Origin: a virus
Reading direction: 5' to 3' (one strand)
Virus record (IMG/VR): IMGVR_UViG_3300042557_001513
Coordinates: 1 to 52,980 of that record
DNA: 52,980 nt
Below are positions 1-52,980 of this stretch, piece by piece. Each line of letters opens with the position of its first letter. Within the stretch, counting starts at the first letter, position 1. The position numbers and the translations under genes were made by a program. The notes beneath the pieces were generated by a model. That model saw only the letters and a program-made list of their open reading frames with translations. It was not told where the DNA came from and did no database searches.

Positions 1-533
1 TTACCGAGCAGAGGCGGGATTATTCTCGGCGTCAGTCGATGCGGGAGCGCCACACCAACGCAAGCGAGTGTTTATCTTGGCCCACCGCCTCGGCGCGGGA
101 CTCGAAGGGTGGCTACCAAGGGGGCCGTATACGGAACGGGAAGCTCTCGATGGACACCTTGGATGTGGCAGTCCAAGCCTATCGGGAGGGGGGCATCCTT
201 GGCCCGCCCGCCCCGGCGAACCGCAGCATGACTGGGAACCACCCCGAGTCTTGCTGGGCGACACCGAACGCGGGGGACGGCAAAGCTGGGATGGCGGTCG
301 GCAGAAAGCAGAAGTCACTCGGGCAGGATGTGAGTCAGGCCGAGGGTGGCTATCTGGAGAAAGCGAAATTGAATCCGAGATGGACCGAGACCCTCATGGG
401 ACTGCCAGTCGGATGGCTTATGCCGAGTTGTGCACATCCTGTGATTCCCGCTGGGACGAGTTACGTCTGGCAGGAAACGGCGTTGTGCCCCAGTGCGCTG
501 CCGTCGCCTTCCGTTCTTTGCTCGACAAAGTAA
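1..533 (+). CDS. DNA methyltransferase, C-terminal part (5' end outside window)
   Basis: The reading frame is open from the first complete codon (base 3) to the TAA at 531-533, so the gene begins before the window. The visible part has the Trp-Pro-Thr and 'ARDSKGG' segments near codon 20 and, near the end, LNPRWTETLMGLPVGW. This arrangement is typical of the C-terminal tail of phage DNA (often C5-cytosine) methyltransferases. The catalytic motifs lie outside the window, so base specificity cannot be told. The stop codon is the first TAA of a TAATAAC element. Likely role: protection of phage DNA from restriction or epigenetic control. The family assignment rests on the tail motif only. Confidence 0.7.
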   Translation, partial: TEQRRDYSRRQSMRERHTNASECLSWPTASARDSKGGYQGGRIRNGKLSMDTLDVAVQAYREGGILGPPAPANRSMTGNHPESCWATPNAGDGKAGMAVGRKQKSLGQDVSQAEGGYLEKAKLNPRWTETLMGLPVGWLMPSCAHPVIPAGTSYVWQETALCPSALPSPSVLCSTK

Positions 534-537
534 TAAC
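530..537 (+). promoter_or_regulatory. GTAATAAC leader element, copy 1
   Basis: GTAATAAC followed by ACCATACACT. The TAA is the stop of the methyltransferase gene. The next gene start (607) is about 70 bases away; an alternative ATG is at 571. Confidence 0.7.
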
Positions 538-588
538 ACCATACACTATGACGCACTGAAGCGTTGAACCATGAACCATGAACCAAGT

Positions 589-599
589 AGAAAGAACCC
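589..599 (+). promoter_or_regulatory. Shared purine-rich leader (RBS) deciding the 607 start
   Basis: AGAAAGAACCC, ending 7 bases before ATG 607. It matches the leaders before 1126, 1857, 2219 and 47941. It favours 607 over the in-frame ATG at 571. Confidence 0.6.
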
Positions 600-606
600 A
601 AAACCA

Positions 607-915
607 ATGAACCACGAAAAGATAACCAATGAACTACAAGATGCCGTTGCCATCGCCGACGGCTACCGATTCGGCGCGGAATATGAACGCTGCCGGGAAG
701 TCAGGAGCTTCTACGAACTCCGCGGGCTGCATCGGCGCGGACAGATAGGTGACTGCGCCATGACCACGGCATTCTGTAATGCGATCAAAGCCACGCAGAA
801 CAGAACATACGAGCAACCGCTGCACGACTACGAAGCCGAGCGCGAGTATCCGTTCACCGAGGACATCAACGACATGAATCCCATGTGCGGATTCTGGGGC
901 AAGGGGGAGTATTGA
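607..915 (+). CDS. hypothetical protein
   Basis: A 102-residue acidic protein I do not recognise. It is rich in Arg, Glu and Tyr and ends in MCGFWGKGEY; there is no signal peptide or membrane segment. An ATG at 571 would add 12 residues, but the stretch from 571 to 606 is made of repeated 'aaccatg' units and contains the purine-rich leader found before other genes here, so 607 is the better start. It is the first of a row of small plus-strand genes that probably form one transcript; the next gene starts 2 bases after its stop. Confidence 0.6.
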   Translation: MNHEKITNELQDAVAIADGYRFGAEYERCREVRSFYELRGLHRRGQIGDCAMTTAFCNAIKATQNRTYEQPLHDYEAEREYPFTEDINDMNPMCGFWGKGEY

Positions 916-917
916 GT

Positions 918-1109
918 ATGAAACTGCTCTACATCGAGGCCACCCATATATTCAACGCAGATGGGCGGCGTTACTCGGTAACCCTGCGCCCGACCGGCGA
1001 AGCCTATGTCAACGGCGAACTGGTCGGCCGCTACGACCGACCCAACACGACCATGACCCGTGCGCGTGACGTATTGAAGCACTGGCAGAACAAACAAACA
1101 TCGAAATAG
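918..1109 (+). CDS. small hypothetical protein
   Basis: A 63-residue protein beginning MKLLYIEATHIF. It reads like a compact beta-rich fold with a basic C-terminus (RARDVLKHWQNKQTSK). An upstream ATG at 885 is in frame, but it lies inside the previous gene. The ATG at 918 has a GGGGAG Shine-Dalgarno core about 9 bases upstream and follows the previous stop directly. I recognise no family. It is co-directional with its neighbours and probably co-transcribed. Confidence 0.6.
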   Translation: MKLLYIEATHIFNADGRRYSVTLRPTGEAYVNGELVGRYDRPNTTMTRARDVLKHWQNKQTSK

Positions 1110-1118
1110 AAAGGAACC
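1108..1118 (+). promoter_or_regulatory. Shared purine-rich leader (RBS) of the 1126 gene
   Basis: AGAAAGGAACC, overlapping the stop of the preceding gene and ending 7 bases before ATG 1126. The AAAGGA core can pair with the anti-Shine-Dalgarno sequence. Confidence 0.6.
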
Positions 1119-1125
1119 AAGAACC

Positions 1126-1548
1126 ATGAAACTACAAAAAGGATACACCTACCCTGACCGCGAAGCCCCGCTCTATGTGCAACTGCCCGGGCAGAACTCA
1201 CCGCAACCCGCCTTCGTCCAGATCCACAAGGACGGCGAAGTCGAGTTCGGTGTGGAGCACAACATCAACGGAGTGAGCGAGGCAGTCTTCCATGATCGCA
1301 TCGTGCGCTTCGATGCCGTCGGCCAATATCTCTCACTCAAAGGCATCGACAAACTCCACAAGGAGATACGTCCCCTGCTCGAAGAGATCGCGGCCGGCCA
1401 CTCGATCGAGTGGAACGGGAGCAACCATGTCGGTCGCTTCACCGAAGAGGCCGATGAAGCACGCGAGCGGCTAATGAAGCGGCTCTCGGAGACCGACTGG
1501 GAGAACTATGACCAAGTCATCCCCGATGAATACTGGGAGACAGTCTAA
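1126..1548 (+). CDS. hypothetical protein
   Basis: A 140-residue acidic protein without an obvious signal peptide or transmembrane segment. The N-terminal half (residues 15-60) looks beta-rich, the C-terminal half helical and charged, ending in a very acidic tail (DWENYDQVIPDEYWETV). No known motif is visible and I assign no function. The start is fixed by the shared leader 7 bases upstream. It is followed 13 bases later by the Lys-rich small gene at 1562. Confidence 0.6.
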   Translation: MKLQKGYTYPDREAPLYVQLPGQNSPQPAFVQIHKDGEVEFGVEHNINGVSEAVFHDRIVRFDAVGQYLSLKGIDKLHKEIRPLLEEIAAGHSIEWNGSNHVGRFTEEADEARERLMKRLSETDWENYDQVIPDEYWETV

Positions 1549-1549
1549 A

Positions 1550-1560
1550 AGAAAGGGACC
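1550..1560 (+). promoter_or_regulatory. Shared purine-rich leader (RBS) of the 1562 gene
   Basis: AGAAAGGGACC with only one base before ATG 1562, much closer than the 7-8 bases of the other copies. It decides 1562 over an in-frame ATG at 1508 that lies inside the preceding gene. Confidence 0.5.
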
Positions 1561-1561
1561 A

Positions 1562-1699
1562 ATGAAAAAGAAACCCGTAAAGAAAGCAGCCAAGAAGAAA
1601 CCCGCCAAGCGTTTGACCCCAGCCGCTTTGAAGAAAGCGTTGATCGAGCGCGGCGGTCTCAACAAAGAGTGGGCCAAGGATCACCTGATCGTCATGTGA
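1562..1699 (+). CDS. Lys-rich small basic protein
   Basis: A 45-residue protein with a lysine/alanine-rich N-terminus (MKKKPVKKAAKKKPAKR) resembling the tails of bacterial histone-H1-like proteins, followed by a short helical segment (LTPAALKKALIERGGLN) and a hydrophobic end. Such tails bind nucleic acids, so a DNA- or RNA-binding role is plausible, but this is inferred from composition only. The stop TGA is at 1697-1699, just before a GTAATAAC element. Confidence 0.55.
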   Translation: MKKKPVKKAAKKKPAKRLTPAALKKALIERGGLNKEWAKDHLIVM

Positions 1700-1720
1700 T
1701 CCAAACATTCGTTTGAACGA

Positions 1721-1728
1721 GTAATAAC
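1721..1728 (+). promoter_or_regulatory. GTAATAAC leader element, copy 2
   Basis: GTAATAAC followed by CACACACTG. An ATG at 1749 (preceded by ATTAACC) lies 20 bases downstream. It is in frame with the gene annotated here from 1857 and may be the true start. Confidence 0.65.
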
Positions 1729-1838
1729 CACACACTGTCGTATTAACCATGAGCAAACCCGAGACGCGGACCCAAACGCGAGTCGAAGTCACAAAGGACG
1801 GTATGCGATTCCGTCCGCGCCTCGTCACCCATAACCAA

Positions 1839-1849
1839 AGAAAGAAACC
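1839..1849 (+). promoter_or_regulatory. Shared purine-rich leader (RBS) of the 1857 start
   Basis: AGAAAGAAACC ending 7 bases before ATG 1857. It competes with the GTAATAAC-associated ATG at 1749, so two start signals lie in one frame. Confidence 0.5.
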
Positions 1850-1856
1850 AAATACC

Positions 1857-2198
1857 ATGAACTACAGAGACCACGATCCTAAAAACCCCTGCCTTCCAGC
1901 CGAAGTCTACCCGCATCTGTGGGCGACCCTGCTGGCCAACCCGCAACCCGCCGCCCCGACCCTGTGGGACCGCACCCGCCGCTTCTTCCGCGGACTGGTC
2001 GCGGCTACCCCGCTCATCGTCGCGGCGGCTTTCCTGCCCTTGGCTGACCCGCCAGCGGATCACCTCATCCCTCTGGCCCATCGGGTCAGCGCCGAGAGTA
2101 AGATCCATAGCCTTGTCTGGGTGCAGCCCTTACCGGGCAAGCGGCTCCCCGCACCCCCGACCCTGCCGGCCATCAACGAAAACCCGTATAGCTTCTGA
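1857..2198 (+). CDS. small membrane-anchored hypothetical protein
   Basis: A 113-residue protein with one probable membrane segment at about residues 45-62 (GLVAATPLIVAAAFLPLA), preceded by an Arg-rich stretch (RTRRFFR), which suggests the N-terminus stays in the cytoplasm. The rest is proline-rich. I recognise no family. The start is ambiguous: 1857 has the shared purine-rich leader, while the in-frame ATG at 1749 lies just after a GTAATAAC element and would add 36 basic residues. Both forms could be made. Confidence 0.5.
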   Translation: MNYRDHDPKNPCLPAEVYPHLWATLLANPQPAAPTLWDRTRRFFRGLVAATPLIVAAAFLPLADPPADHLIPLAHRVSAESKIHSLVWVQPLPGKRLPAPPTLPAINENPYSF

Positions 2199-2200
2199 CC

Positions 2201-2211
2201 AGAAAGGAACC
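2201..2211 (+). promoter_or_regulatory. Shared purine-rich leader (RBS) of the 2219 gene
   Basis: AGAAAGGAACC just after the preceding stop, ending 7 bases before ATG 2219. Confidence 0.6.
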
Positions 2212-2218
2212 CGAAACC

Positions 2219-2464
2219 ATGAATCTACCTACCACACCAACCAACGATCGGATCGAACTCGAAGGGACCATCCGGACCCGCGTCTCTAACTTCGTCAATA
2301 AGGCTGCTTGTAAGCAGTATATTATGGACTGGGCCAACCAGACCCGTCACCACAAGTTCAGTCGTCTCGATCCCGAGATCTACGCCGAACTCAACGCCGT
2401 GCTGCGTAAGCACATGAAGGCAATCGTGACCCGCAATCCCTCCTTCGGGAAGACCATCCGATGA
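2219..2464 (+). CDS. hypothetical protein
   Basis: An 81-residue protein, basic overall and mostly helical (RTRVSNFVNKAACKQYIMDWAN, then LDPEIYAELNAVLRKHMKAIV). It has no membrane segment. The size and helix pattern would suit a small DNA-binding or regulatory protein, but no family is recognised. The start is set by the shared leader. Its TGA (2462-2464) is followed 17 bases later by a GTAATAAC element leading the metallopeptidase-like gene. Confidence 0.6.
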   Translation: MNLPTTPTNDRIELEGTIRTRVSNFVNKAACKQYIMDWANQTRHHKFSRLDPEIYAELNAVLRKHMKAIVTRNPSFGKTIR

Positions 2465-2481
2465 GCCGCAGTTGCGAGTTA

Positions 2482-2489
2482 GTAATAAC
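2482..2489 (+). promoter_or_regulatory. GTAATAAC leader element, copy 3
   Basis: GTAATAAC followed by GCCATACATTG, 16 bases before ATG 2506. An ATG at 2461 would read through the element in frame as V-I-T-P. By analogy with other copies, 2506 is the start. Confidence 0.7.
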
Positions 2490-2505
2490 GCCATACATTG
2501 ATTCC

Positions 2506-2883
2506 ATGCAAGTGACGGCAACCGAGCGGACCTTCGGCCTGAAGGTCAGGGTCAAAGTTGGGGGCGATGCGCTCGCGGCTTGGCGCTCGGCGACCAAGTT
2601 CACCGACACCCTGTCGACCGACGGGGACGATGACGAATCCGATGCGGGCTGGGCGTTATCCAACGCCAACCGGGCCTACATCTGGCTCAAGTCATGGCCC
2701 GAGTCGCGGAAGAAAGGGAACAGCAAGACCCTGACCCACGAGTGCGTCCATGTCGCCATGAGCTTCCTGCGTGACCATGTCCGCGAGGACATCCGCAAGG
2801 CCGAGGAGACATGCTGCTACCTAGTGCAGCACTTGGTCGACGAGATCGAACACAAGCTCAACAACCGGAGGAGGTCCCGATGA
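2506..2883 (+). CDS. putative Zn-metallopeptidase-like phage protein
   Basis: A 125-residue protein with a zincin-type HECVH motif at about residues 77-81 (LTHECVHVAMSFL). It is followed after about 20 residues by acidic residues in 'AEETCCYLVQHLVDEI', which resembles the third ligand region of short phage proteins of the SprT/ImmA-like kind. The family is common in phages and its substrate is unknown. A longer frame from 2461 exists, but the GTAATAAC element lies inside that extension, so I start at 2506. It overlaps the next gene by ATGA, and a strong GGAGGAGGT sequence near its end serves as the next gene's Shine-Dalgarno. Confidence 0.6.
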   Translation: MQVTATERTFGLKVRVKVGGDALAAWRSATKFTDTLSTDGDDDESDAGWALSNANRAYIWLKSWPESRKKGNSKTLTHECVHVAMSFLRDHVREDIRKAEETCCYLVQHLVDEIEHKLNNRRRSR

Positions 2884-3191
2884 AAATGAACCGAGACACC
2901 TTATGGGGGATGTTCTTACACAACAACCCGCGGATCGCGACAGACCCTTGTCTTACGCCGAAGTCGTTGCGCCGTTTCTTCGACCTGACTTGGAACGCCG
3001 CCTATGAGGCCGGCGCTTTCGACATGGTCGAGCGGGCGCATGAGATTGCCGAGTGCGAGGAGCAAGCAGCGCATGAACACTCTTTGCAGGCGGTCTTAGC
3101 CGACGCCGAGAAGGCGCTCGCCGCCATCTTCGGTCAACCAACAGAGAAAAAGATCTATGTTAAAAAAGCGAACAAGAAGAAAGCTGACTAA
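2880..3191 (+). CDS. hypothetical protein
   Basis: A 103-residue protein translationally coupled to the previous gene through an ATGA overlap, with a GGAGGAGGT Shine-Dalgarno 4-12 bases upstream. It is helical (residues 20-85) and ends in a Lys-rich tail (KKIYVKKANKKKAD). The central part (RFFDLTWNAAYEAGAFDMVERA) looks like a helical hairpin. I recognise no function. The following gene begins inside its last 35 bases. Confidence 0.6.
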   Translation: MKMNRDTLWGMFLHNNPRIATDPCLTPKSLRRFFDLTWNAAYEAGAFDMVERAHEIAECEEQAAHEHSLQAVLADAEKALAAIFGQPTEKKIYVKKANKKKAD

Positions 3192-3381
3192 AGAGGAAAG
3201 CGAAGGCGCACAGGCGTGGAAGAACCGCTTCGTGCAAAGCTACGACCGCGAACTCTCGATCGTCGACAACCTCCGGGTCGCTGTCGGTCTGATCGACCTC
3301 TTCAACTACGGCGATGCCAAGTCGATGGTGCAGTCGGTCATCGACCGCCACGACCAAGAGACCAAGGAGCTATTGGCATGA
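3157..3381 (+). CDS. small hypothetical protein
   Basis: A 74-residue helical protein with a very basic N-terminus (MLKKRTRRKLTKEE), then an amphipathic helical part. It overlaps the preceding gene by 35 bases in another frame, so it depends on translational coupling or on an internal start. It ends in a stop overlapping ATG 3378. The function is unknown; the basic N-terminus could bind nucleic acid. Confidence 0.5.
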   Translation: MLKKRTRRKLTKEESEGAQAWKNRFVQSYDRELSIVDNLRVAVGLIDLFNYGDAKSMVQSVIDRHDQETKELLA

Positions 3382-3464
3382 TGGAGCCCCGCGACATCAC
3401 GCTGGTTTTGCTGATCGCTTGGGCCGCTTTCGCCACGGTCATCTTCTTCCGGTATTTCCTATGA
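3378..3464 (+). CDS. tiny single-pass membrane protein
   Basis: A 28-residue protein (MMEPRDITLVLLIAW and onward) that is almost entirely one membrane segment, ending FFRYFL. Its ATGATGG start overlaps the TGA of the preceding gene, and its own stop overlaps the ATG of the next (ATGA). This tight packing is the main evidence that it is translated. The length is too short for a family call. It may be a membrane-active peptide or a coupling peptide. Confidence 0.45.
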   Translation: MMEPRDITLVLLIAWAAFATVIFFRYFL

Positions 3465-3598
3465 GCCTATACGAAAACATCAACAAACGTCGGAAGGCGG
3501 GCACGTCCCGTCCGAAGTCCAAGTCCACCATCGAGCCCAAGACCTACGCGAAGATGAAGTCTAAGCGCGGAGGTTTCGCCAAGAAAGGACGCCGCTAA
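3461..3598 (+). CDS. small basic conserved phage protein
   Basis: A 45-residue, Lys/Arg/Ser-rich protein (MSLYENINKRRKAGTSRPK...). The middle (KSTIEPKTYAKMKSKRGGF) resembles a short conserved protein that I recall from many environmental phages. Its role is unknown, possibly nucleic-acid or virion binding. It starts by ATGA overlap and its stop shares one base with the next start (TAATG), so it belongs to a compact translational unit. Confidence 0.55.
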   Translation: MSLYENINKRRKAGTSRPKSKSTIEPKTYAKMKSKRGGFAKKGRR

Positions 3599-3864
3599 TG
3601 GCTACCTACAAAGGCAAGAAGGTCACGCTGTATAAGCCCCGCAAGATGGCGGGCATCACTCCGGCCGCGAAGAAGAAGTCGGTCTTCGTGCCGGGTAAAA
3701 AAGCTGGCACCGCGAAGGTCGTCCACTTCGGGGACTCCTCGATGTCGGACTTCACCAAGCACAAGAACCCGAAACGTCGGGCCAACTTCCGCAGCCGCCA
3801 CAACTGCGCGGCCAAGAAGGACAAATCCACCGCGGGCTACTGGGCCTGTAAAGACTTATGGTAA
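3598..3864 (+). CDS. conserved small basic phage protein
   Basis: An 88-residue, very basic protein. The C-terminal half has the pattern HFGDSSMSDF-(x)4-NPKRRANFRSRHNCAAK and ends in GYWACKDLW. This Arg-rich RxxFRxRHNC...YWxCKxW signature recurs in a family of unknown function that I associate with marine and freshwater phages. The spaced Cys/His residues could bind a metal. The start is fixed by TAATG overlap with the preceding gene. It is clearly conserved, but no role is known to me. Confidence 0.65.
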   Translation: MATYKGKKVTLYKPRKMAGITPAAKKKSVFVPGKKAGTAKVVHFGDSSMSDFTKHKNPKRRANFRSRHNCAAKKDKSTAGYWACKDLW

Positions 3865-4190
3865 CAGTAACCTCACACGATCCAGTCAGTGTCATGCTGC
3901 AACAAGAGCACATGTTCACGAAAGATTTCCTACGGTATTTACCGGACAATCTGCATGTATACGAAGCCTTTGAATCCGAGGCATTCAAGGTCATCCAAGA
4001 AGGCTTCGAGCATTACAGCGCCAGAACGATTGTTCATTTCCTACGCCATCATAGTGCTCTCACAGAGAGCGATAACGGTGGCTGGAAAATCAATAATAAC
4101 CATAGCCCTTATTTAGCGAGACTGTTCGACCTTATGCACCCCGAGCATGTCGGGCTCTGGGAATACCGCGAAACGAAAGCAGCAGCATGA
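3858..4190 (+). CDS. conserved phage protein of unknown function
   Basis: A 110-residue protein whose central part (about residues 55-102: HFLRHHSALTESDNGGWKINNNHSPYLARLFDLMHPEH) matches a pattern I know from phage early proteins in which 'KINNNxxPxLAR' is conserved. The function is unknown; it may bind DNA. The start overlaps the preceding gene by 7 bases. A second ATG at 3894 (residue 13) is a credible alternative because the first 12 residues are non-conserved in character and weakly resemble a GTAATAAC leader. Confidence 0.6.
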   Translation: MVTVTSHDPVSVMLQQEHMFTKDFLRYLPDNLHVYEAFESEAFKVIQEGFEHYSARTIVHFLRHHSALTESDNGGWKINNNHSPYLARLFDLMHPEHVGLWEYRETKAAA

Positions 4191-4435
4191 CCGCAACCGA
4201 ATACCCGCGCCTCCACCAGATCGGCTGCAACGTGAAGCGTGAACCGATGGACCATGTTCCGTGGACCGAGTTGGATGAAGCGATCAACGGGGCAGGGTTG
4301 GACTGTGAGAGGTTTAGCGATCTCTTCGGGGTGCAGACATGCTACGCGGGTGGAGTCTATGCGTGGGATGCTGAGGCTGTCCTCGAACGCATGATGGGCG
4401 GGAAGCTGACCGGAAGTCAGAAGTATTGGGATTAA
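4187..4435 (+). CDS. hypothetical protein
   Basis: An 82-residue acidic protein coupled to the previous gene by ATGA overlap. The segment LDEAINGAGLDCERFSDLFGVQ...YAWDAEAVLERMMGG looks like a small helical fold. I recognise no motif and assign no function. The next gene starts immediately after its stop. Confidence 0.55.
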   Translation: MTATEYPRLHQIGCNVKREPMDHVPWTELDEAINGAGLDCERFSDLFGVQTCYAGGVYAWDAEAVLERMMGGKLTGSQKYWD

Positions 4436-4675
4436 ATGATCCACGAGTTCAAAGCACCGATTTCAGTCCACACTCCGCTCGGCCAGGGTGATGCCTTTCT
4501 GTTTGTAGACTATGGAATTGTTTCGGCCGGCACTGGGGTAAACTCCGTCTGGGTAGTGCGCCTCCACCATACTGGCATAATCAAGCACTTCTTCTCCGAG
4601 GATATCCGCGTCTACGGAAATCCGATGGACGGGCGGGAGTGGGATGTGGAGATACCGGAGGAGTGGGTGCAATGA
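4436..4675 (+). CDS. hypothetical protein
   Basis: A 79-residue, probably all-beta protein (alternating hydrophobic pattern in FLFVDYGIVSAGTGVNSVWVVRLHHTGIIKHF) with an acidic C-terminus ending in EIPEEWVQ. There are no catalytic motifs. It directly follows the previous stop and overlaps the next gene by ATGA. The function is not recognised. Confidence 0.55.
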   Translation: MIHEFKAPISVHTPLGQGDAFLFVDYGIVSAGTGVNSVWVVRLHHTGIIKHFFSEDIRVYGNPMDGREWDVEIPEEWVQ

Positions 4676-5865
4676 TTCCGTTTGTCCATGTCTGTAAGCG
4701 CGACGAGGGATTCTTCGCGAAGTGGCTGCGTCATGCTCGCGGCCTTGGCCAGTTCCCCGAGATGGTCGTCTGGGCCGAGCCCGGCGTGAAGGTCGACCAC
4801 AAGATCGACCGCGTCTTTGTATCGCCCTACGGATATCCCGAGGTCTGCACCCACATGTGGCATGAAGCGTGCACCATGTTGCGTGAACCCGTGCTCTATC
4901 TTGAGACCGACGCCTGGCCCTGTGCCCCGAACTGGTATGAGGTTTTGGCTGCGGACTATGCCCAGCGGGGGAACCCTGCGGCCTTGGTCACTGCATCTTG
5001 TCATCCGCCGTCCGACATGGTCGGAGGGATCGGGATCTACGATGCGAAGAAGCTCCCGCTACCCAAGACCTATAACGAGTTCCGCAGTTGGATCCGCGAA
5101 GGTGCCGCCTTCGACGAATGGATCGGGACACTCGGGGCGGAGTATGTCTCGAAGACTCCGCTCATCCGGCACAGCTACGGCATCTACCAAGGGGCCGACC
5201 TGATCGGGTATCACGCTTTCGGCGCACGCTCGCACTTCGAGAAGATGTGCCGTGGCGCGGCCATCTTCCACAAGGATGCCTATGGCACGGTATCGAAGTG
5301 GGTTGGTCCGGATTCGCAGCCCGCTCCCCTGCCCTGCGAGGGCGCGACCCCGCCGGACATGAGCGAGACGAGCAAACACCGCGATTGGTTTTTGCCTTAC
5401 ACGCAGGGTCATGGGATGGATGTCGGCTTCGGCGGCGATGCCCTGACGACAACTTGTATTACCTTCGACATGCCCCAGCCCTACACCTCGGTCGGGACTT
5501 CGGCCCAGCATCTCGGCGGTGATGCCCGCAAGATCCCGCTCAAAAGTGGCACCCTCGATTGGCTCTACAACTCGCACTTGATCGAGGACTTCACCTACAG
5601 CGACCAGATCCCGCTCGTGCTTGAGTGGATGCGCGTGCTCAAGCCGGGCGGGCGACTCCTCATCTTAGCCCCCGACCAGCAACGGTTCCTCGCGCACTGC
5701 GCGGCCACGGGTCAGTCGATCAACGACAACCACAAAGAGGCCGACTACTCACTCAAGACTTTCAAAAAGCGCGTGCTCAAGGCCGGCAACATCCGCGCCC
5801 AAGTTATCGCCGAGGAAGACTTCGCCGACTACTCGTGGGGTATTGTCTTGGAGAAGAATTTATGA
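4672..5865 (+). CDS. glycosyltransferase-like / SAM methyltransferase fusion
   Basis: A 397-residue two-domain protein. The N-terminal half (residues 1-230) resembles GT-A-type phage glycosyltransferases: an acidic, Asp-containing strand in VLYLETDAWPCAPNWYEVL at about residues 73-90 lies where such enzymes bind nucleotide sugar and metal. The C-terminal half (from about residue 240) looks like a class I SAM-dependent methyltransferase. It has DVGFGGDAL, then DARKIPLKSGTLDWLYNSHLIEDF, then VLKPGGRLLILAPD at about 322-335, which is the usual Methyltransf_11 order. The glycine-rich SAM loop is less canonical. The natural target is unknown: virion, cell envelope or DNA. A start at 4639 is open, but 4672 overlaps the previous stop (ATGA). 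Confidence 0.65.
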   Translation: MIPFVHVCKRDEGFFAKWLRHARGLGQFPEMVVWAEPGVKVDHKIDRVFVSPYGYPEVCTHMWHEACTMLREPVLYLETDAWPCAPNWYEVLAADYAQRGNPAALVTASCHPPSDMVGGIGIYDAKKLPLPKTYNEFRSWIREGAAFDEWIGTLGAEYVSKTPLIRHSYGIYQGADLIGYHAFGARSHFEKMCRGAAIFHKDAYGTVSKWVGPDSQPAPLPCEGATPPDMSETSKHRDWFLPYTQGHGMDVGFGGDALTTTCITFDMPQPYTSVGTSAQHLGGDARKIPLKSGTLDWLYNSHLIEDFTYSDQIPLVLEWMRVLKPGGRLLILAPDQQRFLAHCAATGQSINDNHKEADYSLKTFKKRVLKAGNIRAQVIAEEDFADYSWGIVLEKNL

Positions 5866-6170
5866 CTGAAGAAAACACACAACCAATCGACGCCCCCATC
5901 CATAGCCATAGCCTGAAAGCCGTGGCGACTTACCTCGGTAAGAAGATCGAAGAGACTAAAAACGAAGGCATGTCCGAGGGCGATGCCCTCCTACAGCAAA
6001 TCTTTTTCCAGCAGTCGCTTCTTCTTAATGCGATCAATTCCTCGGTCACGCTGTCCAACCAGGTTAATCGCGCTCTCCAACGGGAGGTCGCGAAGATGAA
6101 GGGGGAAGAGCTTCCGGAGGAGCCCCTGCAAGAGGAGTCGAAAATTATTGTGCCAGACCGATTCCGGTGA
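5862..6170 (+). CDS. hypothetical protein
   Basis: A 102-residue acidic, helical protein. Residues 35-85 (DALLQQIFFQQSLLLNAINSSVTLSNQVNRALQREV) look like a coiled coil or amphipathic helix bundle. There is no signal peptide. It starts by ATGA overlap with the fusion gene and is the last plus-strand protein gene before the tRNA. I recognise no family. Confidence 0.55.
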   Translation: MTEENTQPIDAPIHSHSLKAVATYLGKKIEETKNEGMSEGDALLQQIFFQQSLLLNAINSSVTLSNQVNRALQREVAKMKGEELPEEPLQEESKIIVPDRFR

Positions 6171-6188
6171 TTTCATCGGGTTTAGTCT

Positions 6189-6260
6189 GCTCTCGTCGTC
6201 TAACGGTTAGGACACAGCCCTCTCAAGGCTGCGATACGGGTTCAATTCCCGTCGAGAGTG
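6189..6260 (+). tRNA. tRNA-Glu (anticodon CTC)
   Basis: A full cloverleaf is visible. The acceptor GCTCTCG (6189-6195) pairs with CGAGAGT (6253-6259), with one G-U. The D stem is 6198-6201/6210-6213 with GG in the loop. The anticodon stem CAGCC/GGCTG is 6215-6219/6227-6231, with loop CTCTCAA giving anticodon CTC, reading GAG. The variable region has 4 bases. The T stem ACGGG/CCCGT encloses TTCAATT. The discriminator base is G, as in bacterial tRNA-Glu, and CCA is not encoded. It ends the plus-strand arm and overlaps the 3' end of the opposite-strand gene by 38 bases. Confidence 0.93.
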
Positions 6261-6843
6261 GTTTGTCATTGAGCCAGCACCACGAGGGGAAAGTGTAACC
6301 CTCGCTGACCTTCTGGGCCACATCCTGCGGCAACCAGATCTTCGCCTTGATCGCGCAACCGCAGACGCCGCATTGGTTGAGCCGTGAAGCATGTGCCGTG
6401 GTCCGTGCACCGATCAGCTTGAAGAGCCATTCGGCCAAACCCTTGCACCGCCAGCATCCCTTGACCGTTGTGTTCAGGGGACATGAGGCACAGAGCGCGG
6501 CCCGGCGTTCGGCTTCGGTCTGATCGACAAGGCCCCTCCCCGCGAGTGCGGAGACCGCGGCTTGGATGAAACGCTTAACATCGTCCATCGTGAAGTGGGT
6601 CTTGAGTGCGTAGTCACCCTCGATGACGTGACTACAACTCTCGCTGCCGACCGGAAGCTGGGCACAGACAAAGTCTTGGATGTCGGCCGAGGGATCGCCC
6701 ACGGCAATGCCATTGGCCTCGCGATGGGAGGTCACCTTCTTGACCAGTTCCCGCAAGGTCGAAGCGGCAAACTCGAAGCCCGTTTCCGGTTGGACGTAAC
6801 GCCAACCGCCGGGCGGGGTCACGCTGGTATCGGTTACTATCAT
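6223..6843 (-). CDS. Cys-rich (probable zinc-binding) phage protein
   Basis: A 206-residue protein. The N-terminus (GGWRYVQPETGFEF) and the centre (FTMDDVKRFIQAAVSAL) resemble a conserved phage family of unknown role found near structural genes. Residues 115-175 carry three Cys clusters (CASCPLN, GCWRCKG, CGVCGCAIKAKIWLP), a likely zinc-binding ribbon, and a final PSWCWLN. The last 11 residues are encoded on the strand opposite the tRNA-Glu, so they may be a recent extension. Its start overlaps the stop of the giant gene by ATGA, making it the last gene of the minus-strand unit. Confidence 0.65.
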   Translation of the reverse strand: MIVTDTSVTPPGGWRYVQPETGFEFAASTLRELVKKVTSHREANGIAVGDPSADIQDFVCAQLPVGSESCSHVIEGDYALKTHFTMDDVKRFIQAAVSALAGRGLVDQTEAERRAALCASCPLNTTVKGCWRCKGLAEWLFKLIGARTTAHASRLNQCGVCGCAIKAKIWLPQDVAQKVSEGYTFPSWCWLNDKPLSTGIEPVSQP

Positions 6844-9800
6844 CGATCGGCGAGGATTTCGCGGGGGGCGGCCGAGCGGCGGGCTTGGTTGTAGGCCGAG
6901 ATGCGGTCGCTCTTACCGCGGGCGCGAACCAAGTCGAGGCTCTGCTCGCTCGCGTTGTAGGGTTTGTAGATTCCGGTGGTCACCATCTTGATGGTGTCGC
7001 CGCCGAGACCTCCGTCGCGGAGGATCGCTTTGGCCCGCTGCACGGGCACCCCGAGGCGGATGGCGGCGAGGTAGTCCCTGCGGATTGAGTCGATCAGGCT
7101 ACGGCGGGCGGCATTGGAACGCTCGTATCCATCGACCACATCGCCGGCCGAGCGGGTGCCTTGGGTGGTGAATTCGCGATTGAAGAGGGACGAAGCATCG
7201 CGTATCTCGCGCATGAAGCGTGAAGACTTGAACTGAAGGGCCTGCTGCGCGTCGACCGAGGAGACACGCTGACCAGCCACTACGCTGCCGATTTCGTTGA
7301 AGAGGTTATAGGCGCGACCCGTTTCGCTTTCGATGCCGAAGGCGGCTTTACCGATCCGCTCGACGCTGTTCACGGTGCCGGGGATGAAGGGATCGTAGAA
7401 GATCTTGCGGGCCACGCTCAGACCGATATTCGCTCCGGTGTCCTGCGGGTTGTAGACCTGACGGCCGGCCGCGTCACGGTTACGCATCACATCCATGATT
7501 GCTCCGGAGAAGATCTGCTCGCTCGTAAAAGGATCGAGAGCCTGGCGCACCATGTCCATCGTGCCTTTGAGGAGAATATCGTCGGCGCTGTCGGCGTTAC
7601 GCAGCGATCGCATGAACGCATACAGAGGCTTTTTGAAATACTCGTAGGGATCGAGGAAGCTAACATCGACGAAGTCGACCTCACCATTCTCCTTACGGAA
7701 GAGGAGAAGCTGGCTGTTCTTCTGCCAGTCGGGCAAGAAGCGGCGGAGGTCTTCCTCATCCTCTCCGGAGATGCCCGCCATTGCCATCGAAGCGGAACCC
7801 ACCGCAAGGGGAAGAAAAGCGGCGGTCGTCATACCACGGACACGCTTCCAGCCGATCGCTTCGAGTTCCTTGTTGCCCGTAGCCCGGCCCTCCATGATTT
7901 CTTGGCGGGCCAGCTTTTGCAGATTGTAAGTGGTGCGGATGACTTCGCTCGTGAAGGTCACGAACGGCGCGATGAAGGGGAACTTCTTGAGATCCTGCAC
8001 GATGGATGGGGCCAGCGAGTAGGTCCAGTGGATGTCACGGGCGATCTCCGCGGCTTTCTCTTTGACCTTGTTATCGTCCCAGTCGGGATAGGCTTGGCGG
8101 TATTTGTCCTGCTCGGCCTCGTAGATCATCACCTTGAACCAATCGTCACCGGAGGAGTAAGTGCGGACGGCAAAGTCGGTCACTTTCTTGAAAGGCTCCC
8201 CGACTTTATTCCAAACATAGTCACCCCAATCAGGGCTTCCGGCGCGGCGGCTGGCCGTGAGGAGATCTTCAAGGAGTCCGGTGGTGATCGACTCACCGAC
8301 AATGCCGCGACTAATATAGTCGTCGATTTTGGTCCGCCACTCGGCACGGCTCATGTTGCGGTATTTGCCGAATGTGTTGGCCAAGACGGTGTCATTAGAA
8401 TTTTTGAACCTCTGCCAGAAGTCGCTGCCCGGGGCGATATCACCCAGACCCAAGTTACCCGTCGCCACCAAGTTGAGGTAGTTACCCAAGTAGTTACGGA
8501 TCTGGGACGCCACCGATCCGACCGTCTTGGTCGCCATCGAGATGCCCGTCAGCTTCATGGCCGAGCGCAGCCACCAGTAATGCTCCTCGGCTCCCCCGAC
8601 GGGGAACATCTTGAAGAGACCCTCGGCCAGCATCGGGTGGGCATACATGCCGCCGAGCGGTGTCAGTGAAGGGTTCTTCTCGGTCGAGATCCGGACGTAG
8701 CCTGGAGGATGGCGGGTGTCGTCGGGATTGTTCTCACGACTCCAGAGCCAGCCTTCTTCAATACCGATGTCGCGCAGTTCCTTGAGGAAGTTATCGTTGG
8801 CGATGACGCTGGAGAGCTTCATCACCGTCTTGGCATAGTTGACGGTCGGATCTTCGTAGCGTCCCCAGAGGGCTTGGATTTCCGGCGCGATGTTGCCGCG
8901 CTGGTAGAACATGCTGAGATTCTTCTGCCCTGGAATACGACCGGAGAGCACTTCGATGGTCGGGGCTTCTTGCCCCACGGCGAGATAGCCTTCGAGGAGG
9001 TTCTCCACTTCATCTTCGGTCACCGAGTCATTGGCCATCACCAAAGCATCCTCACGGGATAGCGTGCGCCCGTCCTCGGCGGCAGTGGCGATAAGCTCAG
9101 TTGTTTTGTCTTTGACCAGGCTGCTGCTGATGTATTTGCGGGCCGCGTCCATGACCTTCGGGTCTTTACGCACGCGGTCGGCCCACTGCGGATCGTCAAA
9201 GATCGCGTAGCTGCGATTCAGGTAAGTGCCGAGGGCTTCGTCGACCGTGATCGCCAAGTCACCATTGACCAAGCCCTCATTCGGCAGACGGCGCGATAGC
9301 GATTCGATGTGCGCCGACATCTCGCGGATCGTCGCAGCAAGTTCCTCTGGCAACTGGGCCAAGGCTTGCGTCTGTTTGTTCTGCTTAAAGTTGCGGCGGT
9401 TGTCGCGGATATACTGGTCGCGTTTCTTGGCCGCGGCGTTGGTCTGTCCGTTCAACCGCATCCGCTCGATCTCAGCGATCTGCTCCGAGGTCAACGGGTT
9501 GTCCAAGTTACCAAGAGCCGTGTTGATCGTTTCCACTGGCGGTGTCTGGCCCTTGTAGAATTTCTTCATCTGACGCTCCAAGAGGCGCGAGAGATCTTCG
9601 ATGGTCGCGACATCGACCTTGATCGCCATCCGGCTTGAGCGGTAGAGGTCACCGGCTTTCTTATCGAGAAGCTCATCGACGGCGAACATGCCGCCCTGGG
9701 TGATCGTGCCCTGGATCCGGTTTCCGTCCTTGTCTGTTTTAGTGCCTAAGTTTGTCGGTATCTTCTTGGTGGCTGAACGCCAGACACGACCACGTGCTCG

Positions 9801-12800
9801 GCTCTCCATTGCCACCGCAGGCCGCTCCAGCATAGTGCTATCGAGAATAGCAACGGCTTGTGAATCGCCGCCGACACCTTCTACTTCGTTGACATAATTG
9901 ATCGCTCCGATCGCGTAAGTCTTCAGCAACTCACGAATCTGACTCAGCTTTTCACGATTCTTGTAAGTCGGGGACTGGAGCATGAACTCTCCGACATTGC
10001 CGTCGAGCCCGACATACTCGTCTTCAAACTGCACGCGATTAAGATCTGCCATCAGGGCTTTTTCATGGGCGCTGCTAAGATCGTCCCAAGTCTCAGCGAG
10101 TTCGATGGCGTCCTCTTTATTGATGAGACCTTTGCTGACAAGTTCCACAAGCAAAGCGTCCGCATGTTCCCAAGACATGTCGGTGTCTACGTCTTCTGTA
10201 TAAAATTTGTCCGTGGAATCTTTAACCGCAAACGAGGACATCTGATCCTTGATCGCTTCTTTCGAAACCCATTCGGCTTGAGTCCTTGCGCCGACATGAA
10301 AGCCCATAGCGCCACGATCAAACCTCACAGTCTCGGGGGTCAGGACAGAGGGACCAGCGTGATACAGAACACGACTCCGTGCCCGGCTCTCTAATGTAGT
10401 TGTATCATTGAAAAGACGGGCAACATCCTGAGTTATGTTTTCGTCAAAGTTAACTGCAATCTGGTTGTTACCGTTTCTAAATACTCTGGCTACAGCCCCT
10501 CCTCGGAATCCGGCGTTTTCGATAAATCTTTTGAGTGCTGGAAGTGTCCCAAACTCAGTCCGCTCGTCGTTGGCAATGACCAAATACTTTTTACCAGAAA
10601 CTTGGTCTTCAACTTGAGATGCGCGTTCTTTCATCGAAGCTACTAGCTTCGCAGTGTCCAGCACTACATCCCCGTCAGCGTTGGTTATGGTGTTTAGTTT
10701 ATGGTATTCTTTGGGCTGTAAGATGTTCGGAAGTTCTGGGTCCGGAACCACTACAGACTGGCTTCCGCGTGCCCGGCCCTCTGCACCCTGAACCGTGTCG
10801 CGTGCAGCTTGCTGCGGTGTTGCGTTGTTATTACGCCAGACCAACGCGGGATCGACAAAATTGAATCCATTGTCTTGAGCCCACTGGACGAACTGGGGCT
10901 CGGTCATACTGCGTGCCGCATCGCGCACCCGCTTGGCTGATGCGGCGGGACTACGTCGGGCAAATCTTTCCGCGATGGCTTGGCGCTGCTCGGTCGTGCC
11001 TTCCAGATTGCGAGCTTCGATCTCGCGGTTGATGAAGTTTTCCGCCTCGTTGAGAAGCTCCATCTCCATGTTGATCGCCGAGCGACGAACCTCCGGCATG
11101 GTGTATTCGCCCAAGTTCACGTCACCGCCGGCATTGGAGAAATTAATGATCCAACTGTCCTTGAAGGCTTTGGCTAGAGGCGAGTTGGGGTCGGCTTTGA
11201 TTCCGGCGATAAGTTCGACCAAGGCATTCCACGCATCGCGCACCGCATTGAGGAGCGAGACACGACCCTTGGCTTGGCCGAAGCCGAGACGCACCATCAG
11301 GTCGGCCAGTTCGGGGCTGCTGGAAACTTCGGTCGTGAACTCTTCCAAGTTGGTCAGCCCAGCATAGACGCGGTTTGCTCCCTCCGGATCGTTCTGCGGC
11401 AGTGCCCGGTTATCGAGGTCTTTGGCCAGCCGCGTGTAGTCGGCGTCAGTCAACGTAGTGGGGACATCCAAGCGGAGGTCACGCGCTGCGGCGACCAGGG
11501 CTTCACGGCGCAGGGCTTCGAGGCGATTGAGCGCGTCCTGTTCGACGCGGTTGAGCTTGATCTCGCCGCGCACTTTCTTGCTCGTCGTGACGTGGCTCAA
11601 CTCGTGCAAGAACGTGTTCACCGCGCTGTCGCGGTCGTGGAGACTATCCAGGTTAAGGGCGATGTCGTAGGCGTTGCTGCCGTCGCGGGTGAATAGTCCC
11701 GACCACGACGAATCGCTACCGAAGCGGGCGATCTGCACACCCACACCGTTGAGATCGACACCGCGGCGAGCCAGCTTGGCAAACTCACGGGCACGCAGCT
11801 TCATGTCCTGTGAGAAGCGGCCCTGCTGCACCGTCTCAAGGAAGGTGCCGACATCGGCAAAGGCACGGGCGCGGAGTAGCTCGCCGACATTCTCACGCAC
11901 TGCACGCACCTCCTCGGCCGAGCGGCGGGCCGCGTTCGATCCGGCCAGAAGCTCGGAGGCCGAGAGTCCGGCCAAGTCGGCAAACGAGTTCGGCGTTTCA
12001 ACGAAGACAACCTTCCCCGCTTTGACAGCGGCGGGGTTGCTGCGGGTGACGATCGACTGGTAAGCGCGGTCGATCTCGGCGTCGGTCAGAGCAACCGACT
12101 CCGCATCGGTCAGGCGACCGAAGGACTGGATGAAGATTCGCTTGGCTCGTCGGCTGAGTTGCCGGACGGTTGTCGGCGCAAGAGATGCTCGAACGCTAGG
12201 TCTTCCATCGCCGCGAACACCGGCTCCCGTAGCAGTTCCGGCTCCTCCGCGATCAGGTCCGCCCACACTTTCGGGTCGCCCTTGCGTAGTCGTAGCTGCT
12301 GTTCCTCGGGCAAGCGAGCGATTAGCTCCGGATAGCTCTCGTCCAACTGGACTGCCGCCAGAAATGTTTGCATCGGCGCGAACGGCCGATCCTCGATTGG
12401 TTCTTGGTCTTCCTTCATTGATTTGGTTTTCAAGTTCTGCACCCCCTTCTTTGATGTATCGTCTGATTAGTTTGGCCCGGCGTTTCTGGGCCTGAGTAAG
12501 GTCACTCTTTTGACCACGGATGGGCCTTCCGCGTTCATCTAAAATTTGTCTTTCAAACCGGAATATCAAATCCCGGTCGCCGTCAGAGAGGTTGTAGAAT
12601 CGCTCTCTGGCCGCTTCAAAGTCCTCTGAAAGGGGCTCGTCTGGCTGGGATACCACTGCGGCATCTTCATTGACCTCAGTCTCGGCCGTCTCCGGCAGCA
12701 CGACGCGGTCGGAAGACTGCACTGTCTCGGCCTGCTCGGCACGGGCCAGTTCACCCTCGGCGAACTCTTGGGTCGTTGCGGGCTCTTGAGCCCCTTGGCG

Positions 12801-15800
12801 TCCCGCCCTCTCCCGTGCCTCGCGGTCGGTGATAAGCTCGGTCTGCTGGTTCATCTCACGGCGGCGGATCGAACGGTCGGCCGTCTTCACCGCATTCATC
12901 GCCGTGTAGATCGGATTGAATTTACCGAGATTCCTGAAGGTTTGTGCGATAGATCGCAGAGCGGCACGGGCATTCAGACTCTCGGCCACCTGATCTCCCG
13001 TGAGACTTTGAGGTTGTTGTGCCTCCCACCGAGCTACGACTTGCTCTATGGCATTATTGATATCGGACTCATTACTACGCTCGGCTTCACTGATGATCTG
13101 TTCTTCAATTTTATCTGCCCGATCCGGATCGATACCCCCTTGTTCCAACTCAAGTGCGGACATCCTCTCTGGATTGATCTCGATCCCTTTGATTTTCTTC
13201 GTGGCCTTTTGTCTGGCGGCTTGAAGCCGGGACTGCCGTATAGGGGCCAGTGCCTCCAGAAACATTTTAGCCAGCGTAGCAGTTCCTTCCGCCGGTTGTT
13301 TGCCGCGCCGTTTTTTCCGGTTGGCAAAAGTTTTCACCACACGATTTTGCGCCTCGAACCGTGCCTCATCCTTCACGTTCTCCGGAAGATCTGAGCGGTT
13401 GATAAAGTCGGTCACACGGGCCAACGCATCCTCATAGAAAGAATATTCGACGGGGTTGAGCTCGGCTTGCACCAACTCCCATTCCTTGAGTTGTTCCTCC
13501 GGTAAGGTCTGGCGCTCCTTGCGACCGCGCACAGCAGCCTCACTTCGGGCGATACGCTCCGGTGAGTTCTTGTAGATATTGTCGAAAAGCAAAAGACCAC
13601 GACGGCGGGCATTTGCACCACGCGAAGTCAGCGGAATGTCGACGCTGAAGTCTTTGGGGGACTTCAGACCGCGCCGATAAGTCCGACCACCAAAGTTGAC
13701 CCCCGTGACGATGTTCTTACGTCCACCCTTCTTATCGCTGACCGCTTGGACTTCGATGTCCTTGTTCAAGGTCGCGAGTTGGTCGTCCGGCACCACAACC
13801 TCAAGACCTTGGTTCATCTGGCGAACCGTGTTGAACGGCGTGTTGGTGAACTTACCCCGAATCGAAGGAATGATCGTCCCCTTCTCACCCTTCTTGTTGA
13901 ACCAGCTTACCTCAATCGGGAACGCTTCAGTCCCCAGCCCGTCGCTGAACGTCGACTCCTGCGCCCCACGAGTCCCCGTGTAAGGCGAGCCAAGCACACG
14001 CTCGGCTTGCTGCTTGGTCGGGTTCGGTCCGAGGGCATCGGCAAAGGCTTGTTCCAGCGGGGTCTTGGTATTCTCCGGCGGCGGGGCAAGCGTAACGCGA
14101 TTAAATTGGGATGGCTTGAGTTCAAGCTGGCTGACTTCACCGACAAACTCTCCGGAACTAAGAGGAACAGTGCCCATGCGAAACACGGCATTCCCATTCT
14201 TTCTGCGGCCCATGAACCTCGCACCTTTACCTTCGTAGCCGATCAAACCCACCCGTTGATTAAGTTCCAGACCATCAACAAACGCTGCTGCTTGGGTCAG
14301 AGGCCGAGCCAGGTTTTCTTGTTTCTGCTTCTGCTCTTCTTCACGGGCTGTTTCCAATTCCTTCCGCCGCGCATTGTAAAGGTTCTGTAGGACGAGCCTC
14401 TCTTGTTCCCCGCCAATTCGTGACTCTTTGATTTGTCCGAGTCGTTCTCCCAATAAACCACCGGGCTGTAATGCGCCGGAAGCTGCATACTCTTGCCGCA
14501 ACATCTGGTCTCTTAGGAGGAAAGCCCCTTCTTCGCTGCGGCGAAGAGCCTCTTCTTCACTTAGAGTCTCATCAATTACCGCTGCCGATTCGGCTGCTGG
14601 TTTAACCTCGGAAACAGGATCTTGAGCCGCGGGTTCCGGCGCTGGGTCTGCCAGTGCCGCCGAAACGACTTCATCTTCAGCCAACTGCTGACGAAGCGCC
14701 TGACCCCCAAGCGGGCTCTGCCGCAGCCTGGTGGCTTCCGTCTCCTCGTCGAGTTCGGCGGGCTCACCGAGTTCATCTTCCTCGACCACCTCTTCTTGTT
14801 GAGTCGGAAGCTCTGTCGTCAGCTTACCCTCGGAAAGATCACTTAGAGCCGTCTCGGCTTTAGCCACGAGCATGGCCGCACGGCCTTCCTCATCGGCTTC
14901 CGGAACCACAATCTGAAGCGTAGCCCCACTCTCGTCCTGCATCGTCGGCGCACCGCGCACGATTTCACGATCCGGATTGACGACAGCCCACAAGCCCGTC
15001 GAGCTACGTCGCATCTGCAAGTCATCAACTTGGATCGCATCGGACCACTCGCCTGTTAGCGTTGGTTCAGCCGGAGCCTGATCTGCCTGACGAGGAGGCA
15101 ACTGCCGCAACTTCTCCGCCGTCTGCGGAGCCAGTGCTTCGATGACACTGCCAGCACCGCCCAAGGCACCGCCGACCGTGGCTCCGGCAACCGCGGCGAT
15201 CCGACGTTCACGCTCGGCCTCGGGGGTGCCGACAACCTCTTCGATCGTGCGGTTAGGATCAGCCGCACCGAGAGCGGCTTGCTCCAATCCCGTCTGCACA
15301 TACTCGGTGCCGCCTTCAAGCGCCGAAGTGGCCGGCAAACCAACACCAACGCTTCGGGCCACACGGCCGGGGAACGAGATCCCCGTGGCCGTCTCGACAC
15401 CCTCCATCGCCGCCCGCCCCGTCCTCGTGAAAGGCTTGAGAAATTTTCCGGCAATAAAGACTTCACCGAGCGTATCGAGTGCAGCCCCCGGAACAGCAAA
15501 AGCTGCCGCTGCCAAGGCATCCCCTTCACCCGTCTCTTGGGCGATCTGTCCGAAGCTCCCGCCCGCGATCTGCCCGAAGTTGGCGAGGTAAGCACCCGCG
15601 ATACCACCACGGGCTGCGGCTTGCCCTTCCCGCATGAGCGCACCTTGGGCCACCTGCTCGGCGACCTCTTTGGCCGCTTGTTTGGTTACCTCACCACGAG
15701 CCGTAATCTCTGCCGCTTTGTTGGCAAACTCCCGTCCGGCCATCCCTGCCGCCACCCGCTTGCCAACTTCATTGGCCACGATCCGCTTGGCCAAGGTCTT

Positions 15801-16304
15801 ACCAGCAAATCCGCCGATGCCGCCACCGACCGCTGAAGCGAGCAACTGCGGAATCTGCTCACCCAAGAGCCCTGCCGCGTAGGTCGCCGCATCCCCTGCC
15901 CCCTCGATCTCCTCGAAGGGATCCTGCACCGTAGCTTGATTCAGCGCGGCCTCCTCCATCTTACGGACGTAATTATCCAGCCCGAACTCCTCAATACCCT
16001 CGACGCCAAGCGCCTGCCCCATGAGCCCTACCAACCCGTAGCCGAGACCTTGGGTCTGGTCGACACCGCGATCTAGGCCGGTCGAGAACTCTTCGCGAAG
16101 GGTGCGCTCCGGAGTCAAAGAAACGCCAATGCCTTGGTTTAGTTTGGCTAACTCCCGACTCCACCGTCGGAAATCATCATCTGGCTCTGACTCAGTCCGT
16201 TGTGTGCTTCGCTGCCCAGTGAGCACATCCACGGGGACATTCTGTAGGTCTAGGTCGACCGAAGTGTCCTGAAAGTCGCTCTGAATTTCATCATACCAAG
16301 CCAT
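6840..16304 (-). CDS. giant polyvalent virion protein (metallopeptidase, ADP-ribosyltransferase-like and large polyvalent domains)
   Basis: A 3154-residue protein. In order: an acidic N-terminus; Ala/Gly-rich membrane-prone helices at about 145-395; long charged coiled-coil parts; a zincin HELSH at about 1567-1571; and an ADP-ribosyltransferase-like domain at about 1976-2165 with VLYHAG near its start, GFHVGARTQAEW in the middle and YVNEVEGVGGDS near its end. A large domain at about 2450-2870 follows (IQALWGRYEDP, IRNYLGNYLNLV, PFIAPFVTFTSEVIRTTYN), typical of giant polyvalent phage proteins. RAR-type linkers occur at 1844, 1974 and 2169, the last two flanking the ADP-ribosyltransferase part. 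Such proteins are packaged and injected at infection; that role is inferred. ATG 16304 follows a GTAATAAC element and has no Shine-Dalgarno. Confidence 0.75.
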   Translation of the reverse strand: MAWYDEIQSDFQDTSVDLDLQNVPVDVLTGQRSTQRTESEPDDDFRRWSRELAKLNQGIGVSLTPERTLREEFSTGLDRGVDQTQGLGYGLVGLMGQALGVEGIEEFGLDNYVRKMEEAALNQATVQDPFEEIEGAGDAATYAAGLLGEQIPQLLASAVGGGIGGFAGKTLAKRIVANEVGKRVAAGMAGREFANKAAEITARGEVTKQAAKEVAEQVAQGALMREGQAAARGGIAGAYLANFGQIAGGSFGQIAQETGEGDALAAAAFAVPGAALDTLGEVFIAGKFLKPFTRTGRAAMEGVETATGISFPGRVARSVGVGLPATSALEGGTEYVQTGLEQAALGAADPNRTIEEVVGTPEAERERRIAAVAGATVGGALGGAGSVIEALAPQTAEKLRQLPPRQADQAPAEPTLTGEWSDAIQVDDLQMRRSSTGLWAVVNPDREIVRGAPTMQDESGATLQIVVPEADEEGRAAMLVAKAETALSDLSEGKLTTELPTQQEEVVEEDELGEPAELDEETEATRLRQSPLGGQALRQQLAEDEVVSAALADPAPEPAAQDPVSEVKPAAESAAVIDETLSEEEALRRSEEGAFLLRDQMLRQEYAASGALQPGGLLGERLGQIKESRIGGEQERLVLQNLYNARRKELETAREEEQKQKQENLARPLTQAAAFVDGLELNQRVGLIGYEGKGARFMGRRKNGNAVFRMGTVPLSSGEFVGEVSQLELKPSQFNRVTLAPPPENTKTPLEQAFADALGPNPTKQQAERVLGSPYTGTRGAQESTFSDGLGTEAFPIEVSWFNKKGEKGTIIPSIRGKFTNTPFNTVRQMNQGLEVVVPDDQLATLNKDIEVQAVSDKKGGRKNIVTGVNFGGRTYRRGLKSPKDFSVDIPLTSRGANARRRGLLLFDNIYKNSPERIARSEAAVRGRKERQTLPEEQLKEWELVQAELNPVEYSFYEDALARVTDFINRSDLPENVKDEARFEAQNRVVKTFANRKKRRGKQPAEGTATLAKMFLEALAPIRQSRLQAARQKATKKIKGIEINPERMSALELEQGGIDPDRADKIEEQIISEAERSNESDINNAIEQVVARWEAQQPQSLTGDQVAESLNARAALRSIAQTFRNLGKFNPIYTAMNAVKTADRSIRRREMNQQTELITDREARERAGRQGAQEPATTQEFAEGELARAEQAETVQSSDRVVLPETAETEVNEDAAVVSQPDEPLSEDFEAARERFYNLSDGDRDLIFRFERQILDERGRPIRGQKSDLTQAQKRRAKLIRRYIKEGGAELENQINEGRPRTNRGSAVRADANISGGSPVGRELSGANRSLARGTAATTTQGRPESVGGPDRGGAGTATGAGVRGDGRPSVRASLAPTTVRQLSRRAKRIFIQSFGRLTDAESVALTDAEIDRAYQSIVTRSNPAAVKAGKVVFVETPNSFADLAGLSASELLAGSNAARRSAEEVRAVRENVGELLRARAFADVGTFLETVQQGRFSQDMKLRAREFAKLARRGVDLNGVGVQIARFGSDSSWSGLFTRDGSNAYDIALNLDSLHDRDSAVNTFLHELSHVTTSKKVRGEIKLNRVEQDALNRLEALRREALVAAARDLRLDVPTTLTDADYTRLAKDLDNRALPQNDPEGANRVYAGLTNLEEFTTEVSSSPELADLMVRLGFGQAKGRVSLLNAVRDAWNALVELIAGIKADPNSPLAKAFKDSWIINFSNAGGDVNLGEYTMPEVRRSAINMEMELLNEAENFINREIEARNLEGTTEQRQAIAERFARRSPAASAKRVRDAARSMTEPQFVQWAQDNGFNFVDPALVWRNNNATPQQAARDTVQGAEGRARGSQSVVVPDPELPNILQPKEYHKLNTITNADGDVVLDTAKLVASMKERASQVEDQVSGKKYLVIANDERTEFGTLPALKRFIENAGFRGGAVARVFRNGNNQIAVNFDENITQDVARLFNDTTTLESRARSRVLYHAGPSVLTPETVRFDRGAMGFHVGARTQAEWVSKEAIKDQMSSFAVKDSTDKFYTEDVDTDMSWEHADALLVELVSKGLINKEDAIELAETWDDLSSAHEKALMADLNRVQFEDEYVGLDGNVGEFMLQSPTYKNREKLSQIRELLKTYAIGAINYVNEVEGVGGDSQAVAILDSTMLERPAVAMESRARGRVWRSATKKIPTNLGTKTDKDGNRIQGTITQGGMFAVDELLDKKAGDLYRSSRMAIKVDVATIEDLSRLLERQMKKFYKGQTPPVETINTALGNLDNPLTSEQIAEIERMRLNGQTNAAAKKRDQYIRDNRRNFKQNKQTQALAQLPEELAATIREMSAHIESLSRRLPNEGLVNGDLAITVDEALGTYLNRSYAIFDDPQWADRVRKDPKVMDAARKYISSSLVKDKTTELIATAAEDGRTLSREDALVMANDSVTEDEVENLLEGYLAVGQEAPTIEVLSGRIPGQKNLSMFYQRGNIAPEIQALWGRYEDPTVNYAKTVMKLSSVIANDNFLKELRDIGIEEGWLWSRENNPDDTRHPPGYVRISTEKNPSLTPLGGMYAHPMLAEGLFKMFPVGGAEEHYWWLRSAMKLTGISMATKTVGSVASQIRNYLGNYLNLVATGNLGLGDIAPGSDFWQRFKNSNDTVLANTFGKYRNMSRAEWRTKIDDYISRGIVGESITTGLLEDLLTASRRAGSPDWGDYVWNKVGEPFKKVTDFAVRTYSSGDDWFKVMIYEAEQDKYRQAYPDWDDNKVKEKAAEIARDIHWTYSLAPSIVQDLKKFPFIAPFVTFTSEVIRTTYNLQKLARQEIMEGRATGNKELEAIGWKRVRGMTTAAFLPLAVGSASMAMAGISGEDEEDLRRFLPDWQKNSQLLLFRKENGEVDFVDVSFLDPYEYFKKPLYAFMRSLRNADSADDILLKGTMDMVRQALDPFTSEQIFSGAIMDVMRNRDAAGRQVYNPQDTGANIGLSVARKIFYDPFIPGTVNSVERIGKAAFGIESETGRAYNLFNEIGSVVAGQRVSSVDAQQALQFKSSRFMREIRDASSLFNREFTTQGTRSAGDVVDGYERSNAARRSLIDSIRRDYLAAIRLGVPVQRAKAILRDGGLGGDTIKMVTTGIYKPYNASEQSLDLVRARGKSDRISAYNQARRSAAPREILADR

Positions 16305-16326
16305 CAGAGAAGGTATAGGTTAAGGG

Positions 16327-16334
16327 GTTATTAC
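16327..16334 (-). promoter_or_regulatory. GTAATAAC leader element, copy 4
   Basis: Minus-strand GTAATAAC followed by CCCTTAACCTATACC, 22 bases before ATG 16304 of the giant gene. The preceding gene stops just upstream (TAG). Confidence 0.7.
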
Positions 16335-16340
16335 GCAACC

Positions 16341-18074
16341 CTATCTAATAGCCTTCGCGCCTTCGAGAACGGCCATTCCTGCACCCTTAACACCGCGGCC
16401 AATAGCTCTCCCCGCACTCTTAATCTTTTGTGTCAGTAAGCGTTCACGCTCTTCAGGTGTCAGATTATCAGTATTCGACGTGCTTGTTCCGCCGGAGGAA
16501 GAGCTTCCAATCTCGGGCAACTGAAACTCCGCAGCCGGATAGACGTTCCCGCTGTAGACGATATACGCCTTCGGCATTTCTTTAGCTCGCGCCACGACTT
16601 GTTCAGCCGCAGCCCGACCTTGCTTTGGATTGGCTAAGACGCGGTCAAGTTGGACAATGCCTGGGTTGTTTTGTGCACTTTCGGAATTCACAATTTCCAT
16701 GAGCCCCGGCTGAAGTTCGGAGATAGCGACTTTATCTTCGGAGGTTTGAGCCGCCCTAAGTTTTCGAAAGCCGAGGTCCGTTAGCTCCAGTGGGTCTATA
16801 CTTAACCCAGCAGCTTGGTTCTCGAACTCGGCCGCTTTACGGAGATTGGCTTCCCTGATGATGGGGTTTGTAGCCCTCTCTGCGGCGGCAAGTGCCGTAT
16901 CCCTTCTCTTGATGAGGGCCTCGCTGGTATTGCCTGTGACTTGTCCGATGGCTTCGGTCCAATTCGGGGCTTCCCCACTTTGCAGTCTTTGCTGGACGAG
17001 CATACCCGCCTGTCGTTGCAGGTCGGCCGGAAGGTCTGTCAGCGCATCCAAAGTTTTCGCATCTGAAACCCCGAGTGCACTGAATTCTGACAACGCTTTA
17101 GCTGTCGCTTGCTCCCATTTACCTTGCTCTTGAATCTTGATGGGATCTAAGCGGTAGTTTTTCACGTTCTGCAAACCATCATATTGCCGCTTCAAAAGCT
17201 GACGACGGGTCAGATACTCAGGGAAATTATCGAAGGACACACGGCCCTGTCGTTGTGCAGGGGCGTCGTCGATTGAGACATTCGGTCGGGTAAGTTCAGC
17301 CACCTCTGGCAATGAACTCAGGTCCACCCCACCCGTCTCCAAGCGCCAAGGTTTCGAGGCGGACCCCTGAGAAGCAGCATCGGTTGCTGTTCGCATAGCA
17401 GAGATCGCGGTGGGCGTCAGTTCTCCAGAAGCATCGGCCAACATTCCGGAGGCGGGAATTCGTGACGTATCGACTTCCGGCATGTCATAGAGAGGATTGC
17501 TCGCGGAATCGTCGAACGGCGTCGGACCAGTTAAAGCCAGTTTGATGTCCCCCTCAAACGATCCGCTGTCGGCCACCGCATCGGTCGTCGACACGTCTTG
17601 AGTAGAGCTTTCAGTTGAAGGTGAGGCGCTGGCCGAATTGAAACCCGACATATCCATACTAGACGTAGCAGCCTCTTCTTCCCCCGTTGAGGGGCTCACC
17701 GTGCTATCCCCGAAAATATCGTAAGGGTTAGAGTTGGATGGAGCAGGATCTCCTGGGTTAGCTAACCCGCCATTGAAACCACGGTTATTGTTGCGGGTTA
17801 CCTCGGTCATCTGACGTGTCAAGATGCGCTGGCGGTCGATCTCCCCACGGGTCCGCTCCATCTCCAAGTTCATTTTCTCCATCGCCAACTGCGCTTGCTG
17901 CTTTTTCATTGGCAGAAGGTAACGCTCCAACTCCATACCAACTTCAAACTCTTCCTGCGCCCGCCGATTCTCTTGCGCGTCGTTGAACGCAGTCTGAAAC
18001 GTCGCCGCAGGGTTCCAGCCCCACGGAGGAGCCAGCATAGGTGCGTCGTTTACTTGTCCAATCCAAGATGCCAT
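16341..18074 (-). CDS. probable internal virion protein
   Basis: A 577-residue protein, Gln/Ala/Ser-rich. A helical, coiled-coil-like N-terminus (about residues 25-95, with EEFEVGMELERYLLPMKKQQ) is followed by a low-complexity Ser/Thr/Asp-rich stretch (about 100-260), another helical part (about 290-480) and a Gly/Ala-rich C-terminal helix (SAGRAIGRGVKGAGMAVLEG). No catalytic motif is seen. Its place between the Gly-rich internal protein and the giant polyvalent protein suggests an internal core or ejection protein, which is inference from position. The start is 5 bases after the previous stop (TAAATTTTATG) without a clear Shine-Dalgarno. Confidence 0.55.
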   Translation of the reverse strand: MASWIGQVNDAPMLAPPWGWNPAATFQTAFNDAQENRRAQEEFEVGMELERYLLPMKKQQAQLAMEKMNLEMERTRGEIDRQRILTRQMTEVTRNNNRGFNGGLANPGDPAPSNSNPYDIFGDSTVSPSTGEEEAATSSMDMSGFNSASASPSTESSTQDVSTTDAVADSGSFEGDIKLALTGPTPFDDSASNPLYDMPEVDTSRIPASGMLADASGELTPTAISAMRTATDAASQGSASKPWRLETGGVDLSSLPEVAELTRPNVSIDDAPAQRQGRVSFDNFPEYLTRRQLLKRQYDGLQNVKNYRLDPIKIQEQGKWEQATAKALSEFSALGVSDAKTLDALTDLPADLQRQAGMLVQQRLQSGEAPNWTEAIGQVTGNTSEALIKRRDTALAAAERATNPIIREANLRKAAEFENQAAGLSIDPLELTDLGFRKLRAAQTSEDKVAISELQPGLMEIVNSESAQNNPGIVQLDRVLANPKQGRAAAEQVVARAKEMPKAYIVYSGNVYPAAEFQLPEIGSSSSGGTSTSNTDNLTPEERERLLTQKIKSAGRAIGRGVKGAGMAVLEGAKAIR

Positions 18075-18079
18075 AAAAT

Positions 18080-19954
18080 TTAAGATGAATAGTTAAACCA
18101 AGATCCTTGAGACGGCGTCCATCCGGACGGGGCCTTAAATTGCGATCCGCCTCCGAAAAGACTTCCGAATCCACTGCCGCCGCCGAAGCCACCGCTCAAA
18201 AACCCCATCATCGAAGAACCTTGCTGTGCGCCCATCGCGCCTCCGGTGGTTCCACCGTAGCCAAGACTTCCCGCGGCTGTGGTTCCGGCCATACCGCCGA
18301 GTGAGGATCCAATCATTCCACCAACAGCAGTTCCTATTCCGGGGACTATTGAACCAATCGCGGCCCCAGCTATCCCACCAGCCATCGAACCACCCATACC
18401 AAACATTGCCCCAATACCGGAGTTCCGCTCTCCGGCCAACTTGAGATTTTGCATATACTCATTTTGGTAGGCTTGCGCCATTGTTGCTGCTTGGTTGGCG
18501 CGGAGGCTGGACACACGATCAAAAACTCCGGTCCTCGTGTCGATATCTTGTCCCGCGACAGTGGCCGCAGCGGATCCTTTGGCGGCTCTTGTTGTTGCCG
18601 CGGTATTGACCCCCGTGGTGAACAGATCTCCGTAGAGATTGGCGCGGGTCGCTAGTTGTTGATTCATCCGGTTGTTTCCGGAGGTATAAATGTCACCGGC
18701 CAAGCCAGCGCGGGTGCCGAATTCAGTAGCCATCAAACCAGCTTGCCGCGCTGTTCTTTGGTTCAAATTGGCCAGCGTTGCATCTGAAGCATTGGCTGCG
18801 GTGGCACGTTGACTACCAAAAATAGTTCCAGCCTGATTAATGCGGTCTTGGCGCAGGGTGTCCTCGCGGGCTAAAGCACCACCAAGGATTCGGCTGGCCG
18901 CATCGCCGCGGAAATTGCGATCGCTTTCTGCGCTACGCATCCGAGCATCGAGCAAATTCTCCCCACGCCGCTGGAGCATCGCTTGGTCTTGAGCCAAAAA
19001 TTGTCCCGCGTCGGCTTGTAGCCCAGCGACACGGGTGTTGTAATTTAACATCCGCTGGGACTCATTGAGCGCAGCCCCCTGTCGTTGTAGATCCAAGGAC
19101 GTAAGACCGAGGTCGCGAGCCGCAAGACCGCGGCCCATTTCGCTTGAAGCTCCGAATCCGCCCTGTAAAGCACGCATCGCGCTTGAACGCGCCAAGTTGG
19201 CCTGAACATCTGCACCGATCCGGCCACTCATCATGGCGGCAGCATTTTCGTCGGCTAACGCCGAGAGTTCAACAGCACGCGGATCGGCCGTAGCCAGCAT
19301 ATCAGCGCGGGTTTTTACCGCAGCCTGCGAAAGAAAATCAGCGGCTTTGGTAAACTGAGATAGTCGCTCGGGTGAAAGATTTCCCGCCTGGTCAAGCAAA
19401 CCGCGGTATTCGTCCAATGCGCCAAGTGTTGCTTGATTGAAGGTATCTCCGAGTGTCGTCGTGGTATCGCGGAACGTGTCGAGTTCCCGAGTAGTTCCCG
19501 TGTCAAAACGCTCGGTGGCATCCGTGACTCTGGTATCAAAACGCTGTTCGGCGGCTTGGACTTCTCCGCGGAATCCATCGATGGTCGACTGGAACTCCGC
19601 TCGGTTTTGCTCATCCAATAGGCCAGCCGCTTGGGTTAAAGACCCGAGAGCCGAGTTAATTTCATTTCGAAGTCCGGCGTCAAGCTGCCCGCCGCGTTCG
19701 TTCATCGAACGCTCCAACTCACCAATCCGGTCGAGCACTTGCTGCTCTTCCGCCGTGATATCGCGGTTCAGGGCATCAGCCTGTTCATTGATCTTAGCCT
19801 CTAAGCTGCGGCTGATTTCGTTGACTTTATCAATCAGAGCGGTGCCGTCGGCTTTAGTATCGTCGATTGCTTTTTGCGTAACCCCTTGGATCTGTGCTGT
19901 GGGGTATGACGGTCCTCCGCCCCCTCCGCCAAAAAGTTTCTTTAGAAATTTCAT
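18080..19954 (-). CDS. probable internal virion / ejection protein, coiled coil with Gly-zipper C-terminus
   Basis: A 624-residue protein. MKFLKKLFGGGGGG opens it; residues 30-200 are a long coiled coil (LIDKVNEISRSLEAKINEQA and onward); the middle (210-470) is helical, repetitive and Ala/Arg/Gln-rich. Residues about 500-590 form glycine zippers (GGSMAGGIAGAAIGSIVPG, GTAVGGMIGSSLGGMAG) able to insert into membranes. Such segments are common in podovirus proteins ejected into the periplasm or inner membrane, so a DNA-ejection role is likely. ATG 19954 lies 7 bases after a GTAATAAC element (GTAATAACCGCGTAAATG) and has no Shine-Dalgarno. Confidence 0.65.
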   Translation of the reverse strand: MKFLKKLFGGGGGGPSYPTAQIQGVTQKAIDDTKADGTALIDKVNEISRSLEAKINEQADALNRDITAEEQQVLDRIGELERSMNERGGQLDAGLRNEINSALGSLTQAAGLLDEQNRAEFQSTIDGFRGEVQAAEQRFDTRVTDATERFDTGTTRELDTFRDTTTTLGDTFNQATLGALDEYRGLLDQAGNLSPERLSQFTKAADFLSQAAVKTRADMLATADPRAVELSALADENAAAMMSGRIGADVQANLARSSAMRALQGGFGASSEMGRGLAARDLGLTSLDLQRQGAALNESQRMLNYNTRVAGLQADAGQFLAQDQAMLQRRGENLLDARMRSAESDRNFRGDAASRILGGALAREDTLRQDRINQAGTIFGSQRATAANASDATLANLNQRTARQAGLMATEFGTRAGLAGDIYTSGNNRMNQQLATRANLYGDLFTTGVNTAATTRAAKGSAAATVAGQDIDTRTGVFDRVSSLRANQAATMAQAYQNEYMQNLKLAGERNSGIGAMFGMGGSMAGGIAGAAIGSIVPGIGTAVGGMIGSSLGGMAGTTAAGSLGYGGTTGGAMGAQQGSSMMGFLSGGFGGGSGFGSLFGGGSQFKAPSGWTPSQGSWFNYSS

Positions 19955-19961
19955 TTACGCG

Positions 19962-19969
19962 GTTATTAC
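19962..19969 (-). promoter_or_regulatory. GTAATAAC leader element, copy 5
   Basis: Minus-strand GTAATAACCGCGTAAATG: the element is separated from ATG 19954 by only CGCGTAA-like bases. It shares the extension CCGCGTAA with copy 6. Confidence 0.72.
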
Positions 19970-19973
19970 TATA

Positions 19974-22316
19974 TCACCGAAACTGGTAAACGCGACGGGT
20001 GTGGGCGGCTCCACGGTTTCCAGTGAAGTTTTGTTGGGCAATCTGGCTGGCCAGCATCTCCTTGGCCTTCTCGATATGGGGGGTGATCTGGTCGCCGCCC
20101 AAGAGAATGCCCTTGGTCGCCTCGTAGATCGCTTGGTAGTTACGCAGATACATCGCGTCCGCGTCGGCGGTGTGGGGAACGAAGCGGCGTTTGGCCAAGA
20201 TCCGGACCACCGGAACCACGTTCGGCAGCGTAATCCAATACTTCCGCTTGAGGAAACCATCGGCCGGATCGATCGCCTCGCCGCGGTCGACCGCGCCTTC
20301 ACGCCAACTATCATCAGTCTCACGGTATCCGGTGCCGCCACGGATCCACTCATTGAGCCGATCGTGCACGGGCTTGGGATCGCCGTCGAAAGACATATAG
20401 AGGATCGTCTCGACCTCACGGGGCAGGAAAAACTCACCCGTGGTAGAGACCGAAAGGGTATACTCGGCCACGGTGCCGACCCACTTACCGACAAACATCA
20501 GTTGCTCCTCGGCCGCGTTGACCATGCGCTTCACGGCGGAGTCCGAGAGTCGGTAAGCCTCGGGCAGTTCCAGCCCGATCCGGCCCCAGTGGTAGCCAAA
20601 GGTATCATTGGCCGAAGCGAGCAACGCTTCACGGGTCGCACGGCGGGCGGCTTCAATCGCGGCCATTACGTCACGCTCGATCAGGGCCAAGGCTTGCTGC
20701 TTGAGAGCGGTCGCCACATCCGGCTGTCCGGCCGAGGTCGCCAGATAGCTTTCGACTAAGATCTTCCGCTGCTCGTAGGTCGGCGTCGGCGCGGGGCCGT
20801 TGTAGTCCTCGCGGCGTTGGAGGAAATCTTGCTGCGCCCCGATCTCGGTTGAAGCCTGGGACAAGTAAGTGGTCAAACGGTCGGTCGGGATCGTGACCCC
20901 GTTGGGCAGTTCATTGTGCAGTTTGCCTTCGTCGCCGGCCGCAGCCCGACGGGCCGCTTCGACTTGGGCCATGAGGTCGCGTTCGATTAACGCTTGGCCT
21001 TCGGCTTTGAGCGCCGACGCGGCTTCGATCTGACCAGCCCCGGACGCGACATAGCTTTCCACGAATTTTTTCCGCACTTCATAGGTAAAAGGATTTGGTT
21101 TGGTTCCGCTCGAATAGTTCTCACGACGGGCCAAGAAGTCCCAGTGAGCGCCAGCCTCGGCGGCGGCTTGGCTTAAATACTCGTTGATGCGGGCCGTGGC
21201 GATCCGCACACCCTCGGGAAGTTCATTGTGCAGACGCCCCGCTTCCCCAGCCGTGGCACGGCGAGCGGCTTCGACATTCTGCATCAAGTCGCGCTCGATG
21301 ATGGAGAATGCTTCCTGCTTCTTGGCTGCGGACACATCGACGGTTCCACTCAAAGTGGCGATGTAAGATTCGACCAAGGGCTTGAGCACCTCGTAAGCGA
21401 ACGGATTGGGTTTCACTCCACTGGAGTAGTCCTCACGGCGGGCCAGAAAGTCGTAGTGTGTCCCCGCCTCGGTCGCCGCTTGGGACAAATAGGTGGTCAA
21501 ACGTGCCGTGGGAATTTGCAGCCCGCCCGGCAGTTCGTTGTGAAGACGGCCTTCATCGCCAAGAACAGTTTTCCTGCTGCGCTCCACCGACGAAACAATG
21601 TTTCGCTCGATCAGTTCAAAAGCCTGACTTTTCAGCCCAGATCCGTCGCCCCCGTTATCGGTGATGATGTTCGAGAGGGCCAGCAATCGAACAATCTCAT
21701 CGGGAAGCAGACTTTCAAATTGTTCCGTATCTCCCGTCAGGGCATTGTAAGTTATCGTATTTCGATCAAGATTTTCTCGGCGGGAAACAAAGTTATGTTG
21801 GTCAATCGCCTGCTGGTAGGCGCGGTTAACGATACTTCTTATCCGAGTTACCGGCATCCGATATTGGATAAGAGTTTCTAATCCAACCCGACCGACCATA
21901 CCCCCAAAAGTGTTTTGCCCGTTGGCTACCAACAGTTCATAGGCCGTCCTGCGCTCGCGTTCGACATCGTTGGTGATATTGCGTTCGAGGTAGGAATACG
22001 CCTTGGTTTCCAATCCCGTGGCCAATTCAAGCTGGTTGTTTTCCTCGCGCCACAGTGCCAAGATCATGTTCTTGGTTGCGTCCAAATTGTCGAGGGTAAG
22101 ACTGCCCGTCAGCGGATTTCCTGTCGTGCCCCCAGCTTGCCATACTAACTCTGTTCGTGCGCTTTCCTCCCGACGCGAAACAAAGTTGTAGTGGTCAATC
22201 AGCCGCCTCTGCGCTTCGTCGATCCTCTGGTCGATACGCGCTGTGTCGGTTACCGCCACGCCGTTGTCGACGTAGGGTGCGAGCAAAGTTCTGGCGGTGA
22301 GAAATGTAGTCGCCAT
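19974..22316 (-). CDS. adaptor/tail-tube-like virion protein with five internal repeats
   Basis: A 780-residue protein. A motif of the type H-x-[DN]-F-[LV]-x-R-R-E recurs at about residues 43, 175, 290, 392 and 498. Each is set in a unit of about 105-135 residues that also contains LIERD and, in three copies, LHNELP; units 3-5 are closest to each other. The C-terminal third (from about 590: FFLPREVETILYMSFDGDPKPV, LPNVVPVVRILAKRRFVPHT) resembles head-tail adaptor/tail tubular A-type proteins of podovirus-like phages. The repeats probably form a helical array in the neck or tail. It starts by one-base overlap (TAATG) with the gene before. The role is inferred from the C-terminus and position. 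Confidence 0.6.
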   Translation of the reverse strand: MATTFLTARTLLAPYVDNGVAVTDTARIDQRIDEAQRRLIDHYNFVSRREESARTELVWQAGGTTGNPLTGSLTLDNLDATKNMILALWREENNQLELATGLETKAYSYLERNITNDVERERRTAYELLVANGQNTFGGMVGRVGLETLIQYRMPVTRIRSIVNRAYQQAIDQHNFVSRRENLDRNTITYNALTGDTEQFESLLPDEIVRLLALSNIITDNGGDGSGLKSQAFELIERNIVSSVERSRKTVLGDEGRLHNELPGGLQIPTARLTTYLSQAATEAGTHYDFLARREDYSSGVKPNPFAYEVLKPLVESYIATLSGTVDVSAAKKQEAFSIIERDLMQNVEAARRATAGEAGRLHNELPEGVRIATARINEYLSQAAAEAGAHWDFLARRENYSSGTKPNPFTYEVRKKFVESYVASGAGQIEAASALKAEGQALIERDLMAQVEAARRAAAGDEGKLHNELPNGVTIPTDRLTTYLSQASTEIGAQQDFLQRREDYNGPAPTPTYEQRKILVESYLATSAGQPDVATALKQQALALIERDVMAAIEAARRATREALLASANDTFGYHWGRIGLELPEAYRLSDSAVKRMVNAAEEQLMFVGKWVGTVAEYTLSVSTTGEFFLPREVETILYMSFDGDPKPVHDRLNEWIRGGTGYRETDDSWREGAVDRGEAIDPADGFLKRKYWITLPNVVPVVRILAKRRFVPHTADADAMYLRNYQAIYEATKGILLGGDQITPHIEKAKEMLASQIAQQNFTGNRGAAHTRRVYQFR

Positions 22317-22756
22317 TAGTGCGGCGTTGTTTTACCTATTGCGATCCAGGTGTGCGGGCTATTGGCCACTTTTTGCCACTCAAACACCGTGCTTGCCGCA
22401 AAGGAAGTTGGGTTGGTGCCGCGCACCGTTTGGCCGTCTAATGTATAGGAGACTGTGGCGTTCACGGCACTCCTAGACCAAAGCCGGATCGTCTGTCCAA
22501 CCACACTACTGGCCGCGGTCGGAAACACGACCGTCAGCCCTGTGATACCCGCACCAATATCCAAAAACAGCGTTTCGTCCTGCCCGTTGGTATTGAATGT
22601 CACCGTGCCGCCACCAGCCGGAGCCACAACGGTCACTGTCGGGCGATTCTTTTTGACCTCCGGTGCAGTGAGATAAGATGCAAAAGTATCGAGCAACGAC
22701 TGCGGGTCGTTGGGATATTTGGTTGCGGTGGGGAGCGTTCCTGGAATGAGGGCCAT
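22316..22756 (-). CDS. small beta-rich structural protein
   Basis: A 146-residue protein with a beta-sandwich-like composition (Thr/Val/Gly rich: TVTVVAPAGGGTVTFNT, GAGITGLTVVFPTAASSVVGQTIRLW), lacking Cys. The SLLDTFASYLTAPEVKKNRP stretch may be a helical N-terminal anchor. It lies between a tail fibre and the adaptor-like protein, so it may be a fibre-associated or head-tail component. Its ATG sits 1 base after the previous stop (TAAATAGTATG context). No family is recognised. Confidence 0.5.
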   Translation of the reverse strand: MALIPGTLPTATKYPNDPQSLLDTFASYLTAPEVKKNRPTVTVVAPAGGGTVTFNTNGQDETLFLDIGAGITGLTVVFPTAASSVVGQTIRLWSRSAVNATVSYTLDGQTVRGTNPTSFAASTVFEWQKVANSPHTWIAIGKTTPH

Positions 22757-22757
22757 A

Positions 22758-24536
22758 CTATTTAATTTCAGTTAGAGTCAAAGTGGAAATCGTTCTATAC
22801 ACGTAATCACCGACATCCGGGTCGTTGTTTGCACGATTTATGTAGCCTAATCTGGGACTATAAACCCTTGCTTGAATCTGATAACCGACAATCGAAGATG
22901 CCCCCGGCGTATCAATGAAATCTATAACCGCCGGCTGTGACGATTGACCTCCACTATACCCTCCGGTTGTTGTCGCCACGATTCTGTTTCCAGCAGCGGT
23001 TCCTACTCCAATCGTTACTCGGCCTTGCCCGACATCGCGTTGTATCCTGAAGGCTACGGGGTTATTTCCGTCATTTGTTGTGCAGGATATGCTTGCTTGG
23101 ATCCTGACTTTTCCTGAGATAGGTGAGACTCTAGTCAGAATTCCACCAAGACCAGTCACATCAACCCAATCGGAGACACCCGTGTCTATAGTTTGGACAT
23201 CGGTTTTGACCGCTTGTGCTATTTGAAGCTGGAATCCTGCTGGAAGGGCAGTAATTACATTGCCGAAGTAATTGCCCGAAGCAACGACATCACCAGTTAT
23301 CGCAATCCCTAGATTGTTGACGATGAGTCTGTTTGCCCCATCTGCCCCTAAAGCGAGTGCTTTATTTAACCTGTTACCGTAGATGTATTCGGTTGTCCCA
23401 CCGAAAGTCAACGCGCCGTCAATACCCGATCCCATATTGTCGACAGTGCGATCAACCTGAATATCCCCACCGACAACGTGAATTCGCTGGGTTGGGCTGT
23501 CTGTCCCTACCCCCAAATTTCCTCCCCGGATAAAGCTGTTTCCGCTAGATTTGATCGAAGTGTTTAATACACCCAAACCATTGCGACCTTCAAATGACGG
23601 ATTCCCTCCTACGTCGATGAAAATACCGCTGTCGTTGAAGCCCCCGGTGTTTTTAGCAAGAAGTGCCCACCCCCCAGATCCCGATGCCCGGCGGCACTCA
23701 GTTACACCAGTTATCGTAGCATTGTTAGAAGAAATAGATCCTGAAGTGGACAGACCTGTCCCAGACATGACCCCCGCGGTAAGAGCTTGGGTTCCGAAAT
23801 TAGGGGTTATTTTTGAGCCGGCAATGCGCTGATTGGCGTCGGTCGTAACTTTGGCATTGGTGATCGCGCCGTCGACAACCGTGGTAGCCGTCGCTGCCGT
23901 GGTCGCCGACGTGGCGTTGCCTAGAAAGCTGGTTGCCGTCAATGCGCCACTGCCGTCTCGGACCGCGACTTTGTTTGCTGTCGCGGCAACATCCCCGTCC
24001 ACAGCCCAAGATCTCGCCACACTCCCGTTGTAATCACTTCCGGTTAAATACTGACCGCGTGTCAAGGTGTTTGCTACTTGGTTCGCGGTGGTTGCGGTGG
24101 TCGCCGTCGAAGCGTTACCTGACAAAGTGGCGGTAATCGTTCCGGCCGCAAAATTGCCGCTGCCGTCGCGGGTTACGATGCGGTTGGCGGTATTGGTCGA
24201 CACCGCTTGAACCGCTTGATTGGTCACTTTACCCGCCGTGTTGATCGTATCGAGCTTAGCATCAGCAATCGACCCCCCAAGCATCGCATTAGTGACCGAT
24301 CCCGCTGGGAGCATGTTCTCGACAACAACTTGCCGGATGACGTTGTCCCGCCGAACGACTACAACGTCACCATTGTTGGGGGTTACTTGAGTTTTGCCCC
24401 CGAAAACAAACCCCTCAACTTGAGTCAACGTGGCTTTGTTTACCGTCCCGCCTTGGCTTACGACGATCTCATTGGATCCAGCTACAGAGACGGCGGCGTC
24501 AAGTCCGCTGGGTTTCTTGTTTGAAGTGTAGGGCAT
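22758..24536 (-). CDS. tail fibre protein
   Basis: A 592-residue protein with fibre composition: low-complexity Ala/Thr repeats (GNASTATTATTANQ, GNATSATTAATATT), the motifs VTRDGSGNF and VAVRDGSGALTA, and Gly/Asn-rich beta segments with LGVGTDSPTQRIHVVG, typical of tail fibre shafts. The C-terminus (about 440-592) is a separate beta domain (GRVTIGVGTAAGNRIVATTT) and there is no S74 chaperone. A segment, VVDGAIT..IAGSKITPNFG, is shared with the fibre at 27544-29712, suggesting module exchange. Predicted role: host recognition. A GTAATAAC element precedes it and no Shine-Dalgarno is seen. Confidence 0.75.
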   Translation of the reverse strand: MPYTSNKKPSGLDAAVSVAGSNEIVVSQGGTVNKATLTQVEGFVFGGKTQVTPNNGDVVVVRRDNVIRQVVVENMLPAGSVTNAMLGGSIADAKLDTINTAGKVTNQAVQAVSTNTANRIVTRDGSGNFAAGTITATLSGNASTATTATTANQVANTLTRGQYLTGSDYNGSVARSWAVDGDVAATANKVAVRDGSGALTATSFLGNATSATTAATATTVVDGAITNAKVTTDANQRIAGSKITPNFGTQALTAGVMSGTGLSTSGSISSNNATITGVTECRRASGSGGWALLAKNTGGFNDSGIFIDVGGNPSFEGRNGLGVLNTSIKSSGNSFIRGGNLGVGTDSPTQRIHVVGGDIQVDRTVDNMGSGIDGALTFGGTTEYIYGNRLNKALALGADGANRLIVNNLGIAITGDVVASGNYFGNVITALPAGFQLQIAQAVKTDVQTIDTGVSDWVDVTGLGGILTRVSPISGKVRIQASISCTTNDGNNPVAFRIQRDVGQGRVTIGVGTAAGNRIVATTTGGYSGGQSSQPAVIDFIDTPGASSIVGYQIQARVYSPRLGYINRANNDPDVGDYVYRTISTLTLTEIK

Positions 24537-24556
24537 AGAGTTGTCTAATTTACGCG

Positions 24557-24564
24557 GTTATTAC
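24557..24564 (-). promoter_or_regulatory. GTAATAAC leader element, copy 6
   Basis: Minus-strand GAG-TAA-TAAC: the first TAA is the stop of the 52-residue gene at 24561. It continues CGCGTAAATTAG and lies 20 bases before ATG 24536. Confidence 0.72.
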
Positions 24565-24719
24565 TCGATCAGCAAACGGTTGCCGTCGTCGTCGATGAGG
24601 AGGTAGTATTCAGGGCTCTCCTCGATCAGGAGGAGCAGCCCGACGGGTGAACTCGACCAAGCACTGTATTCGGTCTCCAGATCGGTATCCCGGGTGAAGA
24701 TTTCTCTAAGTTCGGCCAT
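24561..24719 (-). CDS. small acidic protein
   Basis: A 52-residue acidic protein (MAELREIFTRDTDLETEY at the start, DDDGNRLLIE at the end) with a hydrophobic core stretch (PVGLLLLIEE). Its ATG shares one base with the TAA of the upstream beta-rich tail protein gene (TAATG), and its own stop lies within a GTAATAAC element, so both borders are constrained. No family is known. It may be a small structural or chaperone protein of the tail. Confidence 0.6.
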   Translation of the reverse strand: MAELREIFTRDTDLETEYSAWSSSPVGLLLLIEESPEYYLLIDDDGNRLLIE

Positions 24720-27541
24720 TACAAACTACCTCCATTGACGGCCTCGGTGAGTCGGTTTCCGTGCAACATGAGCCTTCCTAAATGGGCGCGTCCACTCCAG
24801 TTGACCCGCAAGGTGAAATCGTGCCCCAAGTAAGCAGGAACGTCGGTCGCCAAATTGGCGGTTCGTGGGGGCGCGGGGAATTTTACTTGGGGGGCATACC
24901 CTCGCTCATATCCCAACAACTGCGGGGGGTCAGGGTCGTAAGAGGTTGCTACGGTTCCTAATTCAAGCTGGGCACCCCAAAGGAACAACCCAGACAATCC
25001 GTCCCCCGCATAAGAGGTGTTTCCGGCTGAGTCAGCCAGATAAACTCTGAGGCCGTTTGACACGGCTGTGGCTGTCCAAGTCATCGAGCATCGAAACCAT
25101 CCGTCTCCCAGTGCGGTAATCGACCCGATACCTTGGTTGGTTGTCAGACTTTGACTGTAGGTTGTTCCGCTCGAAAGATCAAAACCCACACCAAACGAGT
25201 CGGAGGTCGCGGCCAAGACAAACTTGGTCTTGGGGTCAGCCTTTGCAAAAATACTCAAGGTGTAGCTTGCTGCGGTTGTCGTAAAGTTCCGACCCAACCA
25301 GTGAACACCATTAGTGGTGTCTTCCACCAAACGATCTGCATCTCTCTTAAAATTAATCGGGTTTTCGGCTGCTGCTATTTCCACGGTGGTGTTGGTTTGT
25401 GTCCATCCCGCACCGTTGATCGCCTCGGTCCACGCCAAGAGATTTTTATCCTCCAACAGAAACTCGGTCTGAAACCGCCGCTCGAACCGCTGCCAAGTGG
25501 TAAAGTTTACATAGTCATCTGGCCGATAAGCTAGTTCGCACTCGAACGGGTAGTCGTTGCCGCCGCCCAAGTCATCAAACCACAAATCGCAGCGGATCAA
25601 TTTTTTGAGACTCATATTGTCGCCAAGGTTGAAAGCCTTAGTCACGACACTTGCATTAACCCTGCGCTTCCCTTCAACTGGCGTGTCATACTCATCGTTT
25701 TTGGTGACTTCCCAGATTTCGACTCTTCGTCCGGTCTCATCCTCGTGGAAACACACCGCAAAGCACCGCGGGTCGTCGTCAAACAATCCCTGCACCAGCT
25801 TGATGACGCGAAGTCCAGTCCAGACTCCGTCGAAAACAGCCGCCGACTTTCCGCGCCCCGCGCTGGTGGACTGGAAATCCAGCACTGCTATTCCCGTATA
25901 AACGGTAGGGATAGGTTCTGCGGCAAATTGGTCGGCTTGGGTTTGATCGGTCGCACGGCGAGGAAGCTGCCTCGGCCAGCAAGTTACCAAAAGACGGTTG
26001 TCAAAACTAACCATGCTCACTTGGTCGAGCATCCAAGAAGTATCTTGTTTGAGAATAGGATCGATTTCCGCACTGACCGGCGTCAGACCATAAGTGCCTG
26101 CTTCACCGCGGGCGTTGCGGTAGGTGCGGATACCGTTGCCTTCGCGGGACCGGAAAAACAAGTCGCCGTTGACTGGGAGAATGCTGTCGCTGGTCGAGCC
26201 AATATTGTCGAAAAGGATGCGCTGGAATCCCTCGGTGTTTTTCCATCGATCGCGTGGCAAAGAGACTTGGAACGTAACTGCCCCGCGCTCGCAGAACGCG
26301 ATCAAGTCGCCCTGCCCTGTAGCCGTGTCTTGCACCGGCAAAAAGACCAAGGATTTCACTTTGCCCACGTTGCTGGCTGGCGCAAAGCTCCCACCCTCGT
26401 TGAGAAAAGTCGCCTCGGTGAATCTCAGAAGATCGCTGTCTTGACCGGCATTGAATTTTGTTACAGTGCCTCCCGCGCCGGGCGCACCCGCCGTCACGGT
26501 GACCGGGATGGAAAAAGTCGTAGCCGTTAACGATGCTGACCCCACAACATAAGTGGAATCCACAATCGAAGTGTTTTCGGCAATGGTGACCAAATCTCCG
26601 CTCGCTAAACCGTGGGGTGTCGCGGTGGTGACCACCGTGGGATTGGCCGCGGTGCAGGTAGTAATTTTGGACTCGGCAAGAAAACCACTGAAAACCAAAT
26701 CCCCCGCCAAAATTTCCGCACCTTCGTTGATCGCGACAAAAAGCCGCCCTTGGCCGTAAGCCATTTGTTTGCCGATCGGAACGACTTGAGCCCCATAGTA
26801 GCTGCTACGCCGAACCGTGTAACCATCAAAGATCCGTGGTTCGTCTTGTCCGGTCTGGATAATGAGGTATTTCTCGGCTTGCACCATGTAGACCGGAACG
26901 TCGTCGGAGATTTCGTCCAGCAAGTTGAGACGGCGGACCGATGCTTCGGCAAAATCCAAAGCCATGATCTTTCCATCGGCGACCACGACCATCAGCGTGG
27001 GGTTTCCATCGCGGGGATCTTGGTAGATGGCGACTCCCTGCACGTAAGTCGCTGCCAAAATATCTTCGCTATACCGGGTTCGGCTGGTCTTGCCGTTGAC
27101 AAAGTCATCGAGAAACGCGGCATCGATGTCTCGCCGCGCTGTAATCGTTCCGGTTACGGTTCCCGTGGCGGAGGTGGGGAAAGTAAAAGTCGTCGCGCCA
27201 GTGATGGTAATCGTGTGCGTCCCGTTGACGCCCACAGGACTAGCCCCTGCAATCGTGACTTTATCCTTGTTGTCGTAACCGTGACCTCCAGACACCGTAG
27301 CGGTGGCGACCCCACTACTGATGGTGATGGTCGCGGTTCTAACCGGCTGGGGATTCCGCCAATAATTAGCGGGGATTTCGCGAAAGCCCGGTCGGGTGCG
27401 CGGGCCGTTACCGCCCCGGAACGTCACATTGTTCGCATACCAAGCAGCTTCGTTTGGGGTCTGGGGCGGATCTTTAGAGCCGTCCATTCCTGCCGGAAGG
27501 CCGCGAAATCCGTCGATCAATCTTTCAGGGTCAGTAATCAT
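24719..27541 (-). CDS. large beta-rich tail (nozzle/tube-like) protein with carbohydrate-binding-type insert
   Basis: A 940-residue protein. The N-terminus has NEAAWYANNVTFRGG, GPRTRPGFREI, a pattern I associate with beta-propeller tail tube/nozzle proteins. Repeated beta-blade strands follow (YVQGVAIYQDPRDG, KIMALDFAEASVRRL, KYLIIQTGQDEPRIFDG). Two short Ig-like inserts (VTIAGASPVGVNGTHTI at about 95-130, GDLVTIAENTSIVDS at about 315-360) resemble fibronectin/BIG-like modules. A CBM-like domain lies at about 705-850 (LGDGWFRCSMTWTATA, SGLFLWGAQLELG), typical of phage glycan-binding inserts. Probable tail tip or adhesion component. It starts near 'gcataacaATG', a weak variant of the element. 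Confidence 0.65.
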   Translation of the reverse strand: MITDPERLIDGFRGLPAGMDGSKDPPQTPNEAAWYANNVTFRGGNGPRTRPGFREIPANYWRNPQPVRTATITISSGVATATVSGGHGYDNKDKVTIAGASPVGVNGTHTITITGATTFTFPTSATGTVTGTITARRDIDAAFLDDFVNGKTSRTRYSEDILAATYVQGVAIYQDPRDGNPTLMVVVADGKIMALDFAEASVRRLNLLDEISDDVPVYMVQAEKYLIIQTGQDEPRIFDGYTVRRSSYYGAQVVPIGKQMAYGQGRLFVAINEGAEILAGDLVFSGFLAESKITTCTAANPTVVTTATPHGLASGDLVTIAENTSIVDSTYVVGSASLTATTFSIPVTVTAGAPGAGGTVTKFNAGQDSDLLRFTEATFLNEGGSFAPASNVGKVKSLVFLPVQDTATGQGDLIAFCERGAVTFQVSLPRDRWKNTEGFQRILFDNIGSTSDSILPVNGDLFFRSREGNGIRTYRNARGEAGTYGLTPVSAEIDPILKQDTSWMLDQVSMVSFDNRLLVTCWPRQLPRRATDQTQADQFAAEPIPTVYTGIAVLDFQSTSAGRGKSAAVFDGVWTGLRVIKLVQGLFDDDPRCFAVCFHEDETGRRVEIWEVTKNDEYDTPVEGKRRVNASVVTKAFNLGDNMSLKKLIRCDLWFDDLGGGNDYPFECELAYRPDDYVNFTTWQRFERRFQTEFLLEDKNLLAWTEAINGAGWTQTNTTVEIAAAENPINFKRDADRLVEDTTNGVHWLGRNFTTTAASYTLSIFAKADPKTKFVLAATSDSFGVGFDLSSGTTYSQSLTTNQGIGSITALGDGWFRCSMTWTATAVSNGLRVYLADSAGNTSYAGDGLSGLFLWGAQLELGTVATSYDPDPPQLLGYERGYAPQVKFPAPPRTANLATDVPAYLGHDFTLRVNWSGRAHLGRLMLHGNRLTEAVNGGSL

Positions 27542-27543
27542 TG

Positions 27544-29712
27544 TTATGCATCCGCCAAGGCGTCCACTTTAGACGATAGCTCTTGTAGGGCTTTTATCAA
27601 TATAGGCACCAACACGCTGTATTTGATCGCCTTGATGCCGTTGGCATCCTCGGAAACAAGACCTGGCCAAATTTCTTCGAGTTCTTGTGCGACCATGCCA
27701 ATTTGCTTGTTATCAGGATCGCCGATGCGGTTGAAGTTGACGACCCTGACCCGGTTCACATCGTCGAGCTTCGGAGTCGCATCCACGACATTTTCTTTGA
27801 TGGTGATATCCGACAGTGACCCATAACTGTTGTTGTAGTTCAGGATATTTCCGTCGACCTGAAATCGCGTTACCTCGCGGTTCGTTGCACCCCAATTCGA
27901 GTAATAGCCGACAATACCTTCGGTGCTGGTGGACGAATTTCGGTAGATGGCGTGAAAACCGCTCACCTGCCACGATGCTCCTCCAACCGTCGTGTTAATT
28001 CCAGCACCGGCTGAATTTATCGAAACGTCGCCGTTGGCATGAATCCTCATGCGCTCAAGCGAAGCGTTTTGGCCGTCCGGTGTAGTGCCAAATACCAAAC
28101 GGGTTGGCATGTCGTTAGTGCCCGGAGTTGCGTCCACAACGGCGTTAATGACCGCGCCAGTTATGAAGTTAGAGCCGTCCGCTCCATTAAATACGATGTG
28201 GCCGAGAATGTCGCCGCTTTGAACAACGGTATTGGTGCCGACAGTGCCGCTTCTCGACTTCCCGATGTAAATGCCCGTGGGGTTTATATCATTGGAAAAC
28301 CGGACACACCCCAAACTCGATGCGCTGGCGCTCGTGCCTTGAAGCTGAAGCCGTGAAGTCACGTTGGCTTGGGTAATCGTTGTCGCGGACCCCATGAGAG
28401 CGTTTCCACTGGAATCAATGCGAAGACGCTCATTCGCCGCGGTTTCAACGGTGAAGGTATCGGCCGCGGGAAACCGAATAGCCGTATCGGTGTCGCCGCT
28501 GTGGATGATCTTGTCGTTAATCGTCACATTGCCAGCGAGAGTAATGCTGGCGGTCGATCCATCCATCGTGATCGAGTCAAAAACATTTCCTGATGTATCG
28601 GAAGGCAGCAGCACCAAGTCCGTAGAGCCGTCACTTTGCTTTCGTGCATGAATGTTGGCTACCGTTGCGTCAGTCCCAATGCCAAAGTCGATGAATGCCG
28701 CTGCGGTGTTGGTTGTATTGGCGTTGTGGATGCGGATGCCAGCCCCGTAGGTGCTGCTGTTTCCGTAAACCCACGGCATGGCAAAGGCTGTCCCATCACC
28801 CACTTGTAACAGTTGGCCTGGGTTTGTTGCGGCTATGCCCACATTCCCTGTCGACGTAATTCGCATGCGCTCAGTCGGAGTGCTCGCGCCGTCAGGCGTG
28901 GTGCTAAACGTGATTAGCCCCGGCATGTCGGAGTTTCCCGGAGGTCCTCCCACGGCACATGTAATGAATGCTGCGTTTCGGTAGGTCGATCCGTCGTATC
29001 CTTGCCCTGCGATTGTTATGAGATTATCTCCGCTTTGGACAATGGTTGGTGAAGCCGTGGTTCCGCGGCTTCTTCTCGCTATGATTTCATTCTGGCCGGT
29101 CGCGGCATTGCACGTCATCGACAAGCCGCCAAAGCCAGTAGTCTGAGTAACAAAATTCCCGCCCGCAGATACTTGACCGGTTACCGTTACGTTGCCAGTC
29201 GCCGTTACGTTGCCAGTCGATCCATCCATCGTGATCGAATCAAATACATTTCCCGCTGTATCAGAAGGCAATAACACAAGGTCCGAAGATCCGTCGCTTT
29301 GCTTTCGTGCATGAATGTTGGCTACGACGGGATCATTACCCGCGCCGAAATCTATGAAAGTCGATGCGGTATTAGCCGTGCTTGCGTTCCAAATGTGGAT
29401 ACCGGCTCCATAACCAGAGTTACTTCCGTAAAACACCGGCTTTGCTAAAGCCGTCCCGTCACCGACTTGTAGACTTCCGGATGTAGATACGTTTTGACTC
29501 CCAAAATCGGGTGTAATTTTACTTCCGGCGATGGCGGCACCGGCCGCAACTTTTAGGTCGGTAATCGCACCGTCCGCCACGGTGGAAGCAATGCCATCAA
29601 AAGCACCATTGGCGTCTCTTTGAACTACTGTTCCGGGCACATTGCGACTTGTCGCAGTGCGCTGAGTTTCACTCTTTCGCTTGGCCAGAGCGCCCGGAAT
29701 CACAGAGGACAT
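27544..29712 (-). CDS. tail fibre/spike with C-terminal S74 chaperone domain
   Basis: A 722-residue protein. The last 90 residues (from about 634: SDITIKENV, ... QIGMVAQELEEIWPGLV) are a Peptidase_S74 intramolecular chaperone, which trimerises beta-helical fibres and cleaves itself off. The Ser in SDITIKENV fits the catalytic position; the usual Arg/Leu pair is replaced by Thr-Ile. Two copies of a block of about 90 residues (starts near 85 and 308; GDGTA-, ANIHARKQSDGS, LVLLPSDT-GNVFDSITMDGST) are also clear at the DNA level (for example 28556-28620 against 29219-29283). Host-receptor binding is the likely role. Confidence 0.8.
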   Translation of the reverse strand: MSSVIPGALAKRKSETQRTATSRNVPGTVVQRDANGAFDGIASTVADGAITDLKVAAGAAIAGSKITPDFGSQNVSTSGSLQVGDGTALAKPVFYGSNSGYGAGIHIWNASTANTASTFIDFGAGNDPVVANIHARKQSDGSSDLVLLPSDTAGNVFDSITMDGSTGNVTATGNVTVTGQVSAGGNFVTQTTGFGGLSMTCNAATGQNEIIARRSRGTTASPTIVQSGDNLITIAGQGYDGSTYRNAAFITCAVGGPPGNSDMPGLITFSTTPDGASTPTERMRITSTGNVGIAATNPGQLLQVGDGTAFAMPWVYGNSSTYGAGIRIHNANTTNTAAAFIDFGIGTDATVANIHARKQSDGSTDLVLLPSDTSGNVFDSITMDGSTASITLAGNVTINDKIIHSGDTDTAIRFPAADTFTVETAANERLRIDSSGNALMGSATTITQANVTSRLQLQGTSASASSLGCVRFSNDINPTGIYIGKSRSGTVGTNTVVQSGDILGHIVFNGADGSNFITGAVINAVVDATPGTNDMPTRLVFGTTPDGQNASLERMRIHANGDVSINSAGAGINTTVGGASWQVSGFHAIYRNSSTSTEGIVGYYSNWGATNREVTRFQVDGNILNYNNSYGSLSDITIKENVVDATPKLDDVNRVRVVNFNRIGDPDNKQIGMVAQELEEIWPGLVSEDANGIKAIKYSVLVPILIKALQELSSKVDALADA

Positions 29713-29727
29713 GACGATGTCCCCCGT

Positions 29728-29955
29728 TTACTCCATCATTCCAGCGCGAATGGCTTCGTCGAAGCCCATCTCTCCACCAGCGTCTTCAGCCATGTCCTCG
29801 ACTTTATCAGCCTCGGTCTCGGCGACGGGGAGGCCGTCAACGGCGACTAAAGTGAGTCCGTCAGCTTCGAGGCGCAGGGTAGCCAGCGCGTCAAAGGTGG
29901 AGCCTTCGGTCACGCCGTCTGGCGGAACCATGCCTTCAGGTATAGGGAATTTCAT
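29728..29955 (-). CDS. small acidic protein
   Basis: A 75-residue, strongly acidic protein (many Asp/Glu, no Cys), with FDALATLRLEADGLTLVAVDGLP followed by an acidic tail. It is preceded by 'gaaTAAcattATG', a weak variant of the TAATAAC element that includes the stop of the gene before, and has no clear Shine-Dalgarno. Position between capsid and fibre genes suggests a small virion or assembly protein. No family is recognised. Confidence 0.55.
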   Translation of the reverse strand: MKFPIPEGMVPPDGVTEGSTFDALATLRLEADGLTLVAVDGLPVAETEADKVEDMAEDAGGEMGFDEAIRAGMME

Positions 29956-29959
29956 AATG

Positions 29960-30124
29960 TTATTCTGTTTTTGCCTCTTCGGCGATTTCTGGTTTGGGCT
30001 CGCTCACTTCAACTTTTTGAATGAACGCGCTGAGTTGGGCCGCAGCAAATTCCAACAGCGTCTTGTTGCCGGACACTTTGGCTGCGGCATAGGCTTCGAT
30101 TAGTTCAGCTAGTTTTTCTTTCAT
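29960..30124 (-). CDS. small helical protein
   Basis: A 54-residue protein, mostly one helical hairpin (KLAELIEAYAAAKVSGNKTL and onward) and an acidic C-terminal tail (PKPEIAEEAKTE). Its ATG overlaps the TGA of the upstream gene (ATGA). Its TAA is followed by CATTATG of the next gene, so both ends are packed. No function is recognised. It is short enough to be missed by length-filtered gene calling. Confidence 0.55.
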   Translation of the reverse strand: MKEKLAELIEAYAAAKVSGNKTLLEFAAAQLSAFIQKVEVSEPKPEIAEEAKTE

Positions 30125-30423
30125 TGGTTGCGGTTAGCCAGCCACGTCCTCATAGGCGCGACACAGTTTAATATAGCAGCATAAGCCTCGGCGACCTCGG
30201 GAACTTCATTAATCGCCAGCCACAAATCTCCCGTCGCAAGTTGCTCGTTGAAAGCCGAAGGTCCGATCTCCCGAGTATCTGCATTGTAGGGGGCGAACTC
30301 GGCCTCCATTTTCCCGCTGTCGACGTTCTCACTTTCAAGGGTCAACCGCTTGATCCAAAGATGCGGGAAGGTTTTTTCCGGTGCTGCCGGAAAAATAATG
30401 GGGTTATCTGCGGGGATGTTCAT
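30121..30423 (-). CDS. hypothetical protein, paralogue of the 35014-35325 product
   Basis: A 100-residue protein. It shares spaced residues with the 103-residue product at 35014-35325: K-x-F near residue 18, DSG near 36, EVPE[VL]A-A-x-A near 74 and WLA or YLA at the end. The beta-rich N-terminal part and helical C-terminus suggest a small fold used twice in this phage. It lies just after the capsid gene terminator. Probably structural, but unproven. Confidence 0.5.
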   Translation of the reverse strand: MNIPADNPIIFPAAPEKTFPHLWIKRLTLESENVDSGKMEAEFAPYNADTREIGPSAFNEQLATGDLWLAINEVPEVAEAYAAILNCVAPMRTWLANRNQ

Positions 30424-30445
30424 GCTTAAAAATGCAGCGCCTCTG

Positions 30446-30485
30446 GCACCCTGGGAGCCGAAGCTCCCAGAGTGATGTGAGGTGC
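30446..30485 (-). terminator. hairpin after the major capsid gene
   Basis: On the minus strand an 8-bp stem CTGGGAGC/GCTCCCAG closes a TTCG tetraloop, just after the capsid stop; an outer GCACC/GGTGC pairing surrounds it. A T-rich tract follows only about 30 bases later, so it may be an attenuator or an mRNA end-stabilising hairpin rather than a strong terminator. Confidence 0.5.
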
Positions 30486-30489
30486 TACC

Positions 30490-31665
30490 TTAGTAGCAAG
30501 CGACGAGGTCGAGAGCGCGAGCGCAGCGTTTGTGGCGAACCACAAAGCCGAGGTCGGGACGCTCCACCTTCGGGCCGTAGGCGAACAGCGCACGGAAGAA
30601 TCCGATATTCGAGTCCAAATTACAAGTTCTATCTGGGATATTCCTCCAGACAAACTCGCCGGTCCAAGAATACTGCGGATTGTATTTCATCGGGCTGGTC
30701 GACTTGGGCTTGGGAATGAGGACCTTCAACACGTCAGCGTGATAAATCACGGTGTCGGTGTATTCCGCATTCTTGTAGGCGTCGGACACTTCCCACTTGT
30801 CACCCTTCGTCGTCGGGGTCGACGCGAACGGCTGACGGCGAACCCATGCACCGCCGACGAAGTCGTAACGGGGCGGGAATTCAACCGTGAAGAAGCGGAA
30901 GCCGCGATACACACCGGACAGACCGGGCGCTCCGAGCATCGGGGACTGAGTCTCCGAACCCTCGTAAGCGTAACGGAAGTCGTCACGGGTGTTAGCGTCT
31001 TGACGCTTGAGGTCATGGAACGTGAAACGCTCGCCGACTGCGGCATAAATCGGGGTCATCTCATCAACGCGAGCGAACGGATTCATGCTGCCGCCATTGT
31101 AACCAAGCTGCTGGTAGATCTCTTCGAGGATTCCCCAGGTAAGTTTGGAAGTGGCCGGAGTCGAAGGGAAGACCGAGCTACCAGACGGGAGGTTCGCCGA
31201 TGCGACCATTTTGGTGCCGCAAGCGTCGATATACTCGTCCTGATAAGCGTTGGTCCAAACCCATTTCGTGTTCTCCGAGAGAACGCGAACGATGTTTTTG
31301 ACCTGATCTTCGACCTGCCAGGCGAACTGAAGATCGTCCAAACAGATGTCGGGCGAGTTCAGCGCGGCCTTTTTGAGGCTGGTCTGGCGCAGGGTGATGC
31401 CGAAGTTGTCGATGTTCTGACCGGCGACTTGGCACTGACCGCCCGCTTCGCCGTCCGAAGACTCCCATGCACTGAAAGTGACGGGGCTGGACGAGAGCGT
31501 GCGCTCATAGATCGGGTAACTATATTCCGTTCCTTGCCCGTCCATCCACTGCTCACGCGGCAGATACTTCAGGTAGAAATCGGAGTTGATGATGTTCTTC
31601 GAGACATTGTTCCGGATGAGTCCGGCATGTTCCACGAAGAGAGCTTCAATATTATTGCAAGGCAT
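30490..31665 (-). CDS. major capsid protein
   Basis: A 391-residue protein. N-terminal NNIEALFVEHAGLIRNNVSKNIINSDFYLKYLPREQW and the later PVTFSAWESSDGEAGG, VWTNAYQDEYIDAC and RGFRFFTVEFPPRYDF match the style of a capsid family (HK97-fold assumed) common in environmental podovirus-like phages; the C-terminus has an Ala-Leu-Asp-Leu-Val-Ala-Cys ending. It follows the scaffold gene, as expected. A Shine-Dalgarno-like AGGAG lies upstream of ATG 31665 and a GTAATAAC element lies 28 bases upstream. It is followed by a hairpin at 30446-30485. Confidence 0.85.
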   Translation of the reverse strand: MPCNNIEALFVEHAGLIRNNVSKNIINSDFYLKYLPREQWMDGQGTEYSYPIYERTLSSSPVTFSAWESSDGEAGGQCQVAGQNIDNFGITLRQTSLKKAALNSPDICLDDLQFAWQVEDQVKNIVRVLSENTKWVWTNAYQDEYIDACGTKMVASANLPSGSSVFPSTPATSKLTWGILEEIYQQLGYNGGSMNPFARVDEMTPIYAAVGERFTFHDLKRQDANTRDDFRYAYEGSETQSPMLGAPGLSGVYRGFRFFTVEFPPRYDFVGGAWVRRQPFASTPTTKGDKWEVSDAYKNAEYTDTVIYHADVLKVLIPKPKSTSPMKYNPQYSWTGEFVWRNIPDRTCNLDSNIGFFRALFAYGPKVERPDLGFVVRHKRCARALDLVACY

Positions 31666-31693
31666 AATGCTTGTTTTTCTCCTACTTTGTGGG

Positions 31694-31701
31694 GTTATTA
31701 C
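31694..31701 (-). promoter_or_regulatory. GTAATAAC leader element, copy 7
   Basis: Minus-strand GTAATAACCCCACAAAGTAGG, 28 bases before ATG 31665 of the capsid gene. This is the only exact copy whose gene also has an AGGAG Shine-Dalgarno. Confidence 0.7.
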
Positions 31702-31888
31702 TTTGCCTTGATCGGGAGACGCACATGCGGTCCGAGGCTAGTGACGACACCACGATTTTGCTTTTCTCTTCCCGTCGCGGATCGGGCTTCCTCGCGAACC
31801 TATCTTTTCTGATTTCTACCGGATGATTGCCGCTACCCGTAAACGTGAGACTAAGTTACGCTTGGTTAAGGGGTTGTCAAATTACGGG

Positions 31889-31896
31889 GTTATTAC
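31889..31896 (-). promoter_or_regulatory. GTAATAAC leader element, copy 8
   Basis: Minus-strand GTAATAACCCCGTAATTTGACAACCCCTTAACC, with no gene start nearby; the next start is over 200 bases downstream. It makes the capsid leader carry two copies. Confidence 0.6.
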
Positions 31897-31907
31897 ATTA
31901 GGCACTC

Positions 31908-31928
31908 GGTCGCCTCGGCGAGACGACC
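31908..31928 (-). terminator. hairpin 1 in capsid leader
   Basis: A near-perfect palindrome: GGTCG-x-CTCG against CGAG-x-CGACC with a one-base centre. Its one mismatch (C-A on plus) becomes a U-G wobble on the minus strand, suggesting it is selected in minus-strand RNA. Confidence 0.4.
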
Positions 31929-31951
31929 CTACCGGGGGATATATTTGGTAG

Positions 31952-31973
31952 GGACGGCTGGCCCTAGCCGTCC
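31952..31973 (-). terminator. hairpin 2 in capsid leader
   Basis: An 8-bp stem GGACGGCT/AGCCGTCC around a 6-base loop. No T-run follows directly on the minus strand, so it is more likely structure than a simple terminator. Confidence 0.4.
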
Positions 31974-31992
31974 GTCTGCCTACAAAATGCAA

Positions 31993-32019
31993 AGGGAGGG
32001 GGCAAATGTCCCCCTCCCT
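31993..32019 (-). terminator. putative terminator after the scaffold gene (hairpin 3)
   Basis: A 10-bp stem AGGGAGGGGG/CCCCCTCCCT around a 7-base loop, about 30 bases past the scaffold stop. On the minus strand it is followed by TTGCATTTTGT. It is the most convincing terminator-type element of the three. Confidence 0.6.
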
Positions 32020-32051
32020 CGCGTCCGGTCACCGAAGTTTCCGGAGGGATT

Positions 32052-33320
32052 TTAAGATAACCCCGACTTGATCGCCGAGAAGAAGTCCTCGTGCTCGACC
32101 TTCTCCTCTTGGCCGCTGCCCACGATCGGGTCGGCTGCTCCCCCACCCGCACCAGGCTTCGCGCTCTGGTATTTCGAGAGGGTCTTGTTTAGCTCGGCCG
32201 TCTTGGCGAATAGCTGCTGGACCAACCCATAGAGGAAGGGCGAGGCTGCGGCCCGGAGAGCGACTTCGGCCCGTGCTTGGTCGCTGTCGGCCACCACGTT
32301 CCAATCCAGTCCCGTGGCGAATTGCTCGATCTCCCCGATCTTCTGGTTCCACGCATCGTCGCCTTCACGGCGGCGGAAGAGCGGAGCTTTCTCGGAGACA
32401 TCGCCCCAGATCTTCTCCAGGGCTCCCCGATACTGCTTGTTGCGCTGCTCGATGAACGCTTTCTGCTGCTCGGTGTGATGTTCTTGGATCTTCTCCAGGG
32501 CGAGCTTCGCATTGTGGCGCACCTTGTTGGCGATGCCCTCGACCTTCTGCCACTCTTCCGCCATAGCGTAGAAGCGCATCCGGTCGCGGTCATTCATGCC
32601 GCTGGCCATATCGACGAGTAGCTCGGTCTGCTTCTCCGGATCGGCTTCGGCAAACGCTACACGAGCGTCGGCCTCACGGAACTCATACTTCTTGGCGAAG
32701 GATTCGAGTTGCCCGTTGATCCGTTCACGGGGAACGGCCACCGCATCTTTGAATTCCTTGGTCGCCTCGACCCGCGCAATTTGAAGCTCGCGCTCGTAGG
32801 CATCGACCGTCTCGCGGAGTTGTTTGACCTCGTCGGGGGCGACATCGGTCGAACGCTTCTCCAGTTCGGCCACCTTGGCTTCGAGTTCCTCGCGGCGATG
32901 GCGCTCCTCTTTGAGTGCCTTGCGCTGCTCGGCCCACCGCTTCATCGCGGCCTCAGTCATCGCCCCTTCGGGAGGTGCGTCGTCCGGCTCCGGCTTGGCC
33001 TCGGCTTTCTTCGGTCCGCCCAGGAGTTCAGCCAAAGCGTCGGCATCGGCCGTAGCCGGGGCTTCTTCTTTGGTCGGTTCCGCAACGGGTTCCGCTTTGG
33101 GTGCTTCGGTTTTGGTCTCGGGAGCCTTGGGGGCTTCCGCCTTGGGTGCCTCGGGCGTGGGAGCGGTGGGCTCTTTGCCGATCGAGTTGAAGGCTTCCGA
33201 CAGCGAACGAGCCGCGTCGAAAGTCATAGTGCCACCGGCTTCGGAAAGTTCCGGAGTGGTGGTTGGTTGGTTGTCCGACGCCGGCGCGGACTCATTCCTC
33301 GGCGTATTGGTTTCTGCCAT
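32052..33320 (-). CDS. scaffolding protein
   Basis: A 422-residue acidic protein. A disordered N-terminus rich in Glu/Pro/Ala/Lys (APKAEAPKAPETKTEAPK) leads to long coiled coils (about 120-195: AEQRKALKEERHRREELEAK) and a second helical part, then a short conserved-looking C-terminal segment (EDFFSAIKSGLS). Scaffold proteins of this kind sit just before the capsid gene and carry a capsid-binding tail at the C-terminus. Position and architecture make the call. The preceding gene ends 3 bases upstream. Confidence 0.75.
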   Translation of the reverse strand: MAETNTPRNESAPASDNQPTTTPELSEAGGTMTFDAARSLSEAFNSIGKEPTAPTPEAPKAEAPKAPETKTEAPKAEPVAEPTKEEAPATADADALAELLGGPKKAEAKPEPDDAPPEGAMTEAAMKRWAEQRKALKEERHRREELEAKVAELEKRSTDVAPDEVKQLRETVDAYERELQIARVEATKEFKDAVAVPRERINGQLESFAKKYEFREADARVAFAEADPEKQTELLVDMASGMNDRDRMRFYAMAEEWQKVEGIANKVRHNAKLALEKIQEHHTEQQKAFIEQRNKQYRGALEKIWGDVSEKAPLFRRREGDDAWNQKIGEIEQFATGLDWNVVADSDQARAEVALRAAASPFLYGLVQQLFAKTAELNKTLSKYQSAKPGAGGGAADPIVGSGQEEKVEHEDFFSAIKSGLS

Positions 33321-33323
33321 AAA

Positions 33324-33611
33324 TTATTCGTCGACCAAGTTCGGCATCAGATCTTTGGTCGAGGGGACGACCTTGATCGGGGTCGCCAAGGCTTCGAGGG
33401 AACGCAGCGCGTGGAAGAACCCTTCGCGGCGGGCGTTTTGCAGGGCGTTGAAAATTAGAAAGTCGACATCGCTCGGCACCGGCATCTCGGTCGGCTCCCC
33501 GAGATCGCGGAGCACATCGAGGGCGGCTTGCATCGAGGGATGGCGCAGCACCTCGGCGAGTCCGCCTTGGAGATGCTCGTTGCGGCGGAAGGAGTTTAGA
33601 TTGTGTTTCAT
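33324..33611 (-). CDS. hypothetical protein
   Basis: A 95-residue helical protein (LQGGLAEVLRHPSMQAALDVLRDLG, FLIFNALQNARREGFFHALRSLEAL). No signal peptide or membrane segment is seen. In some environmental phages I recall such a protein beside the scaffold gene, so a head-assembly role is possible. ATG 33611 lies just after a GTAATAACCCCTTAACTAC leader without a Shine-Dalgarno. Confidence 0.55.
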   Translation of the reverse strand: MKHNLNSFRRNEHLQGGLAEVLRHPSMQAALDVLRDLGEPTEMPVPSDVDFLIFNALQNARREGFFHALRSLEALATPIKVVPSTKDLMPNLVDE

Positions 33612-33625
33612 AAAGTAGTTAAGGG

Positions 33626-33633
33626 GTTATTAC
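33626..33633 (-). promoter_or_regulatory. GTAATAAC leader element, copy 9
   Basis: Minus-strand CAG-TAA-TAAC: the stop of the endolysin gene is inside the element. It continues CCCTTAACTACTTT and lies 14 bases before ATG 33611. Confidence 0.72.
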
Positions 33634-34211
33634 TGCGTGGCCTGCATGTGCATCGAATCGCGGCTCCAGAAAGCCCCTGCCGCGAGCCACCCTTCCCGTG
33701 CAAAGATCTCCATGACATCGAGCGGCATGTGCGCCCGTGTCGGCCAGTGGGTGTGGAGCCCGTTGCGGGGCGCATCGAAATCAATCGCCGCCGCCCGTGC
33801 GTGGAGGCTCGGGATACTGCCGCCGCGCATCTTGCGGTTGGCGTAGACTCCGTAGAATTTGTTGATCCCCGCCTCGCTCCGGGCTTCGTCGGTCTTGTAG
33901 CGTTTACCCAGTTCCTTGAGGATGCGCTCCAAGCTCGGGGCCAGCTTCTCGTGGACTCCGATCGAGCGGACCGTCTTAGGTCCGTTGTAGAGATACATCT
34001 TGTAAGGCACCGGGATCTGGACGACCGAGACCTTGCCGGCCGCACCGTAGAACGCGGTGAGACTTTTCTGATCCTGCTTCGGCCAAGGGTTCGGCTTGGG
34101 CATCATTGCCCGCAGATAACGCTGGGTCGCGGCGATCGACTGCGGCCCGAAGAACCCATCAGGCTCCGTGCCGACCGTCTCTTGGATGATCTTGATCTGG
34201 GTTTGGTTCAC
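33630..34211 (-). CDS. endolysin: peptidoglycan-binding plus M15-type peptidase
   Basis: A 193-residue protein. An N-terminal PGBD-like segment (about 1-35: IKIIQETVGTEPDGFFGPQSIAATQRYL) is followed by a D,D/L,D-carboxypeptidase-like M15 domain. Its metal-binding set is visible as SLHARAAAIDFD (His and Asp at about 136-143) and SRDSMHMQ (about 184-191). It cleaves cell-wall peptides at lysis. It starts at GTG 34211, overlapping the TGA of the lipoprotein gene. The stop lies in a TAATAAC element. Strong call by motif and context. Confidence 0.85.
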   Translation of the reverse strand: MNQTQIKIIQETVGTEPDGFFGPQSIAATQRYLRAMMPKPNPWPKQDQKSLTAFYGAAGKVSVVQIPVPYKMYLYNGPKTVRSIGVHEKLAPSLERILKELGKRYKTDEARSEAGINKFYGVYANRKMRGGSIPSLHARAAAIDFDAPRNGLHTHWPTRAHMPLDVMEIFAREGWLAAGAFWSRDSMHMQATQ

Positions 34212-34351
34212 TCAGGCTTGACCACTTTTTTCCCGTCGCCCGGCTCGACCGAGACCGTCACCCTTTGATTGAGGAAGTCGTAGCCGAACCCGATTTTCGG
34301 GGTCACGCAGCCGGTGAGGAAAAACGCCACCGCCGTGACCACGTATTTCAT
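34208..34351 (-). CDS. small lipoprotein, possible spanin-type lysis protein
   Basis: A 47-residue protein. A signal peptide (KYVVTAVAFFL) ends in a lipobox LTGC with Cys at 15, so the mature form would be a lipid-anchored peptide of 33 residues (VTPKIGFGYDF and so on). It lies between the small membrane protein and the endolysin, and overlaps both by ATGA/GTGA. That setting suggests an outer-membrane spanin (Rz1-like) function, though no separate inner-membrane spanin is identified. Confidence 0.65.
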   Translation of the reverse strand: MKYVVTAVAFFLTGCVTPKIGFGYDFLNQRVTVSVEPGDGKKVVKPE

Positions 34352-34524
34352 TTGCGGGAGAACTTCGCGACGATGTTGGCGATCGCCTTGAGCGTCTTCT
34401 CCGGCTGCTCGCCGGGGATGAGCGCGAAGATCGCGATCAAGGCGAGGATGAGGCCGTAGGCCGCTCCGAGGATTTCCAGCCAGTTCAGGGAACTGACTAC
34501 TTGGATGATGTTCGTGATGTCCAT
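34348..34524 (-). CDS. small membrane protein, holin-like
   Basis: A 58-residue protein with one hydrophobic helix at about 17-38 (EILGAAYGLILALIAIFALI), followed by a charged helix (KTLKAIANIVAKFSRK). The short length, single transmembrane segment, basic C-terminus and place in the lysis cassette suggest a holin or holin-associated protein. Its stop overlaps the lipoprotein start (ATGA). ATG 34524 follows a GTAATAACCACACAAC leader without a Shine-Dalgarno. Confidence 0.6.
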   Translation of the reverse strand: MDITNIIQVVSSLNWLEILGAAYGLILALIAIFALIPGEQPEKTLKAIANIVAKFSRK

Positions 34525-34537
34525 AATATGTTGTGTG

Positions 34538-34545
34538 GTTATTAC
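34538..34545 (-). promoter_or_regulatory. GTAATAAC leader element, copy 10
   Basis: Minus-strand TAG-TAA-TAAC directly after the stop of the 34545 gene (the TAG overlaps). It continues CACACAACATATT and lies 13 bases before ATG 34524. Confidence 0.7.
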
Positions 34546-34832
34546 TATCGTTGCAAAATTGCCGCCCGCAACCCGTCCATCAAGAAAGCCGAGAGCGCCC
34601 CGATCGCGGCAGCGATCCCGTAGATCGTCGACTTGGTATTCTCGAGGTGCTTGAGCCGATCGTCATGTTTTTCGAACGATCTCCGGAAGGACTCCTGGTG
34701 CTCCAAGATCAGGTCGACCTTGGTCTCCAACCGCGCCAGTCTTTCACCATCGAAGCTCATCGACAGAGATTCTTCCTTCCGTCGGCGAGAACCGTCAGGG
34801 GCCAACATGTTGAGCGGATCGGAGACATTCAT
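34545..34832 (-). CDS. XhlA-like holin-associated membrane protein
   Basis: A 95-residue protein. Residues 30-65 form a coiled coil (RLARLETKVDLILEHQESFRRSFEKHDDRLKHLE), followed by a C-terminal transmembrane helix (STIYGIAAAIGALSAFLM). This coiled-coil-then-membrane layout matches haemolysin XhlA-type proteins that work with holins. It heads the lysis cassette (34208-34832), upstream of the small membrane protein. The family call is by architecture only. Confidence 0.6.
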   Translation of the reverse strand: MNVSDPLNMLAPDGSRRRKEESLSMSFDGERLARLETKVDLILEHQESFRRSFEKHDDRLKHLENTKSTIYGIAAAIGALSAFLMDGLRAAILQR

Positions 34833-34850
34833 TGTTAATATGCTTCTGGA

Positions 34851-35021
34851 TCAGGACTCCTGCAACTGAGGCTCCTCGGTCGCGGTGAGTTGTTTTTCGA
34901 TACTCATCGCCACCGGCAGGATGCCCGCTGCTGCGTTCAAGCCGCCCGCCTTGGTCGCAATGTCGAGACACTGCATGACGACCTTGGCTTCCGCCTCGGT
35001 GAGTGTGACTTGCTTATTCAT
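34851..35021 (-). CDS. small hypothetical protein
   Basis: A 56-residue protein beginning MNKQVTLTEAEAKVVMQCLDIATKAGGLNAA. The pattern 'LTxxEAxVVxxCLDxAxKAGGL' is one I recall from short phage proteins near lysis genes; the role is unknown. An upstream ATG at 35102 is in frame but falls inside the previous gene. ATG 35021 overlaps that gene by 8 bases and has a conserved-looking protein start, so I use it. Confidence 0.55.
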   Translation of the reverse strand: MNKQVTLTEAEAKVVMQCLDIATKAGGLNAAAGILPVAMSIEKQLTATEEPQLQES

Positions 35022-35325
35022 TTGCGGGAGCCTCCTGTTGCGCGGCGAGGTAAGCCTGTGTCGCGGGAATCGCGGCGAGAACTGCCTCAAACGCGGCGGC
35101 AAGTTCTGGAACCTCCTGCATGATTTCGGGCGTGAGCGGAGCCGTCATCTTCTGGACGAGTGAGCCGTTGGCGAGTTCGCCGTCTGCGGTTGCGGGGAGC
35201 AACTCGACGGTTATTGATCCGCTGTCTGCTGTCGGCTGGATGGCCGAGAGCGTGTAGACATGGAGTTTATCGAACACCTTCGCAGGGATGGGTTCGACGG
35301 TTATGGGTGTTGGGTTGTTTAACAT
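35014..35325 (-). CDS. hypothetical protein, paralogue of the 30121-30423 product
   Basis: A 103-residue protein with a beta-rich N-terminal half (KLHVYTLSAIQPTADSGSITVELLP) and a helical C-terminal half (IMQEVPELAAAFEAVLAAI). It shares DSG, EVPE-A and a final W/Y-L-A with the 100-residue protein after the capsid gene, so the two may be duplicates. It lies 6 bases after a fibre-like gene. The function is unknown, probably structural. Confidence 0.5.
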   Translation of the reverse strand: MLNNPTPITVEPIPAKVFDKLHVYTLSAIQPTADSGSITVELLPATADGELANGSLVQKMTAPLTPEIMQEVPELAAAFEAVLAAIPATQAYLAAQQEAPANE

Positions 35326-35331
35326 AAAGCG

Positions 35332-36387
35332 TTAGGCCGCAACGCATGGCACCTTGTAGGCCGTGCCAGCGGCGTCAAAGAGGGTCAGCGTGTGGGTCGC
35401 GGTGATCGTCTCGGATACGGCATTCTGGTGAATGCGGAGTTGGCCTTGGAGCGGGCAGAAGTCGGAGTCGTTGGCAAGGCGAGCTTGGAGGGCGGTGCTG
35501 TCGCGTTTAAGCGCAGGGAAACTTGTCGTGCTGCCGCCAAACTGAATCCGATCAAACCCATTTTGCGCTGCGTTTAACAGTCGAATAACCCCAGACGATA
35601 CGTTGCCAACAATAGATGAATTGCCTTGAAATGTGAGGTTGGTGACTACGGATAATGAACCAGTGCAAGTTATGGCGTTACTGGTTCCCGCAATGGTCAT
35701 CCGTGTAGTTCCATCAGTCTGAAACTCCAGCGCCCTCGCCGTCCCGCCGCCCGATCCCTTCTCCGTGCCGATCTGAAACACGTTGCTGCTCCAGCGCAGG
35801 AAGCCGCGTTCGTGGTTCGTGTCACTGGTGAAGGTATTGTATATTCGGAAGGTTTGGGCGTTGGTGTCGTTGCGTTGGCCCAATGTGTTCTCCCCATCAT
35901 AACCAACTCTAACACTAAGACCCCCGCCGTTACCGTTAGCAAATAAGACGCCGCCAGCATTATTGGCACCAGTGAAGCCTATTGTTCCCAGTGTGGCAGA
36001 AATCGCAGCAGCGTTGCCGCCAGGAGCTAATGAAACACCACCTGATGAATGCACGGCACCTGTCCTCGTTACACGAAAAATGGAAGAGCCATTGTAAACA
36101 TAGTTTATGGCGCTACTGCTATTGTTGGCCGCTGTCTGAGTTACGCCAATATTGACAGCATTGAATACTACCGCCGCGTTGTTCCAAGTCTGCGCCAAAT
36201 CCAGCACAGGCGCGGACGCCGTGAGCGTGCCGTTGTTGGCGGTGAGCGTGGTGAAGGCTCCGCTGTTTCGGGTGGTGGATCCAATCGGCGTATTCTGGAT
36301 CGAGGCAAACGTGACATTGTTCGCGGTGCCGAGTCCGAGCGCGGCGGCGTCGACGGGTTTTGGGTAGAAAGTGGAGAGGAGGCTCAT
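35332..36387 (-). CDS. fibre-like structural protein
   Basis: A 351-residue protein rich in Asn, Thr, Ala, Gly and Ser. It has an N-terminal GLGTANNVTFASIQNTPIG motif (known from tail fibre and head fibre proteins) and beta-shaft type stretches (ITCTGSLSVVTNLTFQGNS). The C-terminus (TATHTLTLFDAAGTAYKVPCVAA) looks like a small terminal domain. It overlaps the next gene by ATGA. Likely host-binding or decoration. Confidence 0.65.
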   Translation of the reverse strand: MSLLSTFYPKPVDAAALGLGTANNVTFASIQNTPIGSTTRNSGAFTTLTANNGTLTASAPVLDLAQTWNNAAVVFNAVNIGVTQTAANNSSSAINYVYNGSSIFRVTRTGAVHSSGGVSLAPGGNAAAISATLGTIGFTGANNAGGVLFANGNGGGLSVRVGYDGENTLGQRNDTNAQTFRIYNTFTSDTNHERGFLRWSSNVFQIGTEKGSGGGTARALEFQTDGTTRMTIAGTSNAITCTGSLSVVTNLTFQGNSSIVGNVSSGVIRLLNAAQNGFDRIQFGGSTTSFPALKRDSTALQARLANDSDFCPLQGQLRIHQNAVSETITATHTLTLFDAAGTAYKVPCVAA

Positions 36388-36803
36388 GGCGTGTTGAGAG
36401 TGGTGCGGGCGGATTGGACGGCTTGCTCGAAAGTCAGCGGGGGCTGCGGCCAGTCGTTGCGCGGCGACGGATCATTGGCAAATGTGTCGAGGATTGCGTT
36501 CAAGTAGCCTTCCAGAGCGTCGAGTTCCGGGCTCTGCTTGCCAGCGGCTTGGAGGTTAAAACGCAAATAGAGCAACGTGGGCTGGCGTTCGCCGCCGAGG
36601 CCGACGGATTTGAGGTGTTCTTCGGCGGTGATCGGATCAGCTTCCGGTGCGGGTGCGGGCGGAAGTGCGGCGAGGTCGATGTCGGCGAGGCGGACGGCGG
36701 ATGTTCCGGCGGGCGGTTGCCACTTGGCAGTGTCGCCGTCCCACAACACGACGTTGACGAGGTGTCCGGCGGGTTGAGCGAGGATGGCGTATTTCTCGGT
36801 CAT
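36384..36803 (-). CDS. tail fibre assembly-type protein
   Basis: A 139-residue protein. Its beta-rich N-terminus (EKYAILAQPAGHLVNVVLWDGDTAKWQPPAG) and Pro-rich middle resemble tail-fibre-associated or chaperone-like proteins with the 'W-DG' motif; the C-terminus is helical. It lies between two fibre genes, overlapping the next (ATGA), as chaperones often do. The assignment is from context and pattern only. Confidence 0.5.
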   Translation of the reverse strand: MTEKYAILAQPAGHLVNVVLWDGDTAKWQPPAGTSAVRLADIDLAALPPAPAPEADPITAEEHLKSVGLGGERQPTLLYLRFNLQAAGKQSPELDALEGYLNAILDTFANDPSPRNDWPQPPLTFEQAVQSARTTLNTP

Positions 36804-36805
36804 GG

Positions 36806-38425
36806 TTAGAAATAGGTTGTTATGACGGCGATGCCGTCGCCGCCTTTTCCGCCTGCGTTTGATCCGCCTGCGTCGTTTGTTGCGCCAGCGCCACCACCAC
36901 CGCCGCCGCCCAAAATTGCATCGCCGCCTTCGGCACCTTCGCCTGCGTTTCCTTGGCGACCACCACTGGCACCTGCGCCGATAAAGCCAAGACGGCCACC
37001 TGCAATGCCTTTGTTGCCAGCATTGGGCGAAGCGCCTCCAGCCACAATATGCGGATTGATGCCTCCGCTGCCTGAACCGATTGCACCGCCGGGGGCGCTG
37101 TTGTGTAGACCATTGGCTGACGTAATTCGTGAACCACCTCCGCCACTTGCAGGCCAGATATTCCCCGCGTTAGTAGATCCCGTTCCTGCGCCTGCTGACG
37201 CTGCCTCATAGCCACCACTGCCGCCTGCGGCTGTGTTGTGTGATGAGTTGATGATGAATCCGCGGACGGAAGCTGATGCGCCACCGGCAGCTTGTGCGGT
37301 ATTGTTGCCGCCTGCGCCACCGTTGCCGCCAAAGGCTTTGAGTGGACCAAAAGTGGTGTCGCCGCCCGCCGCGCCTGCACCGCCGTTGGTGTCGTTGCCC
37401 GCAGCAGTGCCGCCCACGCCGCCAGCGCCGACCGTCACGGTTTCTGTTCCGCTGAGAGACTCAGGGTCAATAAGCAAAACTGTGTGTCCTGCGCCTGCAC
37501 CGCCGCCGCCGCCTCCGCGTGCGGTTCCTGCCGCGCCACGCCGTCCGCCGCCGCCGCCACCACCGCCGCCGACGAGTTCCACTTGCAACATCTTGGCCCC
37601 TGCGGGTTTTGTCCAAGTGCCGTTGGCGGTGAAGATTTGGGTGTCGGTGAGTTGGCCGGTCAGCGCGATGGTGCCGGAGCTATCGGGGACGGTTAAGGTC
37701 CGCGTCTGGCCCGAGGTGATGCCGTCAACCTCAAAGGCCAGTTTCTTGGTGCTGTCGGCGGATCCCACCACACGAAAAACATCGTCCGCGGGTTCGGTTG
37801 CCGAGATCGCCGTTCCATAGTAGGGAACAACTTTCCACCCCACCGTGGAACCAACAAAGACCAGCGTGAAAGCGGCATCCTCGACATTGCAGGTCATATC
37901 CTCGGCCAAGGATTCGATGTTCGATCCGTTGCGGGCGATGGTGAGGTTGTTCGTGTCGAAGGTTCCTGCGTAGTCGAGCACGGTGATCGTGTCGCCATTC
38001 GACGGGGTCGCGGGCAGGGTGAGGGTGAAGGCTCCGGCTGTGGTGTCGGCGGCGACCTTTGCGCCATTGATGAGGGTCTGGGCCGAAGTGACGACGGTGT
38101 AGTCGATCGGCTCGGCGGCGACATCACTCGACCCCAAGGAAACATTCCCCGTCTGCCCATTCACCGAATTCACGGGGTAGTCGCCGCCATATTCCCAGTC
38201 GGTCGCCCGGACGCCGGTATTGTTCTTGCGAATCCAGATGCCTGCTTGTCGTCTGTTGACGAGCCAGACGCCCGTGGAACTTCTCACCAAGAAACTAGCC
38301 CCAACCGCCGGATCGCCGATCGTCTCAGATAAGTCGGCAAAGGTCTCGACCTCGCCTTCAAAGACGACGGCACCGCCCCCGACTATATCGAGGTTTCCGG
38401 TAAAGGGATTGAAGCTCCAAGCCAT
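36806..38425 (-). CDS. tail fibre with Gly-rich adhesin-like C-terminal domain
   Basis: A 539-residue protein. The N-terminus begins SFNPFTGNLDIVGGG and the middle is fibre-like (PVNSVNGQTGNVSLGSSDVA). From about residue 265 (FTANGTWTKPAGAKMLQVELVG) to the end it is very Gly-rich (GGGGGGGGG, GGNGGAGGNNT, GGGGGGGAGATNDAGG) and ends in VITTYF. This matches the Gly_rich_2 type of tail fibre domain, thought to fold as packed polyglycine helices in phage adhesins. Receptor binding is likely. It is the highest-glycine region of the window. Confidence 0.7.
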   Translation of the reverse strand: MAWSFNPFTGNLDIVGGGAVVFEGEVETFADLSETIGDPAVGASFLVRSSTGVWLVNRRQAGIWIRKNNTGVRATDWEYGGDYPVNSVNGQTGNVSLGSSDVAAEPIDYTVVTSAQTLINGAKVAADTTAGAFTLTLPATPSNGDTITVLDYAGTFDTNNLTIARNGSNIESLAEDMTCNVEDAAFTLVFVGSTVGWKVVPYYGTAISATEPADDVFRVVGSADSTKKLAFEVDGITSGQTRTLTVPDSSGTIALTGQLTDTQIFTANGTWTKPAGAKMLQVELVGGGGGGGGGRRGAAGTARGGGGGGAGAGHTVLLIDPESLSGTETVTVGAGGVGGTAAGNDTNGGAGAAGGDTTFGPLKAFGGNGGAGGNNTAQAAGGASASVRGFIINSSHNTAAGGSGGYEAASAGAGTGSTNAGNIWPASGGGGSRITSANGLHNSAPGGAIGSGSGGINPHIVAGGASPNAGNKGIAGGRLGFIGAGASGGRQGNAGEGAEGGDAILGGGGGGGAGATNDAGGSNAGGKGGDGIAVITTYF

Positions 38426-38426
38426 C

Positions 38427-38660
38427 TTAACTCTTTAGAACGCGGGTGAGATTGGTGCCGCTGTAGGAAAAGTTGCGGGTCTCGACGACCGAGCCGTTGA
38501 GCTTATACTCGACCTTCGTCAGGTTGCTTCCGGCATAGGTCAGCGCGATGTCGTCCCAGGTCGGAGTATTCGAGTGCATGATGTCGTTGATCTTCTGCAA
38601 CGACCGCTCGGTATAGTCCTCGCGCAGCGGGGTGTTTCCTTCTGGATAATAAGCGGGCAT
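38427..38660 (-). CDS. small fibre-associated protein
   Basis: A 77-residue protein. The C-terminal half (about 40-77) has TYAGSNLTKVEYKLNGS and SYSGTNLTRVLKS, two beta-hairpin-like repeats common in phage tail or fibre proteins. The N-terminal half (YYPEGNTPLREDYTERSLQKINDIM) is helical. It starts immediately after a GTAATAAC element (TAATAACATG). Confidence 0.6.
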   Translation of the reverse strand: MPAYYPEGNTPLREDYTERSLQKINDIMHSNTPTWDDIALTYAGSNLTKVEYKLNGSVVETRNFSYSGTNLTRVLKS

Positions 38661-38668
38661 GTTATTAC
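38661..38668 (-). promoter_or_regulatory. GTAATAAC leader element, copy 11
   Basis: Minus-strand TAAGTAATAACATG: the element touches ATG 38660 directly, so this gene would have no room for a Shine-Dalgarno, nor for a promoter making a normal leader. Confidence 0.72.
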
Positions 38669-38877
38669 TTAATACTCCGGTTCACGGACCTCGGCAACAC
38701 GGCCAAGTTACTGGAGTGGTTGCTCATTCCGTTTTTATGGTGCACGTCCTTGCCGTCGCCTTTGGAGACGCGGCCGGCCCGCTCCATCTTGCGACGGGCG
38801 GCGTTGCGCTGGGCACGACGCTTCTTCTGCTCGGGGGACGAGTGGTAAATATATTCCTGGGCGTAGTCTCTTGGCAT
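38665..38877 (-). CDS. small HNH-like protein
   Basis: A 70-residue, very basic protein. A His/Asn-containing motif (GDGKDVHHKNGMSNHSSNLAVLPRSVNRS) resembles the core of phage HNH-type proteins (DVDHKDG...NLRV.S...NR). The start is at ATG 38877; the final part overlaps the element-bearing intergenic base. The N-terminal part (EQKKRRAQRNAARRKMERAG) is helical and Arg-rich. It lies beside the portal gene, where small HNH proteins often help packaging, so it may assist the terminase. Confidence 0.6.
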   Translation of the reverse strand: MPRDYAQEYIYHSSPEQKKRRAQRNAARRKMERAGRVSKGDGKDVHHKNGMSNHSSNLAVLPRSVNRSIK

Positions 38878-38880
38878 AGG

Positions 38881-41193
38881 TCACATCGGTTGTGCCGGAC
38901 CAATCTTCGCAGCGGTCTGGGCATCTTTAAGCGCAAGATCCTGCATGACCTTGGCTTGCTTGGTCTGCATGTCGACTTGGTGTTTCTCGATCTGCATCTG
39001 GAGCTTCGCTCGGCGTTCGGCCAAGTCGGCTTGGGCCTTCGGACTTAGCATCTGGGCATCGGCCAACTGACGCTCCATGTCGGCAATCCTTGCTTGCTCG
39101 GCTTCGATGGCGCGAGCTTGCTCGGCCTCTTGGGCTTTGGCCTGCTGCTCGGCGGCGGCTTGCAACTCGTCGGCGAGTCGCTGGCCGGAAGCGTTCAACT
39201 GCTGGAACCGCTGGCGCATGAGCCCGATCTGGTCTTGGCGAGCCACATCGGGAGCGAGCAACTGCAAGTGTTCGCCCAAGTGCGGCAACATCGTCTGGTA
39301 AGCGGCGAGCGCGGCGGCAGGGTCGGCCTGACCTTGCGAGATCGCTTGGTCGAGACCGTCGAGCGCCGTCAGGTGACGGCTGGCGTGGATGAAGTGGTTC
39401 TCGCCGGAGGAGACGGGCAGCGCCGTGCCAGCCGACATCGTGGCGTTCTCCAAGAGCGCGATCTTGTCGTCGATCGGTGTCCGCAGCGTGGTCGCGGGCG
39501 AGGGCAAGTAGCGGTCGACCACTTCCTGCCCAAAGCGGGCGGCAATGCGGTCGCGCAAGAGATTGACCCGACCCATCTCGTCCAAGGAACCGAAGATGGA
39601 CATCGTCTCATCGATCGCCGCACTCCGCATCCCAGGGCTTCCATAACCAATGGCGCGAACGGGCTCGACCGTGGAGAAACGATGGATCGCTTCGGTCGGC
39701 ACTCCGCGGGCAATACAACGCTTCTTGAAGTCGACGGCGTCACGACCGCCGGGTTCATTGGCGGCATAATCACGCGACACTAAACGGCGGTATGCCTCAC
39801 GAAGAAGACGTTTCCACGGGTGGTAGAAAAGATTGATCGCCGCGGCCCCGAGCACGGCTTCTTGCTGCAACTGGGCGCGGACCTCATACGCAGTGCGGCT
39901 TTGACCATCCGGAGTGATCGATCGCGACTGGTAGCCGATCGTCCGGTTTTGCATATTCATGGTCAGGTCGTTCAAGACCGGCATGAGGTTCTGGTTGTAG
40001 TTGGGGATCGCCTTCTCGACGATCTTCAGCCCAGGAGGAAAGAGTGCGTAGGGGCCGTAATACGAAAGCGTGAGGTCTTCGAGGGCGCGGGACCCATTGT
40101 CGCCGGGCTGGACGATCAGGGCCGAGGAGAGCAACGCACCATCGACCATGCCGCAGCGCAGACGATTCAAAAGCTGAATGTGTGGATAAACTTTATAGCC
40201 CAAACCTCTGATGCCGTGATACGTGCCGTTGCCGACGCCATAGCAAAAAGTAACGAAGCAGTTGGTCGGGGCGGCGAAGCGATTCGGGCGCTTGAAGAGG
40301 AAGTCCTCCTCTTTGGCGTTCTCGTCCGAACCGATCGGATCCTTGAGGAACATGAGGTGGCTGACCTTGCCGTCGAACTCGCGCACCCACATGTGGACGA
40401 CATGGACTTTCTTGCCACGGCTGTTGCCGTAGAGGAGGTCGTTGTTTTTAAGTTCGACCTCCAGCTTCTCCCACTCGCCGGCCTCTTGGAACGAACTGTC
40501 GCGGCAAGCGCGGATCAACGCCTGTTTCACCATCTTGACGTTCCACCCGAGGTCTTTGGCCACGGCGGGGTCTTCGATGAATTTGTAAAGCTGGTGGGCC
40601 TGATACTCGCGATCAACCGTGGCGACCTCGATCTCCCATTCGGAAGCGCGTGTTCCACGTGGCAACCGGAACTCGGAGAGCCCGGCCACACGCCAACGCC
40701 AATCAACCTCGTCCTCAAAATAACAAACCCCGACGCCGTGCGAGACGAACTGGTCGGCAAGCATCTGGTGATTGAACTCGAATTCCTGCCACTCTTTGAG
40801 GGTCCGCGTGAATTCTTCGGCCAGGATGCGCTCCCACTCGACCTTCTGCTCGGGGGAACCGAAGTCGATCGAGATGCGGGCCAAGACATCGACGCTTGAT
40901 GTGAGGTCGTAGTATCCGGCGAGGGCTTGCTCTTTCAGGGCGGAGGCTTCGCCGAAGTCGAGATTCGTGCGCTCGCCTTGGCCCATTTCGATCAGGTCTT
41001 GCTGATTGAAGGGGGCGGCACCATTGAACATCGCGTCAACCAGGGCGCGGTTTTTACTGGAGCCTTGGTCGCTGTCCTTGATCGCTTTGTAGATGGAGCG
41101 GGCGCTGTTTACATTATCCACGCGCATCTTGGGGGCGCGGCCGTTCTCTTCAAGGCCAAGGAGTTCGAGGGGTGCTAGTTCGGAATTTGTCAT
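38881..41193 (-). CDS. portal protein
   Basis: A 770-residue protein lying between the terminase-side genes and the fibre and lysis block. It has a helical C-terminal tail (about 680-760: AEQQAKAQEAEQARAIEAEQ) and a core with NRTIGYQSRSITPDGQSRTAYEV, LQQEAVLGAAAINLFYHPW and RRLVSRDYA, as in podovirus-type portals. The N-terminal part contains LAGYYDLTSSVDVLARI. The size matches large podovirus-like portals. It would form the dodecameric DNA gate. It starts by ATGA overlap with the glycosyltransferase-like gene. Confidence 0.8.
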   Translation of the reverse strand: MTNSELAPLELLGLEENGRAPKMRVDNVNSARSIYKAIKDSDQGSSKNRALVDAMFNGAAPFNQQDLIEMGQGERTNLDFGEASALKEQALAGYYDLTSSVDVLARISIDFGSPEQKVEWERILAEEFTRTLKEWQEFEFNHQMLADQFVSHGVGVCYFEDEVDWRWRVAGLSEFRLPRGTRASEWEIEVATVDREYQAHQLYKFIEDPAVAKDLGWNVKMVKQALIRACRDSSFQEAGEWEKLEVELKNNDLLYGNSRGKKVHVVHMWVREFDGKVSHLMFLKDPIGSDENAKEEDFLFKRPNRFAAPTNCFVTFCYGVGNGTYHGIRGLGYKVYPHIQLLNRLRCGMVDGALLSSALIVQPGDNGSRALEDLTLSYYGPYALFPPGLKIVEKAIPNYNQNLMPVLNDLTMNMQNRTIGYQSRSITPDGQSRTAYEVRAQLQQEAVLGAAAINLFYHPWKRLLREAYRRLVSRDYAANEPGGRDAVDFKKRCIARGVPTEAIHRFSTVEPVRAIGYGSPGMRSAAIDETMSIFGSLDEMGRVNLLRDRIAARFGQEVVDRYLPSPATTLRTPIDDKIALLENATMSAGTALPVSSGENHFIHASRHLTALDGLDQAISQGQADPAAALAAYQTMLPHLGEHLQLLAPDVARQDQIGLMRQRFQQLNASGQRLADELQAAAEQQAKAQEAEQARAIEAEQARIADMERQLADAQMLSPKAQADLAERRAKLQMQIEKHQVDMQTKQAKVMQDLALKDAQTAAKIGPAQPM

Positions 41194-41945
41194 TTTTGCA
41201 GGGCTTCTATGAGCGAACCGTCTTTACAACCGTGGACGACGGCGGCGTTGGTCGGCACAGGGCCGTAGACCGATTTGTCGTCGATCGGATCGCAGTAGAT
41301 GCGCCCGTCTTCATCGATCTCGTAGTTCTTGGTGCGCCAGTTGTTGTGTAGCAACTGTGATACCGCGGTGTGCGGGCGCATCTCGTGGCGGAGATACACG
41401 TCGAAGGGTTCGACATTCGGGCCGTCGTCGGTGCGGACATAGCTCCACAAAATCGAGCGGTTATGGAAATCGCCCGGATAAACACAGGTGCCGATGACAT
41501 GCTCGCCGTCGACTTTGACGAATTCGCCCGTCTTGCGATCGAGCATCCGGGTCACTTGGATGGCTCCAAGGAAAGGTTTTTGGGCTTGGTTGTATTCGGT
41601 CTCGATCGCGTCGAGCCAATCCTCGCGGATCGGCGTATTATCGGCCTCGAACCAATACCAAGTGTCCTTGTTCCCGCTGTGCTGGAGGTGGCGCACGGTC
41701 CGCGCCCAGAGGTGGTTGGCACTCTGGGGCCAGCCGAGTTCGCACTCGGAATCCGGGATAAAGAGGTCGGCCGAAGCGAAAAGCGGGGCCAACTGCTCTT
41801 TGAGCGCGGCGGCTTCGTCCTTCGTATTGTAGGCTCCGACCACCAGCAGCTTGTGCCGGCCGAGGTTACCCAAAAGGGCCATGTGCCCGGCCAGCTTGGT
41901 GGCGAGCTTGAGGTCGACTTGGGAAACGGGCAGGACGAGGAGCAT
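41190..41945 (-). CDS. glycosyltransferase-like (GT-A type) protein
   Basis: A 251-residue protein. An N-terminal Rossmann-like strand set (LLVLPVSQVDLKLATKLAGHM, HKLLVVGAYN) leads to YWFEADNTPIREDWLDAIETEY at about 98-118. The acidic DN pair after the strand suits the DxD-type site of a GT-A enzyme, although a clear DxD is missing. It is similar in style to the N-terminal part of the 4672 product. The target is unknown: capsid, DNA or host surface. It starts after a GTAATAACTCCGTAAACC leader without a Shine-Dalgarno. Confidence 0.55.
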   Translation of the reverse strand: MLLVLPVSQVDLKLATKLAGHMALLGNLGRHKLLVVGAYNTKDEAAALKEQLAPLFASADLFIPDSECELGWPQSANHLWARTVRHLQHSGNKDTWYWFEADNTPIREDWLDAIETEYNQAQKPFLGAIQVTRMLDRKTGEFVKVDGEHVIGTCVYPGDFHNRSILWSYVRTDDGPNVEPFDVYLRHEMRPHTAVSQLLHNNWRTKNYEIDEDGRIYCDPIDDKSVYGPVPTNAAVVHGCKDGSLIEALQK

Positions 41946-41955
41946 GGTTTACGGA

Positions 41956-41963
41956 GTTATTAC
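41956..41963 (-). promoter_or_regulatory. GTAATAAC leader element, copy 12
   Basis: Minus-strand AAG-TAA-TAAC: the TAA is the stop of the PD-(D/E)XK gene. It continues TCCGTAAACC and is 10 bases from ATG 41945. Confidence 0.72.
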
Positions 41964-42352
41964 TTTAGCACGGTGTCGAGGATTTCCCAATTATCCGGCT
42001 GACGGTGGAGCCGCGGCGTGTAGTTAATTTTCTTTCGCTCGGCGATCTCGTCAAATCGCCAGAGGACGAACTTCTGCCGATCTGGCAACCACGCGGCGAG
42101 AATCTGGAAGTCGCCGCGAGCATAAGTCTGCTTACATTTCTGACCGCGACTGCTGCTGATCCCGTAAGCATCGCGATCCGGATAATAAGTCGCCGTCTTT
42201 ACTTGGACACAGACAGGGAGATAGGGAGGGTAATGAATGATGAGGTCGGCGGCATGGGCATGACCGAGCGGCACGTAGACTTTCCAGCCACGCCCATCGG
42301 CTTCAAAAATAAACCTTACCTCGGCCGAGGTGCCTTTTTCGCAGTCAGTCAT
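41960..42352 (-). CDS. PD-(D/E)XK endonuclease-like protein
   Basis: A 130-residue protein. ADLIIH followed by VQVKTATYY gives the Asp...Q-x-K core of PD-(D/E)XK nucleases (PDDEXK_11-like); the earlier TSAEVRFIFEADGRGWKVYVP is a matching N-terminal helix-strand unit. The role could be DNA cleavage, packaging or defence against other DNA; it is a stand-alone nuclease. Its start overlaps the glycosyltransferase-like gene upstream (ATGA), and its stop is in a GTAATAAC element. Confidence 0.65.
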   Translation of the reverse strand: MTDCEKGTSAEVRFIFEADGRGWKVYVPLGHAHAADLIIHYPPYLPVCVQVKTATYYPDRDAYGISSSRGQKCKQTYARGDFQILAAWLPDRQKFVLWRFDEIAERKKINYTPRLHRQPDNWEILDTVLK

Positions 42353-43323
42353 GCAGCAACGGCGTGGACTAAAGGTGCCACCTTGCCGAAGATTTCAAAG
42401 GTCGAGTTGCGTCGGACCAGATGCGGAATGCGGAGTGCATTCTGCCGATCGACTTCTTGAGCCGCTTGTTCTTCGGTGGAATAGCGGTCGGTCTTGTGGA
42501 GGTGGCGGGTCGCGGCACGGTGGCTCTTGAGTGTGACACGCTCGCCCGTGCTGCGTGAGACCACTTGCCAATCTCCGGGCGGGAGCACATTGCGGTCGAC
42601 ATCCGGCGGAGGAATGAACGGCGGGATCTCTAGGTGGGATATCCCACCGTCATAACAATAGGTGCCGTCTTTGCGGGGGTAGAGACAATCCGGGGTCCAC
42701 AAGCACGTCTCTTGAATAAACGGCACTCCAAGTCCAATAGCCAAGCCCATCGGGCTCGACTGGTTGCCGATAAAGAGATCCGCCCCCGCGATCAGCTTGG
42801 CCAGTTCGAGGTAGTCGTTGGTGATGGCATACTCGGCATGAACCTTGGTCACCCGTCGCAGTTCCTCGACCTCGTGCGGCATCCCGACAAAGAGCATCTT
42901 CGTGCCGAGTTTTTCACCGATCAGATCCCACCGGAAGTAAGGGTTGTGGTAGCGCGGGCTGCGATGACAGACGACCCGCCCCCGTGCCCGCGCCGAGGGG
43001 GAAACTTTCAGCCAAGGATCGGGCACCGCGTTGGCATTGACCCAATCGCTTTGCAATTCCATCAGGCTGACCCCGTAGATTAGCCCGCCATTACGGAACG
43101 TGGAGAAATTGACGCAGTGCTCGTTGGCCGGCGCATCCCCGTGAATCACCTTGCCGACATACTCTTGGGCTTCGAGGAGTGGACGCAACACCGCCGCCCT
43201 TTGCTCGGTCATCTTCGCCGTCCAAGGACGTGAGTTGAGATAAAGATCCCCGCGCCCGAGTTCCCTCATCGAGGGTAAGGCGTAGAGCACATCTCCCAAA
43301 TCTCCGGAGTGGAAATAATTCAC
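42349..43323 (-). CDS. glycosyltransferase family 9-like protein (GT-B type)
   Basis: A 324-residue protein. N-terminal HSGDLGDVLYALP and the C-terminal ADLFIGNQSSPMGLAIGLGVPFIQE correspond to the donor and acceptor motifs of ADP-heptose/GT9-type enzymes, which act in LPS core synthesis. Arg-rich and His-rich mid parts (CHRSPRYHNPYFRW) are also found in that group. In a phage it may modify the host surface, perhaps blocking superinfection, or modify its own virion. The start is GTG 43323, overlapping the metallopeptidase gene's TGA. Confidence 0.65.
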   Translation of the reverse strand: MNYFHSGDLGDVLYALPSMRELGRGDLYLNSRPWTAKMTEQRAAVLRPLLEAQEYVGKVIHGDAPANEHCVNFSTFRNGGLIYGVSLMELQSDWVNANAVPDPWLKVSPSARARGRVVCHRSPRYHNPYFRWDLIGEKLGTKMLFVGMPHEVEELRRVTKVHAEYAITNDYLELAKLIAGADLFIGNQSSPMGLAIGLGVPFIQETCLWTPDCLYPRKDGTYCYDGGISHLEIPPFIPPPDVDRNVLPPGDWQVVSRSTGERVTLKSHRAATRHLHKTDRYSTEEQAAQEVDRQNALRIPHLVRRNSTFEIFGKVAPLVHAVAA

Positions 43324-44420
43324 GCTGTTAGAGTGCTTCGGTCTCTGGGAACAGACGCCATGAAATTTAGCATGTTAAGGATGCTTTTTCTTCCTTTGGA
43401 CATCTCAAGTAGATCATTGATATTGTCGTTATTGCCGTCGTAGTCCTGTAAAAACCCCTCCAAATCCTGCTCCGTAATGGTCTTGTCCGGCTGAAAACCA
43501 GCTTGCTGACGAAGCACCATTATCCGCGCATGGACTTCATCTGGATTAGCAAAGTAATCAAACTTGTCCTTATAGACGCCTTTCTGCTGGTCTTTGGGTT
43601 TAATTTCGTTGGCGACAATGTCTTTATGTATGGTCCTCATAAAGCCGCCTCCGAGTCCTGCTTGATTCACATGATGCGTCAACTCATGGAGTGGCACGGA
43701 ACTGTCCGCGTTAGGAGTCATCAGAAGACGGCCTTCATCCCGTAGGTATTGCCCCGTTATTCTTGGATCGCCGTCGATCTCCTTCTGAATTTCTACTTTT
43801 GGTGGCTTCTGTAAGTTTTCTTCTATATACGGCGCGTCTTTATCCAGTCCCTCTTGGATGTGTGGATCTGTTATTTTGCGGCGGTCATACCAGTCGTCCA
43901 AAAATGACTGCGCTGCGTTAATCTCTGGGCCTAAATTGCTCATTATAGACTTCACAAAGTCCGGATTCTCCCGCTCGTCTAAAATCGCATTGATCCGGTC
44001 CGCTTCGGCTTTCTGCTCCGGCGTAACACCTGAAACTTTATCGACCCCGATCCGCGAGATGATCGACCTCTTGAACGCAATATCATCTTCCGCGTAAGCC
44101 TTGCTCGCCGCGTCTTTGCCAAACTCTTTTTTGCGCCACTCCTGCTGCTCTTCGGAAAGCTCAAACTCAGGCGCGTATCCGGTCTCGTCCATCAAATGCA
44201 TGGCCGCTTCAATCTTGAGAAGACCCTGCATCTTGTTCGGGTCAGCCATGTTACGGTTGAACGGATTGGCCACGATTACCCGCGGCTCTTTGGGGTCACT
44301 TCCATTGAGTCCTGCGCCCCAAGCCATGCCTGCGGTGTTTGTGTTCTTACGAAACCACTCGGTCAGCCCGAGTTCGTCGGCTGTCTTGACCGGATACCCG
44401 TATGAAGTTCCCAGCGGCAT
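43320..44420 (-). CDS. phage metallopeptidase-like protein
   Basis: A 366-residue protein. A zincin motif (VPLHELTHHVNQAG at about 244-257) is followed after about 45 residues by YFANPDEVHARIM, where the Glu would be the third ligand. The N-terminal part (GWP-poor, WGAGLNGSDPKEPRVIVANPFNRN) seems to be a phage-specific domain. It lies between TerL and the modification genes, so a role in head maturation or in injected-protein processing is possible. A TTG start nine bases upstream would add three residues, but ATG 44420 overlaps the previous TAA (TAATG). Confidence 0.6.
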   Translation of the reverse strand: MPLGTSYGYPVKTADELGLTEWFRKNTNTAGMAWGAGLNGSDPKEPRVIVANPFNRNMADPNKMQGLLKIEAAMHLMDETGYAPEFELSEEQQEWRKKEFGKDAASKAYAEDDIAFKRSIISRIGVDKVSGVTPEQKAEADRINAILDERENPDFVKSIMSNLGPEINAAQSFLDDWYDRRKITDPHIQEGLDKDAPYIEENLQKPPKVEIQKEIDGDPRITGQYLRDEGRLLMTPNADSSVPLHELTHHVNQAGLGGGFMRTIHKDIVANEIKPKDQQKGVYKDKFDYFANPDEVHARIMVLRQQAGFQPDKTITEQDLEGFLQDYDGNNDNINDLLEMSKGRKSILNMLNFMASVPRDRSTLTA

Positions 44421-44605
44421 TATACCCAATCGTCGTTAGCTTCTTCGCGTGTTTCGGTCTCGTCCTCTTGGAACATAGTGTCCTCCTTGGACAACACCTC
44501 GGTCACCGCATCAACGGCCTGAAGCCAATCCGGTGCGGTCAGCGAAATCATCCGCAGCGGTGGTGCATTCTTCCGCAACTCCTCAACTGTGACGCGATAC
44601 GACAT
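44420..44605 (-). CDS. small acidic protein
   Basis: A 61-residue protein (MSYRVTVEELRKNAPPLRMISL and an acidic tail, EDETETREEANDDWV). An earlier in-frame start at 44695 lies in TerL, so I use ATG 44605. It is preceded by CATAACAGCATAACA, a weak copy of the TAATAAC element. It lies just after TerL on the minus strand; a small terminase-linked role is possible but no motif supports it. Confidence 0.5.
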   Translation of the reverse strand: MSYRVTVEELRKNAPPLRMISLTAPDWLQAVDAVTEVLSKEDTMFQEDETETREEANDDWV

Positions 44606-44628
44606 TGTTATGCTGTTATGATACCGCT

Positions 44629-46401
44629 TCAAAAAGACTGGAGCAACTGACCCGACCGCCGCGGGGCATACTTCGAAGTCATCGTCGACTTCCAACTGCT
44701 CATCCCGCGGCGACTCCCCCCAGTCTCTTGGGGAGGACGCAGCCCGAACCGTTCGCGAACAACATCGAGCATGACGAACGCCGCATCGGCTACGTCGGGC
44801 GATCGGCCGATCCTGGCCTTCATGTCGGTCTTCGACTCGACGACCACCTTCATCGATCCGGACTTACGTGTGTCGTAGTTCCGACTGGTCATCTCCCGAG
44901 CCAGATCCGGCCCGATCCCCCGCAACTGACCATTCTGCAAAAACTCCTTCGCGCCGAACCAAAGCTCGGTCACGCGGTTGACATACTTGTCCTGGGCCGC
45001 GGTCGCATCGTAAGCCGAGAGCGATCGACCCGAAGGAGCCCCGCCGAAGTGAACCCGGAGGAACTCGTTCGACCCGCAGACTGTGGCCATCGCATCGCAG
45101 AAGGGCACACCGCCGCCCGTCACATCGACCCCGATGTTGCGCCACGGCACCCCAGCTTTGACCACGATGTCTTTGATTTTCTTGGCGATCTGGAAAGTTC
45201 GCGGCTCGGGGTTGCTGGCCTCTTCGTCGAGGTAGTGGAACTCGTCGAAGGAAACCTGATCGACGCCATCTTTGTTCTGGCCAAACGAGCCCAAATAAAT
45301 GACACACCTATCCCCGCCGCTCACGAACGAGGGGTCGATGCCGACAATACGTTCGGCGCGGCCCCTCCAGATCGGCTTCTGATCGGCTTGGAAGCGGATG
45401 ATCTCGGCCTCGGAATAGATGGCTTTGCTGACCGCCTGCGGTGGCCAAAAACCTCTGTAGTCTCTCCAAAAGATTGGATTGTCCTCACCGAGTCGCTCAC
45501 GGGCCTCGTCGATTTTTTCCCATTTCTGGATCGGCCATTTGTTTTCGCCGGCCAAGTAGTTCGGATTCTTGAGGGCATCGAGGTGCAGACAAACCCCACC
45601 CAGCTTGGTCTCCCACTTCTCGTCATTGACCGTAATGCTCCCCCAACCGTTGATCGGCTCGACGAAGCGCCCGAAGGGATCGTAGTAGGAGACAGGGTTC
45701 GCCGCCGCACAGATGTGGAGAAACGGGTTGTTCGAGAGGTTGGACATCGCGGTGTCGAGGAAGGCATGACCCAACTCGCTCAACTCGTCGGCCGCGACGA
45801 TGACCCGCGGAGCCTTCATGCCTCGCATCTTACCCGTCACCTCGCTGGTCTTCTTCGCCTCGGCCGGAATCAAGTAAACCCCCGCCTGCTCCATCCTCTC
45901 CCCGTTGCGGATCGTGTAGATGGCCGGAGTCGGAGTATCCGCGAGCTTCCCTGGAGCCACGGGCTTGATGCACGGCCAGTAACGCTGGATGGCACCCCAG
46001 ACGCGCTTCTTGGCGTCACGGATGCTCGTGGAGGTAACGAGCGAAAGCGTGTGGAACGGCGCGGCCATCCAATTCAGGAGAGCCCAGATGGCCATGAATT
46101 CCGACTTGCCGGACGAACCGCAGCCTGCGAAACCGACGAACTTATTGTGACAGCACTCATACAACATGTCATCGGCCCAAGGGTGCCAAATAAAGTTCTC
46201 AGTTTTCTTATTGAAGAAAATCTGAGCCGCGTTTTTGAAGTGCTCTTCGATCGGCAACATCTCCGGCGACCGCCGGTCACGGTTCACGAAGCAGTAAAGC
46301 TCGATCGCCCAATCAGCCGTCCCCGGCACAAAATAGACCCCGTATTTAAGTCGGTATCCGACCGGAGGAGTCGTGGCATCGGAGGCAAAAATCGGGGTCA
46401 T
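44629..46401 (-). CDS. terL: terminase large subunit
   Basis: A 590-residue protein. Walker A GCGSSGKS at about 92-99 and Walker B RVIVAADE at about 198-205 form the packaging ATPase. The C-terminal RNase-H-like nuclease has GIDPSF at about 353, GVDVTG at about 423 and DVADA at about 535. It powers DNA packaging through the portal and cuts concatemers. It is the first gene of the minus-strand block, next to the divergent control region. No obvious small terminase gene was found nearby. Confidence 0.9.
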   Translation of the reverse strand: MTPIFASDATTPPVGYRLKYGVYFVPGTADWAIELYCFVNRDRRSPEMLPIEEHFKNAAQIFFNKKTENFIWHPWADDMLYECCHNKFVGFAGCGSSGKSEFMAIWALLNWMAAPFHTLSLVTSTSIRDAKKRVWGAIQRYWPCIKPVAPGKLADTPTPAIYTIRNGERMEQAGVYLIPAEAKKTSEVTGKMRGMKAPRVIVAADELSELGHAFLDTAMSNLSNNPFLHICAAANPVSYYDPFGRFVEPINGWGSITVNDEKWETKLGGVCLHLDALKNPNYLAGENKWPIQKWEKIDEARERLGEDNPIFWRDYRGFWPPQAVSKAIYSEAEIIRFQADQKPIWRGRAERIVGIDPSFVSGGDRCVIYLGSFGQNKDGVDQVSFDEFHYLDEEASNPEPRTFQIAKKIKDIVVKAGVPWRNIGVDVTGGGVPFCDAMATVCGSNEFLRVHFGGAPSGRSLSAYDATAAQDKYVNRVTELWFGAKEFLQNGQLRGIGPDLAREMTSRNYDTRKSGSMKVVVESKTDMKARIGRSPDVADAAFVMLDVVRERFGLRPPQETGGSRRGMSSWKSTMTSKYAPRRSGQLLQSF

Positions 46402-46660
46402 TTTGGAAATTTTTCTGCTACAGAGTTATACAAGCGGACACAATCGTTTTTGATATTTCGCAGTCACCTCATTACCAACACTTTATGACAACCGTAGCAC
46501 GGGTTCGAATTTACGGGTTTAGGGGATTATTTAACTTCTGTAAGTCACTCGATTTACTCTGTTATCGGCGAAGTTCCGCCTATTATCATTTTCGATATTA
46601 TTATGCGCTTATGAATATTTTTGAACATTTTGACACAAAATCTGGTCACAATTAACAAGC
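46402..46660. promoter_or_regulatory. AT-rich divergent control region between terL and the integrase
   Basis: A region of 259 bases without a gene, the most AT-rich part of the window. Transcription of the minus-strand late block and of the plus-strand integrase arm both start from here. TTGACA at 46630 has no good -10 box 17 bases on. On the minus strand TATAAC (about 46424-46429) may be a -10. The element 'cctattatcattttcgatattattatgcg' contains repeated ATTAT units, possible operator or bend sequence. Promoters are not resolved. Confidence 0.6.
46497..46525. other. candidate attP core
   Basis: Contains ACGGGTTCGAATTTACGGGTT: the tRNA T-loop-like GGGTTCGAAT and a direct repeat of ACGGGTT. 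It lies about 140 bases upstream of the integrase start, where an attachment site matching a host tRNA 3' end is expected. The evidence is modest because the match is short and no host sequence is available. Confidence 0.3.
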
Positions 46661-47887
46661 ATGAAAATCGAAATTACTGACACCCGAAACGAGGGCGTTG
46701 TCGTCCGGCTCAATGGGGCCAAGGCGCACATCGCCAAGGTCCGCAATGGAGCTTACCGCCAGTTCCTCATCCGCTGGAAGGTGGGGCGGAAGACGATGAG
46801 GCGCGTCTTCGCCAAACGCGACAAAGCGATAGAGGAGGCTCAAAGGATCGTCACTGACTTGGCCAGCGCCCTCGGCGAGAGAACTACAATTCATCCGGAG
46901 GATAATCTATTCCTTCGGGAGTGTTTACGCAAAGCGGGCGGGAAAAGTCGCTTGCTCGAAGCCGTGGAACAATACGTGGCCAAGAACCCGATCGGGGCTG
47001 GTCGGAGGACAGTAAAAGAGGTGTCGGTCGAATTCGTCGAAGCGATGCGGGAGCGACAGAAATTGAAGGGGCTTTCGAAGTCCTACCTCAACGGGCTCTC
47101 GACCGATTCAAACCACATCCGGCGCTGGATCGGCCACCGGCAACTCAACAGTGTGACCCACGAGGAATTCCAGGGCTACATCAGCAAGGGTGAGTGGTCG
47201 CCATTCACTTACCGCAATCTGGTGCGCCACTGGCAGATGATGGAAAAGTTCGCCAAGAAAAAGGGCTACCTCGGTAAGGACGCCGACTCCATCACCGCGG
47301 ACCTAGCTCTCCCCTCCCTCGACCGCAGAGTGGTGCCGACCTTCAAGCCTTGGGAGCTTATGCACCTCCTCCTGATCGCCAAGCCGGACGAGATCCCCTA
47401 CATCGCGACGATGGCATTCGCCGGTTCGCGTCGGGCAGAGTTCCAGCGGATGACGGCGGCTCAACTCAAGTTCGATGAGCATCATGCGGTCATCGATGAG
47501 ACGATCGCCAAGACTGCGGCTCGCCGGACTTTGGACATCACCGACCAGATGAAAGCCTGGCTCGCAGTCGCCGAGATCCCCGAGGAGGGTCGCCTGACTA
47601 GCCACCGCCGGGTGGCGGCACTGAGCCGGAACAAGGCTCGGCTCTCAGCCGTCGGGGTTGAGTGGAAGAACAATGTGCTCCGGCACTCGTTCTGCACCTA
47701 CCACTATGCCAAATACCGCAACGCCAACGAGACCTCCTACCTCGCGGGTAACAGCCCGAAGACCCTGCAAAAGCACTACCGCGGCCTCGTAACCACGGCG
47801 GAAGCTGACGAATGGTTTAATATCACACCGATAGTGGTGCGGGCTTATGCGGAAGAAAACGGCTTGTCCTCTTTAATAAAATGGTGA
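46661..47887 (+). CDS. int: tyrosine site-specific recombinase (integrase)
   Basis: A 408-residue protein. An N-terminal part (about 1-70) with KAHIAKVRNGAYRQFLIRWKVG is likely arm-binding; a core-binding helical part follows at about 110-220. The catalytic domain shows AFAGSRRAEFQRMT at about 252 (Arg I), LRHSFCTYHYAK at about 340 (His/Arg II), and HYRGL at about 373 (the nucleophile Tyr). The normal L-G-H is replaced by AGN. The C-terminal HYRGLVTTAEADEWFNITP resembles integrases I associate with Verrucomicrobiota. It integrates or excises the phage genome. No Shine-Dalgarno is visible before ATG 46661. Confidence 0.9.
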   Translation: MKIEITDTRNEGVVVRLNGAKAHIAKVRNGAYRQFLIRWKVGRKTMRRVFAKRDKAIEEAQRIVTDLASALGERTTIHPEDNLFLRECLRKAGGKSRLLEAVEQYVAKNPIGAGRRTVKEVSVEFVEAMRERQKLKGLSKSYLNGLSTDSNHIRRWIGHRQLNSVTHEEFQGYISKGEWSPFTYRNLVRHWQMMEKFAKKKGYLGKDADSITADLALPSLDRRVVPTFKPWELMHLLLIAKPDEIPYIATMAFAGSRRAEFQRMTAAQLKFDEHHAVIDETIAKTAARRTLDITDQMKAWLAVAEIPEEGRLTSHRRVAALSRNKARLSAVGVEWKNNVLRHSFCTYHYAKYRNANETSYLAGNSPKTLQKHYRGLVTTAEADEWFNITPIVVRAYAEENGLSSLIKW

Positions 47888-47921
47888 ACAACCACGCATG
47901 TTCGTTGTCGAACATAGAGAA

Positions 47922-47932
47922 AGAAAGAACCC
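47922..47932 (+). promoter_or_regulatory. Shared purine-rich leader (RBS) of the 47941 gene
   Basis: AGAAAGAACCC ending 8 bases before ATG 47941. It is nearly the same as the left-arm leaders over 40 kb away, which links both plus-strand arms, and it favours 47941 over an in-frame ATG at 47881. Confidence 0.6.
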
Positions 47933-47940
47933 AAATAACC

Positions 47941-48246
47941 ATGAGCACAACAAAACACGGCCGTCTGAAGGCCGGCACTGAACGAGTGAGCTACGTAGAG
48001 AGTAAAATGACCTCCTCTGCGCTGCGCCTTTTGGCCGCAGCAAAGCAGACGAATGTCAGTTCACTGATCCGCGAAGCGACCTCCGCCTACCTAGCCGCAG
48101 AAGACCCAGATAAAACGCTGTCCCGCGTAGCCGAGGAGTTAGCCGTCTACAAGGCCGACACCAAGGAAGAACGCGCTGCCGACAGCCTCGATCCACAAAT
48201 GCAGAAAACCATAGCTGCCCTGCTCCGGAAACACCGGAACGGGTGA
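47941..48246 (+). CDS. small DNA-binding-type (ribbon-helix-helix-like) protein
   Basis: A 101-residue protein. The central segment (SKMTSSALRLLAAAKQTNVSSLIREATSAYL, about 20-50) resembles a ribbon-helix-helix core, and the rest is an acidic, helical tail (AEELAVYKADTKEERAAD). It may be a transcription regulator or partition-like protein. The gene ends right before a strong terminator hairpin, so it forms a unit with the integrase. Confidence 0.55.
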   Translation: MSTTKHGRLKAGTERVSYVESKMTSSALRLLAAAKQTNVSSLIREATSAYLAAEDPDKTLSRVAEELAVYKADTKEERAADSLDPQMQKTIAALLRKHRNG

Positions 48247-48252
48247 CGCGGT

Positions 48253-48286
48253 GCCGCGGGGGATGAACCCCGCGGCTTCTTTTTCA
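48253..48286 (+). terminator. rho-independent terminator
   Basis: A 9-bp GC-rich stem GCCGCGGGG/CCCCGCGGC (48253-48261/48268-48276) with a 6-base loop, followed by TTCTTTTTC. It lies 6 bases past the stop of the 47941 gene and precedes a new GTAATAAC-led gene. Confidence 0.88.
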
Positions 48287-48293
48287 CTACGCC

Positions 48294-48301
48294 GTAATAA
48301 C
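48294..48301 (+). promoter_or_regulatory. GTAATAAC leader element, copy 13
   Basis: GTAATAACCATAACAACTG, just after the terminator and 36 bases before ATG 48338, so a new transcript must begin at or after this point. A second CATAACA abuts the ATG. Confidence 0.72.
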
Positions 48302-48337
48302 CATAACAACTGCACATACACAAAAAAGCCCATAACA

Positions 48338-48505
48338 ATGATACTAGACCTCACCAAAAACCTGAAATCGGAACTCGACGAAGCGGCTCACTATTGCTCG
48401 CTCTCCCCAGAGAAACTCGCCTCTCTATTTGTCGAAGACGGGTTACGGCTGTATCGTGACAGCCGTGACGAATTCAGAGATACCGTTGACCGAGAAGATA
48501 GCTAA
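48338..48505 (+). CDS. small ribbon-helix-helix-like protein
   Basis: A 55-residue protein, ILDLTKNLKSELDEAAHYCSLSPEKLASLFVEDGLRLYRD, which fits the N-terminal strand plus two helices of an Arc/CopG-type fold, with an acidic end. It would act as a dimeric DNA-binding protein. It is preceded by two CATAACA sequences and a GTAATAAC element and has no Shine-Dalgarno. It overlaps the next gene by 41 bases in another frame. Confidence 0.5.
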   Translation: MILDLTKNLKSELDEAAHYCSLSPEKLASLFVEDGLRLYRDSRDEFRDTVDREDS

Positions 48506-48644
48506 CCTTCGCAATCCGAAGTTGATCCGCTCATTTGCAAGCGACCCTGAACTTGAAGACCGGCTTAAAGCTGAGTCGGAGAGTTCGGGGCGCTCAATGA
48601 GCGCGGTCATTCGCACTGCGTTGCGTAAATTCTTCGGGTTGTAG
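48465..48644 (+). CDS. small ribbon-helix-helix protein
   Basis: A 59-residue protein with RSFASDPELEDRLKAESESSGRSMSAVIRTALRKFFGL: the pattern L-x-x-x-S-G-R-S-x-S-x-V-I-R-x-A-L is characteristic of CopG/Arc regulators, with Arg and Ser at the turn between the two helices. The start is uncertain: GTG 48465 (taken) or ATG 48429, both inside the previous gene. The stop (TAG) abuts a TAATAAC element. Probable transcription repressor. Confidence 0.6.
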   Translation: MTNSEIPLTEKIANLRNPKLIRSFASDPELEDRLKAESESSGRSMSAVIRTALRKFFGL

Positions 48645-48651
48645 TAATAAC
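48644..48651 (+). promoter_or_regulatory. GTAATAAC leader element, copy 14
   Basis: TAG-TAA-TAAC at the end of the ribbon-helix-helix gene, with ACCATA then ATG 48658, only 6 bases away. Confidence 0.72.
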
Positions 48652-48657
48652 ACCATA

Positions 48658-48945
48658 ATGACTTCCATGATTCTGGAATGTGAGTCGTTTACCGCGACTC
48701 CGTTGGCCAGCGGCAAGCTGCGCCTGGAGATCAAGGCTCCGGTCGAGCGACCCAAGGAAACACTCGGTCCGCATGAAGCGGCTGAGAGATTAAGCGCGAT
48801 CTTCGGTCGGACAGTGCAGAAGCACTCACTTGGCTATTGGCGCAAGCGCGGCCTCCCTTACACCCAGGTTGGCGACAAGAAATACATCTACCACGAAGTC
48901 GCCATCACTCGGTGGGCGCAAGGACTGGGAGCTTCGATTCTATGA
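48658..48945 (+). CDS. excisionase/MerR-like helix-turn-helix protein
   Basis: A 95-residue protein. Residues 37-90 (LGPHEAAERLSAIFGRTVQKHSLGYWRKRGLPYTQVGDKKYIYHEVAITRWAQ) show the winged helix-turn-helix pattern of HTH_17-type excisionases and phage regulators: a recognition helix, a RxxGLP turn, then the wing with a Tyr. With the integrase nearby it may set the direction of recombination or control early genes. It follows a GTAATAAC element without a Shine-Dalgarno. Confidence 0.65.
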   Translation: MTSMILECESFTATPLASGKLRLEIKAPVERPKETLGPHEAAERLSAIFGRTVQKHSLGYWRKRGLPYTQVGDKKYIYHEVAITRWAQGLGASIL

Positions 48946-49187
48946 CTATGGACAAGTATCACGACTGCGGCCACCGCCCGCGCAACACTGACAAGCGCAA
49001 ACGCTACAGAAGCGTCCCAGAAATGGTCGTCGACACGCTCGGTGGCGAGGACGCGGTAAACACACTCATCTCAATGTTCGTTCAAGAAGTCGAGCGCCGT
49101 GCCGAGGAGAAGATGCTACTGACAGGCAAACTCGAAGGCGCACATTACGCGGCAATGAAACAAGTTGCCGAGGAGTGGAAGCAGTGA
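48942..49187 (+). CDS. hypothetical protein
   Basis: An 81-residue basic protein with an N-terminal Cys-His (DCGHRP) and a helical C-terminal part (DTLGGEDAVNTLISMFVQEVERRAEEKMLL). No family is recognised. The ATG overlaps the stop of the gene before (ATGA), and its own stop overlaps the GTG of the next, so it is part of a coupled set with the resolvase-like gene. Confidence 0.55.
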   Translation: MTMDKYHDCGHRPRNTDKRKRYRSVPEMVVDTLGGEDAVNTLISMFVQEVERRAEEKMLLTGKLEGAHYAAMKQVAEEWKQ

Positions 49188-49639
49188 ACTCCAGGCAAAA
49201 AGGAAAACGTGTCGAGCGGCTTTGGCGCGATCAGCTTCGCGAAGCAGGATTCCTCAAATCGTTCCGCGGTCAGCAATACTGCGGTGCGGCCGGCAATGCC
49301 GACGTAGTTTGTCCTGAGTTGCCGTCGCTGCACTTCGAAGTGAAAGGCGTGCAGAACTTGAACGTCTTGGCTGCGATGAAGCAGGCGATCAATGATGCCG
49401 GCACTAAGACACCAGTCGTGGCCCACAAGAAAAACGGCGAGCCGTGGTTGGTCACGATGCTCGCCGGTGATTGGTTGCGTCTGGTAAAAGACTCCGACTG
49501 GGTCAGTCCAGAAGACTGCCCAACAACTCCCGATTCCGTTCAGCCCGCCGTTCTCTATTCGACCGGATTCGTTCCATCACCGCGTCTGATTGATCGGACG
49601 AGTAGTAGTAGCGATTGCCCTGTTTCTGAACATACGTGA
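49184..49639 (+). CDS. Hjc-like Holliday junction resolvase/PD-(D/E)XK nuclease
   Basis: A 151-residue protein. NSRQKGKRVERLWRDQL, then GNADVVCPELPSLHFEVKGVQ give the Asp...E-x-K core of archaeal-Hjc-type resolvases in phages, and TPVVAHKKNGEPWLV completes the fold. It would resolve branched recombination or replication intermediates. The start is GTG 49184, overlapping the previous stop. The last 45 residues are not typical and lie opposite a minus-strand secreted-protein frame, so the gene's end may have been lengthened. Confidence 0.75.
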   Translation: MNSRQKGKRVERLWRDQLREAGFLKSFRGQQYCGAAGNADVVCPELPSLHFEVKGVQNLNVLAAMKQAINDAGTKTPVVAHKKNGEPWLVTMLAGDWLRLVKDSDWVSPEDCPTTPDSVQPAVLYSTGFVPSPRLIDRTSSSSDCPVSEHT

Positions 49640-49745
49640 TCCCGTTCGGAGTATTCAGGTCGATCACGTAGAAGTTCCCGTCGTCAGCTAATGCGGTTCC
49701 TGTAAGGAGACCCGCTACAAGTATTGAGTTAATAATTTTCATCAT
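49503..49745 (-). CDS. putative small secreted protein (moron-like), antisense to the resolvase end
   Basis: An 80-residue frame opposite the plus-strand genes. MMKIINSILVAGLLTGTALADD reads as a signal peptide with a cleavage site after ALA, then FYVIDLNTPNG, GNRYYYSSDQSDAV and a very Arg-rich tail. A secreted product in the middle of early genes would suit a lysogenic-conversion moron. It overlaps the resolvase 3' end by 137 bases and begins 16 bases from the helicase start, leaving little room for a promoter. No Shine-Dalgarno is clear. Confidence 0.45.
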   Translation of the reverse strand: MMKIINSILVAGLLTGTALADDGNFYVIDLNTPNGITYVQKQGNRYYYSSDQSDAVMERIRSNRERRAERNRELLGSLLD

Positions 49746-49761
49746 AAGGTAAGACTGGTTT

Positions 49762-52176
49762 ATGGCCACATCGTTCAAACTCTTCCCCTATCAAGAGAAG
49801 GCTGTATCTGAACACCTCCGGATTCTGGACTCGGTCGGGGCGTCACTCGACGGGACCGGGTGCGGTGGCGGAAAGACCGTCATCGCCAGTGCTGTTGCTG
49901 CTAGATACGCGCTCACAGTGGGAGTTATCGCACCGAAGTCGGTCTTGGCGAAATGGGGTAATACCCTCACGGCATTCGGGGTCAAACCACTCTTTGTCCT
50001 CAACCCCGAGAAGCTGCGGATGGGAAATACCCCGTGGCTCAAAAAGATCCCGAACGGGGGTAAAAAGGTGAAGTTCGAATGGGATATACCCGAACGGTGT
50101 CTTCTCATCTTCGACGAGGCCCACATGTTCGGAGCCTACAATAGCCAGAACGGCAAGATGCTCGAAGCCGCCGCGGGGAACCATGCGGTCCTAATGCTCT
50201 CGGCCACGGCCGCGGAGTCCCCCCTCAAGATGAAGGCGATCGGAGTCAATCTGCGACTGTTCACGGGCGGCTACTTCTGGAAGTGGGTGCGAGAGATGGG
50301 GGCCGAAGAAGGGCGCTGGGGTGGCCTCGAATGGAATCCTCGCCGGCCGGAGAACAAAGAGAAGATGGAGCGGCTCCACCATTCGGTATTCGCGAATAGA
50401 GGATACCGCGTGTCCGAGGAGGAGCTACGCGAGCAACTCCCCGACCTCATGCTCTCAGACGAGCCCCTGTGGCTCTCAGATAAAGACCGCGCTACCGTAA
50501 AGGCGCTTTATGACGAAATGGCTGATCCGGATGATCCGGGCGGTGTCAAAAACCTCCGGCAGCGCCAAGCCCTTGAAACGGTCAAAGTCGCGTATCTGGT
50601 GGAGCGTGCCCAGGAGATCGTCGAATCAGGCGGCTCGGTGGTCCTCTTCCTGAATTTCCATGAAAGTATCGACCAAGCACGGAAGCTCCTCGAAGACGCG
50701 GGTGTCATCGACGGACGAGAAACGGCCAAAGCCAGAGCGGAGACGCAGCGCCGGTTCCAAGAGAACGAACTCCGGTGCGTCATCGTGCAGATCGCGGCGG
50801 GTGGGCAATCCATCGACCTACACGACGTGGTCGGAGAGTTCCCACGTGTTGCACTTATTTGTCCGCAATTCTCCGGCCTCGTGGAGGAGCAGGCTCTTGG
50901 ACGAATCCGACGGGTCGGGGCCAAGTCTCGCGCACTCGCTTTAAGGCTCTACGCACCAGGCACCGTGGAGCAGGGAGCCCTCAAGCTGACCGAGGAAAAA
51001 CGGGAGAATGTAGGAATTTTGAATGCAGGAAAAAATAATTTGAACAATGGGGTGGTTACCCCGGTCTCATCTTCCATGCAGGTAATAACGCCGCAAGAGC
51101 ATAACACGGAGCACAGCGAACATTCGCCAAGCTCTTTGAAGGAGAAAGCCAAATGCCCCGGATTCCGAAACGACCAGACTCGCGACCAAAGCGCGGCCAA
51201 CCGGGGGACACTCGGTCACCTCGCGGTGGAGAAAGAGAACCTCGACGTGATCCCGCCGGACGACCCGAAGCTGCGCGAGGCGGCGGATATGTGTCTGAAG
51301 TATCTCGCAGCATTAAGGAAACCCCTCGTAAACGCGCAGGAGCTTCGGGAGCAGCGTTACACCGTCCTCGATCAGTTCGGACACATCGATCACATCATCC
51401 TGCACGGCGGAGACAAAGCCGAGTTGGTCGACTACAAATTTGCTTTTGGAGCCTACAGCGCGGATTCGCCGCAATTCTGGGCGTATACTGTTGGCCTTTG
51501 GGATGCTCATCCCGAAGTCGATGAGGTCACAGTTCATGTTCTTCTACCTTTCCAAGGGGTCATCGACCGCGAGACGTGGTCTCGGGAAAAAGACTATGAC
51601 CGTCTCTCATCGAAGGTTGCGGCCATCATTGCCGCAGCGCGGCGCGATGACCCCTCGGACTATTTAACCGGGGCGCACTGCGCTTGGTGTGCACGACAAG
51701 CCAGTTGCCCAAAACTCTCGTCGCTGGCTCTGACCATCGCGTCTGAATATAAGGCCGACGAGTTGACCCTGCCGGCGCAATACGATCCGGCCAACATCTC
51801 TGACCCGCACGTTATTGCGTTCGCCAAAAAGGCCGCACCGATCATGCGGTCATGGGCCGACAAGGTCGATGCCCGTGCCTTGGAGATGCGGATGCAGGAA
51901 GGCATCGAAATCCCTGGGTTCGAACTCGCCGAGCGCAAATCCCCTTTCAAGATCACCAACGCCCAAGCCGCGTGGGAGACAGTCAAAGATCAAATCACCC
52001 CTGAAGCCTTCGCCGCCTGCGCCGAGGTGAAAATCGGGGAACTGGAGAAAGCCATCGCCCGGACCGCCAAGCGCGGCGAGATGGCCCGAGCAAAAGAACA
52101 TCTTCGTGACGCACTGGTGGATGCCGATGCGGCCAAGTCTGAAGGGACTTATCACTACTTAAAAAAGACCAAGTAA
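49762..52176 (+). CDS. SNF2-type helicase fused to a Cas4/DUF2800-like nuclease
   Basis: An 804-residue protein. The helicase half (about 1-425) has Walker A GTGCGGGKT at about 31-40, DEAH at about 118-121, SATAAES, and motif VI QALGRIRRVG at about 377-386. The nuclease half (about 455-800) has the DUF2800/Cas4-style start SSLKEKAKCPGF, GHIDHII...AELVDYKF (the PD-(D/E)XK core, about 540-560) and Cys cluster CAWCARQASCP at about 641, a possible Fe-S site. Between them (residues 441-444, VITP) an in-frame GTAATAACGCC marks the seam. It likely processes DNA in recombination or replication. The TAA stop is in the next leader element. Confidence 0.75.
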   Translation: MATSFKLFPYQEKAVSEHLRILDSVGASLDGTGCGGGKTVIASAVAARYALTVGVIAPKSVLAKWGNTLTAFGVKPLFVLNPEKLRMGNTPWLKKIPNGGKKVKFEWDIPERCLLIFDEAHMFGAYNSQNGKMLEAAAGNHAVLMLSATAAESPLKMKAIGVNLRLFTGGYFWKWVREMGAEEGRWGGLEWNPRRPENKEKMERLHHSVFANRGYRVSEEELREQLPDLMLSDEPLWLSDKDRATVKALYDEMADPDDPGGVKNLRQRQALETVKVAYLVERAQEIVESGGSVVLFLNFHESIDQARKLLEDAGVIDGRETAKARAETQRRFQENELRCVIVQIAAGGQSIDLHDVVGEFPRVALICPQFSGLVEEQALGRIRRVGAKSRALALRLYAPGTVEQGALKLTEEKRENVGILNAGKNNLNNGVVTPVSSSMQVITPQEHNTEHSEHSPSSLKEKAKCPGFRNDQTRDQSAANRGTLGHLAVEKENLDVIPPDDPKLREAADMCLKYLAALRKPLVNAQELREQRYTVLDQFGHIDHIILHGGDKAELVDYKFAFGAYSADSPQFWAYTVGLWDAHPEVDEVTVHVLLPFQGVIDRETWSREKDYDRLSSKVAAIIAAARRDDPSDYLTGAHCAWCARQASCPKLSSLALTIASEYKADELTLPAQYDPANISDPHVIAFAKKAAPIMRSWADKVDARALEMRMQEGIEIPGFELAERKSPFKITNAQAAWETVKDQITPEAFAACAEVKIGELEKAIARTAKRGEMARAKEHLRDALVDADAAKSEGTYHYLKKTK
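51082..51089 (+). promoter_or_regulatory. GTAATAAC leader element, copy 15, in-frame at a fusion seam
   Basis: GTAATAACGCC read in frame as Val-Ile-Thr-Pro, at the border of the helicase and nuclease domains. No in-frame ATG follows; the first in-frame start-like codon after it is TTG near 51135. Confidence 0.65.
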
Positions 52177-52180
52177 TAAC
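52173..52180 (+). promoter_or_regulatory. GTAATAAC leader element, copy 16
   Basis: AAG-TAA-TAAC at the end of the fusion gene, continuing GCCATCAATAATT, then ATG 52194 13 bases on. Confidence 0.72.
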
Positions 52181-52193
52181 GCCATCAATAATT

Positions 52194-52952
52194 ATGGGAA
52201 AAGTATCGTTTGAAGAGGCCGTTGAGGCCCAAATTATCGAGGAAGTCAGCAACAAAGCCGTTGCCGTCCGCCCCGAATCGCAGGTCGCCATCATCGGCGA
52301 AGACCAAGCCAAAGGAATCTACGGAGAGTTCGGCGCTGACGACATCAAGCTGCCGCGCTTGAACCTCGTGAACAAAGTCGGCGATCTCTCGAATCTGTTC
52401 ACTCCGGGCACCTATGTCATCAACAAGGAACACCAGATCAACGACATCGATCCGAAGAACAAGGGTTTGGGCAATCCGCTCAAAGTCATCGCGGTTCGAC
52501 TGAAGGTCGAATACCAGGAGTCGCTCCCCTTCGATCCGGACGTTCGTCCTCGCGTCTTTCAGACCGCGGAAGAAGTTCGCCTCTCCGGAGGTCAGGTCGC
52601 TTACGGTCGCGGCGAAGGTAAGTTCGCCAAGGTCGGTCACATCGAGTTCTTGATCCAAGAACCCGAGACACTGAGCGAGGAAGCGGCCACGACGTTCTTC
52701 TACGTCCTCGGCGAGAAACGCTACGCTCGCGTGATTTACACCGCTTCGTCGACCGCTTACGCGGAGACCGCGGCGATCCTCTACAGCGACTTCAAAGTCG
52801 GTCACCTGAACAAGACGGGCCTCTTCGGCGGCTTCTACTCGCTCGGGTCGAAACTGAAGACCGGAGACAAGGGCACCTGGTGGATTCCGTCGATGAAGAC
52901 GGCCGGTGAAGTTCCCGCGGAACTCCAAGCTGAGATCAAAGGACTCCTGTAA
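52194..52952 (+). CDS. probable phage ssDNA-binding-type protein
   Basis: A 252-residue protein, beta-rich (VINKEHQINDI, NPLKVIAVRLKVEYQE, VGHIEFLIQEPE, RVIYTASSTAYAETAAIL) with KLPRLNLVNKVGDLSN and TWWIPSMKTAGEVP. The order nuclease of DUF2800 type, then single-strand-binding protein (DUF2815-like), is common in phage replication modules, and the fold suits such a role. The direct sequence match is weak, so the call rests mainly on order and composition. It has no Shine-Dalgarno; the next gene starts by TAATG. Confidence 0.55.
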   Translation: MGKVSFEEAVEAQIIEEVSNKAVAVRPESQVAIIGEDQAKGIYGEFGADDIKLPRLNLVNKVGDLSNLFTPGTYVINKEHQINDIDPKNKGLGNPLKVIAVRLKVEYQESLPFDPDVRPRVFQTAEEVRLSGGQVAYGRGEGKFAKVGHIEFLIQEPETLSEEAATTFFYVLGEKRYARVIYTASSTAYAETAAILYSDFKVGHLNKTGLFGGFYSLGSKLKTGDKGTWWIPSMKTAGEVPAELQAEIKGLL

Positions 52953-52980
52953 TGGGCTTCCAAAATCTCCGCTTCCGCGA
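52952..52980 (+). CDS. start of the next gene (3' end outside window)
   Basis: Only MGFQNLRFR is visible. The ATG shares one base with the stop of the preceding gene (TAATG), so it is translationally coupled to it. By position it belongs to the replication module, but the visible part is too short for any family call. Confidence 0.5.

Follow-up and report, generated by a model that had tools for sequence, protein, structure and literature searches.

A viral tail gene with a variable number of tandem, predicted head-to-tail adaptor units

The window analysed here, the whole 52,980-nt stretch of DNA that makes up positions 1 to 52,980 of IMG/VR virus record IMGVR_UViG_3300042557_001513, contains a minus-strand gene whose 780-aa product carries internal repeats around an R-R-E core, which raises the question of what these repeats are and what a chain that holds several of them might build in the virion. 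The gene and its parts are as follows.

19974..22316, minus strand: whole gene, 780 aa; five adaptor-like units and a predicted C-terminal adaptor domain
21924..22277, minus strand: unit 1 (aa 14-131), fixed N-terminal type; unit profile score 105 bits
21540..21881, minus strand: unit 2 (aa 146-259), fixed N-terminal type; rows for P22 gp4 align here (Z 5.5-5.6)
21228..21539, minus strand: unit 3 (aa 260-363), 104-aa middle type, the copy number of which varies among relatives
20916..21227, minus strand: unit 4 (aa 364-467), modelled separately as aa 354-462 (pLDDT 93.1, pTM 0.85)
20616..20915, minus strand: unit 5 (aa 468-567), constant last unit, with FLQRRE (FVQRRE in a few relatives)
19977..20615, minus strand: putative C-terminal adaptor domain (aa 568-780), from structure model and fold comparison
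20187..20471, minus strand: beta insert of the C-terminal domain (aa 616-710), the putative equivalent of a fibre dock (named after excerpts of PMC9509320 and PMC6702177)
19977..20030, minus strand: C-terminal tail (aa 763-780), disordered in the model yet conserved

Repeat units of the 780-aa protein

The 780-aa open reading frame begins with ATG, and its repeats are real. The unit profile, which was partly built from the window protein's own units, finds five units in it with 97-154 bits each, the number given in the preliminary description of this locus. The motif on which that description relied, H-x-[DN]-F-[LV]-x-R-R-E, is literally present in only 3 of the 5 places (aa 42, 287 and 391) and is recovered in all five (aa 42, 173, 287, 391 and 495) when its first position is relaxed to [HQ]; the spacings of 131, 114, 104 and 104 residues agree with the approximately 105-135 residues proposed. 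Among 20,000 shuffles of the window protein, F[LV]xRRE occurred once in 37 and twice in 0. Comparison of the units shows that those most alike are indeed units 3-5, as had been noticed (58-63% protein identity and 58-62% DNA identity, vs. 21-29% protein identity for pairs that involve unit 1 or unit 2). The recent duplication that had been read from this similarity is rejected for the window gene on the same DNA identities. Newer copies do exist elsewhere: units 6 and 7 of one relative (L112), the most alike neighbours among 13 arrays compared, share 86% DNA identity and are thus younger than any duplication in the window. The C-terminal part of the window protein differs from the repeat units by profile, model and fold comparison.

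Predicted folds and sequence links among the domains

The AlphaFold2 model of the whole window protein has a mean pLDDT of 85.7 and a pTM of only 0.43, so that the arrangement of the units relative to each other is uncertain. In this model, the C-terminal domain forms a four-helix up-down bundle (helices 573-583, 592-609, 727-739 and 741-761) with a beta sheet of six strands within 616-710, between the second and third helix. Comparison of residues 559-775 with solved structures (VIA-align) yielded matches to the SU10 tail protein (7z47_B; Z 12.2, 191 residues, rmsd 4.3), cyanophage A4 (Z 11.7), Pa223 (11.6), N4 (9.0) and T7 (6r21_N, 6.1), as well as to the crAss001 tail barrel (7qoj_F, Z 9.3; 7qog_B, 8.1), and the six-strand part falls inside the range aligned to the phage adaptors. 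The different, adaptor-like C-terminal domain suspected at the outset is hence well supported as a predicted podovirus head-to-tail adaptor fold, with a beta fibre dock between the helices. Residues 763-780, which are disordered in the model, are conserved among close relatives and constitute a candidate portal-embracing segment.

A repeated fold is present in the whole-chain and single-unit models alike. Each of units 3-5 is modelled as a short helix, a long helix, a helix and a long helix, with slight variations in units 1 and 2, and the internal units have no fibre dock or beta part. When unit 4 was modelled alone from 57 natural units (pLDDT 93.1, pTM 0.85), its best match was SU10 chain 7z47_A (Z 9.0; 100 of 109 residues, spanning residues 12-226 of that chain), which corresponds to the adaptor bundle minus the dock, followed by the Mu neck (Z 7.1) and the P74-26 neck (6.8); the top three rows all belong to adaptors or necks of phages, the best other row has a Z of 5.1, and the unit Z scores are modest, given the tool's warning that values below about 13 for helical bundles may reflect a common arrangement. 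In the whole-chain comparison, the repeats matched the phage 812 neck (Z 7.0), the T4 gp13/gp14 neck (6.9) and P22 gp4 (5.6), with unrelated helical rows mixed among them at Z 4.8-5.7. A Foldseek search with the single unit produced no significant match, and the absence of a family from such fold lists does not exclude that family. The reading of the repeat units as dockless adaptor bundles is well supported by these models, and we are highly confident that both the C-terminal domain and the units are adaptor domains.

The C-terminal domain and the units are also connected through sequence profiles. The C-domain profile matches the internal units in two pieces (positions ~2-50 and 151-207), several of which are weak when taken singly; the pieces correspond to alpha0-alpha1 and alpha2-alpha3, and the missing part is the beta insert. 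The N-terminal domain of a distant group of relatives (565-591 aa) aligns with the C-domain (hhalign probability 98.2, E 5.9e-14, 200 columns) and with the unit profile (93.9%, 48 columns), whereas the direct comparison of the unit profile with the C-domain is weak (29.7%). Taken together, the profile links among units, N-domain and C-domain make it likely that the units and the adaptor domain share common descent, beyond a resemblance of folds, and these links, combined with the predicted folds of the single unit and the C-domain, indicate that the window protein consists of adaptor domains arrayed in tandem.

The window protein had no Pfam family at E 1 and only three weak rows, of function not known, in PHROG. 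No match to it or to one short relative was found by tblastn of phage records, a PDB profile search with the array retrieved no significant solved structure, and hhalign with the annotated adaptor of phage vB_Pun_Y3 gave no match (0.1%). Adaptors are reported to lack sequence homology (excerpt of PMC6702177). None of the other open reading frames of the window significantly matched the unit or C-domain profile; a further, unrecognised adaptor gene may be present besides the array.

Genomic neighbours and unit number among relatives

Three other genes of the window bear on the setting of the array.

24719..27541, minus strand: tail protein of 940 aa, matched in 24 of 24 relatives; candidate for the nozzle or hub
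38881..41193, minus strand: 770-aa portal candidate, so assigned from size, position and conservation
6840..16304, minus strand: 3154-aa ejection-protein candidate, the C-terminal part of which matches phage proteins

The C-terminal part of the 3154-aa protein resembles virion proteins of Cellulophaga phages phi13:2, phi18:3 and phi19:3 and also matches a protein of Pseudoalteromonas phage vB_Pun_Y3; together with a terminase-like protein, fibre proteins (one with an S74 domain) and a Gly-rich 624-aa protein, it fits a short-tailed phage. A PDB profile search with the portal candidate returned no match, and species genomes scanned with the array and with the portal candidate, which bears on the host or prophage question, contained no relative. 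The 940-aa protein carries, at about aa 699-871, a gene-transfer-agent head-spike-fibre domain (solved: 6tb9) that is unmatched in many relatives, in which the homologous frames comprise about 700-780 aa. The 577-aa protein at 16341-18074 is matched by relatives over only its initial ~100-180 residues, except for one additional short match, often by a separate open reading frame of ~150 aa, and is probably an anchor with exchangeable receptor-binding parts. The window further includes an 804-aa open reading frame (49762-52176) whose first half matches helicase families and whose second half matches an exonuclease family, two frames of ~100 aa (30121-30423 and 35014-35325) that resemble paralogues in that either profile finds the same two frames of one relative (L127), a tRNA-Glu (CTC) gene at 6188-6261, and an integrase-like protein at 46661-47887.

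The scan of viral contigs retrieved 59 loci with the protein, 68 with the profile (many on the same contigs) and 42 with the C-terminal domain. The repeat number in relatives, which the preliminary description had named as a check, is not constant: the 31 complete, unsplit arrays with strong units (a unit being counted if above 40 bits), the window included, contain 3 to 9 units, namely three units in 4 arrays, four in 1, five in 7, six in 4, seven in 4, eight in 3 and nine in 8. Within the subgroup of the window, protein lengths increase in steps of ~104 residues (675, 779-786, 883-884, 987-988, 1092 and 1196). The distant 565-591-aa group has three domains, of which the N-terminal and the C-terminal one carry a beta insert and the middle one does not; one relative (L040) has about six degenerate units of ~134 residues each, and in another (L030) the frame of the array is broken after the fourth unit, with the remainder in a second open reading frame. 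The window, L008 and L014 possess five, seven and nine units, respectively, and their portal candidates are 100% identical in protein sequence (rounded). A tree of the arrays, from which L030, the split array L115 and partial genes were omitted, implies at least 12 changes of repeat number; we do not rely on this count because 13 of the 21 inner branches lack resolution and recombination occurs within the gene.

Comparison of closely related arrays indicates that the number of units is altered through recombination within the array. The third open reading frames of L180 and L181, with flanks that are ~97% identical, differ by exactly one 312-nt unit, with 349 of the 352 remaining residues the same and a 9-nt direct repeat at the junction. 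Between L015 (eight units) and L016 (seven), the last unit is 100% identical and the C-domain almost fully shared, whereas the middle units are mostly 62-70% identical. The window and L008 are 89% identical in 19955-21554 vs. about 69% in the rest of the gene and the 940-aa gene. For units 3-5 of the window compared to L001, dN is 0.024 and dS 0.389, as expected under strong purifying selection; the corresponding rows for units 1-2 (window vs. L001 and L002) were omitted because a one-residue shift misaligns them.

In L141 (the contig of which is also that of L115), L180, L181 and L182, the array is distributed over three consecutive open reading frames. In 8 of 8 junctions, the stop codon and the next ATG are 0-5 nt apart, and the open frames overlap by 13-46 nt in 6 of the 8 and by 136 and 220 nt in the other two. 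Every cut falls inside a unit, after its second main helix and before its third, such that neighbouring products carry complementary parts of one domain. These features suggest coupled translation rather than sequencing error, and the split units may be completed between chains, as would be expected of interlocked rings. A programmed frameshift is not favoured in this lineage, given the distance between stop and ATG at all junctions.

Proposed architecture and alternatives

We consider it rather probable that the array forms a stacked barrel, with one ring per unit and the number of units setting the length of the barrel. Under this model, one chain would be a tandem series of head-to-tail adaptor domains. 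The last of these, with helix bundle as well as fibre dock, would be a complete adaptor and most likely binds the portal through its conserved tail; the internal units would consist of that four-helix bundle alone. With one chain for every portal subunit, twelve in all, the units would follow one another as successive rings below the portal down to the nozzle, with the C-terminal domain at the portal and the N-terminal unit at the nozzle, an orientation that fits the conserved C-terminal and variable N-terminal sides of the gene in the comparison of the window with L008. The barrel would then have about six rings in the window and four to ten in relatives; at ~4.6 nm per ring (23/5, borrowed from crAss001), this would correspond to ~28 nm and 18-46 nm, respectively, although dockless rings are perhaps shorter. 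The added ring envisaged in the preliminary description is accordingly the best reading of the array, with the stacking itself as the conjectural part. Recombination within the array changes the unit number and may thereby change barrel length. The fuller proposal, that the rings are covalently linked and that the gene's unit number is the length of the tail barrel, altered ring by ring through recombination and with no tape-measure protein, we regard as possible but slightly less probable than its negation. Co-variation with a tape measure is not observed: among 13 of 24 searched records (those with an apparently complete 3154-like frame, near-duplicates left out), repeat number does not correlate with the length of the open frame homologous to the 3154-aa protein (Spearman 0.07, p = 0.82) or with that of the 940-aa homologue (Spearman 0.06, p = 0.85); the barrel-length hypothesis needs no such co-variation.

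The joint variation of the N-terminal side of the array with the neighbouring tail genes (window vs. L008) would also be compatible with units positioned on the outside, where they would form a sleeve or a platform for tail fibres, their number following the fibres carried, the more so as SU10 fibres bind dock and helix bundle alike (excerpt of PMC9509320); however, such a platform is unlikely, given the absence of the dock from the internal units and the strong purifying selection that acts on them. The low pTM of the whole chain and the flexibility possible in helical repeats leave some room for an elastic spacer or assembly tether in place of rings, but the units have the fold of a ring-former, and both profile and fold comparisons tie them to the adaptor at the C-terminus; we consider this reading improbable. 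Five units and a C-domain add up to six, so that two chains could fill the twelve positions of a single ring; this arrangement is very improbable, given that domain totals in the relatives range from 4 to 10, and of these 5, 7, 8, 9 and 10 do not divide twelve.

Repeat arrays in short-read contigs can collapse, and the variable unit number could in principle be an artefact of assembly. Against this, units 3-5 of the window differ by ~40% in DNA, equal numbers recur in separate contigs (seven units in L008-L010, three in L100-L103), and the unit-sized steps keep the frame, so that hardly any weight is left for an artefact.

If the stacked barrel is correct, the series of 3 to 9 adaptor units in one gene across relatives is a natural length series in which the determinant of short-tail length would be directly testable by comparing natural variants, and it would illustrate a way in which barrels of several rings could lengthen or become divided during evolution. 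A literature search, with most subscription papers and bioRxiv outside its reach, found no earlier description of a tandem adaptor array.

Among known systems, the tail barrel of crAss001 consists of five stacked dodecameric rings (R1-R5) from four paralogous adaptor-fold genes and is ~23 nm long, whereas in other podoviruses one adaptor ring has been seen (both from excerpts of PMC10172136). Its ring proteins have the same adaptor fold, with helices and beta part, as that predicted for the C-domain of the window protein (7qoj_F, Z 9.3), and a short tail lengthened by several rings below the portal would be common to both. The crAss001 rings, however, come from separate genes, whereas the window holds all its units in one; its internal units lack the beta domain, and their number varies from 3 to 9 among relatives. 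The split arrays of L141, L180, L181 and L182 approach the separate-gene arrangement with their three open reading frames, but are cut inside units. T7 gp11 combines a helix bundle with a fibre dock and embraces the portal with a segment at its C-terminus (excerpts of PMC6702177 and PMC9509320); together with SU10 gp11, it resembles the predicted C-domain of the window protein in the helix bundle and the dock between helices, and the conserved C-terminal tail of the window protein may correspond to that segment. These adaptors are single domains of ~200 residues that form one ring, compared to which a protein of 780 aa and six domains is the unusual expansion it had been taken for. The adaptors of P22, Sf6, HK97 and SPP1 are described as lacking the dock (in excerpts of PMC9509320 and PMC6702177). 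P22 gp4, the Mu and P74-26 necks and HK97-type connectors share with the internal units of the window a dockless helix bundle, but have one domain per protein and form no tandem array.
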